A DNA stretch of 64,000 nucleotides. Source: Sinohyriopsis cumingii (Eukaryota; Mollusca; Bivalvia; Unionida; Unionidae). Positions within the stretch are counted from its first letter, which is position 1; every line of letters starts with the position of its first letter. The notes beneath the pieces are model-generated. The model ran no database searches. It saw nothing but the letters and a program-made list of their open reading frames with translations, and had not been told where the DNA came from. Shown piece by piece: positions 1 through 64,000 of the stretch. The stretch is from assembly GCA_028554795.2 (NCBI GenBank), contig CM068832.1:84673049-84737048 (forward strand). Reading direction: 5' to 3'. The translations under genes and the position numbers were made by a program.

Positions 1-387
1 CGTGAACCACATTTTAATTTCTTCTTCGTCTTCTCCGTCAAAAATGACCAAATGGGTTTGACGGGAGTCAGAGACGATGTCGTCGTCTTCTTTAGGAATG
101 CCTTCCACAAACACGATGGAATCGCCTTGACTTTCTCGCCAGAGGCTGTACGCCGATTGCCACTCTTTGTAACACCACACGATCCGCTGAGGAGGTCGAT
201 CGACCAAATGATGTTTATGTTCGATCAAACGTTTGACGAATTCGGTTTTGCCTGAACCGCTAGGTCCAGCAATGAGCATGTTAAAGGGATGGCGAAGATA
301 CAAAGCCTCCCAACTGGCACGATCTAAGTGTTCGTCGATGACTTTGACAGTAGAGGAAGAGGGAGCAGAGACAGCAGAGGTAACCAT
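1..387 (-). pseudogene. Packaging ATPase, N-terminal part (E1, cut by window edge)
   Basis: About 128 codons are visible: the start (ATG at 385-387), Walker A and most of the Walker B region. The rest lies left of the window. See the complete E2 copy at 20822-21541. Confidence 0.85.
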
Positions 388-432
388 AGTGTCTGGAATG
401 TCACTTGTGACACGAAAACAAACAAGACGGGA

Positions 433-463
433 GTTTATATACTTTTTTCAGAACACGTTTATT
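433..463 (-). promoter_or_regulatory. TATA box of the ATPase gene and poly(A) signal of the polymerase gene
   Basis: On the minus strand TATATAAAC (433-441) lies about 46 bases upstream of the ATPase ATG at 387, a normal distance for an RNA polymerase II TATA box. TTTATT at 458-463 reads AATAAA on the minus strand and could end the polymerase-side transcript. The TATA box recurs at 21587, 42730 and 63879. The 388-655 stretch otherwise shows no supported gene. Confidence 0.5.
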
Positions 464-655
464 GAATGTTTCAAACATGAATACGAAAGACGAAAAAAAT
501 ACATAAAAGCCAAAGGCTTAAGTACAAGGATAAAAGGCACATGATAACCATTAATGTGGAATAAACACAAGTGTCTGTACAACATGTTTTGGGTAATGTT
601 CTGACCAGTTCTATAAGGGGGTAAGGTCACACAAGTGTCCTCCCGAAAGGGTCTT

Positions 656-820
656 TCAGGCCTGTCCACGACAGTCCTGTCCTGGGTGACGGGTTCTTCT
701 GGCACCGTCACTAACACAGGTTGAAAAGTCGCAAGGCTCACAATCGCATTCCACTTCAGAAGCCCCACACTTGAATTGTGCCTGTCTAAACTTGTTTTGT
801 GTTTCTCTGAAAGTATTCAT
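656..820 (-). CDS. Small cysteine-rich ORF, 54 aa (E1)
   Basis: An ATG at 818-820 opens a 54-codon frame between polymerase and ATPase. It holds a cysteine cluster (CGASEVECDCEPCDFSTC) and an Arg-rich tail. I do not recognise it. The Cys spacing could bind a metal. Beyond the cluster a neighbouring frame stays open to about 448, so the gene may be longer and frameshifted. The sequence is the same in every copy, but the array is too young for that to show selection. Confidence 0.3.
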   Translation of the reverse strand: MNTFRETQNKFRQAQFKCGASEVECDCEPCDFSTCVSDGARRTRHPGQDCRGQA

Positions 821-852
821 CTTGTTCGCTCGGTCTTGGTAGTCACAATGAA

Positions 853-3800
853 CTATCGATCTTGCCTAGGGTTCCTTTTTATATACAGACCAATACCGAC
901 GTGTCCATACGGTATGGTGAAATGATTGGGAAGTCGCACTCGCTTCTGGTACACGATTTGATAGACTTTTTCCAAGGGTCGACTGACGATGTGGTGAGTA
1001 GGTAAACGTACAATCTTGTTCGGTTGATAGGTGGTCACTTTAAAGTTTGCATCCTCTCCCGATTGCAAGGCTTCTTTCAATACCCCAAAGTTCACCACAC
1101 GACTGGTACGATAATTCAGAGTCAATCCTTTCACTTTACACGTCGTGCGAAATTCTCCTTGTTTGTCCCGGTATTCGTAGCCGTAATTTTTAGGACCACC
1201 ACTGACGAAACTTAGAATCTTGTCGTCGGGATGTTCGTCTGTCCAGGCTCCTAAACGGTCTCCTTCGATGTCAGGGTGCTGTTGACTCGGGTGATGGATG
1301 TAAATGCAACTGTCCGTGTCAAAGTACAGGACACGTTCCCCTAACAGTTCTAAAGCTTCGTACAATTTTAAGCGAGCATGAGCTGTCACGTAAGCCGCAA
1401 AGATGACATTTCCAAAGGGGTCGTCTTGTACAAACTCCAGATCTTCTTCGTAATTGACCAAGATCAAATCCTCTCGAACGACGTCCACGTGTTTCATGTA
1501 TTTGGTTTTGTCGTGAATCATCTGAAAGTAGCGGGAAGGTTCTGTCAAATATTCCGTCTTGGGTAAACGCGGTCGTTGTGCCATTTTACCCCACAAGCAA
1601 TTTAACATCACTTTGGCAAACGACCGCCTGCCTTCGTTTTTCTCAATGTGGTCTAAAGAGATGCCTTCTTGTTCATAGTATTTCTCTTTGAATGTCTTTT
1701 CGTCTTCGGAAGTGTGACACCAGGAAGGATAGCCGCTGGCCGCTGGCTTCTTGCTTCAGTTTCAAAAAGGCATCCACGTAGTCGGCGAAAATGCCTTTCT
1801 GACTGGGGTCACCCTTGTGGTATTGTTGTGTCTTGGGAAAGTGACAAATTTCGTACACTTCTAACAGTTGGTATCCCATGTCCAGAGCTTTGAACAATTC
1901 TACGCTGACCCAGGTTTCCGTCAAGGCCCGTTCTTCCTGGGTGTGCTGACAAGGTTGGTCTTGGTTGCACGTTTCGGCACAAGTACGGCACAATGGAAAC
2001 ATCAGTTTGCCTTGGCAATGGTGAGGTAAGGCGGGATGGTATAGGTTCGTGGGAGGCAAAACTTTACACTTGATCAAGCCTTCGTATTGTCGAATGTTTT
2101 TCAGGTCGATGTGTTCCGTGAACAATTGTGGGTGCCCTGCAGGAAAGGGACAATATTTGCACACGTAAGGATACAGCGAACACACGTCCAAGTATTTGAT
2201 TTCTTCTCCTTTCTCTTCGTCGGCTTGGTACAGCAAACAGGTGGCATTGGTCCTTCCTCCGTATAAACTATCCCTCGGGTTTAGGGGGTCCATCAGCTTG
2301 TAACTTTCCACGGCACGTTTAAACTCGGGATCGGTTTTCATACGTTGATCGTACTCGTGTTCCCACATTTCCACCACTTGGTATCCTTGCTGTTCTAACT
2401 TTAGGCGTCGCTGACAAGTGTCCTGGTACAAGTCTTCCATGGTTCGTTGTAAAAACTGATTTTTAGTGCTACGATCAGGGTAACAGACGGGACATCCGTG
2501 AAATAAGCAACCGTTAAACTCGTACACGATCTTGGGGTTTTCTAAGTCCCAGCCATCGACCGAATACGTTCCGATGGTCTTTTCGCCTCCTCCGTTGCGG
2601 GCATGCTGAATCCATTTGTCTTCCTTGTCGCACAAGTAATGTAACCAATGTAGGGCTTTGACCGAGTATTGACGTTTGACATAGTGGGTCGTTTGAGGAC
2701 TGATGACAGCCACGGTGTTTTCAGGCATGAATCGTAGTCGATACACTAAGGAACACGCTTTGGCAATGGTGCAAGCTTCTTTCAAAGGATCGACCCCTCC
2801 GTGTTCCATGAACAGTTCTCGAAATTTTCCACAGCAACGCCGTAAAATGTCCACGTCAGAACGACAATACTTTAGCATTTCTTCCTGAAAGTCGAAAGGG
2901 TCGGAGGCGTGAGTCTGGTACCAAGCGTAGAAAGCTTCCCGTTGTTCGGTACGCATGTTGTAGGGGTCGTAATAGTGAGCCTCAGGTAAATGGGGTAGAA
3001 CGGCGTGTTGATTGGCTTCCGTATTGAAAAAGTGTGGAAAGTACCCTTTAGCCATTTCTGTCATTCCAAATAATTTAGGCATTCGACTCAAAGGCATGGC
3101 CAAATAGCTCATCGAATCTTTAAACTGCACTTGTCCCACTTGCATGAAAATGATTTTGGCTCCGTTCAAAGTGACTTTAGGACGTTGGGTGCCTTGTTCC
3201 GTATAGTATCTGAGAAGAAACTGTCCATCTATCCGGAGAAATTGTGAGCCATCACTGTGGCATGACGATGACAATCTCCGTAACGTTCGATGTCCTCTTG
3301 GCTCCACGTCTTGTCGATGGGATCTAAGACCCATTGGGCAAAATCGGCTAACGTGTTCTGTCCTCGAAAGATTTTTTCACGCCCTCCGGGAATCTTGCTG
3401 CAGTGAGGGCAATGACTGAAGATAGGTTCTTGAATGCACTTCTCGCACGCTCGATGAGCCACGCAGAAATTAGGAATGTGAATGCCAGTCGCTTGCATAC
3501 ATTCGAAATCGAAAAAGATGAAATTGCCTTTCTTCTTGTGACCGTCCTCTTTCTCTGGTGGGGGTTGGTATTTTTGCACGTAGCATTCGTGTTGCAGGTC
3601 CACGATGTGGTGACAAATGTGACATTTTTTTTTCCTGAACATACGTGTGTCTTGGTACTGTTGGTACGTAGGCCTTGTCGACAAGTAGGGCACAATCTCA
3701 GCAGTTGACAAGCACATTTCTGCTGTGAACCTTGAGTCTTCAGATGTTGTTGGTAACAGGTAGGGCTGACAAACGTGCGCAGACAAGCAGGACAATGTAC

Positions 3801-4927
3801 TCTTTCTTGTCCTTCGCTCAGACAGGGTGGAGAGGCCAAACATCCTGGGCATTTCCATCCGCAATGTTTGTGTTGCTCTCGATTGTTATAGCCATAGTCA
3901 CATTTCTCACAGTAATAACTGTATCCCAGGAATCCAGTGATAGTGGTAATGGTATCGAAATGGTCATCGTGATAATAGATATGAATGTATTTTCCGTCCT
4001 TAAAGTTTTCCCTCGAAAGAACAGAGGTCCGCGCATTTCTTGATGGTGCACTTTCAAGGTGTAGAGTGGAGCTAGGACATCTTGCAATTTCTGCATCTCA
4101 GGAGTGCCACAGGGTGTGTTTTTGGACAGTCCGGCTTGTTGTAACAGGAGTTCTGCTTCGTTTCGTTGTTTGGCTCGGTCGGATCGTTGAATAGTTTTTC
4201 AGGCTCTTTTCCATTCTATCGTGTCGTTCTTGTTGGCATAGGTTCGTCCCACAACGATGGCTCGGGCTAAACACATCTGGTCTTGAGAATTGTGAATTTG
4301 GACGAGACCCTTTTTGGTGTTGCGAAGGTCGTTCACCAATAACACCTTATTGCGTTGTCCGGTCCCTTGAGGAGGAGAGACGTGGGCCATTTTCAGTGTG
4401 GCTTTACCATCGGTGATGTCAAACTGGTCATTAGATTGTCGTACGTGTTGAATCTTGTCCATGACTTTGGAAGGGGTTAGTTCTGCGGGTCTGCTAAACT
4501 CGAGCCAAACAAGGGATTTCAAGCTGTCGTGATCTATGGATAGTGTCAAGCGATCGTCTTCTTTGGGTTGACATTGTCGCTTGAGTGCAGTGAGCAAAGA
4601 ATCCCACATCTCGGTGATAAACCCTTCTGCTTTCTCCAATGGTATGTCGGACTTGAAATCTTTAAACTTCACTGTGTAGGTGTAAGCCGTGGTTCTAAAT
4701 TTTCTAGAGGAGCGCTTTTCCGTCTCTCGAATGGAATAGTACTTTTCAGGGTTGACTAAGGGTGGTGAACTTTGTTTAGAGGGTTCGGATTCTGGTTCAC
4801 TCATGTCCTCTTCAAAATCACTGGCATGAATTTGTGCCAAGACTTCAGCTCTGGTACGAGGCGATAGATCACGTTTCTGCCTCTTACTTTCTTCTTCTTT
4901 CTTCTCGAATGAATAGGATCGTTTCAT
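853..4927 (-). pseudogene. polB: Protein-primed family B DNA polymerase of Polinton type (E1), multiply broken
   Basis: This would replicate the linear element by protein priming. From the N-terminus (ATG 4927) there is a charged region and a domain ending CLARAIVVGR, a Cys/His-rich zinc region (about 3640-3930), the exonuclease with FFDFE (about 3502-3510), MAHNFSG (about 3232-3260) and YCRSDVDIL (about 2845-2870). The VYEFNGCLFHGC insertion typical of Polinton polymerases follows. Palm motif A is DVCSLYP (about 2165-2190), motif B NCLWGK (about 1590-1606) and motif C DTDS (1309-1320). The end is KRVRLPNHFTIPYGH. Breaks shared by all copies: an in-frame TGA at 4199-4201, a frame change at about 4005-4020, one in the 9-T run 3625-3633, a one-base slip at about 3229-3232, and a 7-bp tandem duplication (CGCTGGC twice, 1734-1747). 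All key motifs survive in pieces, but no frame makes a whole enzyme. It is divergent from the zinc-knuckle gene. Confidence 0.93.
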
Positions 4928-4974
4928 CTTGAGTGCAAAACGTCAAATGACTCAAGTTTAAACACCATAGACTA

Positions 4975-5007
4975 ATTTATAGTCATGGCAAACCAGCGTA
5001 TATAAAA
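4975..5007. promoter_or_regulatory. Divergent promoter between polymerase (-) and zinc-knuckle gene (+)
   Basis: TATAAAT on the minus strand (4975-4981) lies 48 bases from the polymerase ATG. TATATAAAA on the plus strand (4999-5007) lies 56 bases from the zinc-knuckle ATG at 5063. The two TATA boxes sit back to back. The same arrangement recurs at 26128-26160 and 47273-47305. Confidence 0.6.
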
Positions 5008-5062
5008 AGGGTGTGTGTCTTGTCCTTTCACTATTCATTTCACTCTCAAACCGAGCACAACG

Positions 5063-5508
5063 ATGGAAGAGACTACCCAGATGGAACGTTTCATCAGAGC
5101 TTTGCGAGGGGTCATTAGAAAATTCTCTTCAGACCAGCCGACGGACTACTCTCCTTCCTTTCGAGATAAAAGTCAAGATACTTGCTATATCTGTCAGAAG
5201 AAAGGGCATTGGTCTTCAGAGTGTCCAGACCGTCAAAAAAGAACAAAAACGGGCTAGAAAAGACAAAAGTCAAGATACCTGTTATTATTGTCAAGAAAAA
5301 GGACATTGGTCTCCAGATTGCCCAAAAACGAAACAAGAGGAGTCAGAAGAAAAGAGGGATTCTTCAGAAGAAGAGAGATTCTTCAGAGGAAGAAAGCAGC
5401 CAGGTGAAGAAAAAGAAACAGGAGAAGAAAAGAAGAAGGGAAGAAAGTGAGGAGGAAGAGGAGGAAAAGACTGTGACGGTGAAGAAATTAAAAAAAAAGA
5501 GAGAGTAA
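5063..5508 (+). pseudogene. Zinc-knuckle (CCHC) protein with charged tail (E1), frameshifted
   Basis: The frame from ATG 5063 gives a short N-terminus and one CCHC knuckle (CYICQKKGHWSSECP), then stops at 5255-5257. A second, near-identical knuckle (CYYCQEKGHWSPDCP) follows at once in another frame, entered at a run of six A (about 5236-5241). A Lys/Glu/Ser-rich tail then runs open to 5508, partly in a third frame. Two tandem knuckles plus a charged tail suggest one gene binding single-stranded nucleic acid, now shifted at A-runs. The earlier ATG at 5015 lies at the expected transcription start, so 5063 is preferred. Tandem CCHC knuckles are usual for retroelement Gag, but no other Gag feature is present. 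Confidence 0.7.
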
Positions 5509-5734
5509 AAAAAGAAACAGAAGAAGTGAATGTAATTTATAAAGTGTTCTGTTGTGAATTGTGAATTGGATTGTAACTATGGAGAAAAGAATACATTAAT
5601 TATATAAGGTAAGTGTCTTTGAGTTTTGATTTTAAATAAGAAGCTACACTCACGCACTCATACACAGACATGTACTATATGGGTAAAATGTTTTTTTTTT
5701 GTGTTGATTTTTGAGTTATTGGCAAATTGAAAGG

Positions 5735-5775
5735 CTATCTCTTTTCGAGAGAAGTGGGTGGCCCTGAAAAGGGCC
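5735..5775 (-). terminator. Histone-type mRNA 3' end, stem-loop A (E1)
   Basis: Minus strand: GGCCCTTTTCAGGGCC (5760-5775) is a perfect 6-bp stem with a 4-base loop and fits the histone stem-loop consensus GGYYYTTYTNARRRCC. It is preceded by an A-run and followed by ACCCA, then a purine-rich TCTCGAAAAGAGATA stretch where U7 snRNP would pair. It starts 22 bases after the stop of the 185-aa gene, a normal histone mRNA distance. The 5509-5734 stretch to its left shows no gene. Confidence 0.85.
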
Positions 5776-5796
5776 TTTTTTGGTGTAGGGGTGAGT

Positions 5797-6354
5797 TTAA
5801 GCAATCAACTTTAACTGCCTTAAGCCTTTGCCACGGCCGAGGCCTACTTCTGATGATGATGATTGGGTTGAAATCACTAAGGGTGGTACGATAGGCTTAG
5901 TCACAGGGTTGGCGTGTTTAGCTCGGGAAGGTCGTGTTCTCTTCGGTCGTGATAAAGAAGTCTGATACATTTGTTTCAGACTTCTTAACTCCGCTAAAAT
6001 GTCCAACAGTACCGTGGCCGTTTGATTTTCACCCTCTTGTTTCTTTGCTGCTGCTTCTTCTTGTTGTTGTTGTTTTCTTACCTCTTCTTGTTGCTGTTGC
6101 TGTTGCTGTAGGAGAAAAGCTTGTTCCGCTTCCTTTTGTCGTTGCATAAATTTCTCCAATTCTTCTTTCTGTCTCTGTCTAAAATTCTCCACTTGCGGTA
6201 ATTAAGAATGAGACGAAGGTTCTGGAACAAATTCTTGCGAGGTAAGAAAATCCACAAAATCCCAATGCACCTCTTCTGAAAGTAAGTCCGGGTTCCCTTG
6301 GGCGGTCTCCACTGCTGATGCACCCCAATGGATCGTTTTCTGAGTTTCCGTCAT
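5797..6354 (-). pseudogene. Q-rich coiled-coil gene (E1), private nonsense mutation
   Basis: Same gene as the intact 185-aa copy at 26950-27507. Here TCA has become TAA at 6202-6204, leaving about 50 codons before the stop. Another difference is Thr for Ile in the basic C-terminal segment. Confidence 0.8.
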
Positions 6355-6573
6355 GTTGAATCACTGTCGCATATATTGACAGCACACAGGCGCTAGCGAA
6401 TCTATATAGACCACATGACGTCACAGACTGCTCTCTTCGGATTGGATGCGGACTGACTGAATTTTGTAACGCGTGTTCGGATTGGTGAATGAACTCAATC
6501 CGTTTCAATCCTTCCTCTACCTATAAATAAGCGCAGTTCACTGCATTGATTCACCTGTTCTCGTCGCCTCACG
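6355..6573. promoter_or_regulatory. Histone-pair-like divergent promoter of the 185-aa (-) and 76-aa (+) genes
   Basis: Plus side: TATAAATA (6522-6529) lies 45 bases before the 76-aa ATG at 6574. Minus side: CTATATAG (6402-6409) lies about 48 bases before the 185-aa ATG at 6354. Between them lie a perfect CRE/ATF palindrome TGACGTCA (6416-6423) and two ATTGG (inverted CCAAT) boxes at 6441 and 6481, each in TTCGGATTGG. This set of motifs resembles metazoan H2A/H2B divergent promoters. It recurs at 27508-27726 and 48654-48872. Confidence 0.65.
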
Positions 6574-6804
6574 ATGTGGACCACAGTTGAATCATCCACC
6601 CTTGTGTCTTCAATGATGTTTAGGACGGACATGCTCATGTATGTCCGGTCCAAGTGGACTGTTGTTGATAGGACAGATACTAGTCTATGGATGAGAAGAG
6701 TTTACATAGAAAGACAAGGATGCCTCCAGAGGGTACTTGTGTATGGACCTGCAGTTAGAAGGAGTTTAAGAAGAAGAAGATGTGACAGATGCCGTCTATG
6801 TTAA
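6574..6804 (+). CDS. 76-aa Arg-rich protein with histone-type 3' end (E1)
   Basis: ATG 6574 follows a TATA box at normal distance. The stop at 6802-6804 lies 24 bases before histone stem-loop B. The protein has Met/Thr/Val-rich and Trp-containing parts and ends in a strongly basic, cysteine-bearing tail (RRSLRRRRCDRCRLC). I recognise no family. The tail suggests DNA or RNA binding, loosely like a protamine, but it has no histone fold. It is identical in all three copies. Promoter, short ORF and 3' signal together make it a credible gene; the function is unknown. Confidence 0.6.
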   Translation: MWTTVESSTLVSSMMFRTDMLMYVRSKWTVVDRTDTSLWMRRVYIERQGCLQRVLVYGPAVRRSLRRRRCDRCRLC

Positions 6805-6819
6805 TATTAATATTAACAT

Positions 6820-7332
6820 AAACCCAAAGGTCCTTTTCAGGGCCACCCATATTTCTCGAAAAGAGATAGCCTTTCGATTGCCTACCCCTTTTTAATTTTT
6901 TTTAACAAAAAATCCCATGTTCAATTCCCCTTGTCCCTAAAGTAGTTTTTTTTTTCTTTTCTAACATGTTCAATTCCCCTTTGTCCCTAGACAAACCCAA
7001 ACTCGATTCCCATGTTCAATTCCCCTTGTCCCTAGACAGACCCAAACTCTATTCCCCATGTTCAATTGCCTTTGTCCCTAGAATCGATATTTTTTTTTTC
7101 CATTGTTCGAATGCCTTTGTCGCTAAAATCAATATTTCCTTTTTTTTCCTTTCTCCAATGTTAAATTCCATTGTCGCTAATCTTACCCAGGGTTTTTTGC
7201 CCATGTTAAATTTCCATTGTCGCTAATCTTACCCAGGGTGGTTAATGTTAAATTTCCATTGTCGCTAATCTTACCCAGGGGGTGTTTTTAATGCTAATTC
7301 CCATTGTCGCTAATCTCACCCCATTCACTACT
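6820..7332. repeat. Right terminal inverted repeat of E1, with 45-bp minisatellite
   Basis: Inverted and nearly identical to the left TIR (10772-10986), but about 300 bases longer. From 6917 to the end it holds about nine degenerate units of about 45 bp. They grade from TTCAATTCCCCTTGTCCCTA on the inner side to AAATTTCCATTGTCGCTAATC on the outer side; the left TIR keeps only about three. It ends CACTACT, the complement of the AGTAGTG start of the left TIR. Confidence 0.92.
6829..6867 (+). terminator. Histone-type mRNA 3' end, stem-loop B, inside right TIR (E1)
   Basis: CCAAA, then GGTCCTTTTCAGGGCC (6829-6844; one G-U pair), then ACCCA, then TCTCGAAAAGAGATA (6853-6867). Flanks and loop match the histone mRNA consensus. 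It serves the 76-aa gene. Confidence 0.85.
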
Positions 7333-7338
7333 GTTGAC
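7333..7338. repeat. Target site duplication GTTGAC, right end of E1
   Basis: GTTGAC directly follows the element end CACTACT. The same six bases directly precede every left TIR. Six-base duplications and AG...CT ends are typical of Polinton integration. Confidence 0.88.
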
Positions 7339-9022
7339 ATATTGGCAAAGGCTGACTCCAAGTTAACATCACTAAAACTATTTTCTGATCTTTTGTCACT
7401 GACACTGTCATCAAAACATCTAAGTAATTCAGAGAAGATGAGCATTTTGAACAGAGAGCTTCGGAGGCATAACAAAAACAAAGAAAGAAGATTAAATAGA
7501 AAAGTGCATACATAATTTTAGTGGATTGATTGGCTCTCCCCAGTGCTGTTTACTATTTGCACGGACAGTAACTTATTTGACAGAGGACTCAAGTTCGTTA
7601 AGTCTCAAGAGAAGATGTATTCTGTAAATATCAGTGAGTTAAAGAATGAAATATTCATATCTCTGGCATTTCTCTTTTGTCATGACATGGTAATGAAGAG
7701 TATTTATCAGCTGAAACCATTCCCAAGTCTAGCAACAAATTATTCATGGAACTTGCTTCTTACCTGCATATTTCAAAAGAGAAGGCAGACATGACATTAC
7801 TGAGAGAGGCTTATGAAAATTTGGGGGTGGGGGATGTACATTGAGAAATCAATTTTAAATGAAATCGTTAAAGGGGTTTCAGTTAAAAGATCCTTCTTCT
7901 GGTTCTCTCATGCTACAGTCTGTGAGGCAGTAGGACAGGTCTTAGCAAAACATTCTTTAGAGATGGTTGTAAAACATGGAGACACAGAATATTTATATCA
8001 GAGGACCTACACTGCAGAAGTCAAGAACAAAACTTCAGAGAATGTGTTTTGACCAGTGTCTATGCATTCACCTTTGGCAGAGCGAATGGTTCATGATGTT
8101 GTAGAGAAAACACTTGTAAAGAGTACTGCAAAACATTCAGTTCTCCAGCAGAACCAGTTTTTGATGAAACTGAAAGATGAGTTGCACAAAGGTAATAGGA
8201 TCAATGACTTTTTCATGGATAACTCAGAATACTTTTGGTAGAACTTATAAGAAGGACAGTGTACCACATTTTTGCAGCATGCAGTACAAAGTGATGAAGA
8301 TACAGTCAAATCAGTGTACAGTACAGTAAATGGAATTCTTGACATGCACACATAATAATAAGTGCTCAGGCTGTTGGCAGTGTAAAGAGAAGCAGAAACT
8401 TCTGAAATTAGCTCTCTAATACCACCATTTTGAGATTGCAGACAAACTAATTACCTTGAATGCCTGTTATACACATGTAAGTCTCTCTAATGCTGCCAGA
8501 CATGGTGACCTCAGTAGAGTTCAGACTATCATGGAGTATTCAAAAGAGGAATCAGGTTTTCAATCCAGAAGGTATTAAGGTAAAAAAGGCATTATGTGTA
8601 GCCTATATATCAGGAAGCCGGCATGTAATAGAGATTTTATTACAAGAAGGTATCACGCTAGATAACATACATGTAGTAGATGATGTACATATGGAGATAT
8701 CAATATTTTTATGAAGGTAGTGGGACATCTGAAATCTCGTAATAAGTGGCATCCACACTGGGAACATGATAGCAAATGTGGGTATTTCTTCCATCTTTAT
8801 ATGTATTTAAATCAGTTTGCTAAAGTTGGATTTGCTTCTTATCAACCTCCATGTTCCACAGCACTTTACATGGCCTCTTGTAATGAGAAGTTTGATGTGG
8901 CAGATTATCTCCTGCAAAATGAAGCAAAAGTGTCAATGGACATGCTTGCAGGGGTGACAGAACATAGTTCAAAGGTAGCTGTTGGTAAAGTGATACAACA
9001 TTTAAAAGTCAGTTGTATCTGA
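7339..9022 (+). pseudogene. Host STAND NTPase/ankyrin gene, part downstream of the insertion (spacer 1)
   Basis: From 7339 the frame ILAKADSKLTSLKLFSDLL continues, in phase across one GTTGAC, the P-loop exon that ends at 10771 in the same spacer. Further pieces in several frames: MELASYLHISKEKADMTLLR (about 7747), HATVCEAVGQVLAKHSLEMV with YLYQRTYTAEVKNKTSENVF (about 7908-8049), and ankyrin-like segments around 8490-9022 (ALYMASCNEKFDVADYLLQ). Such proteins are cytoplasmic NTPases, abundant in molluscs and thought to serve innate immunity. Many stops and frame changes show a pseudogene. Assignment to the nSTAND3 group is by recognition only. Confidence 0.75.
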
Positions 9023-9649
9023 GATCCCCATTGTGATGATGTTTCTAATGTATTAGGAAGAGCTTCTGGGGCACAAACGTATGATGTGTGTGATATGCTG
9101 GTTCAGGAGAAGTCTCAATGACAGTGAAAAATCTACATTGTGTGGTGGGGAGAATTCATATATCATTGAATGTAACATATTTTGCTTAGTGACACTGGAA
9201 GTTTCACCTTAAAATTTGATATGAAGCAACAGAAACTTCACATAAAAGAGGTTGTTAAATGAGCAGAAAAGTACGTCAGTCATACATGGAGAAGAACTTT
9301 TGGAATATCTCCTTTATGTAGATGTATGTTATCAATGGCAGAACATACTGACATGATAAAATAATTAGCATGGAATCAATGGACAGTTATTCTCTTTTAC
9401 TGACAAAAAAGAATGCTGCTTCCATGATGGATACCTGAGATGAATTCAAAATTTAAAGAATACGGCAAATTACAAATAATTAATCACGACTGCTGAACAT
9501 TAAAGTAACTTTTACACGGCCAGAGTCATTTTGCATAACTTCTTCACCTCATGTTTTGATATGTATTAGGATGACAAAATTATTGATTCATTAATATAAT
9601 GATTAAACACTTCACAAATATTATTTATTACTAATACAATGTAAGTCCG

Positions 9650-9692
<43 letters not shown>

Positions 9693-10397
9693 GTTTGTTG
9701 ATAGTAATACTAGTACAGGGCTTTACAGATTTCTAGACAATACACAGACAACTATTAATGTAGTTAGATTGTATTTGACATACACTTTGGATTGTAAATA
9801 CACTTAATATCTTAGAATGCCTTGGGGATTTTTTGATAGATTTACAGCATTTTTTATTTGCATACTTTAGTGTTTGAATATTATTCTGTCCATTCATCCA
9901 TATGCCCACCACCACAATTTCTAAATTGCTGTTTGGAAATGAATCAAACATGGTTGCTTGTGTCATGACTGTCTGCAATATTGGGTATAATTTTGTTCCT
10001 CCCCCGGTCATCCTTGGGAGGTTGTTAAAGATCAAGGTTTAAAACAGTATGGTGCCATTTTTTAATAATTTGTACCAATGTTGTACATGCATTTATAGGA
10101 GGAAGATTCTTGATGCAGCGAAAACTTTATAAGAGGGTCACTGAGGGATAAAGCCTTCTGTAATATATAAGTGGCTGGTATATTGAGATTAATTTTATAT
10201 GAAATTTATTATATTGGGTCTTGGAAGGACTCTGGATTGCGACTCTTGGGTCACGATTTAAAGATGGAGTTAGTGTTGTGGGAGATAAAAATTTCATAAA
10301 AAGATCAGAGATTGCTCTAAGGGTTTTTTTTTTTTTTGTTCTAAAGAAGACCTTGATACGCGTTTCTCTTTCTTTCTGTTTTTTTTTCCCCACCTAG
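9023..10397. other. Host non-coding stretch (intron/intergenic) with TC microsatellite (spacer 1)
   Basis: AT-rich sequence with no supported gene. It holds (TC)18 at 9653-9688 and, at its right end, a polypyrimidine tract followed by CCTAG, a good 3' splice site before the P-loop exon. The breakpoint of the tandem duplication should lie here, because 3' parts of the STAND gene are followed by its 5' part. Counterparts are 30175-31540 with (TC)14 and 51321-52688 with (TC)15. Confidence 0.6.
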
Positions 10398-10771
10398 GTC
10401 AGACAGAGGATAAGTTTGATACAGTTAGAAGACTAGGATGCATTCAAACAACACAGGCTGCAGAAGCTAAGAAACTGCATGAGGAGAAAAGGTATATTGT
10501 CATCAAAGGAAATCCAGGAAAAGGAAAGGCAATAATAGCCTTTGATATGATAGATACTGAAATGTATAGAGATAGGCATGTAGTGGTATAGAGTCCGAGT
10601 GATTGGAAGACAGTGGACACAGATTGGGTAGATATTGTTGTGCTGGAGGGCATACTAGGAAAATGTGACTTTGACCCTAGCTATCTGCAAGAGTGGATGG
10701 TATACCTACCTACCATACAGGAACATGTAGATGCAGGAAAGTTACGGGTCATAATTACCACCCGAGTTGAC
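10398..10771 (+). pseudogene. Host STAND NTPase P-loop exon, interrupted by the Polinton (spacer 1)
   Basis: The exon starts after the CCTAG splice acceptor and stays in one frame up to the insertion. Walker A reads GNPGKGKA, with Ala where the catalytic Thr/Ser is expected. After an in-frame TAG (10589-10591) come VDIVVLEGILGKCDFDPSYL and PTIQEHVDAGKLRVIITTR, typical of mollusc STAND NTPases. The element enters just after ACCCGAGTTGAC. The changed Walker A and the TAG suggest it was already decaying or decayed later. Confidence 0.75.
10766..10771. repeat. Target site duplication GTTGAC, left end of E2
   Basis: It directly precedes the AGTAGTG terminus. Its partner is at 28485-28490. Confidence 0.88.
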
Positions 10772-10986
10772 AGTAGTGAATGGGGTGAGATTAGCGACAA
10801 TGGGAATTAGCATTAAAAACACCCCCTGGGTAAGATTAGCGACAATGGAAATTTAACACTACTTTAGGGACAAGGGGAATTGAACATGGGATCTTTTTAA
10901 AAAAAAAAATTAAAAAAGGGGTAGGCAATCGAAAGGCTATCTCTTTTCGAGAAATGTGGGTGGCCCTGAAAAGGGCCTTTGGGTTT
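10772..10986. repeat. Left terminal inverted repeat of E2
   Basis: Inverted match to the right TIR, with about three of the 45-bp units instead of nine. It includes the whole histone-type stem-loop C at its inner end. Confidence 0.92.
10939..10977 (-). terminator. Histone-type mRNA 3' end, stem-loop C, inside left TIR (E2)
   Basis: Minus strand: CCAAA, GGCCCTTTTCAGGGCC (10962-10977), ACCCA, then the purine-rich TCTCGAAAAGAGATA stretch. The match to the histone consensus, flanks included, is perfect. It lies downstream of coiled-coil gene C, 21 bases after a TAG at 10999-11001 that closes the neighbouring frame. Confidence 0.85.
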
Positions 10987-11039
10987 CTTCTTCTTCTTCT
11001 AACTCCTCCACTTCTTCCACCAAGTCCTCACTTTTTCCA

Positions 11040-11582
11040 TTATTCCTTTCTTCTTCTTTTTCTCCTCTGGCATCCAGTCTGGATGGCCCAAGGCTCTAAA
11101 CTTTTTTCCTGGACTTTGATCCAATTCTGATTTAGCCTTTCAAAATCAGCCTGTTTCTTTTTGTTTTCCTGATCTTTTCTTTCTTTATTCCATCTCTCTT
11201 TAATCTTCTTTACCTCTACCTCCATCACTTTTCTCATAAACTCCTCTCCTTTCCTCAGTCTGTCCTGACCTCTCTCCACAAAAGAGCACTCTGTCCCATG
11301 TGACATATTTTCAAGAAAGCACCTGACTTTGCTTGCATTGTCAAGTGCTTCCTTTAGGCTTCCCACTCTGACATAGGTGGGATTTATCATACCTCTCAGT
11401 CTCTTTTCCTCCTCTTCTATCATTTCTGCTATCACTTCTTTTGCTACGTTTAGGCATTTAGCGTAGTCCAGATACTCTGCTATCTTCCATTCTTTTTCTA
11501 GTCTCTCCACTACATAGATACCATCCATTATCCAATTGTATATATGTACCAAATTGTTGAACAACTCACTTGCAACCACCAT
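11040..11582 (-). CDS. Coiled-coil gene C, about 180 aa, histone-type 3' end (E2)
   Basis: The start is taken at ATG 11580-11582, since a TATA-like CTATAAG at about 11632-11642 would put transcription start below the earlier ATG (11618). From there the N-terminus (VASELFNNLVHIYNWIMDGI) lines up with the first helices of genes D and E. The rest is a Lys/Glu-rich coiled coil with conserved-looking Cys, and the frame closes in a basic tail at 11040. A neighbouring frame, entered near the six-T run at about 11102-11107, stays open to the TAG at 10999, giving normal histone-like spacing to stem-loop C. The true end may therefore lie there, with a frame slip. No known family; function unknown. E2 has Asp where E3 and E4 have Glu in GQ(D/E)RLRKG. 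Confidence 0.6.
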   Translation of the reverse strand: MVVASELFNNLVHIYNWIMDGIYVVERLEKEWKIAEYLDYAKCLNVAKEVIAEMIEEEEKRLRGMINPTYVRVGSLKEALDNASKVRCFLENMSHGTECSFVERGQDRLRKGEEFMRKVMEVEVKKIKERWNKERKDQENKKKQADFERLNQNWIKVQEKSLEPWAIQTGCQRRKRRRKE

Positions 11583-11645
11583 CTTCGTTTTTATTATTCC
11601 GTAGAATGGTTCGAGCATCAAACCTTGTGGGTTCTTATAGTTCAA

Positions 11646-11740
11646 GTACGGATGTGAAGGAAAACATCCCCTAAAAACATAAAATTGATCTTACCTAGAT
11701 CATGACCAAACAACGCGCGGACGTGAAGGAAAACATCCCC
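11646..11740 (-). promoter_or_regulatory. Two copies of a shared promoter box upstream of gene C (E2)
   Basis: Minus-strand box GATGTTTTCCTTCACGTCC plus GYRC occurs at 11646-11671 (one variant base) next to the TATA-like sequence of gene C, and again at 11715-11740. The same box sits directly upstream of genes D and E. Counterparts are 32789-32883 (E3) and 53937-54031 (E4). Confidence 0.65.
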
Positions 11741-11775
11741 CTACTCTTCTCATTTCATATAATATACTATCCACA

Positions 11776-12110
11776 TAAGTGAAGCAACAATAAACAAACC
11801 CCAAATCTACTATTTACACACGCAAATCATTAAAAGAAAATCCATAATCTACTATCCACACAGCCGTACGTGAGCGGTTACAAAACCCAAACTATACTCT
11901 CCACATACGCTAAGAAACAATAAACAAACCCCAAATCTACTATTTACACACGCAAATCATTAAAACAAAATCCATAATCTACTATCCACACAATCGTACG
12001 TGAGCGGTTACAAAACCCAAACTATACTCTCCACATACGCTAAGAAACAATAAACAAACCCATAATCTACTATTCACACAAACTTACGTGAGCGGTTACA
12101 AACACATACA
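11776..12110. repeat. 130-bp tandem repeat, about 2.5 units (E2)
   Basis: ACAATAAACAAACC recurs at about 11788, 11918 and 12048, exactly 130 bases apart. Each unit contains CTACTATTTACACACGCAAA and GTACGTGAGCGGTTACAAAA; the third is shortened. It lies between gene C's promoter boxes and the 3' flank of gene D. No ORF. Counterparts start near 32919 and 54067. Confidence 0.8.
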
Positions 12111-12183
12111 CTCGCACTATGAAAAATAGAGTCAGTGTTTATATTCACACTACTCTACCTACACACATTGGCAAATTGATGGT

Positions 12184-12223
12184 TATTTCTTTTCTAGAGT
12201 ATTGGGTAGCCCTGAAAAGGGTT
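12184..12223 (-). terminator. Histone-like mRNA 3' end, stem-loop D, imperfect (E2)
   Basis: Minus strand AACCCTTTTCAGGGCT (12208-12223), followed by ACCCA and a purine-rich TCTAGAAAAGAAATA. The loop is canonical, but the second stem pair is A-C, so it is weaker than A-C and E. It lies downstream of coiled-coil gene D. Confidence 0.65.
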
Positions 12224-12398
12224 GTTTTTTGGAACTTCATGGACACCTGGTTAATGATGGCACCTTCCAGGCCTGGCGCCACATACGCATCTTGTTCTCC
12301 AGTTGCTTTTTACTTTTTTTGGGAGAGAGCAGAGGGAGGATAAATAGCTTCAGAGTCCCAATTTTCTGTCTCTGGGATTCTCAAATTTCTTCTCTCCT

Positions 12399-12629
12399 TT
12401 ACTCCTCTTCTTTGTTTCTTCTCTCCTCCTCCTCTTCTTTGTATCTTCTCTCCGCCTCTTCTTTGTATCTTCTCTCCTCCTCTTCTTTGTTTCTTCCCTC
12501 CTCCTCTTTCATCCTTCCCTCTTCCACAATGGCTTCCGCGGCCAGTTCGTTCAACAGGCGCCTGGCATAATCCAGATGCACATGAAGTTCCAACAGTTTC
12601 GCTAGTCTGGTGTTCATTCTGGTGTTCAT
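12399..12629 (-). CDS. Coiled-coil gene D, 76 aa in the open frame (E2)
   Basis: ATG 12627-12629 follows TATAAATT (12667-12674) and a promoter box (12681-12706). The first helix (RLAKLLELHVHLDYARRLL) resembles gene E. Then come repeated KEEEERR blocks that form a highly charged helix. This frame stops at 12399, but a neighbouring frame through the same GA-rich repeat stays open to 12310 with ordinary composition (ENWDSEAIYPPSALSQKK), so a frame slip within the repeat is likely. Paralogue of gene E with similar flanks. Function unknown. Confidence 0.55.
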   Translation of the reverse strand: MNTRMNTRLAKLLELHVHLDYARRLLNELAAEAIVEEGRMKEEEGRNKEEEERRYKEEAERRYKEEEEERRNKEEE

Positions 12630-12666
12630 CAATCAACAAGGGTAGCTGGACTGCCGAACGAGTTTC

Positions 12667-12706
12667 AATTTATACTAAAAGTGCGGACGTGAAGGAAAAC
12701 ATCCCC
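12667..12706 (-). promoter_or_regulatory. TATA box and shared promoter box of gene D (E2)
   Basis: Box GATGTTTTCCTTCACGTCC at 12681-12706 is followed within 10 bases by TATAAATT (12667-12674), 38 bases before the ATG. Counterparts of the box are 33824-33849 and 54972-54997. Confidence 0.65.
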
Positions 12707-13052
12707 CTAAAAACATAAAACTGATCTTACCTAGATCATGACCAAACAACGCGCGGACCTAAAAGAAACACTCACTCACTTTTTTATACTACCCATTCCT
12801 ATTCTAAAAATTTTTTTCATTAATCACTTCAATATACTATTCACATACGCAAAGCAATCCAATCAAACCCCCAAATGTACTCTCCCCACACCTCAAACAG
12901 CCCCAAAAAACATGATCTTAATCTACTATCCACACCAACGTACGTGAGATGTTACAAACACAAACACACAAACACATACACTCGCACTATTAAAAAAAGA
13001 GTTAGTGTTTATATTCACCCTACTCTACCTACACACATTGGCAAATTGATGG

Positions 13053-13093
13053 TTATTTCTTTTCTAGAGTATTGGGTAGCTCTGAAAAGAGCT
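13053..13093 (-). terminator. Histone-type mRNA 3' end, stem-loop E (E2)
   Basis: Minus strand AGCTCTTTTCAGAGCT (13078-13093), a perfect stem with the TTTC loop, then ACCCA and TCTAGAAAAGAAATA. It serves coiled-coil gene E. The flanking 170 bases are a diverged copy of those around stem-loop D. Confidence 0.8.
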
Positions 13094-13299
13094 GGTTTTT
13101 TTTTTGTTTTTTTTTTTTTGTTTGCTATGGCAATCTTTTAGTTTCTAAGAATGCGATGTCCTCTGAGGATAGACTTTCTGGCGATAGGTCTGCTTCTTCG
13201 GAAAGAGAAGAAGAACTCTTTGGTGTCGATACGACAATCGACAAAGCCTCTGTCAGGTTAAGGTTGCTGCTGCTGCTGCTGCTGTTGCTGTTGTTGTTG

Positions 13300-13509
13300 C
13301 TATTGCTGCTGCTGTCTCTGAAGTCTGTACTTCTCTGTCCATTCTTCTTTCTCCCTGTTCACTTCTTCTCTGAAGAGCTCTTCTATCAGGTCTTCAGTAA
13401 CTTTTAACATTCTCACATTCTCTATCTCTTCTGGCTTCGGTATCAGACTGTGTCTGACCCTATGCAAATTCACGTAGGCTTCGTTTAGCTTAGCTAGTTT
13501 GGAGCACAT
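13300..13509 (-). CDS. Coiled-coil/poly-Q gene E, 69 aa in the open frame (E2)
   Basis: The first ATG is 13507-13509. The N-terminus KLAKLNEAYVNLHRVRHSL matches gene D's first helix, then comes a charged coiled coil. The frame stops at a TAG inside a CAG/CAA tract (poly-Q, about 13264-13317). A neighbouring frame beyond the tract stays open to a TAG at 13125-13127 with Ser/Glu-rich sequence, 31 bases before stem-loop E. So the original gene probably ran through the repeat and a repeat-length change broke its frame. A TATA-like TTTAAG and promoter box (13575-13600) precede it. Function unknown. Confidence 0.55.
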   Translation of the reverse strand: MCSKLAKLNEAYVNLHRVRHSLIPKPEEIENVRMLKVTEDLIEELFREEVNREKEEWTEKYRLQRQQQQ

Positions 13510-13574
13510 CTTCGTAGGAGGATGAGTCGACAATGGATGGTTAGACTGGAAACAACCCGGTTCTTAAAGTCAAA

Positions 13575-13600
13575 GCGCGGACGTGAAGGAAAACATCCCT
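13575..13600 (-). promoter_or_regulatory. Shared promoter box of gene E (E2)
   Basis: GATGTTTTCCTTCACGTCC with CGCGC, immediately upstream of TTTAAGAACC. Counterparts are 34718-34743 and 55867-55892. Confidence 0.6.
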
Positions 13601-13969
13601 CTACGGTTTTCGAGCCGCAACGTTCAATGAGTGTCATGAGAGGGATAGTAAGAAGTCAAAGAGCATAAATCAACATTCTTATAGCCAAACAAACCACAAA
13701 GGCATTTTTTTCAAAACACAACATTTTTTATTCAAAATCACTTAATATTAACCAACAACTCTAACATTTTTTTAACAATAATCCAACAATATAACATCAA
13801 ACATTTTTTTCAAATCTCAAACATTTTTTTTCAATTTACACTCTACTTTAAACAGGGTTGGCAAAGTTGTGAATGAAATTGTGATTTCCACTGTTGCAAG
13901 TCATTGAGTCATGGATGGACACTACGTTTCCTAGCTGAAGACAACAAAATAAGCATACTAGTCACAAAA
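13601..13969. other. Gene-free stretch with A/T runs and poly(A) signal (E2)
   Basis: No ORF supported. Several AACATTTTTT/CAAACATTTTTT runs occur. TTTATT at 13727-13732 reads AATAAA on the minus strand and may be the poly(A) signal of the upstream capsid-block transcripts, which lack histone stem-loops. Counterparts start near 34744 and 55893. Confidence 0.45.
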
Positions 13970-14452
13970 TCAACGATTTACTTTCTCATCGTTTCTAGAA
14001 AAATCACGATCAAAATAAGTCACTAAATGTTCTTTTGCTGATAATAAGTGATCAATTTCGATCTCGACTTTCTCTTTGAATTTGTCAATGAGGGCTTTGA
14101 TGTAATGGATGTCTCGAGTCGTTAATGGAGGACAGAAATGTTCACGCAAGTCTTTATACCACCAACGTAACACGTCTTTTTTAAACAGACTCCAAGCTTC
14201 GTCCAGTTATTCGTTGAATTTTTCTTCTTGACTGATGTTTTGACATCCATAGTAATCATGCTTCATCCATATCGTAATTGTGTCTGCCAGGTATGTAGCA
14301 CAGTAGGAGACCAATTGCTGTTCTTGTTCTGGACATCTCGACTTGATCACGATGTCCTTTTCGTCTTTGTGTTGGGATTCTCCTTCCACGGTCTCCTCAC
14401 ATTCCATCTTCAAAGCTTCTCCACTAGGTAAAGAGGGAGAACAGTTTTCCAT
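13970..14452 (-). pseudogene. 160-aa acidic protein gene, private nonsense mutation (E2)
   Basis: Same as the intact copy at 35113-35595, but TAT is changed to TAA at 14207-14209, cutting the protein after 81 residues. Confidence 0.75.
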
Positions 14453-14457
14453 AGCTT

Positions 14458-15765
14458 CTAATAGTCTAGAATGACTTCTCTCAAACTGTTGATTTCTATC
14501 GTATTATCGAATTCTGCATACAGGATGACGTTCACTGTCTCTTTCAGTGGTTCTGTAAACTGAAGTTCCACACGAATCTGGCCGGATTTTATAGGGTGAA
14601 AATATCCCTCGTCGCTGCCTTGGTCTGGAGTGAAATCAAATGCCCACAAAGCATAACCTCCTGCATAATCCTCGTACGTAATGCCGTGACTGGTGTTGGT
14701 CCCTAACTGTCCGGTGGCTTCGTACAGGGACAAGTACGATCTCAAGTAATTCATCTTTGTGGGATCAAAGTCAGGTTCGAAAGGTCGGGTACACAAGGTC
14801 TTGCCGTCGCGACTGACTTCAATTTTCTTCACGTTGAAGTGATGAAAGTTGAAAGGATTTTTAGTGAAGGCTCCGTTGAAGGCTTTATTCTCGACCATAC
14901 CAAGGATTAAACGCTTGGGTAACTGTCCTTGAAATAGATGATCTTCGATCATGGATTGATGGTTAGCGGGAATGGTGAACGTTTTCACTTCCACGCGTCG
15001 TATGGGATACTTGGCGGTCGTTCTGCTCAACGTTTGACTGATGTCGTTTCCCACTTTAGGTAACACTTCCACGCGTCGTACGTAGAGTTTGGCCTCCTCG
15101 ATTTGGCTTTTGGGATTGCCAGCAGCAGTATCAGCCAACAAATGGAAAGCGGCACTGCTACGATTCAGTCTCAAGCGAACATTTACCCCGTTCAGCAAAT
15201 ATTTCTCTTGCAACCACATGTCCAAATGCAAACGATCCATCAGTTCTAAACTCTTCTTATTTAAGATTTTGCTTCGTCTTTCCACAAAGCCGTCATTGTC
15301 TTTATCTATTTCGTCAAACTCCTTCGCTTCGTCAGGTTCCCATAGCACACACGCATTGAGATGAGTATTCTTGGCATCTATTCCGTACGTCAAGAGATTT
15401 TCCAGGTAGGCACGATAAGGGTAAGTATCCATGCTGCTGCTGACCAGTTTGTTATTCAAGTACAAGTCCACTGAGCTGAACAAGGAATGCATGAAATTGT
15501 TGACGGGAGCTATATTCTCAGTGTCTTCTACTCCACCATCATCCTTATCTAGAACTTTGACTTTCAGGTACAAGTAACTGCTATTCAGATCGATGTAATC
15601 TTCGGGCTGTCCTTTGATTTCAAACTCGATAGGAGCGGAATCGGTCAATGAGGAGACGGGGTGAAATTCCACCCATTGGGATTCTTGCATGGTCATCATG
15701 GTGGGGGGCATGGCAAACAGATCCAGTTCCGACTTGGAACAGGCGCATGACTCTCGGTGCATCAT
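14458..15765 (-). CDS. MCP: Polinton major capsid protein, double jelly-roll (E2)
   Basis: A 435-aa protein from ATG 15763-15765; upstream codons to 15789 stay open but begin with TTG. The N-terminal segment ESQWVEFHPVSSLTDSAPIE and the first strands (DLNSSYLYLKVKV, NNFMHSLFSSVDLYLNNKLV) are the hallmark of the F54H12.2-like Polinton capsid family. YPYRAYLENLLTYG and the C-terminal LQFTEPLKETVNVILYAEFD also fit. Length is in the usual range. It would form the trimeric capsomers of an icosahedral shell. The stop lies 5 bases from the 160-aa gene start. It is open in all copies, unlike polymerase and integrase. A start at the later MPPTMMTMQ methionine is also possible. Confidence 0.93.
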   Translation of the reverse strand: MMHRESCACSKSELDLFAMPPTMMTMQESQWVEFHPVSSLTDSAPIEFEIKGQPEDYIDLNSSYLYLKVKVLDKDDGGVEDTENIAPVNNFMHSLFSSVDLYLNNKLVSSSMDTYPYRAYLENLLTYGIDAKNTHLNACVLWEPDEAKEFDEIDKDNDGFVERRSKILNKKSLELMDRLHLDMWLQEKYLLNGVNVRLRLNRSSAAFHLLADTAAGNPKSQIEEAKLYVRRVEVLPKVGNDISQTLSRTTAKYPIRRVEVKTFTIPANHQSMIEDHLFQGQLPKRLILGMVENKAFNGAFTKNPFNFHHFNVKKIEVSRDGKTLCTRPFEPDFDPTKMNYLRSYLSLYEATGQLGTNTSHGITYEDYAGGYALWAFDFTPDQGSDEGYFHPIKSGQIRVELQFTEPLKETVNVILYAEFDNTIEINSLREVILDY

Positions 15766-15785
15766 TTTTTTGTTGTTGCTGTTTC

Positions 15786-16211
15786 TCAATAATCGAAAAC
15801 GTCTAAGTCTCGAACGGTTCTTCTTTTCTTGGTCTTTCTAACTTTAGACGTGTGAAGTCTGGTAAAAGGGTGTTTTCTTCGTCGTCTCTTTCTGCCTTGT
15901 CCTTGCTGAATGCCTGACTCGGTAGCGTGCAGGGCATTTATAGGTGTGTCTCGTTGGCCCAAAAGGTCTTTACCCGTTTGTAGCAAGACATTTTTGCCTG
16001 CCCTTATGAAGGCTTCTTTGGGGTTTTGTTTGTCGATGATGAGATTTTGGAGAAATTCTTTGCCTTGCGTCAGTGCCGCATCTTTCAAGGCGTGCAATCC
16101 GCGTGTCACCATCGGTTTCAACACCGGAGCCACCGAACGAAAGGCCGATTTCAACATATCTCCTAAACCGTGTCCTCGCTGTCGAGCAACCCCTCGGTAC
16201 ACTGGATACAT
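15786..16211 (-). CDS. Small basic virion protein, 141 aa, pX/pVI-like (E2)
   Basis: ATG 16209-16211. The N-terminal region YRGVARQRGHGLGDMLKSAF has the Gly-rich, amphipathic look of Polinton/adintovirus proteins compared with adenovirus core or membrane-active proteins. A helix-rich middle is followed by a strongly basic stretch (GRKRRRRKHPF, RKTKKRR). It lies between major and minor capsid genes, so a role in the virion core is likely. The comparison rests on composition and position, not on a firm family match. Open and unchanged in all copies. Confidence 0.65.
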   Translation of the reverse strand: MYPVYRGVARQRGHGLGDMLKSAFRSVAPVLKPMVTRGLHALKDAALTQGKEFLQNLIIDKQNPKEAFIRAGKNVLLQTGKDLLGQRDTPINALHATESGIQQGQGRKRRRRKHPFTRLHTSKVRKTKKRRTVRDLDVFDY

Positions 16212-16214
16212 GAC

Positions 16215-17177
16215 TTACGAATCGTGAGAGAACCGTTTTCGAAATTGGAGTTTCACCGTGACTTTTCCTTTGGTGACTGGAATATTTTGTCCCAAATCTC
16301 CTTTTATAGCAATGTTGACCGTGTCCAAATACGACTTGCTGACAGGCAAATAATGAGGATGTACAAATTCGCGGTGGACGTGGTAAGTGTTTCCACCTTC
16401 CTCGTCAGTGGCCGTGGCAGAATTTACTTTGAAAGGAATGACACGCAGTAACGGCACGGAGGTGTGTCCCACCACGTTGTACTCCACCACATCGGAGTAC
16501 ACAAAGATCAAATTCAGTCCCTGGTTCAGTTCTACCGGGAAAAGAAAATACCTTGCAAAATGCCCGTTGTTGTCAATCTCTGCTTTCTCTATCTTTTTGG
16601 TCTTTTCGTCCGTGACCAAATTGAGGTCTCCACCCAAAATGTCATACAATTCAGGGCAAAATTTAATACGTATACTTTTTTCCTCACTTTCAAATTTGAT
16701 GAGGAGACGGTGAGACAGTTTGTGGTACTCAATGGTGACACGTTTTCTTAGTCCGGTCAGAACTTTGTCAAATGTTGCATAGAATTTGTCAGCGATGGCC
16801 TCCACCAGATGTTGACCACTAAAATAATGGCCTGAGTTAATTTTAAAGTGATAAACGTAAAAAGGAGGACAAGTGCCACTGCTGCTGCGGGGTAATGGGT
16901 CCTTCGCAAGAAATGATCTATGTTGAGGAGTGTTCGTCATGGTTTGCTGTACTGTTGGGTCCAGAATTTCGACGTCAAAAGTGTTTTGAGTTTCAGTGAT
17001 GTTTTTGATTTGTGTTGGGTGAATCATTTCTACCAAAGCCACTTCTCAATGGGCTTCGTGATCTAAGGGGATGGCCTGAGGTAATTTGGCCGTGTAACAG
17101 CACAACGTGTTGTGGGGAAACACCTCCATGGAACTGTCACTGGGTAAGGTTAAGTAAAATTGGTTTTGGTGACTCAT
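16215..17177 (-). pseudogene. mCP: Polinton minor capsid (penton) protein with in-frame TGA (E2)
   Basis: It would form the capsid vertices. ATG 17175-17177 begins YLTLPSDSSMEVFPHNTLCC, a typical penton N-terminus. TGA at 17046-17048 interrupts after 43 codons, followed in the same frame by VALVEMIHP and the rest: FYVYHFKINSGHYFS, a central domain, LIFVYSDVVEYNVVGHTSVP, HPHYLPVSKSYLDTVNI and VTKGKVTVKLQFRKRF. Only the 43-codon N-terminus is lost if translation starts inside. The stop is shared by all copies. The ATG overlaps the stop of the membrane protein gene (ATGA). E2 has Gln where E3 and E4 have His near the C-terminus. Confidence 0.88.
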
Positions 17178-17584
17178 AATTCCAGAGTTCTGTGGCTGTC
17201 CGAGGGGTTACTGGACGTCAGAGGCGTGTCTCCGCTCAAAATGGGGTTCTGGTTGTGGTTGGAGTGGTGACTGGCACTGGCACTGGACAAAAGGTTCCCG
17301 TGATTCCCGTTGGAAGAGAATTTCATGGAGAGATTGGAAAGCAGGTAACCGATGCAACTGCTCAATAAAATGGTCCACAATTGTTTGTCTCCTTGTTGCA
17401 AACTCAAATTGGCAATGGCTGCCCCGATGACACAATACACCACGAAGATTTGGCAGAAAAAGACGATTTGCGTTTTAGGCACACGTTCTCCGCACCACAC
17501 CCACAAGGGTTGTTTTTGTAAATCTTGCAGAGAAGAACTAGGTGAAGGAGTGGTCGACGTAGCTGCGTCTGTGTGAAAGGGCAT
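17174..17584 (-). CDS. Two-helix membrane protein of Polinton type, 136 aa (E2)
   Basis: ATG 17582-17584; the longer frame to 17632 has no ATG. After a Ser/Pro-rich start and WVWCGERVPKTQ come two hydrophobic helices, IVFFCQIFVVYCVIGAAIA and LWTILLSSCIGYLL, then a polar Ser/Asn/His-rich tail. The QIVFFCQ...NL...LW..LLSS.IGYLLP pattern is one I associate with a small conserved Polinton protein next to the penton gene. It probably acts in an internal or host membrane. Intact in all copies. Confidence 0.72.
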   Translation of the reverse strand: MPFHTDAATSTTPSPSSSLQDLQKQPLWVWCGERVPKTQIVFFCQIFVVYCVIGAAIANLSLQQGDKQLWTILLSSCIGYLLSNLSMKFSSNGNHGNLLSSASASHHSNHNQNPILSGDTPLTSSNPSDSHRTLEL

Positions 17585-17589
17585 GATGG

Positions 17590-18700
17590 TCACTTCTTTA
17601 TATAGTCGATGACTTGCGAAGCGTCGATCCAAGAATCAAAACTGGGTGGATATCCTTTCCAACGTACTTGGACTTCTTTGACACGTCGTTTGCCCACTTT
17701 ACGGGTTCTGCGTTCGAGAATGCTTTCGATGTCGTACACGTCGTCTTCGTTTTTGGTCACACGTTGTAACTCGGGCAAATAAAACGTTCCTTTGAGCACT
17801 TCTCCGTTCATGTCTTCCAATTTATAGACGGCAGGATGACGGCCATGCACTCGTCCAGTGACACGAAACAATTCGGTTGTCCAGTTAGGTAAGTAACCTT
17901 TGTCGAAAGTGCGTTTGGTTTTGCCAATGCGCACCCAATCTCCTACGGCCAACTCTCCACTTTTTTTGGGGACAGCCCTCGTCGGGGACGTACCAAACAG
18001 GCGCTCAAACACCAACACTTCGTTCTCGGGAGTCACGTCTTGCGGGGCACGTCCGATGCTTCGATGGTAAGATTGGTTGTACGCTTGCACCAGGTGTGGT
18101 AAGATGTCGATGTACTTCAGAGTGTGGTGATGCGTAAAATATTTCCACATGCGTTCTTTCAAAGTGCGTTGAAAACGTTCCACGATGCTGGCTTTGGTTT
18201 CGGGATTCTCGGTGGTAAAAAAAATGAATGTCACGTTTCTTTAATTCTTTTTGGAAAGCGTGGTTCAGAAATTCGGTGCCTTTGTCCGTTTGCCATCGAA
18301 GAGGGTGACGGCCACTTTGTTTCAACACTCGTTGCAGGGCTCGCACTAACTCGCTGCTCGATTTGGAAGTCAAGGGCACGACCCAGGCAAATTTGGAAAA
18401 GACGTCGATGACACAAAACAAATATTTGTAGCCACGATTGTAGCTGGCCAAATGAGAGACATCGGCTAAATCGGCTTGCCATTGATGATCGATGCCTTCC
18501 ACTCGGGTGCGACTTCTGGCAAACTTGCGTCGAATGGGTTTGTGTAAAGTGTAGGTAGCTTGTTCTTGTAACCATCGTTGCACTTGAGGTAAACGGAGAC
18601 TTTTCAATCGAGTTTTGGCAGCACGATACAATTTTTGAACTCCTGCGTAACCTGCAGGATGAGAGGGATCGTAGTAAATGCTGACTAAGACTTTTTCCAT
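17590..18700 (-). pseudogene. INT: Retrovirus-like integrase with chromodomain, frameshifted (E2)
   Basis: It would insert the element and make the 6-bp target duplication. ATG 18698-18700 begins the Polinton-type N-terminus (YYDPSHPAGYAGVQKLYRAA). The DDE core has D in WQADLADVS, D in WQTDKGTEF and E in ASIVERFQRTLK. The C-terminal chromodomain (VYDIESILERR...VQVRWKGYPPSFDSWI) may steer insertion to modified chromatin. The frame is broken between the second D and the E, at an eight-A run on the plus strand (18217-18224). The break is the same length in all copies. All three catalytic residues survive but lie in two frames. Confidence 0.93.
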
Positions 18701-18719
18701 TTTTTTGTTTGTTTGTGTG

Positions 18720-19343
18720 TTAATAAGACACCCACTCTTGGAGGATGCTACTCTTTTTCTTTTGGGGTACTTTCTTGGATTGCAATGCTTTGCGTGTGCG
18801 ACCGGCAATAGGTGTTGAAGAGGAGGAAGTCTGAGCGGGGGATATCGGTTCTTGTTTCACTTCTGTCTTCACTTTCTTGTTCTCTTGTGATGAAGAAGGG
18901 GTGGCCATCATCTTTTTAATCCATCCAATTCTGGAGGTAGGTGGTGTTGTTAACTTGCGTACTTTTTCTGGTGGAGTTTGAAACCCTTCTTCTTCTTCTC
19001 CTTTTTCTGTCTTGGTCACTGGTAGTGGTGGTACTGATACTGGTACTGGTGATGGTGCTGGACTTTTCATCAAGGTCTTAAAATCTTTCAGAGTGGGTAG
19101 AGCTGTTTCGTCTAAAGCTTTCTGGTGAAAGAGTTGCAGTCGTTGCAAGAGTTGACCGTACTTTTGCGATTTTTATGTTTTGGACAAATCTTGGCGATCC
19201 ATTAAGGACTGCAATTCGTGTTGTAACTGGGACATCTCGCTCAAATGGGGATTGGGAGGTAAATGCGGGGTGCGTTGTTCTTGCCACCGATGGTATTCCA
19301 TCCATCGTTTGTAAGGCACTAAAGCTAGTTTTCGTCCTTCCAT
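18720..19343 (-). pseudogene. Polinton-type protein starting KLALVPYKRW, in-frame TAA (E2)
   Basis: ATG 19341-19343 gives MEGRKLALVPYKRWMEYHRW, resembling a conserved small Polinton protein of unknown function. An in-frame TAA at 19173-19175 (all copies) stops it after 55 codons. The same frame then runs open for about 150 more codons: a helical part (LLQRLQLFHQKALDETALPT), Pro/Ser/Thr-rich linkers and a basic C-terminus (KKVPQKKKSSILQEWVSY). The position between integrase and the 104-aa gene, together with the charge, suggests a virion or DNA-associated protein. Confidence 0.6.
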
Positions 19344-19392
19344 GGGGTTGTCAGGGGTCGATTCTGAGATCTTGGGACTTCCGAGGGCCTTT

Positions 19393-19707
19393 TTATCTTG
19401 CTCCCACCAGTCCTCCCAACATGGTTCCCAAGACTCCTTTCAGTAAGGGACCTAACAAGAGGGGTAAAATGCCTCCACGTTGGACCAATATCTTCTTCTT
19501 TTGACGAATGGGAATTTTCTTTTGAACCATTTGGCGAAGAACGTGACGATGTTTACCTAAGCATTGTTTCTGGTGTTTGGACAAAGGGATCGTGCCTTTC
19601 AAGACGTTCAAACGGCATTCGCACACGGTATCGATGACCTCTTTGGAGGCCGATTGAATGAGTTTTTTTCGTAGGGGTGGAGAAGCTTTGCACAGGACAG
19701 ATAACAT
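19393..19707 (-). CDS. 104-aa Polinton-type protein with hydrophobic Gly/Leu tail (E2)
   Basis: The first ATG is 19705-19707 (MLSVLCKASPPLRKKLIQSA). The pattern of a Cys/Lys helix region, KKKILVQRGGILPLLLG and a C-terminal Gly/Leu-rich segment resembles a small protein common in Polintons, sometimes likened to adenovirus pX/pVI membrane-active peptides. The frame stays open about 35 codons upstream without an ATG (KKRKGLPPRLVKHGD), so the natural start may have been lost. Intact in all copies. Confidence 0.65.
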   Translation of the reverse strand: MLSVLCKASPPLRKKLIQSASKEVIDTVCECRLNVLKGTIPLSKHQKQCLGKHRHVLRQMVQKKIPIRQKKKILVQRGGILPLLLGPLLKGVLGTMLGGLVGAR

Positions 19708-19831
19708 GTCCCCATGTTTAACTAAACGAGGAGGCAGACCTTTTCTTTTCTTTCCTTGGGGCTGTTTAGAAGAGGGATGTTTTCTGGAGGGTGATATCTT
19801 TGAGTCTTCAGCACCAAAAACACTGATACCC

Positions 19832-20755
19832 CTACTTGGTCACAGACCTTTTGTATACTGGAACGCGTCGCCACTGATTGTCTTTACGTCGTATCAGTTT
19901 GAGGACAGGCATGACACGTCGTGCAGGGGTACGTAACGGACTAAATCGAGCCAGTTCTTGCTTGGACAAACCCAGTAAACTTTGTAACATGCCCGATCTT
20001 TCTTGGACTTTGATTTTGGGAGAAGGTACTTTGTGAGCAGCAGCCACTGCCACTAAATTGGAGGGTCCTGCCACTGGGGAAGTTCTTTTTGGGGTCATCA
20101 ACGGAGATGTTCTTGGTGTGATCAACGTCTCCAAGTACTCTTCAGTTCTTGGTGTCATCAACGGAGAAGTGGATGAACGTGAGGCTGCCGGAGACGCAGT
20201 CACCGCCGTGGCAGGTCGTGGTTTGCGAGTGTAAAGTTGCGTCCTGGCCGAAGAAGTGCCTCTCTTGCGACTAGTTTTCTTCTGTGGACTTTTCTTTTTC
20301 TGGGGGCTTCTTTTCTTTTTCCGGGGTGGTGGTGTCTGGTAAGGGGAGGGTCCCGCCACTGGAGAAGTTCTCCTTGGGGACCTGGTCTTTTTCTTCGTCT
20401 TGGAGCTTCGATTGACTTTTTTCTTGGGGAGAATTTGGGGGCATTAGGATCCCGTCTTAAGAGAGAGCGAATGATGACCCCTCCTAGAGTACCGCTTCCT
20501 CCAGGTTTCAAAATGATTTGTTTTTTGGTTTGAGTGTCGATGCGGGGATCGGCCAGTTGGACCAAAGCGACTTTGTTTCGATCAAAAAAGAGTTTGGTTT
20601 GATGAGGAATCTAAATGATCCCTTGGAGTAATTCACGTGCCGTCACCGTGAACCATCGTAAGACTTCTTTGAGACTAGCTTCTAAGACACGAGCTCGTAT
20701 TTGTGGATTTTTTTCTCGACTGATGCCATACAAGGCACGAATCAAGGGACGTCAT
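19832..20755 (-). pseudogene. Basic Polinton-type protein, broken by stop and frameshifts (E2)
   Basis: Three successive open stretches look like one gene. The N-terminal stretch (PLIRALYGISREKNPQIRAR) is out of phase with the only upstream ATG (20753-20755) and ends at TAG 20611-20613. The same frame continues with KPGGSGTLGGVIIRSLLRRD. After a six-T run (20417-20422) the neighbouring frame carries on with a long Lys/Ser/Pro/Thr-rich, very basic region holding repeated SPLMTP motifs, ending at 19832. The charge suggests DNA binding or a core protein. The lesions are the same in all copies. It could instead be two adjacent genes. Confidence 0.5.
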
Positions 20756-20792
20756 GTTCAAAATGTGTGAGACAGACGAAAAGGGTCTGAGG

Positions 20793-20800
20793 TTTTTATA
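20793..20800 (-). promoter_or_regulatory. TATA box of the basic-protein gene (E2)
   Basis: TATAAAAA on the minus strand lies 38 bases upstream of ATG 20755. Counterparts are 41936-41943 and 63085-63092. Confidence 0.45.
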
Positions 20801-20821
20801 GATTTTTTTTGTGGAGTGAAA

Positions 20822-21541
20822 TTAAGTCGAGGACGGAGACGTGTACAGGACAGGCCCTCCGTCTTGGTCCCAGTGGTGAAACAAGTGGGTACGAAATCGC
20901 AAATCCTCGGGGGTCGTAGGTTTCAAATCGACGAGTAAATACCCGTGTGGAGTTTGATTGGCATCGTCGTACGCCTGAGTCAGCCAAGGCGTTCCTAACT
21001 GTTTGGCTAAGACTTGCACTTGCGATTTATCTCGAGGTCTTTTAAACAAGACCACGTAATGTGCATTGAGACTGATGGTGCGATGGGCTTTACTTTGTTA
21101 AAACAAATTTTGGGTGATGTAAACGACACTGGCATTACGGTGATGCCCTTTGCGCGTGAACCACATTTTAATTTCTTCTTCGTCTTCTCCGTCAAAAATG
21201 ACCAAATGGGTTTGACGGGAGTCAGAGACGATGTCGTCGTCTTCTTTAGGAATGCCTTCCACAAACACGATGGAATCGCCTTGACTTTCTCGCCAGAGGC
21301 TGTACGCCGATTGCCACTCTTTGTAACACCACACGATCCGCTGAGGAGGTCGATCGACCAAATGATGTTTATGTTCGATCAAACGTTTGACGAATTCGGT
21401 TTTGCCTGAACCGCTAGGTCCAGCAATGAGCATGTTAAAGGGATGGCGAAGATACAAAGCCTCCCAACTGGCACGATCTAAGTGTTCGTCGATGACTTTG
21501 ACAGTAGAGGAAGAGGGAGCAGAGACAGCAGAGGTAACCAT
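20822..21541 (-). pseudogene. ATP: Polinton packaging ATPase (FtsK/HerA-type) with in-frame TAA (E2)
   Basis: It would pump the genome into the capsid. ATG 21541; LRHPFNMLIAGPSGSGKTEF holds Walker A (GPSGSGKT), followed by IVWCYKEWQSAY, FVEGIPKEDDD and Walker B (LVIFDGEDEE), then KGHHRNASVVYITQNLF. There TAA (21098-21100) interrupts. The same frame goes on with ISLNAHYVVLFKRPRDKSQ and HGYLLVDLKPTTPEDLRFRT to 20822. The family usually has DD at Walker B; here Gly follows the Asp. The TAA is shared by every copy. Total length (about 238 codons) is normal for the family. Confidence 0.92.
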
Positions 21542-21809
21542 AGTGTCTGGAATGTCACTTGTGACACGAAAACAAACAAGACGGGAGTTTATATACTTTT
21601 TTCAGAACACGTTTATTGAATGTTTCAAACATGAATACGAAAGACGAAAAAAATACATAAAAGCCAAAGGCTTAAGTACAAGGATAAAAGGCACATGATA
21701 ACCATTAATGTGGAATAAACACAAGTGTCTGTACAACATGTTTTGGGTAATGTTCTGACCAGTTCTATAAGGGGGTAAGGTCACACAAGTGTCCTCCCGA
21801 AAGGGTCTT

Positions 21810-21974
21810 TCAGGCCTGTCCACGACAGTCCTGTCCTGGGTGACGGGTTCTTCTGGCACCGTCACTAACACAGGTTGAAAAGTCGCAAGGCTCACAATCG
21901 CATTCCACTTCAGAAGCCCCACACTTGAATTGTGCCTGTCTAAACTTGTTTTGTGTTTCTCTGAAAGTATTCAT
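21810..21974 (-). CDS. Small cysteine-rich ORF, 54 aa (E2)
   Basis: Same sequence as 656-820. Confidence 0.3.
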   Translation of the reverse strand: MNTFRETQNKFRQAQFKCGASEVECDCEPCDFSTCVSDGARRTRHPGQDCRGQA

Positions 21975-22006
21975 CTTGTTCGCTCGGTCTTGGTAGTCAC
22001 AATGAA

Positions 22007-25000
22007 CTATCGATCTTGCCTAGGGTTCCTTTTTATATACAGACCAATACCGACGTGTCCATACGGTATGGTGAAATGATTGGGAAGTCGCACTCGCTTC
22101 TGGTACACGATTTGATAGACTTTTTCCAAGGGTCGACTGACGATGTGGTGAGTAGGTAAACGTACAATCTTGTTCGGTTGATAGGTGGTCACTTTAAAGT
22201 TTGCATCCTCTCCCGATTGCAAGGCTTCTTTCAATACCCCAAAGTTCACCACACGACTGGTACGATAATTCAGAGTCAATCCTTTCACTTTACACGTCGT
22301 GCGAAATTCTCCTTGTTTGTCCCGGTATTCGTAGCCGTAATTTTTAGGACCACCACTGACGAAACTTAGAATCTTGTCGTCGGGATGTTCGTCTGTCCAG
22401 GCTCCTAAACGGTCTCCTTCGATGTCAGGGTGCTGTTGACTCGGGTGATGGATGTAAATGCAACTGTCCGTGTCAAAGTACAGGACACGTTCCCCTAACA
22501 GTTCTAAAGCTTCGTACAATTTTAAGCGAGCATGAGCTGTCACGTAAGCCGCAAAGATGACATTTCCAAAGGGGTCGTCTTGTACAAACTCCAGATCTTC
22601 TTCGTAATTGACCAAGATCAAATCCTCTCGAACGACGTCCACGTGTTTCATGTATTTGGTTTTGTCGTGAATCATCTGAAAGTAGCGGGAAGGTTCTGTC
22701 AAATATTCCGTCTTGGGTAAACGCGGTCGTTGTGCCATTTTACCCCACAAGCAATTTAACATCACTTTGGCAAACGACCGCCTGCCTTCGTTTTTCTCAA
22801 TGTGGTCTAAAGAGATGCCTTCTTGTTCATAGTATTTCTCTTTGAATGTCTTTTCGTCTTCGGAAGTGTGACACCAGGAAGGATAGCCGCTGGCCGCTGG
22901 CTTCTTGCTTCAGTTTCAAAAAGGCATCCACGTAGTCGGCGAAAATGCCTTTCTGACTGGGGTCACCCTTGTGGTATTGTTGTGTCTTGGGAAAGTGACA
23001 AATTTCGTACACTTCTAACAGTTGGTATCCCATGTCCAGAGCTTTGAACAATTCTACGCTGACCCAGGTTTCCGTCAAGGCCCGTTCTTCCTGGGTGTGC
23101 TGACAAGGTTGGTCTTGGTTGCACGTTTCGGCACAAGTACGGCACAATGGAAACATCAGTTTGCCTTGGCAATGGTGAGGTAAGGCGGGATGGTATAGGT
23201 TCGTGGGAGGCAAAACTTTACACTTGATCAAGCCTTCGTATTGTCGAATGTTTTTCAGGTCGATGTGTTCCGTGAACAATTGTGGGTGCCCTGCAGGAAA
23301 GGGACAATATTTGCACACGTAAGGATACAGCGAACACACGTCCAAGTATTTGATTTCTTCTCCTTTCTCTTCGTCGGCTTGGTACAGCAAACAGGTGGCA
23401 TTGGTCCTTCCTCCGTATAAACTATCCCTCGGGTTTAGGGGGTCCATCAGCTTGTAACTTTCCACGGCACGTTTAAACTCGGGATCGGTTTTCATACGTT
23501 GATCGTACTCGTGTTCCCACATTTCCACCACTTGGTATCCTTGCTGTTCTAACTTTAGGCGTCGCTGACAAGTGTCCTGGTACAAGTCTTCCATGGTTCG
23601 TTGTAAAAACTGATTTTTAGTGCTACGATCAGGGTAACAGACGGGACATCCGTGAAATAAGCAACCGTTAAACTCGTACACGATCTTGGGGTTTTCTAAG
23701 TCCCAGCCATCGACCGAATACGTTCCGATGGTCTTTTCGCCTCCTCCGTTGCGGGCATGCTGAATCCATTTGTCTTCCTTGTCGCACAAGTAATGTAACC
23801 AATGTAGGGCTTTGACCGAGTATTGACGTTTGACATAGTGGGTCGTTTGAGGACTGATGACAGCCACGGTGTTTTCAGGCATGAATCGTAGTCGATACAC
23901 TAAGGAACACGCTTTGGCAATGGTGCAAGCTTCTTTCAAAGGATCGACCCCTCCGTGTTCCATGAACAGTTCTCGAAATTTTCCACAGCAACGCCGTAAA
24001 ATGTCCACGTCAGAACGACAATACTTTAGCATTTCTTCCTGAAAGTCGAAAGGGTCGGAGGCGTGAGTCTGGTACCAAGCGTAGAAAGCTTCCCGTTGTT
24101 CGGTACGCATGTTGTAGGGGTCGTAATAGTGAGCCTCAGGTAAATGGGGTAGAACGGCGTGTTGATTGGCTTCCGTATTGAAAAAGTGTGGAAAGTACCC
24201 TTTAGCCATTTCTGTCATTCCAAATAATTTAGGCATTCGACTCAAAGGCATGGCCAAATAGCTCATCGAATCTTTAAACTGCACTTGTCCCACTTGCATG
24301 AAAATGATTTTGGCTCCGTTCAAAGTGACTTTAGGACGTTGGGTGCCTTGTTCCGTATAGTATCTGAGAAGAAACTGTCCATCTATCCGGAGAAATTGTG
24401 AGCCATCACTGTGGCATGACGATGACAATCTCCGTAACGTTCGATGTCCTCTTGGCTCCACGTCTTGTCGATGGGATCTAAGACCCATTGGGCAAAATCG
24501 GCTAACGTGTTCTGTCCTCGAAAGATTTTTTCACGCCCTCCGGGAATCTTGCTGCAGTGAGGGCAATGACTGAAGATAGGTTCTTGAATGCACTTCTCGC
24601 ACGCTCGATGAGCCACGCAGAAATTAGGAATGTGAATGCCAGTCGCTTGCATACATTCGAAATCGAAAAAGATGAAATTGCCTTTCTTCTTGTGACCGTC
24701 CTCTTTCTCTGGTGGGGGTTGGTATTTTTGCACGTAGCATTCGTGTTGCAGGTCCACGATGTGGTGACAAATGTGACTTTTTTTTTCCTGAACATACGTG
24801 TGTCTTGGTACTGTTGGTACGTAGGCCTTGTCGACAAGTAGGGCACAATCTCAGCAGTTGACAAGCACATTTCTGCTGTGAACCTTGAGTCTTCAGATGT
24901 TGTTGGTAACAGGTAGGGCTGACAAACGTGCGCAGACAAGCAGGACAATGTACTCTTTCTTGTCCTTCGCTCAGACAGGGTGGAGAGGCCAAACATCCTG

Positions 25001-26080
25001 GGCATTTCCATCCGCAATGTTTGTGTTGCTCTCGATTGTTATAGCCATAGTCACATTTCTCACAGTAATAACTGTATCCCAGGAATCCAGTGATAGTGGT
25101 AATGGTATCGAAATGGTCATCGTGATAATAGATATGAATGTATTTTCCGTCCTTAAAGTTTTCCCTCGAAAGAACAGAGGTCCGCGCATTTCTTGATGGT
25201 GCACTTTCAAGGTGTAGAGTGGAGCTAGGACATCTTGCAATTTCTGCATCTCAGGAGTGCCACAGGGTGTGTTTTTGGACAGTCCGGCTTGTTGTAACAG
25301 GAGTTCTGCTTCGTTTCGTTGTTTGGCTCGGTCGGATCGTTGAATAGTTTTTCAGGCTCTTTTCCATTCTATCGTGTCGTTCTTGTTGGCATAGGTTCGT
25401 CCCACAACGATGGCTCGGGCTAAACACATCTGGTCTTGAGAATTGTGAATTTGGACGAGACCCTTTTTGGTGTTGCGAAGGTCGTTCACCAATAACACCT
25501 TATTGCGTTGTCCGGTCCCTTGAGGAGGAGAGACGTGGGCCATTTTCAGTGTGGCTTTACCATCGGTGATGTCAAACTGGTCATTAGATTGTCGTACGTG
25601 TTGAATCTTGTCCATGACTTTGGAAGGGGTTAGTTCTGCGGGTCTGCTAAACTCGAGCCAAACAAGGGATTTCAAGCTGTCGTGATCTATGGATAGTGTC
25701 AAGCGATCGTCTTCTATGGGTTGACATTGTCGCTTGAGTGCAGTGAGCAAAGAATCCCACATCTCGGTGATAAACCCTTCTGCTTTCTCCAATGGTATGT
25801 CGGACTTGAAATCTTTAAACTTCACTGTGTAGGTGTAAGCCGTGGTTCTAAATTTTCTAGAGGAGCGCTTTTCCGTCTCTCGAATGGAATAGTACTTTTC
25901 AGGGTTGACTAAGGGTGGTGAACTTTGTTTAGAGGGTTCGGATTCTGGTTCACTCATGTCCTCTTCAAAATCACTGGCATGAATTTGTGCCAAGACTTCA
26001 GCTCTGGTACGAGGCGATAGATCACGTTTCTGCCTCTTACTTTCTTCTTCTTTCTTCTCGAATGAATAGGATCGTTTCAT
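22007..26080 (-). pseudogene. polB: Protein-primed DNA polymerase B (E2), multiply broken
   Basis: All lesions of the E1 copy are present: TGA at 25352-25354 and the CGCTGGC duplication at 22888-22901 among them. Private change: one base is lost beside the T-run at about 24777, shifting the zinc region again. Ile replaces Lys in QPIEDD, as in E3. Confidence 0.92.
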
Positions 26081-26215
26081 CTTGAGTGCAAAACGTCAAA
26101 TGACTCAAGTTTAAACACCATAGACTAATTTATAGTCATGGCAAACCAGCGTATATAAAAAGGGTGTGTGTCTTGTCCTTTCACTATTCATTTCACTCTC
26201 AAACCGAGCACAACG

Positions 26216-26661
26216 ATGGAAGAGACTACCCAGATGGAACGTTTCATCAGAGCTTTGCGAGGGGTCATTAGAAAATTCTCTTCAGACCAGCCGACGGACT
26301 ACTCTCCTTCCTTTCGAGATAAAAGTCAAGATACTTGCTATATCTGTCAGAAGAAAGGGCATTGGTCTTCAGAGTGTCCAGACCGTCAAAAAAGAACAAA
26401 AACGGGCTAGAAAAGACAAAAATCAAGATACCTGTTATTATTGTCAAGAAAAAGGACATTGGTCTCCAGATTGCCCAAAAACGAAACAAGAGGAGTCAGA
26501 AGAAAAGAGGGATTCTTCAGAAGAAGAGAGATTCTTCAGAGGAAGAAAGCAGCCAGGTGAAGAAAAAGAAACAGGAGAAGAAAAGAAGAAGGGAAGAAAG
26601 TGAGGAGGAAGAGGAGGAAAAGACTGTGACGGTGAAGAAATTAAAAAAAAAGAGAGAGTAA
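26216..26661 (+). pseudogene. Zinc-knuckle protein (E2), frameshifted
   Basis: As in E1, with one substitution between the knuckles (KNQDT for KSQDT). Confidence 0.7.
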
Positions 26662-26887
26662 AAAAAGAAACAGAAGAAGTGAATGTAATTTATAAAGTGT
26701 TCTGTTGTGAATTGTGAATTGGATTGTAACTATGGAGAAAAGAATACATTAATTATATAAGGTAAGTGTCTTTGAGTTTTGATTTTAAATAAGAAGCTAC
26801 ACTCACGCACTCATACACAGACATGTACTATATGGGTAAAATGTTTTTTTTTTGTGTTGATTTTTGAGTTATTGGCAAATTGAAAGG

Positions 26888-26928
26888 CTATCTCTTTTCG
26901 AGAGAAGTGGGTGGCCCTGAAAAGGGCC
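26888..26928 (-). terminator. Histone-type mRNA 3' end, stem-loop A (E2)
   Basis: The stem-loop at 26913-26928 is identical to E1, 22 bases after the stop of the intact 185-aa gene. Confidence 0.85.
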
Positions 26929-26949
26929 TTTTTTGGTGTAGGGGTGAGT

Positions 26950-27507
26950 TTAAGCAATCAACTTTAACTGCCTTAAGCCTTTGCCACGGCCGAGGCCTAC
27001 TTCTGATGATGATGATTGGGTTGAAATCACTAAGGGTGGTACGATAGGCTTAGTCACAGGGTTGGCGTGTTTAGCTCGGGAAGGTCGTATTCTCTTCGGT
27101 CGTGATAAAGAAGTCTGATACATTTGTTTCAGACTTCTTAACTCCGCTAAAATGTCCAACAGTACCGTGGCCGTTTGATTTTCACCCTCTTGTTTCTTTG
27201 CTGCTGCTTCTTCTTGTTGTTGTTGTTTTCTTACCTCTTCTTGTTGCTGTTGCTGTTGCTGTAGGAGAAAAGCTTGTTCCGCTTCCTTTTGTCGTTGCAT
27301 AAATTTCTCCAATTCTTCTTTCTGTCTCTGTCTAAAATTCTCCACTTGCGGTAATGAAGAATGAGACGAAGGTTCTGGAACAAATTCTTGCGAGGTAAGA
27401 AAATCCACAAAATCCCAATGCACCTCTTCTGAAAGTAAGTCCGGGTTCCCTTGGGCGGTCTCCACTGCTGATGCACCCCAATGGATCGTTTTCTGAGTTT
27501 CCGTCAT
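26950..27507 (-). CDS. 185-aa Q-rich coiled-coil protein with histone-type 3' end (E2, intact)
   Basis: ATG 27505-27507. An acidic N-terminal third (VHWDFVDFLTSQEFVPEP) is followed by a Gln/Glu-rich coiled coil (RQRQKEELEKFMQRQKEAEQ and a Q7 run), then a short helix (TVLLDILAELRSLKQMYQTS) and a basic C-terminus (RPKRIRPSRAKH, GLGRGKGLRQLKLIA). The coiled coil suggests self-association; the basic tail suggests nucleic acid contact. No family recognised. It shares a divergent promoter with the 76-aa gene and ends 22 bases before a histone stem-loop, so its mRNA may lack a poly(A) tail and be made in S phase. Open in E2 and E3, stopped in E1. Confidence 0.75.
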   Translation of the reverse strand: MTETQKTIHWGASAVETAQGNPDLLSEEVHWDFVDFLTSQEFVPEPSSHSSLPQVENFRQRQKEELEKFMQRQKEAEQAFLLQQQQQQQEEVRKQQQQEEAAAKKQEGENQTATVLLDILAELRSLKQMYQTSLSRPKRIRPSRAKHANPVTKPIVPPLVISTQSSSSEVGLGRGKGLRQLKLIA

Positions 27508-27726
27508 GTTGAATCACTGTCGCATATATTGACAGCACACAGGCGCTAGCGAATCTATATAGACCACATGACGTCACAGACTGCTCTCTTCGGATTGGAT
27601 GCGGACTGACTGAATTTTGTAACGCGTGTTCGGATTGGTGAATGAACTCAATCCGTTTCAATCCTTCCTCTACCTATAAATAAGCGCAGTTCACTGCATT
27701 GATTCACCTGTTCTCGTCGCCTCACG

Positions 27727-27957
27727 ATGTGGACCACAGTTGAATCATCCACCCTTGTGTCTTCAATGATGTTTAGGACGGACATGCTCATGTATGTCCG
27801 GTCCAAGTGGACTGTTGTTGATAGGACAGATACTAGTCTATGGATGAGAAGAGTTTACATAGAAAGACAAGGATGCCTCCAGAGGGTACTTGTGTATGGA
27901 CCTGCAGTTAGAAGGAGTTTAAGAAGAAGAAGATGTGACAGATGCCGTCTATGTTAA
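27727..27957 (+). CDS. 76-aa Arg-rich protein (E2)
   Basis: Identical to 6574-6804. Confidence 0.6.
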   Translation: MWTTVESSTLVSSMMFRTDMLMYVRSKWTVVDRTDTSLWMRRVYIERQGCLQRVLVYGPAVRRSLRRRRCDRCRLC

Positions 27958-27972
27958 TATTAATATTAACAT

Positions 27973-28484
27973 AAACCCAAAGGTCCTTTTCAGGGCCACC
28001 CATATTTCTCGAAAAGAGATAGCCTTTCGATTGCCTACCCCTTTTTAATTTTTTTTAACAAAAAATCCCATGTTCAATTCCCCTTGTCCCTAAAGTAGTT
28101 TTTTTTTCTTTTCTAACATGTTCAATTCCCCTTTGTCCCTAGACAAACCCAAACTCGATTCCCATGTTCAATTCCCCTTGTCCCTAGACAGACCCAAACT
28201 CTATTCCCCATGTTCAATTGCCTTTGTCCCTAGAATCGATATTTTTTTTTTCCATTGTTCGAATGCCTTTGTCGCTAAAATCAATATTTCCTTTTTTTTC
28301 CTTTCTCCAATGTTAAATTCCATTGTCGCTAATCTTACCCAGGGTTTTTTGCCCATGTTAAATTTCCATTGTCGCTAATCTTACCCAGGGTGGTTAATGT
28401 TAAATTTCCATTGTCGCTAATCTTACCCAGGGGGTGTTTTTAATGCTAATTCCCATTGTCGCTAATCTCACCCCATTCACTACT
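27973..28484. repeat. Right terminal inverted repeat of E2
   Basis: Same nine-unit minisatellite structure as in E1; one base shorter in a T-run. Pairs with the left TIR 10772-10986. Confidence 0.92.
27982..28020 (+). terminator. Histone-type mRNA 3' end, stem-loop B, inside right TIR (E2)
   Basis: Stem-loop at 27982-27997, ACCCA and purine-rich element as in E1. Confidence 0.85.
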
Positions 28485-28490
28485 GTTGAC
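28485..28490. repeat. Target site duplication GTTGAC, right end of E2
   Basis: Matches 10766-10771 at the left end of the same element. Confidence 0.9.
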
Positions 28491-30174
28491 ATATTGGCAA
28501 AGGCTGACTCCAAGTTAACATCACTAAAACTATTTTCTGATCTTTTGTCACTGACACTGTCATCAAAACATCTAAGTAATTCAGAGAAGATGAGCATTTT
28601 GAACAGAGAGCTTCGGAGGCATAACAAAAACAAAGAAAGAAGATTAAATAGAAAAGTGCATACATAATTTTAGTGGATTGATTGGCTCTCCCCAGTGCTG
28701 TTTACTATTTGCACGGACAGTAACTTATTTGACAGAGGACTCAAGTTCGTTAAGTCTCAAGAGAAGATGTATTCTGTAAATATCAGTGAGTTAAAGAATG
28801 AAATATTCATATCTCTGGCATTTCTCTTTTGTCATGACATGGTAATGAAGAGTATTTATCAGCTGAAACCATTCCCAAGTCTAGCAACAAATTATTCATG
28901 GAACTTGCTTCTTACCTGCATATTTCAAAAGAGAAGGCAGACATGACATTACTGAGAGAGGCTTATGAAAATTTGGGGGTGGGGGATGTACATTGAGAAA
29001 TCAATTTTAAATGAAATCGTTAAAGGGGTTTCAGTTAAAAGATCCTTCTTCTGGTTCTCTCATGCTACAGTCTGTGAGGCAGTAGGACAGGTCTTAGCAA
29101 AACATTCTTTAGAGATGGTTGTAAAACATGGAGACACAGAATATTTATATCAGAGGACCTACACTGCAGAAGTCAAGAACAAAACTTCAGAGAATGTGTT
29201 TTGACCAGTGTCTATGCATTCACCTTTGGCAGAGCGAATGGTTCATGATGTTGTAGAGAAAACACTTGTAAAGAGTACTGCAAAACATTCAGTTCTCCAG
29301 CAGAACCAGTTTTTGATGAAACTGAAAGATGAGTTGCACAAAGGTAATAGGATCAATGACTTTTTCATGGATAACTCAGAATACTTTTGGTAGAACTTAT
29401 AAGAAGGACAGTGTACCACATTTTTGCAGCATGCAGTACAAAGTGATGAAGATACAGTCAAATCAGTGTACAGTACAGTAAATGGAATTCTTGACATGCA
29501 CACATAATAATAAGTGCTCAGGCTGTTGGCAGTGTAAAGAGAAGCAGAAACTTCTGAAATTAGCTCTCTAATACCACCATTTTGAGATTGCAGACAAACT
29601 AATTACCTTGAATGCCTGTTATACACATGTAAGTCTCTCTAATGCTGCCAGACATGGTGACCTCAGTAGAGTTCAGACTATCATGGAGTATTCAAAAGAG
29701 GAATCAGGTTTTCAATCCAGAAGGTATTAAGGTAAAAAAGGCATTATGTGTAGCCTATATATCAGGAAGCCGGCATGTAATAGAGATTTTATTACAAGAA
29801 GGTATCACGCTAGATAACATACATGTAGTAGATGATGTACATATGGAGATATCAATATTTTTATGAAGGTAGTGGGACATCTGAAATCTCGTAATAAGTG
29901 GCATCCACACTGGGAACATGATAGCAAATGTGGGTATTTCTTCCATCTTTATATGTATTTAAATCAGTTTGCTAAAGTTGGATTTGCTTCTTATCAACCT
30001 CCATGTTCCACAGCACTTTACATGGCCTCTTGTAATGAGAAGTTTGATGTGGCAGATTATCTCCTGCAAAATGAAGCAAAAGTGTCAATGGACATGCTTG
30101 CAGGGGTGACAGAACATAGTTCAAAGGTAGCTGTTGGTAAAGTGATACAACATTTAAAAGTCAGTTGTATCTGA
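28491..30174 (+). pseudogene. Host STAND NTPase/ankyrin gene, downstream part (spacer 2)
   Basis: Same broken content as 7339-9022, with the same stops. The non-coding stretch 30175-31540 follows. Confidence 0.75.
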
Positions 30175-30801
30175 GATCCCCATTGTGATGATGTTTCTAA
30201 TGTATTAGGAAGAGCTTCTGGGGCACAAACGTATGATGTGTGTGATATGCTGGTTCAGGAGAAGTCTCAATGACAGTGAAAAATCTACATTGTGTGGTGG
30301 GGAGAATTCATATATCATTGAATGTAACATATTTTGCTTAGTGACACTGGAAGTTTCACCTTAAAATTTGATATGAAGCAACAGAAACTTCACATAAAAG
30401 AGGTTGTTAAATGAGCAGAAAAGTACGTCAGTCATACATGGAGAAGAACTTTTGGAATATCTCCTTTATGTAGATGTATGTTATCAATGGCAGAACATAC
30501 TGACATGATAAAATAATTAGCATGGAATCAATGGACAGTTATTCTCTTTTACTGACAAAAAAGAATGCTGCTTCCATGATGGATACCTGAGATGAATTCA
30601 AAATTTAAAGAATACGGCAAATTACAAATAATTAATCACGACTGCTGAACATTAAAGTAACTTTTACACGGCCAGAGTCATTTTGCATAACTTCTTCACC
30701 TCATGTTTTGATATGTATTAGGATGACAAAATTATTGATTCATTAATATAATGATTAAACACTTCACAAATATTATTTATTACTAATACAATGTAAGTCC
30801 G

Positions 30802-30836
<35 letters not shown>

Positions 30837-31540
30837 GTTTGTTGATAGTAATACTAGTACAGGGCTTTACAGATTTCTAGACAATACACAGACAACTATT
30901 AATGTAGTTAGATTGTATTTGACATACACTTTGGATTGTAAATACACTTAATATCTTAGAATGCCTTGGGGATTTTTTGATAGATTTACAGCATTTTTTA
31001 TTTGCATACTTTAGTGTTTGAATATTATTCTGTCCATTCATCCATATGCCCACCACCACAATTTCTAAATTGCTGTTTGGAAATGAATCAAACATGGTTG
31101 CTTGTGTCATGACTGTCTGCAATATTGGGTATAATTTTGTTCCTCCCCCGGTCATCCTTGGGAGGTTGTTAAAGATCAAGGTTTAAAACAGTATGGTGCC
31201 ATTTTTTAATAATTTGTACCAATGTTGTACATGCATTTATAGGAGGAAGATTCTTGATGCAGCGAAAACTTTATAAGAGGGTCACTGAGGGATAAAGCCT
31301 TCTGTAATATATAAGTGGCTGGTATATTGAGATTAATTTTATATGAAATTTATTATATTGGGTCTTGGAAGGACTCTGGATTGCGACTCTTGGGTCACGA
31401 TTTAAAGATGGAGTTAGTGTTGTGGGAGATAAAAATTTCATAAAAAGATCAGAGATTGCTCTAAGGGTTTTTTTTTTTTTGTTCTAAAGAAGACCTTGAT
31501 ACGCGTTTCTCTTTCTTTCTGTTTTTTTTTCCCCACCTAG

Positions 31541-31914
31541 GTCAGACAGAGGATAAGTTTGATACAGTTAGAAGACTAGGATGCATTCAAACAACACAGG
31601 CTGCAGAAGCTAAGAAACTGCATGAGGAGAAAAGGTATATTGTCATCAAAGGAAATCCAGGAAAAGGAAAGGCAATAATAGCCTTTGATATGATAGATAC
31701 TGAAATGTATAGAGATAGGCATGTAGTGGTATAGAGTCCGAGTGATTGGAAGACAGTGGACACAGATTGGGTAGATATTGTTGTGCTGGAGGGCATACTA
31801 GGAAAATGTGACTTTGACCCTAGCTATCTGCAAGAGTGGATGGTATACCTACCTACCATACAGGAACATGTAGATGCAGGAAAGTTACGGGTCATAATTA
31901 CCACCCGAGTTGAC
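31541..31914 (+). pseudogene. Host STAND NTPase P-loop exon (spacer 2)
   Basis: Same as 10398-10771, including GNPGKGKA and the in-frame TAG. Confidence 0.75.
31909..31914. repeat. Target site duplication GTTGAC, left end of E3
   Basis: Partner at 49631-49636. Confidence 0.9.
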
Positions 31915-32129
31915 AGTAGTGAATGGGGTGAGATTAGCGACAATGGGAATTAGCATTAAAAACATCCCCTGGGTAAGATTAGCGACAATGGAAATTTAAC
32001 ACTACTTTAGGGACAAGGGGAATTGAACATGGGATCTTTTTAAAAAAAAAAATTAAAAAAGGGGTAGGCAATCGAAAGGCTATCTCTTTTCGAGAAATGT
32101 GGGTGGCCCTGAAAAGGGCCTTTGGGTTT
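31915..32129. repeat. Left terminal inverted repeat of E3
   Basis: As in E2, with one C-to-T change in the second 45-bp unit. Confidence 0.92.
32082..32120 (-). terminator. Histone-type mRNA 3' end, stem-loop C (E3)
   Basis: Stem-loop at 32105-32120, identical to E2. Confidence 0.85.
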
Positions 32130-32182
32130 CTTCTTCTTCTTCTAACTCCTCCACTTCTTCCACCAAGTCCTCACTTTTTCCA

Positions 32183-32725
32183 TTATTCCTTTCTTCTTCT
32201 TTTTCTCCTCTGGCATCCAGTCTGGATGGCCCAAGGCTCTAAACTTTTTTCCTGGACTTTGATCCAATTCTGATTTAGCCTTTCAAAATCAGCCTGTTTC
32301 TTTTTGTTTTCCTGATCTTTTCTTTCTTTATTCCATCTCTCTTTAATCTTCTTTACCTCTACCTCCATCACTTTTCTCATAAACTCCTCTCCTTTCCTCA
32401 GTCTTTCCTGACCTCTCTCCACAAAAGAGCACTCTGTCCCATGTGACATATTTTCAAGAAAGCACCTGACTTTGCTTGCATTGTCAAGTGCTTCCTTTAG
32501 GCTTCCCACTCTGACATAGGTGGGATTTATCATACCTCTCAGTCTCTTTTCCTCCTCTTCTATCATTTCTGCTATCACTTCTTTTGCTACGTTTAGGCAT
32601 TTAGCGTAGTCCAGATACTCTGCTATCTTCCATTCTTTTTCTAGTCTCTCCACTACATAGATACCATCCATTATCCAATTGTATATATGTACCAAATTGT
32701 TGAACAACTCACTTGCAACCACCAT
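32183..32725 (-). CDS. Coiled-coil gene C (E3)
   Basis: As 11040-11582, with GQERLRKG. The neighbouring-frame TAG is at 32142-32144. Confidence 0.6.
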   Translation of the reverse strand: MVVASELFNNLVHIYNWIMDGIYVVERLEKEWKIAEYLDYAKCLNVAKEVIAEMIEEEEKRLRGMINPTYVRVGSLKEALDNASKVRCFLENMSHGTECSFVERGQERLRKGEEFMRKVMEVEVKKIKERWNKERKDQENKKKQADFERLNQNWIKVQEKSLEPWAIQTGCQRRKRRRKE

Positions 32726-32788
32726 CTTCGTTTTTATTATTCCGTAGAATGGTTCGAGCATCAAACCTTGTGGGTTCTTATAGTTCAA

Positions 32789-32883
32789 GTACGGATGTGA
32801 AGGAAAACATCCCCTAAAAACATAAAATTGATCTTACCTAGATCATGACCAAACAACGCGCGGACGTGAAGGAAAACATCCCC
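32789..32883 (-). promoter_or_regulatory. Two shared promoter boxes upstream of gene C (E3)
   Basis: Boxes at 32789-32814 and 32858-32883, as in E2. Confidence 0.65.
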
Positions 32884-32918
32884 CTACTCTTCTCATTTCA
32901 TATAATATACTATCCACA

Positions 32919-33253
32919 TAAGTGAAGCAACAATAAACAAACCCCAAATCTACTATTTACACACGCAAATCATTAAAAGAAAATCCATAATCTACTATCC
33001 ACACAGCCGTACGTGAGCGGTTACAAAACCCAAACTATACTCTCCACATACGCTAAGAAACAATAAACAAACCCCAAATCTACTATTTACACACGCAAAT
33101 CATTAAAACAAAATCCATAATCTACTATCCACACAATCGTACGTGAGCGGTTACAAAACCCAAACTATACTCTCCACATACGCTAAGAAACAATAAACAA
33201 ACCCATAATCTACTATTCACACAAACTTACGTGAGCGGTTACAAACACATACA
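32919..33253. repeat. 130-bp tandem repeat, about 2.5 units (E3)
   Basis: Counterpart of 11776-12110, same period. Confidence 0.8.
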
Positions 33254-33326
33254 CTCGCACTATGAAAAATAGAGTCAGTGTTTATATTCACACTACTCTA
33301 CCTACACACATTGGCAAATTGATGGT

Positions 33327-33366
33327 TATTTCTTTTCTAGAGTATTGGGTAGCCCTGAAAAGGGTT
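33327..33366 (-). terminator. Histone-like mRNA 3' end, stem-loop D (E3)
   Basis: Stem-loop at 33351-33366 with the same A-C mismatch as E2. Confidence 0.65.
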
Positions 33367-33541
33367 GTTTTTTGGAACTTCATGGACACCTGGTTAATGA
33401 TGGCACCTTCCAGGCCTGGCGCCACATACGCATCTTGTTCTCCAGTTGCTTTTTACTTTTTTTGGGAGAGAGCAGAGGGAGGATAAATAGCTTCAGAGTC
33501 CCAATTTTCTGTCTCTGGGATTCTCAAATTTCTTCTCTCCT

Positions 33542-33772
33542 TTACTCCTCTTCTTTGTTTCTTCTCTCCTCCTCCTCTTCTTTGTATCTTCTCTCCGCCT
33601 CTTCTTTGTATCTTCTCTCCTCCTCTTCTTTGTTTCTTCCCTCCTCCTCTTTCATCCTTCCCTCTTCCACAATGGCTTCCGCGGCCAGTTCGTTCAACAG
33701 GCGCCTGGCATAATCCAGATGCACATGAAGTTCCAACAGTTTCGCTAGTCTGGTGTTCATTCTGGTGTTCAT
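33542..33772 (-). CDS. Coiled-coil gene D (E3)
   Basis: Same as 12399-12629; the neighbouring frame is open to 33453. Promoter box at 33824-33849. Confidence 0.55.
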   Translation of the reverse strand: MNTRMNTRLAKLLELHVHLDYARRLLNELAAEAIVEEGRMKEEEGRNKEEEERRYKEEAERRYKEEEEERRNKEEE

Positions 33773-34195
33773 CAATCAACAAGGGTAGCTGGACTGCCGA
33801 ACGAGTTTCAATTTATACTAAAAGTGCGGACGTGAAGGAAAACATCCCCCTAAAAACATAAAACTGATCTTACCTAGATCATGACCAAACAACGCGCGGA
33901 CCTAAAAGAAACACTCACTCACTTTTTTATACTACCCATTCCTATTCTAAAAATTTTTTTCATTAATCACTTCAATATACTATTCACATACGCAAAGCAA
34001 TCCAATCAAACCCCCAAATGTACTCTCCCCACACCTCAAACAGCCCCAAAAAACATGATCTTAATCTACTATCCACACCAACGTACGTGAGATGTTACAA
34101 ACACAAACACACAAACACATACACTCGCACTATTAAAAAAAGAGTTAGTGTTTATATTCACCCTACTCTACCTACACACATTGGCAAATTGATGG

Positions 34196-34236
34196 TTATT
34201 TCTTTTCTAGAGTATTGGGTAGCTCTGAAAAGAGCT
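34196..34236 (-). terminator. Histone-type mRNA 3' end, stem-loop E (E3)
   Basis: Stem-loop at 34221-34236, perfect stem as in E2. Confidence 0.8.
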
Positions 34237-34442
34237 GGTTTTTTTTTTGTTTTTTTTTTTTTGTTTGCTATGGCAATCTTTTAGTTTCTAAGAATGCGAT
34301 GTCCTCTGAGGATAGACTTTCTGGCGATAGGTCTGCTTCTTCGGAAAGAGAAGAAGAACTCTTTGGTGTCGATACGACAATCGACAAAGCCTCTGTCAGG
34401 TTAAGGTTGCTGCTGCTGCTGCTGCTGTTGCTGTTGTTGTTG

Positions 34443-34652
34443 CTATTGCTGCTGCTGTCTCTGAAGTCTGTACTTCTCTGTCCATTCTTCTTTCTCCCTG
34501 TTCACTTCTTCTCTGAAGAGCTCTTCTATCAGGTCTTCAGTAACTTTTAACATTCTCACATTCTCTATCTCTTCTGGCTTCGGTATCAGACTGTGTCTGA
34601 CCCTATGCAAATTCACGTAGGCTTCGTTTAGCTTAGCTAGTTTGGAGCACAT
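34443..34652 (-). CDS. Coiled-coil/poly-Q gene E (E3)
   Basis: Same as 13300-13509, with the same TAG in the Q tract; the neighbouring frame is open to 34268. The TATA-like site reads TTTAAAAACC here. Promoter box at 34718-34743. Confidence 0.55.
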   Translation of the reverse strand: MCSKLAKLNEAYVNLHRVRHSLIPKPEEIENVRMLKVTEDLIEELFREEVNREKEEWTEKYRLQRQQQQ

Positions 34653-35112
34653 CTTCGTAGGAGGATGAGTCGACAATGGATGGTTAGACTGGAAACAACC
34701 CGGTTTTTAAAGTCAAAGCGCGGACGTGAAGGAAAACATCCCTCTACGGTTTTCGAGCCGCAACGTTCAATGAGTGTCATGAGAGGGATAGTAAGAAGTC
34801 AAAGAGCATAAATCAACATTCTTATAGCCAAACAAACCACAAAGGCATTTTTTTCAAAACACAACATTTTTTATTCAAAATCACTTAATATTAACCAACA
34901 ACTCTAACATTTTTTTAACAATAATCCAACAATATAACATCAAACATTTTTTTCAAATCTCAAACATTTTTTTTCAATTTACACTCTACTTTAAACAGGG
35001 TTGGCAAAGTTGTGAATGAAATTGTGATTTCCACTGTTGCAAGTCATTGAGTCATGGATGGACACTACGTTTCCTAGCTGAAGACAACAAAATAAGCATA
35101 CTAGTCACAAAA

Positions 35113-35595
35113 TCAACGATTTACTTTCTCATCGTTTCTAGAAAAATCACGATCAAAATAAGTCACTAAATGTTCTTTTGCTGATAATAAGTGATCAATT
35201 TCGATCTCGACTTTCTCTTTGAATTTGTCAATGAGGGCTTTGATGTAATGGATGTCTCGAGTCGTTAATGGAGGACAGAAATGTTCACGCAAGTCTTTAT
35301 ACCACCAACGTAACACGTCTTTTTTAAACAGACTCCAAGCTTCGTCCAGATATTCGTTGAATTTTTCTTCTTGACTGATGTTTTGACATCCATAGTAATC
35401 ATGCTTCATCCATATCGTAATTGTGTCTGCCAGGTATGTAGCACAGTAGGAGACCAATTGCTGTTCTTGTTCTGGACATCTCGACTTGATCACGATGTCC
35501 TTTTCGTCTTTGTGTTGGGATTCTCCTTCCACGGTCTCCTCACATTCCATCTTCAAAGCTTCTCCACTAGGTAAAGAGGGAGAACAGTTTTCCAT
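35113..35595 (-). CDS. 160-aa acidic helical protein (E3, intact)
   Basis: ATG 35593-35595. The N-terminal third is acidic (MECEETVEGESQHKDEKD). Then comes a helical region with Cys and Trp residues (QEQQLVSYCATYLADTITIW, DEAWSLFKKDVLRWWYKDLR) and a charged C-terminus. I recognise no family. It lies directly downstream of the major capsid gene (5 bases between), in the place where Polintons often keep virion genes, so a part in assembly is possible. I checked it for a cysteine protease pattern because that gene is missing here, and saw no catalytic His/Asp/Gln/Cys arrangement. Intact in E3 and E4, stopped in E2. Confidence 0.72.
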   Translation of the reverse strand: MENCSPSLPSGEALKMECEETVEGESQHKDEKDIVIKSRCPEQEQQLVSYCATYLADTITIWMKHDYYGCQNISQEEKFNEYLDEAWSLFKKDVLRWWYKDLREHFCPPLTTRDIHYIKALIDKFKEKVEIEIDHLLSAKEHLVTYFDRDFSRNDEKVNR

Positions 35596-35600
35596 AGCTT

Positions 35601-36908
35601 CTAATAGTCTAGAATGACTTCTCTCAAACTGTTGATTTCTATCGTATTATCGAATTCTGCATACAGGATGACGTTCACTGTCTCTTTCAGTGGTTCTGTA
35701 AACTGAAGTTCCACACGAATCTGGCCGGATTTTATAGGGTGAAAATATCCCTCGTCGCTGCCTTGGTCTGGAGTGAAATCAAATGCCCACAAAGCATAAC
35801 CTCCTGCATAATCCTCGTACGTAATGCCGTGACTGGTGTTGGTCCCTAACTGTCCGGTGGCTTCGTACAGGGACAAGTACGATCTCAAGTAATTCATCTT
35901 TGTGGGATCAAAGTCAGGTTCGAAAGGTCGGGTACACAAGGTCTTGCCGTCGCGACTGACTTCGATTTTCTTCACGTTGAAGTGATGAAAGTTGAAAGGA
36001 TTTTTAGTGAAGGCTCCGTTGAAGGCTTTATTCTCGACCATACCAAGGATTAAACGCTTGGGTAACTGTCCTTGAAATAGATGATCTTCGATCATGGATT
36101 GATGGTTAGCGGGAATGGTGAACGTTTTCACTTCCACGCGTCGTATGGGATACTTGGCGGTCGTTCTGCTCAACGTTTGACTGATGTCGTTTCCCACTTT
36201 AGGTAACACTTCCACGCGTCGTACGTAGAGTTTGGCCTCCTCGATTTGGCTTTTGGGATTGCCAGCAGCAGTATCAGCCAACAAATGGAAAGCGGCACTG
36301 CTACGATTCAGTCTCAAGCGAACATTTACCCCGTTCAGCAAATATTTCTCTTGCAACCACATGTCCAAATGCAAACGATCCATCAGTTCTAAACTCTTCT
36401 TATTTAAGATTTTGCTTCGTCTTTCCACAAAGCCGTCATTGTCTTTATCTATTTCGTCAAACTCCTTCGCTTCGTCAGGTTCCCATAGCACACACGCATT
36501 GAGATGAGTATTCTTGGCATCTATTCCGTACGTCAAGAGATTTTCCAGGTAGGCACGATAAGGGTAAGTATCCATGCTGCTGCTGACCAGTTTGTTATTC
36601 AAGTACAAGTCCACTGAGCTGAACAAGGAATGCATGAAATTGTTGACGGGAGCTATATTCTCAGTGTCTTCTACTCCACCATCATCCTTATCTAGAACTT
36701 TGACTTTCAGGTACAAGTAACTGCTATTCAGATCGATGTAATCTTCGGGCTGTCCTTTGATTTCAAACTCGATAGGAGCGGAATCGGTCAATGAGGAGAC
36801 GGGGTGAAATTCCACCCATTGGGATTCTTGCATGGTCATCATGGTGGGGGGCATGGCAAACAGATCCAGTTCCGACTTGGAACAGGCGCATGACTCTCGG
36901 TGCATCAT
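35601..36908 (-). CDS. MCP: Major capsid protein (E3)
   Basis: Protein identical to 14458-15765. Confidence 0.93.
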   Translation of the reverse strand: MMHRESCACSKSELDLFAMPPTMMTMQESQWVEFHPVSSLTDSAPIEFEIKGQPEDYIDLNSSYLYLKVKVLDKDDGGVEDTENIAPVNNFMHSLFSSVDLYLNNKLVSSSMDTYPYRAYLENLLTYGIDAKNTHLNACVLWEPDEAKEFDEIDKDNDGFVERRSKILNKKSLELMDRLHLDMWLQEKYLLNGVNVRLRLNRSSAAFHLLADTAAGNPKSQIEEAKLYVRRVEVLPKVGNDISQTLSRTTAKYPIRRVEVKTFTIPANHQSMIEDHLFQGQLPKRLILGMVENKAFNGAFTKNPFNFHHFNVKKIEVSRDGKTLCTRPFEPDFDPTKMNYLRSYLSLYEATGQLGTNTSHGITYEDYAGGYALWAFDFTPDQGSDEGYFHPIKSGQIRVELQFTEPLKETVNVILYAEFDNTIEINSLREVILDY

Positions 36909-36928
36909 TTTTTTGTTGTTGCTGTTTC

Positions 36929-37354
36929 TCAATAATCGAAAACGTCTAAGTCTCGAACGGTTCTTCTTTTCTTGGTCTTTCTAACTTTAGACGTGTGAAG
37001 TCTGGTAAAAGGGTGTTTTCTTCGTCGTCTCTTTCTGCCTTGTCCTTGCTGAATGCCTGACTCGGTAGCGTGCAGGGCATTTATAGGTGTGTCTCGTTGG
37101 CCCAAAAGGTCTTTACCCGTTTGTAGCAAGACATTTTTGCCTGCCCTTATGAAGGCTTCTTTGGGGTTTTGTTTGTCGATGATGAGATTTTGGAGAAATT
37201 CTTTGCCTTGCGTCAGTGCCGCATCTTTCAAGGCGTGCAATCCGCGTGTCACCATCGGTTTCAACACCGGAGCCACCGAACGAAAGGCCGATTTCAACAT
37301 ATCTCCTAAACCGTGTCCTCGCTGTCGAGCAACCCCTCGGTACACTGGATACAT
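36929..37354 (-). CDS. Small basic virion protein, 141 aa (E3)
   Basis: Identical to 15786-16211. Confidence 0.65.
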   Translation of the reverse strand: MYPVYRGVARQRGHGLGDMLKSAFRSVAPVLKPMVTRGLHALKDAALTQGKEFLQNLIIDKQNPKEAFIRAGKNVLLQTGKDLLGQRDTPINALHATESGIQQGQGRKRRRRKHPFTRLHTSKVRKTKKRRTVRDLDVFDY

Positions 37355-37357
37355 GAC

Positions 37358-38320
37358 TTACGAATCGTGAGAGAACCGTTTTCGAAAATGGAGTTTCACC
37401 GTGACTTTTCCTTTGGTGACTGGAATATTTTGTCCCAAATCTCCTTTTATAGCAATGTTGACCGTGTCCAAATACGACTTGCTGACAGGCAAATAATGAG
37501 GATGTACAAATTCGCGGTGGACGTGGTAAGTGTTTCCACCTTCCTCGTCAGTGGCCGTGGCAGAATTTACTTTGAAAGGAATGACACGCAGTAACGGCAC
37601 GGAGGTGTGTCCCACCACGTTGTACTCCACCACATCGGAGTACACAAAGATCAAATTCAGTCCCTGGTTCAGTTCTACCGGGAAAAGAAAATACCTTGCA
37701 AAATGCCCGTTGTTGTCAATCTCTGCTTTCTCTATCTTTTTGGTCTTTTCGTCCGTGACCAAATTGAGGTCTCCACCCAAAATGTCATACAATTCAGGGC
37801 AAAATTTAATACGTATACTTTTTTCCTCACTTTCAAATTTGATGAGGAGACGGTGAGACAGTTTGTGGTACTCAATGGTGACACGTTTTCTTAGTCCGGT
37901 CAGAACTTTGTCAAATGTTGCATAGAATTTGTCAGCGATGGCCTCCACCAGATGTTGACCACTAAAATAATGGCCTGAGTTAATTTTAAAGTGATAAACG
38001 TAAAAAGGAGGACAAGTGCCACTGCTGCTGCGGGGTAATGGGTCCTTCGCAAGAAATGATCTATGTTGAGGAGTGTTCGTCATGGTTTGCTGTACTGTTG
38101 GGTCCAGAATTTCGACGTCAAAAGTGTTTTGAGTTTCAGTGATGTTTTTGATTTGTGTTGGGTGAATCATTTCTACCAAAGCCACTTCTCAATGGGCTTC
38201 GTGATCTAAGGGGATGGCCTGAGGTAATTTGGCCGTGTAACAGCACAACGTGTTGTGGGGAAACACCTACATGGAACTGTCACTGGGTAAGGTTAAGTAA
38301 AATTGGTTTTGGTGACTCAT
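37358..38320 (-). pseudogene. mCP: Minor capsid (penton) protein, two stops (E3)
   Basis: Carries the shared TGA (38189-38191) and a private GAG-to-TAG stop at 38267-38269, within the first 20 codons. His replaces Gln near the C-terminus. Confidence 0.88.
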
Positions 38321-38727
38321 AATTCCAGAGTTCTGTGGCTGTCCGAGGGGTTACTGGACGTCAGAGGCGTGTCTCCGCTCAAAATGGGGTTCTGGTTGTG
38401 GTTGGAGTGGTGACTGGCACTGGCACTGGACAAAAGGTTCCCGTGATTCCCGTTGGAAGAGAATTTCATGGAGAGATTGGAAAGCAGGTAACCGATGCAA
38501 CTGCTCAATAAAATGGTCCACAATTGTTTGTCTCCTTGTTGCAAACTCAAATTGGCAATGGCTGCCCCGATGACACAATACACCACGAAGATTTGGCAGA
38601 AAAAGACGATTTGCGTTTTAGGCACACGTTCTCCGCACCACACCCACAAGGGTTGTTTTTGTAAATCTTGCAGAGAAGAACTAGGTGAAGGAGTGGTCGA
38701 CGTAGCTGCGTCTGTGTGAAAGGGCAT
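38317..38727 (-). CDS. Two-helix membrane protein (E3)
   Basis: Identical to 17174-17584. Confidence 0.72.
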   Translation of the reverse strand: MPFHTDAATSTTPSPSSSLQDLQKQPLWVWCGERVPKTQIVFFCQIFVVYCVIGAAIANLSLQQGDKQLWTILLSSCIGYLLSNLSMKFSSNGNHGNLLSSASASHHSNHNQNPILSGDTPLTSSNPSDSHRTLEL

Positions 38728-38732
38728 GATGG

Positions 38733-39843
38733 TCACTTCTTTATATAGTCGATGACTTGCGAAGCGTCGATCCAAGAATCAAAACTGGGTGGATATCCTT
38801 TCCAACGTACTTGGACTTCTTTGACACGTCGTTTGCCCACTTTACGGGTTCTGCGTTCGAGAATGCTTTCGATGTCGTACACGTCGTCTTCGTTTTTGGT
38901 CACACGTTGTAACTCGGGCAAATAAAACGTTCCTTTGAGCACTTCTCCGTTCATGTCTTCCAATTTATAGACGGCAGGATGACGGCCATGCACTCGTCCA
39001 GTGACACGAAACAATTCGGTTGTCCAGTTAGGTAAGTAACCTTTGTCGAAAGTGCGTTTGGTTTTGCCAATGCGCACCCAATCTCCTACGGCCAACTCTC
39101 CACTTTTTTTGGGGACAGCCCTCGTCGGGGACGTACCAAACAGGCGCTCAAACACCAACACTTCGTTCTCGGGAGTCACGTCTTGCGGGGCACGTCCGAT
39201 GCTTCGATGGTAAGATTGGTTGTACGCTTGCACCAGGTGTGGTAAGATGTCGATGTACTTCAGAGTGTGGTGATGCGTAAAATATTTCCACATGCGTTCT
39301 TTCAAAGTGCGTTGAAAACGTTCCACGATGCTGGCTTTGGTTTCGGGATTCTCGGTGGTAAAAAAAATGAATGTCACGTTTCTTTAATTCTTTTTGGAAA
39401 GCGTGGTTCAGAAATTCGGTGCCTTTGTCCGTTTGCCATCGAAGAGGGTGACGGCCACTTTGTTTCAACACTCGTTGCAGGGCTCGCACTAACTCGCTGC
39501 TCGATTTGGAAGTCAAGGGCACGACCCAGGCAAATTTGGAAAAGACGTCGATGACACAAAACAAATATTTGTAGCCACGATTGTAGCTGGCCAAATGAGA
39601 GACATCGGCTAAATCGGCTTGCCATTGATGATCGATGCCTTCCACTCGGGTGCGACTTCTGGCAAACTTGCGTCGAATGGGTTTGTGTAAAGTGTAGGTA
39701 GCTTGTTCTTGTAACCATCGTTGCACTTGAGGTAAACGGAGACTTTTCAATCGAGTTTTGGCAGCACGATACAATTTTTGAACTCCTGCGTAACCTGCAG
39801 GATGAGAGGGATCGTAGTAAATGCTGACTAAGACTTTTTCCAT
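38733..39843 (-). pseudogene. INT: Integrase with chromodomain, frameshifted (E3)
   Basis: Same break at the eight-A run (39360-39367). Confidence 0.93.
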
Positions 39844-39862
39844 TTTTTTTTTTGTTTGTGTG

Positions 39863-40486
39863 TTAATAAGACACCCACTCTTGGAGGATGCTACTCTTTT
39901 TCTTTTGGGGTACTTTCTTGGATTGCAATGCTTTGCGTGTGCGACCGGCAATAGGTGTTGAAGAGGAGGAAGTCTGAGCGGGGGATATCGGTTCTTGTTT
40001 CACTTCTGTCTTCACTTTCTTGTTCTCTTGTGATGAAGAAGGGGTGGCCATCATCTTTTTAATCCATCCAATTCTGGAGGTAGGTGGTGTTGTTAACTTG
40101 CGTACTTTTTCTGGTGGAGTTTGAAACCCTTCTTCTTCTTCTCCTTTTTCTGTCTTGGTCACTGGTAGTGGTGGTACTGATACTGGTACTGGTGATGGTG
40201 CTGGACTTTTCATCAAGGTCTTAAAATCTTTCAGAGTGGGTAGAGCTGTTTCGTCTAAAGCTTTCTGGTGAAAGAGTTGCAGTCGTTGCAAGAGTTGACC
40301 GTACTTTTGCGATTTTTATGTTTTGGACAAATCTTGGCGATCCATTAAGGACTGCAATTCGTGTTGTAACTGGGACATCTCGCTCAAATGGGGATTGGGA
40401 GGTAAATGCGGGGTGCGTTGTTCTTGCCACCGATGGTATTCCATCCATCGTTTGTAAGGCACTAAAGCTAGTTTTCGTCCTTCCAT
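39863..40486 (-). pseudogene. KLALVPYKRW protein, in-frame TAA (E3)
   Basis: TAA at 40316-40318; otherwise as 18720-19343. Confidence 0.6.
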
Positions 40487-40535
40487 GGGGTTGTCAGGGG
40501 TCGATTCTGAGATCTTGGGACTTCCGAGGGCCTTT

Positions 40536-40850
40536 TTATCTTGCTCCCACCAGTCCTCCCAACATGGTTCCCAAGACTCCTTTCAGTAAGGGACCTAACA
40601 AGAGGGGTAAAATGCCTCCACGTTGGACCAATATCTTCTTCTTTTGACGAATGGGAATTTTCTTTTGAACCATTTGGCGAAGAACGTGACGATGTTTACC
40701 TAAGCATTGTTTCTGGTGTTTGGACAAAGGGATCGTGCCTTTCAAGACGTTCAAACGGCATTCGCACACGGTATCGATGACCTCTTTGGAGGCCGATTGA
40801 ATGAGTTTTTTTCGTAGGGGTGGAGAAGCTTTGCACAGGACAGATAACAT
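40536..40850 (-). CDS. 104-aa Polinton-type protein (E3)
   Basis: Identical to 19393-19707. Confidence 0.65.
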   Translation of the reverse strand: MLSVLCKASPPLRKKLIQSASKEVIDTVCECRLNVLKGTIPLSKHQKQCLGKHRHVLRQMVQKKIPIRQKKKILVQRGGILPLLLGPLLKGVLGTMLGGLVGAR

Positions 40851-40974
40851 GTCCCCATGTTTAACTAAACGAGGAGGCAGACCTTTTCTTTTCTTTCCTT
40901 GGGGCTGTTTAGAAGAGGGATGTTTTCTGGAGGGTGATATCTTTGAGTCTTCAGCACCAAAAACACTGATACCC

Positions 40975-41898
40975 CTACTTGGTCACAGACCTTTTGTATA
41001 CTGGAACGCGTCGCCACTGATTGTCTTTACGTCGTATCAGTTTGAGGACAGGCATGACACGTCGTGCAGGGGTACGTAACGGACTAAATCGAGCCAGTTC
41101 TTGCTTGGACAAACCCAGTAAACTTTGTAACATGCCCGATCTTTCTTGGACTTTGATTTTGGGAGAAGGTACTTTGTGAGCAGCAGCCACTGCCACTAAA
41201 TTGGAGGGTCCTGCCACTGGGGAAGTTCTTTTTGGGGTCATCAACGGAGATGTTCTTGGTGTGATCAACGTCTCCAAGTACTCTTCAGTTCTTGGTGTCA
41301 TCAACGGAGAAGTGGATGAACGTGAGGCTGCCGGAGACGCAGTCACCGCCGTGGCAGGTCGTGGTTTGCGAGTGTAAAGTTGCGTCCTGGCCGAAGAAGT
41401 GCCTCTCTTGCGACTAGTTTTCTTCTGTGGACTTTTCTTTTTCTGGGGGCTTCTTTTCTTTTTCCGGGGTGGTGGTGTCTGGTAAGGGGAGGGTCCCGCC
41501 ACTGGAGAAGTTCTCCTTGGGGACCTGGTCTTTTTCTTCGTCTTGGAGCTTCGATTGACTTTTTTCTTGGGGAGAATTTGGGGGCATTAGGATCCCGTCT
41601 TAAGAGAGAGCGAATGATGACCCCTCCTAGAGTACCGCTTCCTCCAGGTTTCAAAATGATTTGTTTTTTGGTTTGAGTGTCGATGCGGGGATCGGCCAGT
41701 TGGACCAAAGCGACTTTGTTTCGATCAAAAAAGAGTTTGGTTTGATGAGGAATCTAAATGATCCCTTGGAGTAATTCACGTGCCGTCACCGTGAACCATC
41801 GTAAGACTTCTTTGAGACTAGCTTCTAAGACACGAGCTCGTATTTGTGGATTTTTTTCTCGACTGATGCCATACAAGGCACGAATCAAGGGACGTCAT
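40975..41898 (-). pseudogene. Basic Polinton-type protein, broken (E3)
   Basis: Same lesions as 19832-20755; TAG at 41754-41756. Confidence 0.5.
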
Positions 41899-41964
41899 GT
41901 TCAAAATGTGTGAGACAGACGAAAAGGGTCTGAGGTTTTTATAGATTTTTTTTGTGGAGTGAAA

Positions 41965-42684
41965 TTAAGTCGAGGACGGAGACGTGTACAGGACAGGCCC
42001 TCCGTCTTGGTCCCAGTGGTGAAACAAGTGGGTACGAAATCGCAAATCCTCGGGGGTCGTAGGTTTCAAATCGACGAGTAAATACCCGTGTGGAGTTTGA
42101 TTGGCATCGTCGTACGCCTGAGTCAGCCAAGGCGTTCCTAACTGTTTGGCTAAGACTTGCACTTGCGATTTATCTCGAGGTCTTTTAAACAAGACCACGT
42201 AATGTGCATTGAGACTGATGGTGCGATGGGCTTTACTTTGTTAAAACAAATTTTGGGTGATGTAAACGACACTGGCATTACGGTGATGCCCTTTGCGCGT
42301 GAACCACATTTTAATTTCTTCTTCGTCTTCTCCGTCAAAAATGACCAAATGGGTTTGACGGGAGTCAGAGACGATGTCGTCGTCTTCTTTAGGAATGCCT
42401 TCCACAAACACGATGGAATCGCCTTGACTTTCTCGCCAGAGGCTGTACGCCGATTGCCACTCTTTGTAACACCACACGATCCGCTGAGGAGGTCGATCGA
42501 CCAAATGATGTTTATGTTCGATCAAACGTTTGACGAATTCGGTTTTGCCTGAACCGCTAGGTCCAGCAATGAGCATGTTAAAGGGATGGCGAAGATACAA
42601 AGCCTCCCAACTGGCACGATCTAAGTGTTCGTCGATGACTTTGACAGTAGAGGAAGAGGGAGCAGAGACAGCAGAGGTAACCAT
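41965..42684 (-). pseudogene. ATP: Packaging ATPase with in-frame TAA (E3)
   Basis: TAA at 42241-42243; both halves as in E2. Confidence 0.92.
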
Positions 42685-42952
42685 AGTGTCTGGAATGTCA
42701 CTTGTGACACGAAAACAAACAAGACGGGAGTTTATATACTTTTTTCAGAACACGTTTATTGAATGTTTCAAACATGAATACGAAAGACGAAAAAAATACA
42801 TAAAAGCCAAAGGCTTAAGTACAAGGATAAAAGGCACATGATAACCATTAATGTGGAATAAACACAAGTGTCTGTACAACATGTTTTGGGTAATGTTCTG
42901 ACCAGTTCTATAAGGGGGTAAGGTCACACAAGTGTCCTCCCGAAAGGGTCTT

Positions 42953-43117
42953 TCAGGCCTGTCCACGACAGTCCTGTCCTGGGTGACGGGTTCTTCTGGC
43001 ACCGTCACTAACACAGGTTGAAAAGTCGCAAGGCTCACAATCGCATTCCACTTCAGAAGCCCCACACTTGAATTGTGCCTGTCTAAACTTGTTTTGTGTT
43101 TCTCTGAAAGTATTCAT
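42953..43117 (-). CDS. Small cysteine-rich ORF, 54 aa (E3)
   Basis: Same sequence as 656-820. Confidence 0.3.
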   Translation of the reverse strand: MNTFRETQNKFRQAQFKCGASEVECDCEPCDFSTCVSDGARRTRHPGQDCRGQA

Positions 43118-43149
43118 CTTGTTCGCTCGGTCTTGGTAGTCACAATGAA

Positions 43150-46100
43150 CTATCGATCTTGCCTAGGGTTCCTTTTTATATACAGACCAATACCGACGTG
43201 TCCATACGGTATGGTGAAATGATTGGGAAGTCGCACTCGCTTCTGGTACACGATTTGATAGACTTTTTCCAAGGGTCGACTGACGATGTGGTGAGTAGGT
43301 AAACGTACAATCTTGTTCGGTTGATAGGTGGTCACTTTAAAGTTTGCATCCTCTCCCGATTGCAAGGCTTCTTTCAATACCCCAAAGTTCACCACACGAC
43401 TGGTACGATAATTCAGAGTCAATCCTTTCACTTTACACGTCGTGCGAAATTCTCCTTGTTTGTCCCGGTATTCGTAGCCGTAATTTTTAGGACCACCACT
43501 GACGAAACTTAGAATCTTGTCGTCGGGATGTTCGTCTGTCCAGGCTCCTAAACGGTCTCCTTCGATGTCAGGGTGCTGTTGACTCGGGTGATGGATGTAA
43601 ATGCAACTGTCCGTGTCAAAGTACAGGACACGTTCCCCTAACAGTTCTAAAGCTTCGTACAATTTTAAGCGAGCATGAGCTGTCACGTAAGCCGCAAAGA
43701 TGACATTTCCAAAGGGGTCGTCTTGTACAAAGTCCAGATCTTCTTCGTAATTGACCAAGATCAAATCCTCTCGAACGACGTCCACGTGTTTCATGTATTT
43801 GGTTTTGTCGTGAATCATCTGAAAGTAGCGGGAAGGTTCTGTCAAATATTCCGTCTTGGGTAAACGCGGTCGTTGTGCCATTTTACCCCACAAGCAATTT
43901 AACATCACTTTGGCAAACGACCGCCTGCCTTCGTTTTTCTCAATGTGGTCTAAAGAGATGCCTTCTTGTTCATAGTATTTCTCTTTGAATGTCTTTTCGT
44001 CTTCGGAAGTGTGACACCAGGAAGGATAGCCGCTGGCCGCTGGCTTCTTGCTTCAGTTTCAAAAAGGCATCCACGTAGTCGGCGAAAATGCCTTTCTGAC
44101 TGGGGTCACCCTTGTGGTATTGTTGTGTCTTGGGAAAGTGACAAATTTCGTACACTTCTAACAGTTGGTATCCCATGTCCAGAGCTTTGAACAATTCTAC
44201 GCTGACCCAGGTTTCCGTCAAGGCCCGTTCTTCCTGGGTGTGCTGACAAGGTTGGTCTTGGTTGCACGTTTCGGCACAAGTACGGCACAATGGAAACATC
44301 AGTTTGCCTTGGCAATGGTGAGGTAAGGCGGGATGGTATAGGTTCGTGGGAGGCAAAACTTTACACTTGATCAAGCCTTCGTATTGTCGAATGTTTTTCA
44401 GGTCGATGTGTTCCGTGAACAATTGTGGGTGCCCTGCAGGAAAGGGACAATATTTGCACACGTAAGGATACAGCGAACACACGTCCAAGTATTTGATTTC
44501 TTCTCCTTTCTCTTCGTCGGCTTGGTACAGCAAACAGGTGGCATTGGTCCTTCCTCCGTATAAACTATCCCTCGGGTTTAGGGGGTCCATCAGCTTGTAA
44601 CTTTCCACGGCACGTTTAAACTCGGGATCGGTTTTCATACGTTGATCGTACTCGTGTTCCCACATTTCCACCACTTGGTATCCTTGCTGTTCTAACTTTA
44701 GGCGTCGCTGACAAGTGTCCTGGTACAAGTCTTCCATGGTTCGTTGTAAAAACTGATTTTTAGTGCTACGATCAGGGTAACAGACGGGACATCCGTGAAA
44801 TAAGCAACCGTTAAACTCGTACACGATCTTGGGGTTTTCTAAGTCCCAGCCATCGACCGAATACGTTCCGATGGTCTTTTCGCCTCCTCCGTTGCGGGCA
44901 TGCTGAATCCATTTGTCTTCCTTGTCGCACAAGTAATGTAACCAATGTAGGGCTTTGACCGAGTATTGACGTTTGACATAGTGGGTCGTTTGAGGACTGA
45001 TGACAGCCACGGTGTTTTCAGGCATGAATCGTAGTCGATGCACTAAGGAACACGCTTTGGCAATGGTGCAAGCTTCTTTCAAAGGATCGACCCCTCCGTG
45101 TTCCATGAACAGTTCTCGAAATTTTCCACAGCAACGCCGTAAAATGTCCACGTCAGAACGACAATACTTTAGCATTTCTTCCTGAAAGTCGAAAGGGTCG
45201 GAGGCGTGAGTCTGGTACCAAGCGTAGAAAGCTTCCCGTTGTTCGGTACGCATGTTGTAGGGGTCGTAATAGTGAGCCTCAGGTAAATGGGGTAGAACGG
45301 CGTGTTGATTGGCTTCCGTATTGAAAAAGTGTGGAAAGTACCCTTTAGCCATTTCTGTCATTCCAAATAATTTAGGCATTCGACTCAAAGGCATGGCCAA
45401 ATAGCTCATCGAATCTTTAAACTGCACTTGTCCCACTTGCATGAAAATGATTTTGGCTCCGTTCAAAGTGACTTTAGGACGTTGGGTGCCTTGTTCCGTA
45501 TAGTATCTGAGAAGAAACTGTCCATCTATCCGGAGAAATTGTGAGCCATCACTGTGGCATGACGATGACAATCTCCGTAACGTTCGATGTCCTCTTGGCT
45601 CCACGTCTTGTCGATGGGATCTAAGACCCATTGGGCAAAATCGGCTAACGTGTTCTGTCCTCGAAAGATTTTTTCACGCCCTCCGGGAATCTTGCTGCAG
45701 TGAGGGCAATGACTGAAGATAGGTTCTTGAATGCACTTCTCGCACGCTCGATGAGCCACGCAGAAATTAGGAATGTGAATGCCAGTCGCTTGCATACATT
45801 CGAAATCGAAAAAGATGAAATTGCCTTTCTTCTTGTGACCGTCCTCTTTCTCTGGTGGGGGTTGGTATTTTTGCACGTAGCATTCGTGTTGCAGGTCCAC
45901 GATGTGGTGACAAATGTGACATTTTTTTTTCCTGAACATACGTGTGTCTTGGTACTGTTGGTACGTAGGCCTTGTCGACAAGTAGGGCACAATCTCAGCA
46001 GTTGACAAGCACATTTCTGCTGTGAACCTTGAGTCTTCAGATGTTGTTGGTAACAGGTAGGGCTGACAAACGTGCGCAGACAAGCAGGACAATGTACTCT

Positions 46101-47225
46101 TTCTTGTCCTTCGCTCAGACAGGGTGGAGAGGCCAAACATCCTGGGCATTTCCATCCGCAATGTTTGTGTTGCTCTCGATTGTTATAGCCATAGTCACAT
46201 TTCTCACAGTAATAACTGTATCCCAGGAATCCAGTGATAGTGGTAATGGTATCGAAATGGTCATCGTGATAATAGATATGAATGTATTTTCCGTCCTTAA
46301 AGTTTTCCCTCGAAAGAACAGAGGTCCGCGCATTTCTTGATGGTGCACTTTCAAGGTGTAGAGTGGAGCTAGGACATCTTGCAATTTCTGCATCTCAGGA
46401 GTGCCACAGGGTGTGTTTTTGGACAGTCCGGCTTGTTGTAACAGGAGTTCTGCTTCGTTTCGTTGTTTGGCTCGGTCGGATCGTTGAATAGTTTTTCAGG
46501 CTCTTTTCCATTCTATCGTGTCGTTCTTGTTGGCATAGGTTCGTCCCACAACGATGGCTCGGGCTAAACACATCTGGTCTTGAGAATTGTGAATTTGGAC
46601 GAGACCCTTTTTGGTGTTGCGAAGGTCGTTCACCAATAACACCTTATTGCGTTGTCCGGTCCCTTGAGGAGGAGAGACGTGGGCCATTTTCAGTGTGGCT
46701 TTACCATCGGTGATGTCAAACTGGTCATTAGATTGTCGTACGTGTTGAATCTTGTCCATGACTTTGGAAGGGGTTAGTTCTGCGGGTCTGCTAAACTCGA
46801 GCCAAACAAGGGATTTCAAGCTGTCGTGATCTATGGATAGTGTCAAGCGATCGTCTTCTATGGGTTGACATTGTCGCTTGAGTGCAGTGAGCAAAGAATC
46901 CCACATCTCGGTGATAAACCCTTCTGCTTTCTCCAATGGTATGTCGGAACTTGAAATCTTTAAACTTCACTGTGTAGGTGTAAGCCGTGGTTCTAAATTT
47001 TCTAGAGGAGCGCTTTTCCGTCTCTCGAATGGAATAGTACTTTTCAGGGTTGACTAAGGGTGGTGAACTTTGTTTAGAGGGTTCGGATTCTGGTTCACTC
47101 ATGTCCTCTTCAAAATCACTGGCATGAATTTGTGCCAAGACTTCAGCTCTGGTACGAGGCGATAGATCACGTTTCTGCCTCTTACTTTCTTCTTCTTTCT
47201 TCTCGAATGAATAGGATCGTTTCAT
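43150..47225 (-). pseudogene. polB: Protein-primed DNA polymerase B (E3), multiply broken
   Basis: Shared lesions as in E1, including TGA at 46496-46498. Private changes: one inserted base at about 46948 splits the N-terminal domain, His replaces Tyr (SLVHRL) in the exonuclease-side region, and Asp replaces Glu (EDLDFVQ) near motif C. Confidence 0.92.
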
Positions 47226-47360
47226 CTTGAGTGCAAAACGTCAAATGACTCAAGTTTAAACACCATAGACTAATTTATAGTCATGGCAAACCAGCGTATA
47301 TAAAAAGGGTGTGTGTCTTGTCCTTTCACTATTCATTTCACTCTCAAACCGAGCACAACG

Positions 47361-47807
47361 ATGGAAGAGACTACCCAGATGGAACGTTTCATCAGAGCTT
47401 TGCGAGGGGTCATTAGAAAATTCTCTTCAGACCAGCCGACGGACTACTCTCCTTCCTTTCGAGATAAAAGTCAAGATACTTGCTATATCTGTCAGAAGAA
47501 AGGGCATTGGTCTTCAGAGTGTCCAGACCGTCAAAAAAGAACAAAAACGGGCTAGAAAAGACAAAAGTCAAGATACCTGTTATTATTGTCAAGAAAAAGG
47601 ACATTGGTCTCCAGATTGCCCAAAAAACGAAACAAGAGGAGTCAGAAGAAAAGAGGGATTCTTCAGAAGAAGAGAGATTCTTCAGAGGAAGAAAGCAGCC
47701 AGGTGAAGAAAAAGAAACAGGAGAAGAAAAGAAGAAGGGAAGAAAGTGAGGAGGAAGAGGAGGAAAAGACTGTGACGGTGAAGAAATTAAAAAAAAAGAG
47801 AGAGTAA
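47361..47807 (+). pseudogene. Zinc-knuckle protein (E3), frameshifted
   Basis: As in E1, with an extra A after the second knuckle (six instead of five, about 47623), which changes which frame the tail follows. Confidence 0.7.
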
Positions 47808-48033
47808 AAAAAGAAACAGAAGAAGTGAATGTAATTTATAAAGTGTTCTGTTGTGAATTGTGAATTGGATTGTAACTATGGAGAAAAGAATACATTAATT
47901 ATATAAGGTAAGTGTCTTTGAGTTTTGATTTTAAATAAGAAGCTACACTCACGCACTCATACACAGACATGTACTATATGGGTAAAATGTTTTTTTTTTG
48001 TGTTGATTTTTGAGTTATTGGCAAATTGAAAGG

Positions 48034-48074
48034 CTATCTCTTTTCGAGAGAAGTGGGTGGCCCTGAAAAGGGCC
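48034..48074 (-). terminator. Histone-type mRNA 3' end, stem-loop A (E3)
   Basis: Stem-loop at 48059-48074, identical to E1 and E2. Confidence 0.85.
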
Positions 48075-48095
48075 TTTTTTGGTGTAGGGGTGAGT

Positions 48096-48653
48096 TTAAG
48101 CAATCAACTTTAACTGCCTTAAGCCTTTGCCACGGCCGAGGCCTACTTCTGATGATGATGATTGGGTTGAAATCACTAAGGGTGGTACGATAGGCTTAGT
48201 CACAGGGTTGGCGTGTTTAGCTCGGGAAGGTCGTATTCTCTTCGGTCGTGATAAAGAAGTCTGATACATTTGTTTCAGACTTCTTAACTCCGCTAAAATG
48301 TCCAACAGTACCGTGGCCGTTTGATTTTCACCCTCTTGTTTCTTTGCTGCTGCTTCTTCTTGTTGTTGTTGTTTTCTTACCTCTTCTTGTTGCTGTTGCT
48401 GTTGCTGTAGGAGAAAAGCTTGTTCCGCTTCCTTTTGTCGTTGCATAAATTTCTCCAATTCTTCTTTCTGTCTCTGTCTAAAATTCTCCACTTGCGGTAA
48501 TGAAGAATGAGACGAAGGTTCTGGAACAAATTCTTGCGAGGTAAGAAAATCCACAAAATCCCAATGCACCTCTTCTGAAAGTAAGTCCGGGTTCCCTTGG
48601 GCGGTCTCCACTGCTGATGCACCCCAATGGATCGTTTTCTGAGTTTCCGTCAT
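48096..48653 (-). CDS. 185-aa Q-rich coiled-coil protein (E3, intact)
   Basis: Identical protein to 26950-27507. Confidence 0.75.
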   Translation of the reverse strand: MTETQKTIHWGASAVETAQGNPDLLSEEVHWDFVDFLTSQEFVPEPSSHSSLPQVENFRQRQKEELEKFMQRQKEAEQAFLLQQQQQQQEEVRKQQQQEEAAAKKQEGENQTATVLLDILAELRSLKQMYQTSLSRPKRIRPSRAKHANPVTKPIVPPLVISTQSSSSEVGLGRGKGLRQLKLIA

Positions 48654-48872
48654 GTTGAATCACTGTCGCATATATTGACAGCACACAGGCGCTAGCGAAT
48701 CTATATAGACCACATGACGTCACAGACTGCTCTCTTCGGATTGGATGCGGACTGACTGAATTTTGTAACGCGTGTTCGGATTGGTGAATGAACTCAATCC
48801 GTTTCAATCCTTCCTCTACCTATAAATAAGCGCAGTTCACTGCATTGATTCACCTGTTCTCGTCGCCTCACG

Positions 48873-49103
48873 ATGTGGACCACAGTTGAATCATCCACCC
48901 TTGTGTCTTCAATGATGTTTAGGACGGACATGCTCATGTATGTCCGGTCCAAGTGGACTGTTGTTGATAGGACAGATACTAGTCTATGGATGAGAAGAGT
49001 TTACATAGAAAGACAAGGATGCCTCCAGAGGGTACTTGTGTATGGACCTGCAGTTAGAAGGAGTTTAAGAAGAAGAAGATGTGACAGATGCCGTCTATGT
49101 TAA
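48873..49103 (+). CDS. 76-aa Arg-rich protein (E3)
   Basis: Identical to 6574-6804. Confidence 0.6.
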   Translation: MWTTVESSTLVSSMMFRTDMLMYVRSKWTVVDRTDTSLWMRRVYIERQGCLQRVLVYGPAVRRSLRRRRCDRCRLC

Positions 49104-49118
49104 TATTAATATTAACAT

Positions 49119-49630
49119 AAACCCAAAGGTCCTTTTCAGGGCCACCCATATTTCTCGAAAAGAGATAGCCTTTCGATTGCCTACCCCTTTTTAATTTTTT
49201 TTAACAAAAAATCCCATGTTCAATTCCCCTTGTCCCTAAAGTAGTTTTTTTTTCTTTTCTAACATGTTCAATTCCCCTTTGTCCCTAGACAAACCCAAAC
49301 TCGATTCCCATGTTCAATTCCCCTTGTCCCTAGACAGACCCAAACTCTATTCCCCATGTTCAATTGCCTTTGTCCCTAGAATCGATATTTTTTTTTTCCA
49401 TTGTTCGAATGCCTTTGTCGCTAAAATCAATATTTCCTTTTTTTTCCTTTCTCCAATGTTAAATTCCATTGTCGCTAATCTTACCCAGGGTTTTTTGCCC
49501 ATGTTAAATTTCCATTGTCGCTAATCTTACCCAGGGTGGTTAATGTTAAATTTCCATTGTCGCTAATCTTACCCAGGGGGTGTTTTTAATGCTAATTCCC
49601 ATTGTCGCTAATCTCACCCCATTCACTACT
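49119..49630. repeat. Right terminal inverted repeat of E3
   Basis: As in E2, with the nine-unit minisatellite. Confidence 0.92.
49128..49166 (+). terminator. Histone-type mRNA 3' end, stem-loop B (E3)
   Basis: Stem-loop at 49128-49143 with the same flanks. Confidence 0.85.
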
Positions 49631-49636
49631 GTTGAC
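49631..49636. repeat. Target site duplication GTTGAC, right end of E3
   Basis: Partner of 31909-31914. Confidence 0.9.
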
Positions 49637-51320
49637 ATATTGGCAAAGGCTGACTCCAAGTTAACATCACTAAAACTATTTTCTGATCTTTTGTCACTGA
49701 CACTGTCATCAAAACATCTAAGTAATTCAGAGAAGATGAGCATTTTGAACAGAGAGCTTCGGAGGCATAACAAAAACAAAGAAAGAAGATTAAATAGAAA
49801 AGTGCATACATAATTTTAGTGGATTGATTGGCTCTCCCCAGTGCTGTTTACTATTTGCACGGACAGTAACTTATTTGACAGAGGACTCAAGTTCGTTAAG
49901 TCTCAAGAGAAGATGTATTCTGTAAATATCAGTGAGTTAAAGAATGAAATATTCATATCTCTGGCATTTCTCTTTTGTCATGACATGGTAATGAAGAGTA
50001 TTTATCAGCTGAAACCATTCCCAAGTCTAGCAACAAATTATTCATGGAACTTGCTTCTTACCTGCATATTTCAAAAGAGAAGGCAGACATGACATTACTG
50101 AGAGAGGCTTATGAAAATTTGGGGGTGGGGGATGTACATTGAGAAATCAATTTTAAATGAAATCGTTAAAGGGGTTTCAGTTAAAAGATCCTTCTTCTGG
50201 TTCTCTCATGCTACAGTCTGTGAGGCAGTAGGACAGGTCTTAGCAAAACATTCTTTAGAGATGGTTGTAAAACATGGAGACACAGAATATTTATATCAGA
50301 GGACCTACACTGCAGAAGTCAAGAACAAAACTTCAGAGAATGTGTTTTGACCAGTGTCTATGCATTCACCTTTGGCAGAGCGAATGGTTCATGATGTTGT
50401 AGAGAAAACACTTGTAAAGAGTACTGCAAAACATTCAGTTCTCCAGCAGAACCAGTTTTTGATGAAACTGAAAGATGAGTTGCACAAAGGTAATAGGATC
50501 AATGACTTTTTCATGGATAACTCAGAATACTTTTGGTAGAACTTATAAGAAGGACAGTGTACCACATTTTTGCAGCATGCATTACAAAGTGATGAAGATA
50601 CAGTCAAATCAGTGTACAGTACAGTAAATGGAATTCTTGACATGCACACATAATAATAAGTGCTCAGGCTGTTGGCAGTGTAAAGAGAAGCAGAAACTTC
50701 TGAAATTAGCTCTCTAATACCACCATTTTGAGATTGCAGACAAACTAATTACCTTGAATGCCTGTTATACACATGTAAGTCTCTCTAATGCTGCCAGACA
50801 TGGTGACCTCAGTAGAGTTCAGACTATCATGGAGTATTCAAAAGAGGAATCAGGTTTTCAATCCAGAAGGTATTAAGGTAAAAAAGGCATTATGTGTAGC
50901 CTATATATCAGGAAGCCGGCATGTAATAGAGATTTTATTACAAGAAGGTATCACGCTAGATAACATACATGTAGTAGATGATGTACATATGGAGATATCA
51001 ATATTTTTATGAAGGTAGTGGGACATCTGAAATCTCGTAATAAGTGGCATCCACACTGGGAACATGATAGCAAATGTGGGTATTTCTTCCATCTTTATAT
51101 GTATTTAAATCAGTTTGCTAAAGTTGGATTTGCTTCTTATCAACCTCCATGTTCCACAGCACTTTACATGGCCTCTTGTAATGAGAAGTTTGATGTGGCA
51201 GATTATCTCCTGCAAAATGAAGCAAAAGTGTCAATGGACATGCTTGCAGGGGTGACAGAACATAGTTCAAAGGTAGCTGTTGGTAAAGTGATACAACATT
51301 TAAAAGTCAGTTGTATCTGA
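49637..51320 (+). pseudogene. Host STAND NTPase/ankyrin gene, downstream part (spacer 3)
   Basis: As 7339-9022, with a private G-to-T change near 50582. The non-coding stretch 51321-52688 with (TC)15 follows. Confidence 0.75.
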
Positions 51321-51947
51321 GATCCCCATTGTGATGATGTTTCTAATGTATTAGGAAGAGCTTCTGGGGCACAAACGTATGATGTGTGTGATATGCTGGT
51401 TCAGGAGAAGTCTCAATGACAGTGAAAAATCTACATTGTGTGGTGGGGAGAATTCATATATCATTGAATGTAACATATTTTGCTTAGTGACACTGGAAGT
51501 TTCACCTTAAAATTTGATATGAAGCAACAGAAACTTCACATAAAAGAGGTTGTTAAATGAGCAGAAAAGTACGTCAGTCATACATGGAGAAGAACTTTTG
51601 GAATATCTCCTTTATGTAGATGTATGTTATCAATGGCAGAACATACTGACATGATAAAATAATTAGCATGGAATCAATGGACAGTTATTCTCTTTTACTG
51701 ACAAAAAAGAATGCTGCTTCCATGATGGATACCTGAGATGAATTCAAAATTTAAAGAATACGGCAAATTACAAATAATTAATCACGACTGCTGAACATTA
51801 AAGTAACTTTTACACGGCCAGAGTCATTTTGCATAACTTCTTCACCTCATGTTTTGATATGTATTAGGATGACAAAATTATTGATTCATTAATATAATGA
51901 TTAAACACTTCACAAATATTATTTATTACTAATACAATGTAAGTCCG

Positions 51948-51984
<37 letters not shown>

Positions 51985-52688
51985 GTTTGTTGATAGTAAT
52001 ACTAGTACAGGGCTTTACAGATTTCTAGACAATACACAGACAACTATTAATGTAGTTAGATTGTATTTGACATACACTTTGGATTGTAAATACACTTAAT
52101 ATCTTAGAATGCCTTGGGGATTTTTTGATAGATTTACAGCATTTTTTATTTGCATACTTTAGTGTTTGAATATTATTCTGTCCATTCATCCATATGCCCA
52201 CCACCACAATTTCTAAATTGCTGTTTGGAAATGAATCAAACATGGTTGCTTGTGTCATGACTGTCTGCAATATTGGGTATAATTTTGTTCCTCCCCCGGT
52301 CATCCTTGGGAGGTTGTTAAAGATCAAGGTTTAAAACAGTATGGTGCCATTTTTTAATAATTTGTACCAATGTTGTACATGCATTTATAGGAGGAAGATT
52401 CTTGATGCAGCGAAAACTTTATAAGAGGGTCACTGAGGGATAAAGCCTTCTGTAATATATAAGTGGCTGGTATATTGAGATTAATTTTATATGAAATTTA
52501 TTATATTGGGTCTTGGAAGGACTCTGGATTGCGACTCTTGGGTCACGATTTAAAGATGGAGTTAGTGTTGTGGGAGATAAAAATTTCATAAAAAGATCAG
52601 AGATTGCTCTAAGGGTTTTTTTTTTTTTGTTCTAAAGAAGACCTTGATACGCGTTTCTCTTTCTTTCTGTTTTTTTTTCCCCACCTAG

Positions 52689-53062
52689 GTCAGACAGAGG
52701 ATAAGTTTGATACAGTTAGAAGACTAGGATGCATTCAAACAACACAGGCTGCAGAAGCTAAGAAACTGCATGAGGAGAAAAGGTATATTGTCATCAAAGG
52801 AAATCCAGGAAAAGGAAAGGCAATAATAGCCTTTGATATGATAGATACTGAAATGTATAGAGATAGGCATGTAGTGGTATAGAGTCCGAGTGATTGGAAG
52901 ACAGTGGACACAGATTGGGTAGATATTGTTGTGCTGGAGGGCATACTAGGAAAATGTGACTTTGACCCTAGCTATCTGCAAGAGTGGATGGTATACCTAC
53001 CTACCATACAGGAACATGTAGATGCAGGAAAGTTACGGGTCATAATTACCACCCGAGTTGAC
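52689..53062 (+). pseudogene. Host STAND NTPase P-loop exon (spacer 3)
   Basis: As 10398-10771. Confidence 0.75.
53057..53062. repeat. Target site duplication GTTGAC, left end of E4
   Basis: Precedes AGTAGTG; its partner lies beyond the window. Confidence 0.88.
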
Positions 53063-53277
53063 AGTAGTGAATGGGGTGAGATTAGCGACAATGGGAATTA
53101 GCATTAAAAACACCCCCTGGGTAAGATTAGCGACAATGGAAATTTAACACTACTTTAGGGACAAGGGGAATTGAACATGGGATCTTTTTAAAAAAAAAAA
53201 TTAAAAAAGGGGTAGGCAATCGAAAGGCTATCTCTTTTCGAGAAATGTGGGTGGCCCTGAAAAGGGCCTTTGGGTTT
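53063..53277. repeat. Left terminal inverted repeat of E4
   Basis: As in E2. Confidence 0.92.
53230..53268 (-). terminator. Histone-type mRNA 3' end, stem-loop C (E4)
   Basis: Stem-loop at 53253-53268, identical to E2. Confidence 0.85.
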
Positions 53278-53330
53278 CTTCTTCTTCTTCTAACTCCTCC
53301 ACTTCTTCCACCAAGTCCTCACTTTTTCCA

Positions 53331-53873
53331 TTATTCCTTTCTTCTTCTTTTTCTCCTCTGGCATCCAGTCTGGATGGCCCAAGGCTCTAAACTTTTTTCC
53401 TGGACTTTGATCCAATTCTGATTTAGCCTTTCAAAATCAGCCTGTTTCTTTTTGTTTTCCTGATCTTTTCTTTCTTTATTCCATCTCTCTTTAATCTTCT
53501 TTACCTCTACCTCCATCACTTTTCTCATAAACTCCTCTCCTTTCCTCAGTCTTTCCTGACCTCTCTCCACAAAAGAGCACTCTGTCCCATGTGACATATT
53601 TTCAAGAAAGCACCTGACTTTGCTTGCATTGTCAAGTGCTTCCTTTAGGCTTCCCACTCTGACATAGGTGGGATTTATCATACCTCTCAGTCTCTTTTCC
53701 TCCTCTTCTATCATTTCTGCTATCACTTCTTTTGCTACGTTTAGGCATTTAGCGTAGTCCAGATACTCTGCTATCTTCCATTCTTTTTCTAGTCTCTCCA
53801 CTACATAGATACCATCCATTATCCAATTGTATATATGTACCAAATTGTTGAACAACTCACTTGCAACCACCAT
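53331..53873 (-). CDS. Coiled-coil gene C (E4)
   Basis: As E3. Promoter boxes at 53937-53962 and 54006-54031. Confidence 0.6.
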   Translation of the reverse strand: MVVASELFNNLVHIYNWIMDGIYVVERLEKEWKIAEYLDYAKCLNVAKEVIAEMIEEEEKRLRGMINPTYVRVGSLKEALDNASKVRCFLENMSHGTECSFVERGQERLRKGEEFMRKVMEVEVKKIKERWNKERKDQENKKKQADFERLNQNWIKVQEKSLEPWAIQTGCQRRKRRRKE

Positions 53874-54066
53874 CTTCGTTTTTATTATTCCGTAGAATGG
53901 TTCGAGCATCAAACCTTGTGGGTTCTTATAGTTCAAGTACGGATGTGAAGGAAAACATCCCCTAAAAACATAAAATTGATCTTACCTAGATCATGACCAA
54001 ACAACGCGCGGACGTGAAGGAAAACATCCCCCTACTCTTCTCATTTCATATAATATACTATCCACA

Positions 54067-54401
54067 TAAGTGAAGCAACAATAAACAAACCCCAAATCTA
54101 CTATTTACACACGCAAATCATTAAAAGAAAATCCATAATCTACTATCCACACAGCCGTACGTGAGCGGTTACAAAACCCAAACTATACTCTCCACATACG
54201 CTAAGAAACAATAAACAAACCCCAAATCTACTATTTACACACGCAAATCATTAAAACAAAATCCATAATCTACTATCCACACAATCGTACGTGAGCGGTT
54301 ACAAAACCCAAACTATACTCTCCACATACGCTAAGAAACAATAAACAAACCCATAATCTACTATTCACACAAACTTACGTGAGCGGTTACAAACACATAC
54401 A
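54067..54401. repeat. 130-bp tandem repeat, about 2.5 units (E4)
   Basis: Counterpart of 11776-12110. Confidence 0.8.
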
Positions 54402-54474
54402 CTCGCACTATGAAAAATAGAGTCAGTGTTTATATTCACACTACTCTACCTACACACATTGGCAAATTGATGGT

Positions 54475-54514
54475 TATTTCTTTTCTAGAGTATTGGGTAG
54501 CCCTGAAAAGGGTT
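54475..54514 (-). terminator. Histone-like mRNA 3' end, stem-loop D (E4)
   Basis: Stem-loop at 54499-54514, same mismatch as E2. Confidence 0.65.
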
Positions 54515-54689
54515 GTTTTTTGGAACTTCATGGACACCTGGTTAATGATGGCACCTTCCAGGCCTGGCGCCACATACGCATCTTGTTCTCCAGTTGCTTT
54601 TTACTTTTTTTGGGAGAGAGCAGAGGGAGGATAAATAGCTTCAGAGTCCCAATTTTCTGTCTCTGGGATTCTCAAATTTCTTCTCTCCT

Positions 54690-54920
54690 TTACTCCTCTT
54701 CTTTGTTTCTTCTCTCCTCCTCCTCTTCTTTGTATCTTCTCTCCGCCTCTTCTTTGTATCTTCTCTCCTCCTCTTCTTTGTTTCTTCCCTCCTCCTCTTT
54801 CATCCTTCCCTCTTCCACAATGGCTTCCGCGGCCAGTTCGTTCAACAGGCGCCTGGCATAATCCAGATGCACATGAAGTTCCAACAGTTTCGCTAGTCTG
54901 GTGTTCATTCTGGTGTTCAT
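54690..54920 (-). CDS. Coiled-coil gene D (E4)
   Basis: Same as 12399-12629. Promoter box at 54972-54997. Confidence 0.55.
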   Translation of the reverse strand: MNTRMNTRLAKLLELHVHLDYARRLLNELAAEAIVEEGRMKEEEGRNKEEEERRYKEEAERRYKEEEEERRNKEEE

Positions 54921-55343
54921 CAATCAACAAGGGTAGCTGGACTGCCGAACGAGTTTCAATTTATACTAAAAGTGCGGACGTGAAGGAAAACATCCCCCTA
55001 AAAACATAAAACTGATCTTACCTAGATCATGACCAAACAACGCGCGGACCTAAAAGAAACACTCACTCACTTTTTTATACTACCCATTCCTATTCTAAAA
55101 ATTTTTTTCATTAATCACTTCAATATACTATTCACATACGCAAAGCAATCCAATCAAACCCCCAAATGTACTCTCCCCACACCTCAAACAGCCCCAAAAA
55201 ACATGATCTTAATCTACTATCCACACCAACGTACGTGAGATGTTACAAACACAAACACACAAACACATACACTCGCACTATTAAAAAAAGAGTTAGTGTT
55301 TATATTCACCCTACTCTACCTACACACATTGGCAAATTGATGG

Positions 55344-55384
55344 TTATTTCTTTTCTAGAGTATTGGGTAGCTCTGAAAAGGGCT
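55344..55384 (-). terminator. Histone-like mRNA 3' end, stem-loop E, with private mismatch (E4)
   Basis: Stem-loop at 55369-55384 reads AGCCCTTTTCAGAGCT on the minus strand. One stem pair (C-G to C-A) is lost compared with E2 and E3. Confidence 0.7.
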
Positions 55385-55591
55385 GGGTTTTTTTTTGTTT
55401 TTTTTTTTTTTGTTTGCTATGGCAATCTTTTAGTTTCTAAGAATGCGATGTCCTCTGAGGATAGACTTTCTGGCGATAGGTCTGCTTCTTCGGAAAGAGA
55501 AGAAGAACTCTTTGGTGTCGATACGACAATCGACAAAGCCTCTGTCAGGTTAAGGTTGCTGCTGCTGCTGCTGCTGTTGCTGTTGTTGTTG

Positions 55592-55801
55592 CTATTGCTG
55601 CTGCTGTCTCTGAAGTCTGTACTTCTCTGTCCATTCTTCTTTCTCCCTGTTCACTTCTTCTCTGAAGAGCTCTTCTATCAGGTCTTCAGTAACTTTTAAC
55701 ATTCTCACATTCTCTATCTCTTCTGGCTTCGGTATCAGACTGTGTCTGACCCTATGCAAATTCACGTAGGCTTCGTTTAGCTTAGCTAGTTTGGAGCACA
55801 T
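55592..55801 (-). CDS. Coiled-coil/poly-Q gene E (E4)
   Basis: As 13300-13509; the neighbouring frame is open to 55417. Promoter box at 55867-55892. Confidence 0.55.
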   Translation of the reverse strand: MCSKLAKLNEAYVNLHRVRHSLIPKPEEIENVRMLKVTEDLIEELFREEVNREKEEWTEKYRLQRQQQQ

Positions 55802-56261
55802 CTTCGTAGGAGGATGAGTCGACAATGGATGGTTAGACTGGAAACAACCCGGTTCTTAAAGTCAAAGCGCGGACGTGAAGGAAAACATCCCTCTACGGTT
55901 TTCGAGCCGCAACGTTCAATGAGTGTCATGAGAGGGATAGTAAGAAGTCAAAGAGCATAAATCAACATTCTTATAGCCAAACAAACCACAAAGGCATTTT
56001 TTTCAAAACACAACATTTTTTATTCAAAATCACTTAATATTAACCAACAACTCTAACATTTTTTTAACAATAATCCAACAATATAACATCAAACATTTTT
56101 TTCAAATCTCAAACATTTTTTTTCAATTTACACTCTACTTTAAACAGGGTTGGCAAAGTTGTGAATGAAATTGTGATTTCCACTGTTGCAAGTCATTGAG
56201 TCATGGATGGACACTACGTTTCCTAGCTGAAGACAACAAAATAAGCATACTAGTCACAAAA

Positions 56262-56744
56262 TCAACGATTTACTTTCTCATCGTTTCTAGAAAAATCACG
56301 ATCAAAATAAGTCACTAAATGTTCTTTTGCTGATAATAAGTGATCAATTTCGATCTCGACTTTCTCTTTGAATTTGTCAATGAGGGCTTTGATGTAATGG
56401 ATGTCTCGAGTCGTTAATGGAGGACAGAAATGTTCACGCAAGTCTTTATACCACCAACGTAACACGTCTTTTTTAAACAGACTCCAAGCTTCGTCCAGAT
56501 ATTCGTTGAATTTTTCTTCTTGACTGATGTTTTGACATCCATAGTAATCATGCTTCATCCATATCGTAATTGTGTCTGCCAGGTATGTAGCACAGTAGGA
56601 GACCAATTGCTGTTCTTGTTCTGGACATCTCGACTTGATCACGATGTCCTTTTCGTCTTTGTGTTGGGATTCTCCTTCCACGGTCTCCTCACATTCCATC
56701 TTCAAAGCTTCTCCACTAGGTAAAGAGGGAGAACAGTTTTCCAT
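56262..56744 (-). CDS. 160-aa acidic helical protein (E4, intact)
   Basis: Identical to 35113-35595. Confidence 0.72.
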   Translation of the reverse strand: MENCSPSLPSGEALKMECEETVEGESQHKDEKDIVIKSRCPEQEQQLVSYCATYLADTITIWMKHDYYGCQNISQEEKFNEYLDEAWSLFKKDVLRWWYKDLREHFCPPLTTRDIHYIKALIDKFKEKVEIEIDHLLSAKEHLVTYFDRDFSRNDEKVNR

Positions 56745-56749
56745 AGCTT

Positions 56750-58057
56750 CTAATAGTCTAGAATGACTTCTCTCAAGCTGTTGATTTCTATCGTATTATC
56801 GAATTCTGCATACAGGATGACGTTCACTGTCTCTTTCAGTGGTTCTGTAAACTGAAGTTCCACACGAATCTGGCCGGATTTTATAGGGTGAAAATATCCC
56901 TCGTCGCTGCCTTGGTCTGGAGTGAAATCAAATGCCCACAAAGCATAACCTCCTGCATAATCCTCGTACGTAATGCCGTGACTGGTGTTGGTCCCTAACT
57001 GTCCGGTGGCTTCGTACAGGGACAAGTACGATCTCAAGTAATTCATCTTTGTGGGATCAAAGTCAGGTTCGAAAGGTCGGGTACACAAGGTCTTGCCGTC
57101 GCGACTGACTTCGATTTTCTTCACGTTGAAGTGATGAAAGTTGAAAGGATTTTTAGTGAAGGCTCCGTTGAAGGCTTTATTCTCGACCATACCAAGGATT
57201 AAACGCTTGGGTAACTGTCCTTGAAATAGATGATCTTCGATCATGGATTGATGGTTAGCGGGAATGGTGAACGTTTTCACTTCCACGCGTCGTATGGGAT
57301 ACTTGGCGGTCGTTCTGCTCAACGTTTGACTGATGTCGTTTCCCACTTTAGGTAACACTTCCACGCGTCGTACGTAGAGTTTGGCCTCCTCGATTTGGCT
57401 TTTGGGATTGCCAGCAGCAGTATCAGCCAACAAATGGAAAGCGGCACTGCTACGATTCAGTCTCAAGCGAACATTTACCCCGTTCAGCAAATATTTCTCT
57501 TGCAACCACATGTCCAAATGCAAACGATCCATCAGTTCTAAACTCTTCTTATTTAAGATTTTGCTTCGTCTTTCCACAAAGCCGTCATTGTCTTTATCTA
57601 TTTCGTCAAACTCCTTCGCTTCGTCAGGTTCCCATAGCACACACGCATTGAGATGAGTATTCTTGGCATCTATTCCGTACGTCAAGAGATTTTCCAGGTA
57701 GGCACGATAAGGGTAAGTATCCATGCTGCTGCTGACCAGTTTGTTATTCAAGTACAAGTCCACTGAGCTGAACAAGGAATGCATGAAATTGTTGACGGGA
57801 GCTATATTCTCAGTGTCTTCTACTCCACCATCATCCTTATCTAGAACTTTGACTTTCAGGTACAAGTAACTGCTATTCAGATCGATGTAATCTTCGGGCT
57901 GTCCTTTGATTTCAAACTCGATAGGAGCGGAATCGGTCAATGAGGAGACGGGGTGAAATTCCACCCATTGGGATTCTTGCATGGTCATCATGGTGGGGGG
58001 CATGGCAAACAGATCCAGTTCCGACTTGGAACAGGCGCATGACTCTCGGTGCATCAT
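56750..58057 (-). CDS. MCP: Major capsid protein (E4)
   Basis: Same protein as 14458-15765, with a silent change near 56777. Confidence 0.93.
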   Translation of the reverse strand: MMHRESCACSKSELDLFAMPPTMMTMQESQWVEFHPVSSLTDSAPIEFEIKGQPEDYIDLNSSYLYLKVKVLDKDDGGVEDTENIAPVNNFMHSLFSSVDLYLNNKLVSSSMDTYPYRAYLENLLTYGIDAKNTHLNACVLWEPDEAKEFDEIDKDNDGFVERRSKILNKKSLELMDRLHLDMWLQEKYLLNGVNVRLRLNRSSAAFHLLADTAAGNPKSQIEEAKLYVRRVEVLPKVGNDISQTLSRTTAKYPIRRVEVKTFTIPANHQSMIEDHLFQGQLPKRLILGMVENKAFNGAFTKNPFNFHHFNVKKIEVSRDGKTLCTRPFEPDFDPTKMNYLRSYLSLYEATGQLGTNTSHGITYEDYAGGYALWAFDFTPDQGSDEGYFHPIKSGQIRVELQFTEPLKETVNVILYAEFDNTIEINSLREVILDY

Positions 58058-58077
58058 TTTTTTGTTGTTGCTGTTTC

Positions 58078-58503
58078 TCAATAATCGAAAACGTCTAAGT
58101 CTCGAACGGTTCTTCTTTTCTTGGTCTTTCTAACTTTAGACGTGTGAAGTCTGGTAAAAGGGTGTTTTCTTCGTCGTCTCTTTCTGCCTTGTCCTTGCTG
58201 AATGCCTGACTCGGTAGCGTGCAGGGCATTTATAGGTGTGTCTCGTTGGCCCAAAAGGTCTTTACCCGTTTGTAGCAAGACATTTTTGCCTGCCCTTATG
58301 AAGGCTTCTTTGGGGTTTTGTTTGTCGATGATGAGATTTTGGAGAAATTCTTTGCCTTGCGTCAGTGCCGCATCTTTCAAGGCGTGCAATCCGCGTGTCA
58401 CCATCGGTTTCAACACCGGAGCCACCGAACGAAAGGCCGATTTCAACATATCTCCTAAACCGTGTCCTCGCTGTCGAGCAACCCCTCGGTACACTGGATA
58501 CAT
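58078..58503 (-). CDS. Small basic virion protein, 141 aa (E4)
   Basis: Identical to 15786-16211. Confidence 0.65.
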   Translation of the reverse strand: MYPVYRGVARQRGHGLGDMLKSAFRSVAPVLKPMVTRGLHALKDAALTQGKEFLQNLIIDKQNPKEAFIRAGKNVLLQTGKDLLGQRDTPINALHATESGIQQGQGRKRRRRKHPFTRLHTSKVRKTKKRRTVRDLDVFDY

Positions 58504-58506
58504 GAC

Positions 58507-59469
58507 TTACGAATCGTGAGAGAACCGTTTTCGAAAATGGAGTTTCACCGTGACTTTTCCTTTGGTGACTGGAATATTTTGTCCCAAATCTCCTTTTATA
58601 GCAATGTTGACCGTGTCCAAATACGACTTGCTGACAGGCAAATAATGAGGATGTACAAATTCGCGGTGGACGTGGTAAGTGTTTCCACCTTCCTCGTCAG
58701 TGGCCGTGGCAGAATTTACTTTGAAAGGAATGACACGCAGTAACGGCACGGAGGTGTGTCCCACCACGTTGTACTCCACCACATCGGAGTACACAAAGAT
58801 CAAATTCAGTCCCTGGTTCAGTTCTACCGGGAAAAGAAAATACCTTGCAAAATGCCCGTTGTTGTCAATCTCTGCTTTCTCTATCTTTTTGGTCTTTTCG
58901 TCCGTGACCAAATTGAGGTCTCCACCCAAAATGTCATACAATTCAGGGCAAAATTTAATACGTATACTTTTTTCCTCACTTTCAAATTTGATGAGGAGAC
59001 GGTGAGACAGTTTGTGGTACTCAATGGTGACACGTTTTCTTAGTCCGGTCAGAACTTTGTCAAATGTTGCATAGAATTTGTCAGCGATGGCCTCCACCAG
59101 ATGTTGACCACTAAAATAATGGCCTGAGTTAATTTTAAAGTGATAAACGTAAAAAGGAGGACAAGTGCCACTGCTGCTGCGGGGTAATGGGTCCTTCGCA
59201 AGAAATGATCTATGTTGAGGAGTGTTCGTCATGGTTTGCTGTACTGTTGGGTCCAGAATTTCGACGTCAAAAGTGTTTTGAGTTTCAGTGATGTTTTTGA
59301 TTTGTGTTGGGTGAATCATTTCTACCAAAGCCACTTCTCAATGGGCTTCGTGATCTAAGGGGATGGCCTGAGGTAATTTGGCCGTGTAACAGCACAACGT
59401 GTTGTGGGGAAACACCTCCATGGAACTGTCACTGGGTAAGGTTAAGTAAAATTGGTTTTGGTGACTCAT
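58507..59469 (-). pseudogene. mCP: Minor capsid (penton) protein with in-frame TGA (E4)
   Basis: Shared TGA at 59338-59340; lacks the private E3 stop. Confidence 0.88.
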
Positions 59470-59876
59470 AATTCCAGAGTTCTGTGGCTGTCCGAGGGGT
59501 TACTGGACGTCAGAGGCGTGTCTCCGCTCAAAATGGGGTTCTGGTTGTGGTTGGAGTGGTGACTGGCACTGGCACTGGACAAAAGGTTCCCGTGATTCCC
59601 GTTGGAAGAGAATTTCATGGAGAGATTGGGAAGCAGGTAACCGATGCAACTGCTCAATAAAATGGTCCACAATTGTTTGTCTCCTTGTTGCAAACTCAAA
59701 TTGGCAATGGCTGCCCCGATGACACAATACACCACGAAGATTTGGCAGAAAAAGACGATTTGCGTTTTAGGCACACGTTCTCCGCACCACACCCACAAGG
59801 GTTGTTTTTGTAAATCTTGCAGAGAAGAACTAGGTGAAGGAGTGGTCGACGTAGCTGCGTCTGTGTGAAAGGGCAT
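59466..59876 (-). CDS. Two-helix membrane protein (E4)
   Basis: As 17174-17584 with Ser to Pro after the second helix (GYLLPN). Confidence 0.72.
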   Translation of the reverse strand: MPFHTDAATSTTPSPSSSLQDLQKQPLWVWCGERVPKTQIVFFCQIFVVYCVIGAAIANLSLQQGDKQLWTILLSSCIGYLLPNLSMKFSSNGNHGNLLSSASASHHSNHNQNPILSGDTPLTSSNPSDSHRTLEL

Positions 59877-59881
59877 GATGG

Positions 59882-60992
59882 TCACTTCTTTATATAGTCG
59901 ATGACTTGCGAAGCGTCGATCCAAGAATCAAAACTGGGTGGATATCCTTTCCAACGTACTTGGACTTCTTTGACACGTCGTTTGCCCACTTTACGGGTTC
60001 TGCGTTCGAGAATGCTTTCGATGTCGTACACGTCGTCTTCGTTTTTGGTCACACGTTGTAACTCGGGCAAATAAAACGTTCCTTTGAGCACTTCTCCGTT
60101 CATGTCTTCCAATTTATAGACGGCAGGATGACGGCCATGCACTCGTCCAGTGACACGAAACAATTCGGTTGTCCAGTTAGGTAAGTAACCTTTGTCGAAA
60201 GTGCGTTTGGTTTTGCCAATGCGCACCCAATCTCCTACGGCCAACTCTCCACTTTTTTTGGGGACAGCCCTCGTCGGGGACGTACCAAACAGGCGCTCAA
60301 ACACCAACACTTCGTTCTCGGGAGTCACGTCTTGCGGGGCACGTCCGATGCTTCGATGGTAAGATTGGTTGTACGCTTGCACCAGGTGTGGTAAGATGTC
60401 GATGTACTTCAGAGTGTGGTGATGCGTAAAATATTTCCACATGCGTTCTTTCAAAGTGCGTTGAAAACGTTCCACGATGCTGGCTTTGGTTTCGGGATTC
60501 TCGGTGGTAAAAAAAATGAATGTCACGTTTCTTTAATTCTTTTTGGAAAGCGTGGTTCAGAAATTCGGTGCCTTTGTCCGTTTGCCATCGAAGAGGGTGA
60601 CGGCCACTTTGTTTCAACACTCGTTGCAGGGCTCGCACTAACTCGCTGCTCGATTTGGAAGTCAAGGGCACGACCCAGGCAAATTTGGAAAAGACGTCGA
60701 TGACACAAAACAAATATTTGTAGCCACGATTGTAGCTGGCCAAATGAGAGACATCGGCTAAATCGGCTTGCCATTGATGATCGATGCCTTCCACTCGGGT
60801 GCGACTTCTGGCAAACTTGCGTCGAATGGGTTTGTGTAAAGTGTAGGTAGCTTGTTCTTGTAACCATCGTTGCACTTGAGGTAAACGGAGACTTTTCAAT
60901 CGAGTTTTGGCAGCACGATACAATTTTTGAACTCCTGCGTAACCTGCAGGATGAGAGGGATCGTAGTAAATGCTGACTAAGACTTTTTCCAT
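59882..60992 (-). pseudogene. INT: Integrase with chromodomain, frameshifted (E4)
   Basis: Same break at the eight-A run (60509-60516). Confidence 0.93.
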
Positions 60993-61011
60993 TTTTTTTT
61001 TTGTTTGTGTG

Positions 61012-61635
61012 TTAATAAGACACCCACTCTTGGAGGATGCTACTCTTTTTCTTTTGGGGTACTTTCTTGGATTGCAATGCTTTGCGTGTGCGACCGGCAA
61101 TAGGTGTTGAAGAGGAGGAAGTCTGAGCGGGGGATATCGGTTCTTGTTTCACTTCTGTCTTCACTTTCTTGTTCTCTTGTGATGAAGAAGGGGTGGCCAT
61201 CATCTTTTTAATCCATCCAATTCTGGAGGTAGGTGGTGTTGTTAACTTGCGTACTTTTTCTGGTGGAGTTTGAAACCCTTCTTCTTCTTCTCCTTTTTCT
61301 GTCTTGGTCACTGGTAGTGGTGGTACTGATACTGGTACTGGTGATGGTGCTGGACTTTTCATCAAGGTCTTAAAATCTTTCAGAGTGGGTAGAGCTGTTT
61401 CGTCTAAAGCTTTCTGGTGAAAGAGTTGCAGTCGTTGCAAGAGTTGACCGTACTTTTGCGATTTTTATGTTTTGGACAAATCTTGGCGATCCATTAAGGA
61501 CTGCAATTCGTGTTGTAACTGGGACATCTCGCTCAAATGGGGATTGGGAGGTAAATGCGGGGTGCGTTGTTCTTGCCACCGATGGTATTCCATCCATCGT
61601 TTGTAAGGCACTAAAGCTAGTTTTCGTCCTTCCAT
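61012..61635 (-). pseudogene. KLALVPYKRW protein, in-frame TAA (E4)
   Basis: TAA at 61465-61467. Confidence 0.6.
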
Positions 61636-61684
61636 GGGGTTGTCAGGGGTCGATTCTGAGATCTTGGGACTTCCGAGGGCCTTT

Positions 61685-61999
61685 TTATCTTGCTCCCACC
61701 AGTCCTCCCAACATGGTTCCCAAGACTCCTTTCAGTAAGGGACCTAACAAGAGGGGTAAAATGCCTCCACGTTGGACCAATATCTTCTTCTTTTGACGAA
61801 TGGGAATTTTCTTTTGAACCATTTGGCGAAGAACGTGACGATGTTTACCTAAGCATTGTTTCTGGTGTTTGGACAAAGGGATCGTGCCTTTCAAGACGTT
61901 CAAACGGCATTCGCACACGGTATCGATGACCTCTTTGGAGGCCGATTGAATGAGTTTTTTTCGTAGGGGTGGAGAAGCTTTGCACAGGACAGATAACAT
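61685..61999 (-). CDS. 104-aa Polinton-type protein (E4)
   Basis: Identical to 19393-19707. Confidence 0.65.
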   Translation of the reverse strand: MLSVLCKASPPLRKKLIQSASKEVIDTVCECRLNVLKGTIPLSKHQKQCLGKHRHVLRQMVQKKIPIRQKKKILVQRGGILPLLLGPLLKGVLGTMLGGLVGAR

Positions 62000-62123
62000 G
62001 TCCCCATGTTTAACTAAACGAGGAGGCAGACCTTTTCTTTTCTTTCCTTGGGGCTGTTTAGAAGAGGGATGTTTTCTGGAGGGTGATATCTTTGAGTCTT
62101 CAGCACCAAAAACACTGATACCC

Positions 62124-63047
62124 CTACTTGGTCACAGACCTTTTGTATACTGGAACGCGTCGCCACTGATTGTCTTTACGTCGTATCAGTTTGAGGACAG
62201 GCATGACACGTCGTGCAGGGGTACGTAACGGACTAAATCGAGCCAGTTCTTGCTTGGACAAACCCAGTAAACTTTGTAACATGCCCGATCTTTCTTGGAC
62301 TTTGATTTTGGGAGAAGGTACTTTGTGAGCAGCAGCCACTGCCACTAAATTGGAGGGTCCTGCCACTGGGGAAGTTCTTTTTGGGGTCATCAACGGAGAT
62401 GTTCTTGGTGTGATCAACGTCTCCAAGTACTCTTCAGTTCTTGGTGTCATCAACGGAGAAGTGGATGAACGTGAGGCTGCCGGAGACGCAGTCACCGCCG
62501 TGGCAGGTCGTGGTTTGCGAGTGTAAAGTTGCGTCCTGGCCGAAGAAGTGCCTCTCTTGCGACTAGTTTTCTTCTGTGGACTTTTCTTTTTCTGGGGGCT
62601 TCTTTTCTTTTTCCGGGGTGGTGGTGTCTGGTAAGGGGAGGGTCCCGCCACTGGAGAAGTTCTCCTTGGGGACCTGGTCTTTTTCTTCGTCTTGGAGCTT
62701 CGATTGACTTTTTTCTTGGGGAGAATTTGGGGGCATTAGGATCCCGTCTTAAGAGAGAGCGAATGATGACCCCTCCTAGAGTACCGCTTCCTCCAGGTTT
62801 CAAAATGATTTGTTTTTTGGTTTGAGTGTCGATGCGGGGATCGGCCAGTTGGACCAAAGCGACTTTGTTTCGATCAAAAAAGAGTTTGGTTTGATGAGGA
62901 ATCTAAATGATCCCTTGGAGTAATTCACGTGCCGTCACCGTGAACCATCGTAAGACTTCTTTGAGACTAGCTTCTAAGACACGAGCTCGTATTTGTGGAT
63001 TTTTTTCTCGACTGATGCCATACAAGGCACGAATCAAGGGACGTCAT
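62124..63047 (-). pseudogene. Basic Polinton-type protein, broken (E4)
   Basis: Same lesions as E2; TAG at 62903-62905. Confidence 0.5.
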
Positions 63048-63113
63048 GTTCAAAATGTGTGAGACAGACGAAAAGGGTCTGAGGTTTTTATAGATTTTTT
63101 TTGTGGAGTGAAA

Positions 63114-63833
63114 TTAAGTCGAGGACGGAGACGTGTACAGGACAGGCCCTCCGTCTTGGTCCCAGTGGTGAAACAAGTGGGTACGAAATCGCAAATCCTC
63201 GGGGGTCGTAGGTTTCAAATCGACGAGTAAATACCCGTGTGGAGTTTGATTGGCATCGTCGTACGCCTGAGTCAGCCAAGGCGTTCCTAACTGTTTGGCT
63301 AAGACTTGCACTTGCGATTTATCTCGAGGTCTTTTAAACAAGACCACGTAATGTGCATTGAGACTGATGGTGCGATGGGCTTTACTTTGTTAAAACAAAT
63401 TTTGGGTGATGTAAACGACACTGGCATTACGGTGATGCCCTTTGCGCGTGAACCACATTTTAATTTCTTCTTCGTCTTCTCCGTCAAAAATGACCAAATG
63501 GGTTTGACGGGAGTCAGAGACGATGTCGTCGTCTTCTTTAGGAATGCCTTCCACAAACACGATGGAATCGCCTTGACTTTCTCGCCAGAGGCTGTACGCC
63601 GATTGCCACTCTTTGTAACACCACACGATCCGCTGAGGAGGTCGATCGACCAAATGATGTTTATGTTCGATCAAACGTTTGACGAATTCGGTTTTGCCTG
63701 AACCGCTAGGTCCAGCAATGAGCATGTTAAAGGGATGGCGAAGATACAAAGCCTCCCAACTGGCACGATCTAAGTGTTCGTCGATGACTTTGACAGTAGA
63801 GGAAGAGGGAGCAGAGACAGCAGAGGTAACCAT
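63114..63833 (-). pseudogene. ATP: Packaging ATPase with in-frame TAA (E4)
   Basis: TAA at 63390-63392. The remaining 63834-64000 holds its TATA box (63879-63887) and the poly(A)-signal region. Confidence 0.92.
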
Positions 63834-64000
63834 AGTGTCTGGAATGTCACTTGTGACACGAAAACAAACAAGACGGGAGTTTATATACTTTTTTCAGAAC
63901 ACGTTTATTGAATGTTTCAAACATGAATACGAAAGACGAAAAAAATACATAAAAGCCAAAGGCTTAAGTACAAGGATAAAAGGCACATGATAACCATTAA

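Follow-up and report, generated by a model that had tools for sequence, protein, structure and literature searches.

The closest described relatives of the element analysed here are the Polinton/Maverick elements, including adintoviruses, with which it has in common a PolB, a chromodomain integrase, an ATPase, capsid relatives, inverted repeats and a 6-bp duplication. It differs from them in that its terminal genes carry histone-type promoters and 3′ ends. In the literature searched we found no description of such 3′ ends or promoters in Polintons, and no virus or transposon is known to us to be under the whole histone-gene programme of its host. A different link between viruses and histones is the 'Histoid' of adomaviruses and tailtomaviruses, which the available text of PMC11071296 describes as a histone-like protein.

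Here we analysed a window of 64,000 nucleotides from the bivalve Sinohyriopsis cumingii, that is, the whole stretch of DNA under study. The window contains a 21.15-kb repeat unit, and each unit holds one Polinton with five Histone3 stem-loops. From the arrangement of signals described below, we consider it likely that this Polinton lineage, which is abundant in the host genome, runs its small end genes like replication-dependent histone genes.

The Polinton and its small end genes

The element, its second copy and its terminal repeats occupy the following positions.

10772..28484, unstranded: complete Polinton of 17,713 bp (inverted termini AGTAGTGAATGG..., GTTGAC duplication, PolB, integrase/chromodomain and ATPase domains)
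31915-49630: second complete Polinton copy
10772..10986, plus strand: left terminal inverted repeat, with the g192 hairpin at its inner end (blastn of both termini)
27973..28484, minus strand: right terminal inverted repeat, with extra internal tandem repeats and the g76 hairpin at its inner end (blastn)

The 6-bp target duplication GTTGAC flanks the Polinton at 10772-28484 on both sides, and the terminal repeats are 94-99% alike over their aligned parts when the left end of copy 2 is compared with the right end at 28484 by blastn. Pfam matches include a protein-primed type B DNA polymerase (DNA_pol_B_2, E 1.5e-33), a retroviral-type integrase spread across two overlapping ORFs (rve, E 8e-15, and Chromo, E 1.1e-7) and a packaging ATPase (Pox_A32, E 1.3e-5). 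The capsid has 1815 related proteins at E<=1e-3 (the best 120 of 1815 are listed), and a Pfam scan of 20 ORFs recognised no maturation protease. The polymerase gene is fragmented in all three copies in the window. The polymerase, the integrase with its chromodomain, the Pox_A32-like ATPase, the capsid relatives, the terminal inverted repeats and the 6-bp duplication confirm the original prediction that the element is a Polinton.

Five small ORFs belong to the set discussed here.

11040..11618, minus strand: g192 ORF (in the copy at 10772, the family C-terminus is in another frame)
26950..27507, minus strand: g185 gene, 185 aa, with relatives in other genomic copies
27727..27957, plus strand: g76 gene, 76 aa, with an Arg-rich end
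33542..33772 (copy-2 coordinates), minus strand: g76b ORF, a shortened paralogue
34443..34652 (copy-2 coordinates), minus strand: g69 ORF, a shortened paralogue

The first copy, to which the original prediction refers, has a g185 ORF truncated to 116 aa, against 185 aa in copies 2 and 3. The start of g192 is probably the second Met of its ORF. The gene products gave no match in PHROG, Pfam or PDB where these were searched, including no histone match in Pfam for g185 and g192 and no PDB match for g76 and g192. The structure model of the g192 family is a helical bundle with no significant structural match, and the model of g76 is too poor for use (pLDDT 42.5). A histone fold of the gene products finds no support, given the lack of a histone match in Pfam or PDB and of a fold match for the g192 family. 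Judged by their signals, the small Polinton genes are predicted to work like replication-dependent histone genes without being members of that class, as none of their products was recognised as a histone. Histone-type signals of this kind are missing from the genes for capsid, integrase and polymerase, and for this reason the set that has them is probably early or replication-linked.

Signals at both ends of the genes

When the window was scanned with cmscan at E<=1, 14 matches were obtained, every one of them to RF00032 (Histone3), a model with a six-pair stem, a four-letter UUUC/UUUU loop and a curated cut-off of 34 bits. The five sites of one unit are as follows.

10937..10982 (site 10962), minus strand: g192 Histone3 stem-loop and downstream element (42.5 bits, E 3.2e-9)
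12183..12228 (site 12208), minus strand: weak g76b Histone3 stem-loop (20.7 bits, E 0.45, under the cut-off)
13053..13098 (site 13078), minus strand: g69 Histone3 stem-loop whose first pair is A-U (30.6 bits, E 8.9e-5, under the cut-off)
26888..26933 (= 5735-5780, site 5760), minus strand: g185 Histone3 stem-loop and downstream element (38.4 bits, E 1e-7)
27977..28022 (= 6824-6869, site 6829), plus strand: g76 Histone3 stem-loop and downstream element (35.1 bits, E 1.9e-6)

The covariance-model search that had been proposed as a check thus places three of the five sites per unit (10962, 5760 and 6829) above the cut-off. At site 12208 the second stem pair is an A.C mismatch. The pattern GGYYCTTTTMAGRRCCACC matches nine times in the window, against 0.00 expected from shuffles. 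All five hairpins lie where they had been predicted, in sense and 3′ of a small ORF in the correct orientation. They were also said to be present in every copy; they do recur in the other copies, but the 13078-type site of the third copy (55369) has one broken pair and is absent from the 14 cmscan matches.

The distance from stop codon to hairpin is 21 nt for g185 and 24 nt for g76, close to the 22-24 bases first given. The g192 hairpin is 62 nt past the stop of its own ORF and 21 nt past the stop of the frame that has the family C-terminus, and the hairpins of g76b and g69 are 175 and 206 nt beyond the stops of their shortened ORFs. The count of five genes therefore needs qualification: three gene and hairpin pairs are good, but the other two involve decayed-looking paralogues (g76b and g69). 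A purine-rich element, GAAAAGA, stands at offset 13, the U7 position, in all five Polinton sites. The host H3, H4 and H2B genes, which are arranged in a tandem repeat some 8.27-8.29 kb long, have the same hairpin type with GAAAAGA at this same offset. The downstream element was also considered as a second hairpin and rejected, as this is possible in g185, g76 and g192 and lost in g76b and g69.

Motifs resembling those of histone promoters were located at the 5′ side of the genes.

11649..11668, minus strand: H2B-type promoter motif with 1 mismatch, upstream of g192
11718..11737, minus strand: second H2B-type promoter motif, upstream of g192
12684..12703, minus strand: H2B-type promoter motif, upstream of g76b
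12750..12768, minus strand: H4-type promoter motif TTTCTTTTAGGTCCGCGCG, exact, upstream of g76b
13578..13597, minus strand: H2B-type promoter motif, upstream of g69
27508..27726, unstranded: divergent g185/g76 promoter, with a TATA box on each side, two CCAAT boxes and TGACGTCA

By these motifs, the predicted promoter of g192, g76b and g69 is of the histone type. The Polinton motifs have 23 of 24 letters (H2B) and 21 of 21 letters (H4) in common with the host, and are mostly accompanied by a TATA-like box; TATA boxes are also found upstream of several other genes. The motif sequence that bears on promoter specificity across the host genome is GATGTTTTCCATCACGTCCGCGC. When five host histone pieces were compared with the window by blastn-short, only the 3′ ends, the H2B- and H4-type motifs and one 16-mer matched. 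The last, a 16-letter match between the host H3 coding sequence and 17579-17594 (and its copies), was taken as chance. The divergent g185/g76 promoter has CCAAT and TATA boxes only, which are weak evidence for a histone type. It is kept among 48 distinct copies, with the g76 TATA box in 47, the g185 TATA box in 42, both CCAAT boxes in 47 and TGACGTCA in 44. We note that the histone-type promoter motifs are absent from the original prediction.

Conservation in the host genome and alternative explanations

Across the host assembly (2.9 Gb), all 75 scored Histone3 loci, which are the best 75 of 589,472 candidates, adjoin relatives of Polinton proteins. With the stem-loops that fetched a locus excluded, a stem-loop is present 3′ of the matches to g185 (25/27), g76 (21/22), g76b (17/19) and g69 (5/6), while for 22 of the 159 stem-loops in the loci no preceding gene of the set was recognised within 420 nt. 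Within this single host genome, the hairpins are present in other Polintons. Among the genomic copies the hairpin is 98-100% conserved, a value partly forced because the stem-loop finder demands a hairpin, and the cleavage-site 5-mer is 88-98% conserved. The downstream element, on which the finder makes no such demand, is 87-97% conserved, and the flanks 47-78%. AGCCA replaces ACCCA in many g76 copies. The module of hairpin, spacer and downstream element is common to unrelated genes with little else alike. The Rfam matches, the conservation across genomic copies and the comparison with host histone genes together support the proposal that these are histone-type (SLBP/U7) 3′ ends.

A histone 3′ end may instead have been captured once and then copied passively, by hitch-hiking or gene conversion, with no present function. 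The modules of g185 and of the terminal repeats are almost the same, as would fit copying from one site to another, two hairpins of the five are weakened, and the window copy is itself damaged, a point that we also count against our main reading. We nevertheless find this account unlikely, because conservation is 87-100% in the hairpin and downstream element against 47-78% in the flanks, the module stands behind unrelated genes and some stem changes are paired. The covariation of the stem is modest: 10 of 500 shuffles reach its score, and 92 of 500 reach its number of pairs in which both sides have changed.

Less likely still, the stem-loops would be a sponge or decoy for SLBP/U7, so that the histone supply drops and the viral DNA is less packed. 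Such a role would suit the many genomic copies (the best 75 of 589,472 candidates were scored) and their scores, which equal or exceed those of host histone ends; however, every hairpin closes a gene with its own promoter, beyond what a decoy needs. Alternatively, the hairpins would be DNA elements of the terminal repeats, such as an origin, an integrase site or a packaging site, and their likeness to histone mRNA ends incidental; two of the five do lie at the inner end of such a repeat. We rate this explanation as highly improbable, as the other three are not in the repeats, every hairpin follows a gene in sense, their spacer, downstream element and offset are those of host histone genes, and some of the genes have histone-type promoter motifs at their opposite end. 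Equally improbable is that the hairpin serves only translation or export via SLBP while the mRNA is polyadenylated at a 3′ end further downstream, as might be proposed from C. elegans histone genes, which retain poly(A) signals beside the hairpin in the available text of PMC1924863: the downstream element is conserved, and it is needed for U7 cutting and not for translation. The 400 nt that follow each of the five genes contain no AATAAA or ATTAAA, which also speaks against such a 3′ end; we dropped this absence as an argument, as 19 of 21 ORFs are without either signal within 400 nt and two have one.

Proposed regulation and known systems

If the small end genes are regulated in the manner of replication-dependent histone genes, host SLBP would bind the stem-loop, the U7 snRNP would pair with GAAAAGA, and the histone cleavage complex would cut after ACCCA, leaving mRNAs without a poly(A) tail. 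The making and decay of these mRNAs would then track S phase, when host replication supplies would be available to an element that encodes a PolB itself. The signals suggest that the element times these small genes to DNA replication. With less assurance, we favour the stronger proposal that the terminal genes are under the whole host histone programme, at the promoter as well as at the 3′ end; their mRNAs would arise at histone locus bodies, be cleaved by SLBP/U7, have no poly(A) and be expressed only during DNA replication. If true, a mobile DNA virus using an animal histone-gene signal would be an exception to the rule, the signal would give such an element a way to tie itself to the host S phase, and poly(A)-selected RNA-seq would miss these viral genes.

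Stem-loop patterns were also searched in a collection of viral contigs, where one pattern search returned one contig and another returned three. L003, presumably a phage-like contig, was rejected, as its match of 21.3 bits is under the cut-off and within a long ORF, and L004-L006 gave no Histone3 hit at E<=1. Capsid and integrase scans of the collection gave no relatives; it is probably poor in Polintons, so its negatives say little on these elements. Two distant Polinton fragments were found in bacterial MAGs, one of a tubeworm symbiont (L001) and one of Breoghania (L002). No Histone3 match at E<=1 was obtained in their covered parts, and neither has an H2B-type motif even when 3 mismatches are allowed; these are no fair negatives, because L001 stops 1.3 kb past the capsid gene and L002 is fragmented.

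The genes of the set are most readily compared with the histone genes of the host. Both have the 16-nt hairpin, the 5-nt spacer, eight letters and GAAAAGA at offset 13, the gap between stop and hairpin is similar (27-34 nt in the host genes and 21-24 nt in g185 and g76), and the H2B- and H4-type promoter motifs are common to the two. A difference is found in the 5-mer, which is ACACA, ATACA or ACAAA in the host genes and ACCCA in the Polinton. Unlike the host genes, the Polinton genes sit in a mobile element and their products are no recognised histones. Adomaviruses and tailtomaviruses are similar in that an animal DNA virus borrows from the histone world; according to the available text of PMC11071296, what they have is a histone-like protein, whereas the Polinton described here would have histone-like regulation.

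The Polinton and its repeat unit

Three head-to-tail copies of a 21.15-kb unit, 99.9% alike, fill the window, and each unit contains one 17.7-kb Polinton and about 3.4 kb of host-like sequence. The tandem units (1-64000) may reflect a segmental duplication that included the insertion, or else an artefact of assembly. The window maps to C9:84673049-84737048 of the 2.90-Gb host assembly.

Complete Polintons
10772-28484, inverted termini AGTAGTGAATGG..., 6-bp duplication GTTGAC at either side
31915-49630, inverted termini AGTAGTGAATGG..., 6-bp duplication GTTGAC at either side

The insertion apparently interrupts a host gene at 7333-10771 (also 28485-31914), which, judged by eye, may be of the NACHT/ankyrin type. 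In the right terminal repeat (6880-7332), degenerate ~45-bp units, GTCGCTAATCTTACCC... and TTCAATTCCCCTTGTCCCTA..., are arrayed in tandem, in greater number than in the left repeat. The Polinton domains are DNA_pol_B_2, an rve integrase, a chromodomain and a Pox_A32-like ATPase. The window insertion is damaged, because the PolB and integrase genes are fragmented in 3/3 copies. Identity to the capsid protein is 44-84% among the best 120 of 1815 relatives, where the organisms given are the bivalves Mercenaria, Ostrea, Saccostrea and Crassostrea and one bacterial symbiont MAG; judged from these, the host is bivalve-like. A 141-aa basic protein (36929-37354, - strand), which may be like adenovirus-type core proteins, adjoins the capsid gene and resembles the ORF at the same position of L001 (8745-9203). 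L001 (tubeworm endosymbiont MAG) and L002 (Breoghania bin) are Polinton fragments inside bacterial MAGs and most likely represent host DNA binned with bacteria.

A shared 3′ module behind five small genes

Hairpins had been predicted at 5760, 6829, 10962, 12208 and 13078, downstream of the small Polinton genes g185, g76, g192, g76b and g69, respectively. All five were confirmed at these positions and recur in each unit, and a small ORF precedes each in the sense orientation (5/5). A cmscan of the window (E<=1) gave 14 matches, every one to RF00032 Histone3. Three sites per unit exceed the curated cut-off of this Rfam family (42.5, 38.4 and 35.1 bits), but sites 13078 (30.6 bits) and 12208 (20.7 bits, E 0.45) fall below it. 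In the third unit, the 13078-type site has a broken stem pair and is absent from the 14 matches. The exact stem-loop pattern has 9 matches in the window versus 0.00 in shuffles. Each terminal inverted repeat has one of the hairpins at its inner end, and the other three lie outside these repeats. At three sites the stem opens with a G-C pair, and at the rest with A-U; covariation among the six sequences is modest, with the score equalled in 10/500 shuffles and both-side pair changes in 92/500.

When the five sites are compared ungapped, all pairs are alike in the stem-loop (69-100%), the presumed cleavage-site spacer ACCCA (100%) and positions +31 to +44 (79-100%). Between kinless genes, such as g185 and g69, similarity is near background upstream of and past this stretch. 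By sequence comparison, the unit shared among the five sites is a 3′ module. No such module was found within 400 nt of the capsid, integrase and polymerase genes of the Polinton.

The predicted stop-to-hairpin gap of 22-24 nt nearly holds for g185 (21 nt) and g76 (24 nt), and it is longer from the own ORF stops of g192 (62 nt), g76b (175 nt) and g69 (206 nt). The latter two are shortened paralogues and carry the two weakest hairpins. A different reading frame encodes the C-terminal stretch of the g192 family (11 relatives), and the stop of that frame lies 21 nt before the hairpin in 3/3 copies. All 11 listed relatives (P0121, P0123-P0132) are on contigs no longer than 2,018 bp, as might be expected of transcripts or repeat-cut ends. 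The predicted structure of a g192 relative is all-helical, and a structural search with this model gave no significant match. The g185 ORF (5797-6147) is truncated to 116 aa in copy 1, whereas copies 2 and 3 encode the 185-aa form.

Copies in the host genome

The 2.90-Gb host assembly was searched with RF00032, and the best 75 of 589,472 first-look candidates were scored, all over the cut-off; 1/14 control genomes gave a match, and 0/14 gave one over the cut-off. A relative of at least one Polinton query protein is present at 75/75 loci (tblastn, E<=1e-3). Because the loci were chosen for good hairpins, we counted only matches whose stem-loop had not fetched the locus. A stem-loop stands behind 25/27 such matches of g185 (exceptions at loci L046 and L033), 21/22 of g76 (L057), 17/19 of g76b (L068 and L026) and 5/6 of g69 (L047). 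For g192, it is found in 16/16 matches, but 15 of these are the selected ones. The loci contain 159 stem-loops, 137 of them at most 420 nt behind a same-strand relative of the gene set and 22 not.

Among distinct copies (g185, 25; g76, 21; g76b, 17; g69, 5), conservation is 98-100% in the hairpin and 88-98% in the cleavage-site 5-mer, both partly forced by the stem-loop finder, and 87-97% in the unfiltered downstream element. The flanks are conserved at 47-76% (-60..-21) and 53-78% (+61..+120). AGCCA is frequent as the 5-mer in g76 copies. The survey covers one host species, and the two distant Polintons, L001 and L002, are no fair negative. At the level of sequence, histone-type cis elements are present on a small Polinton gene set and are kept across its copies.

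Host histone genes and the proposed processing

Of 662 PF00125 candidates in the host assembly, 150 were scored, and most of these lie in repeats spaced about 8.27-8.29 kb. The comparison drew on short stretches of a single repeat, together with four 3′ ends at other locations; we take the genes to be H3, H2B and H4 from the ends of their proteins.

The host H2B upstream region contains GATGTTTTCCATCACGTCCGCGCT. These letters recur upstream of g69 with one change, and shorter matches lie upstream of g192 (two) and g76b. With at most 3 mismatches, this H2B-type motif has 12 matches in the window versus 0.01 expected, and 64 in the fetched loci (24/75 loci). Of these 64, 33 have the main Polinton form and 15 agree with the host form across 20 letters; 20 shuffles of the motif, run on 15 loci, gave 0 matches. 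A TATA-like box lies 9 nt past the motif in 40/64, and none was seen in 21; the TATA box is farther from the motif in the host H2B gene than in the Polinton. The host H4 promoter contains TTTCTTTTAGGTCCGCGCGTT, and the same 21 letters lie upstream of g76b in 3/3 Polinton copies. Its 19-letter form (<=3 mismatches) has 29 matches in 21/75 loci, 10 of them exact, where some 3-mismatch matches are the H2B-type motif; shuffling it ten times produced 2 matches in 15 loci. When five host pieces were compared with the window by blastn-short, solely the 3′ ends, the H2B-type and H4-type motifs and one 16-letter match were found. CATGATCTAGGTAAGATCA (32792-33900, - strand), which resembles a 5′ splice site, follows the g76b H4-type motif and also separates the two H2B-type motifs that precede g192. 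The promoter from which g185 and g76 diverge is flanked by TATA boxes on either side and carries two CCAAT boxes, both of the latter kept in 47/48 distinct copies, with TGACGTCA in 44/48. Two CCAAT boxes likewise occur in the host H3 promoter; as these boxes are frequent in general, the resemblance is weak.

No description of histone-type ends in Polintons, viruses or transposable elements was found in titles and abstracts of the top-ranked part of the open-licence literature, and a term search of two related-virus surveys (PMC11071296, PMC11071308) did not find stem-loop or polyadenylation text.

Animal U7 carries a UCUUU-type stretch, with which the purine-rich downstream element GAAAAGA may pair. 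SLBP and the U7 snRNP, which act on histone mRNAs in the pathway described in PMC9756948 and PMC1924863, would then process the mRNAs of the Polinton gene set. The processed mRNAs would be without poly(A), made in S phase and decay thereafter. The capsid, integrase and polymerase genes are without the module; therefore, g185, g76 and g192 probably belong among early, replication-linked genes.

Host histone 3′ ends
H3: 28 nt, GGCCCTTTTTAGGGCC, ACACA, eight letters, GAAAAGAGCTA
H2B: 34 nt, GGCCCTTTTCAGGGCC, ATACA, eight letters, GAAAAGATGTA
H4: 27 nt, GGCCCTTTTTAGGGCC, ACAAA, eight letters, GAAAAGATAAT

Stem-loops near the stop codon are described for histone mRNAs of the bivalve Lucina in PMC6210712. 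RF00032 matched 6/6 host pieces, and the best Polinton stem-loops score 42.5 bits (window) and 45.6 bits (genome) versus 35.9 for the host H3 end and 38.2 for the H2B end. GAAAAGA starts 13 nt past the hairpin in host H3, H2B and H4, as it does in 5/5 Polinton sites.
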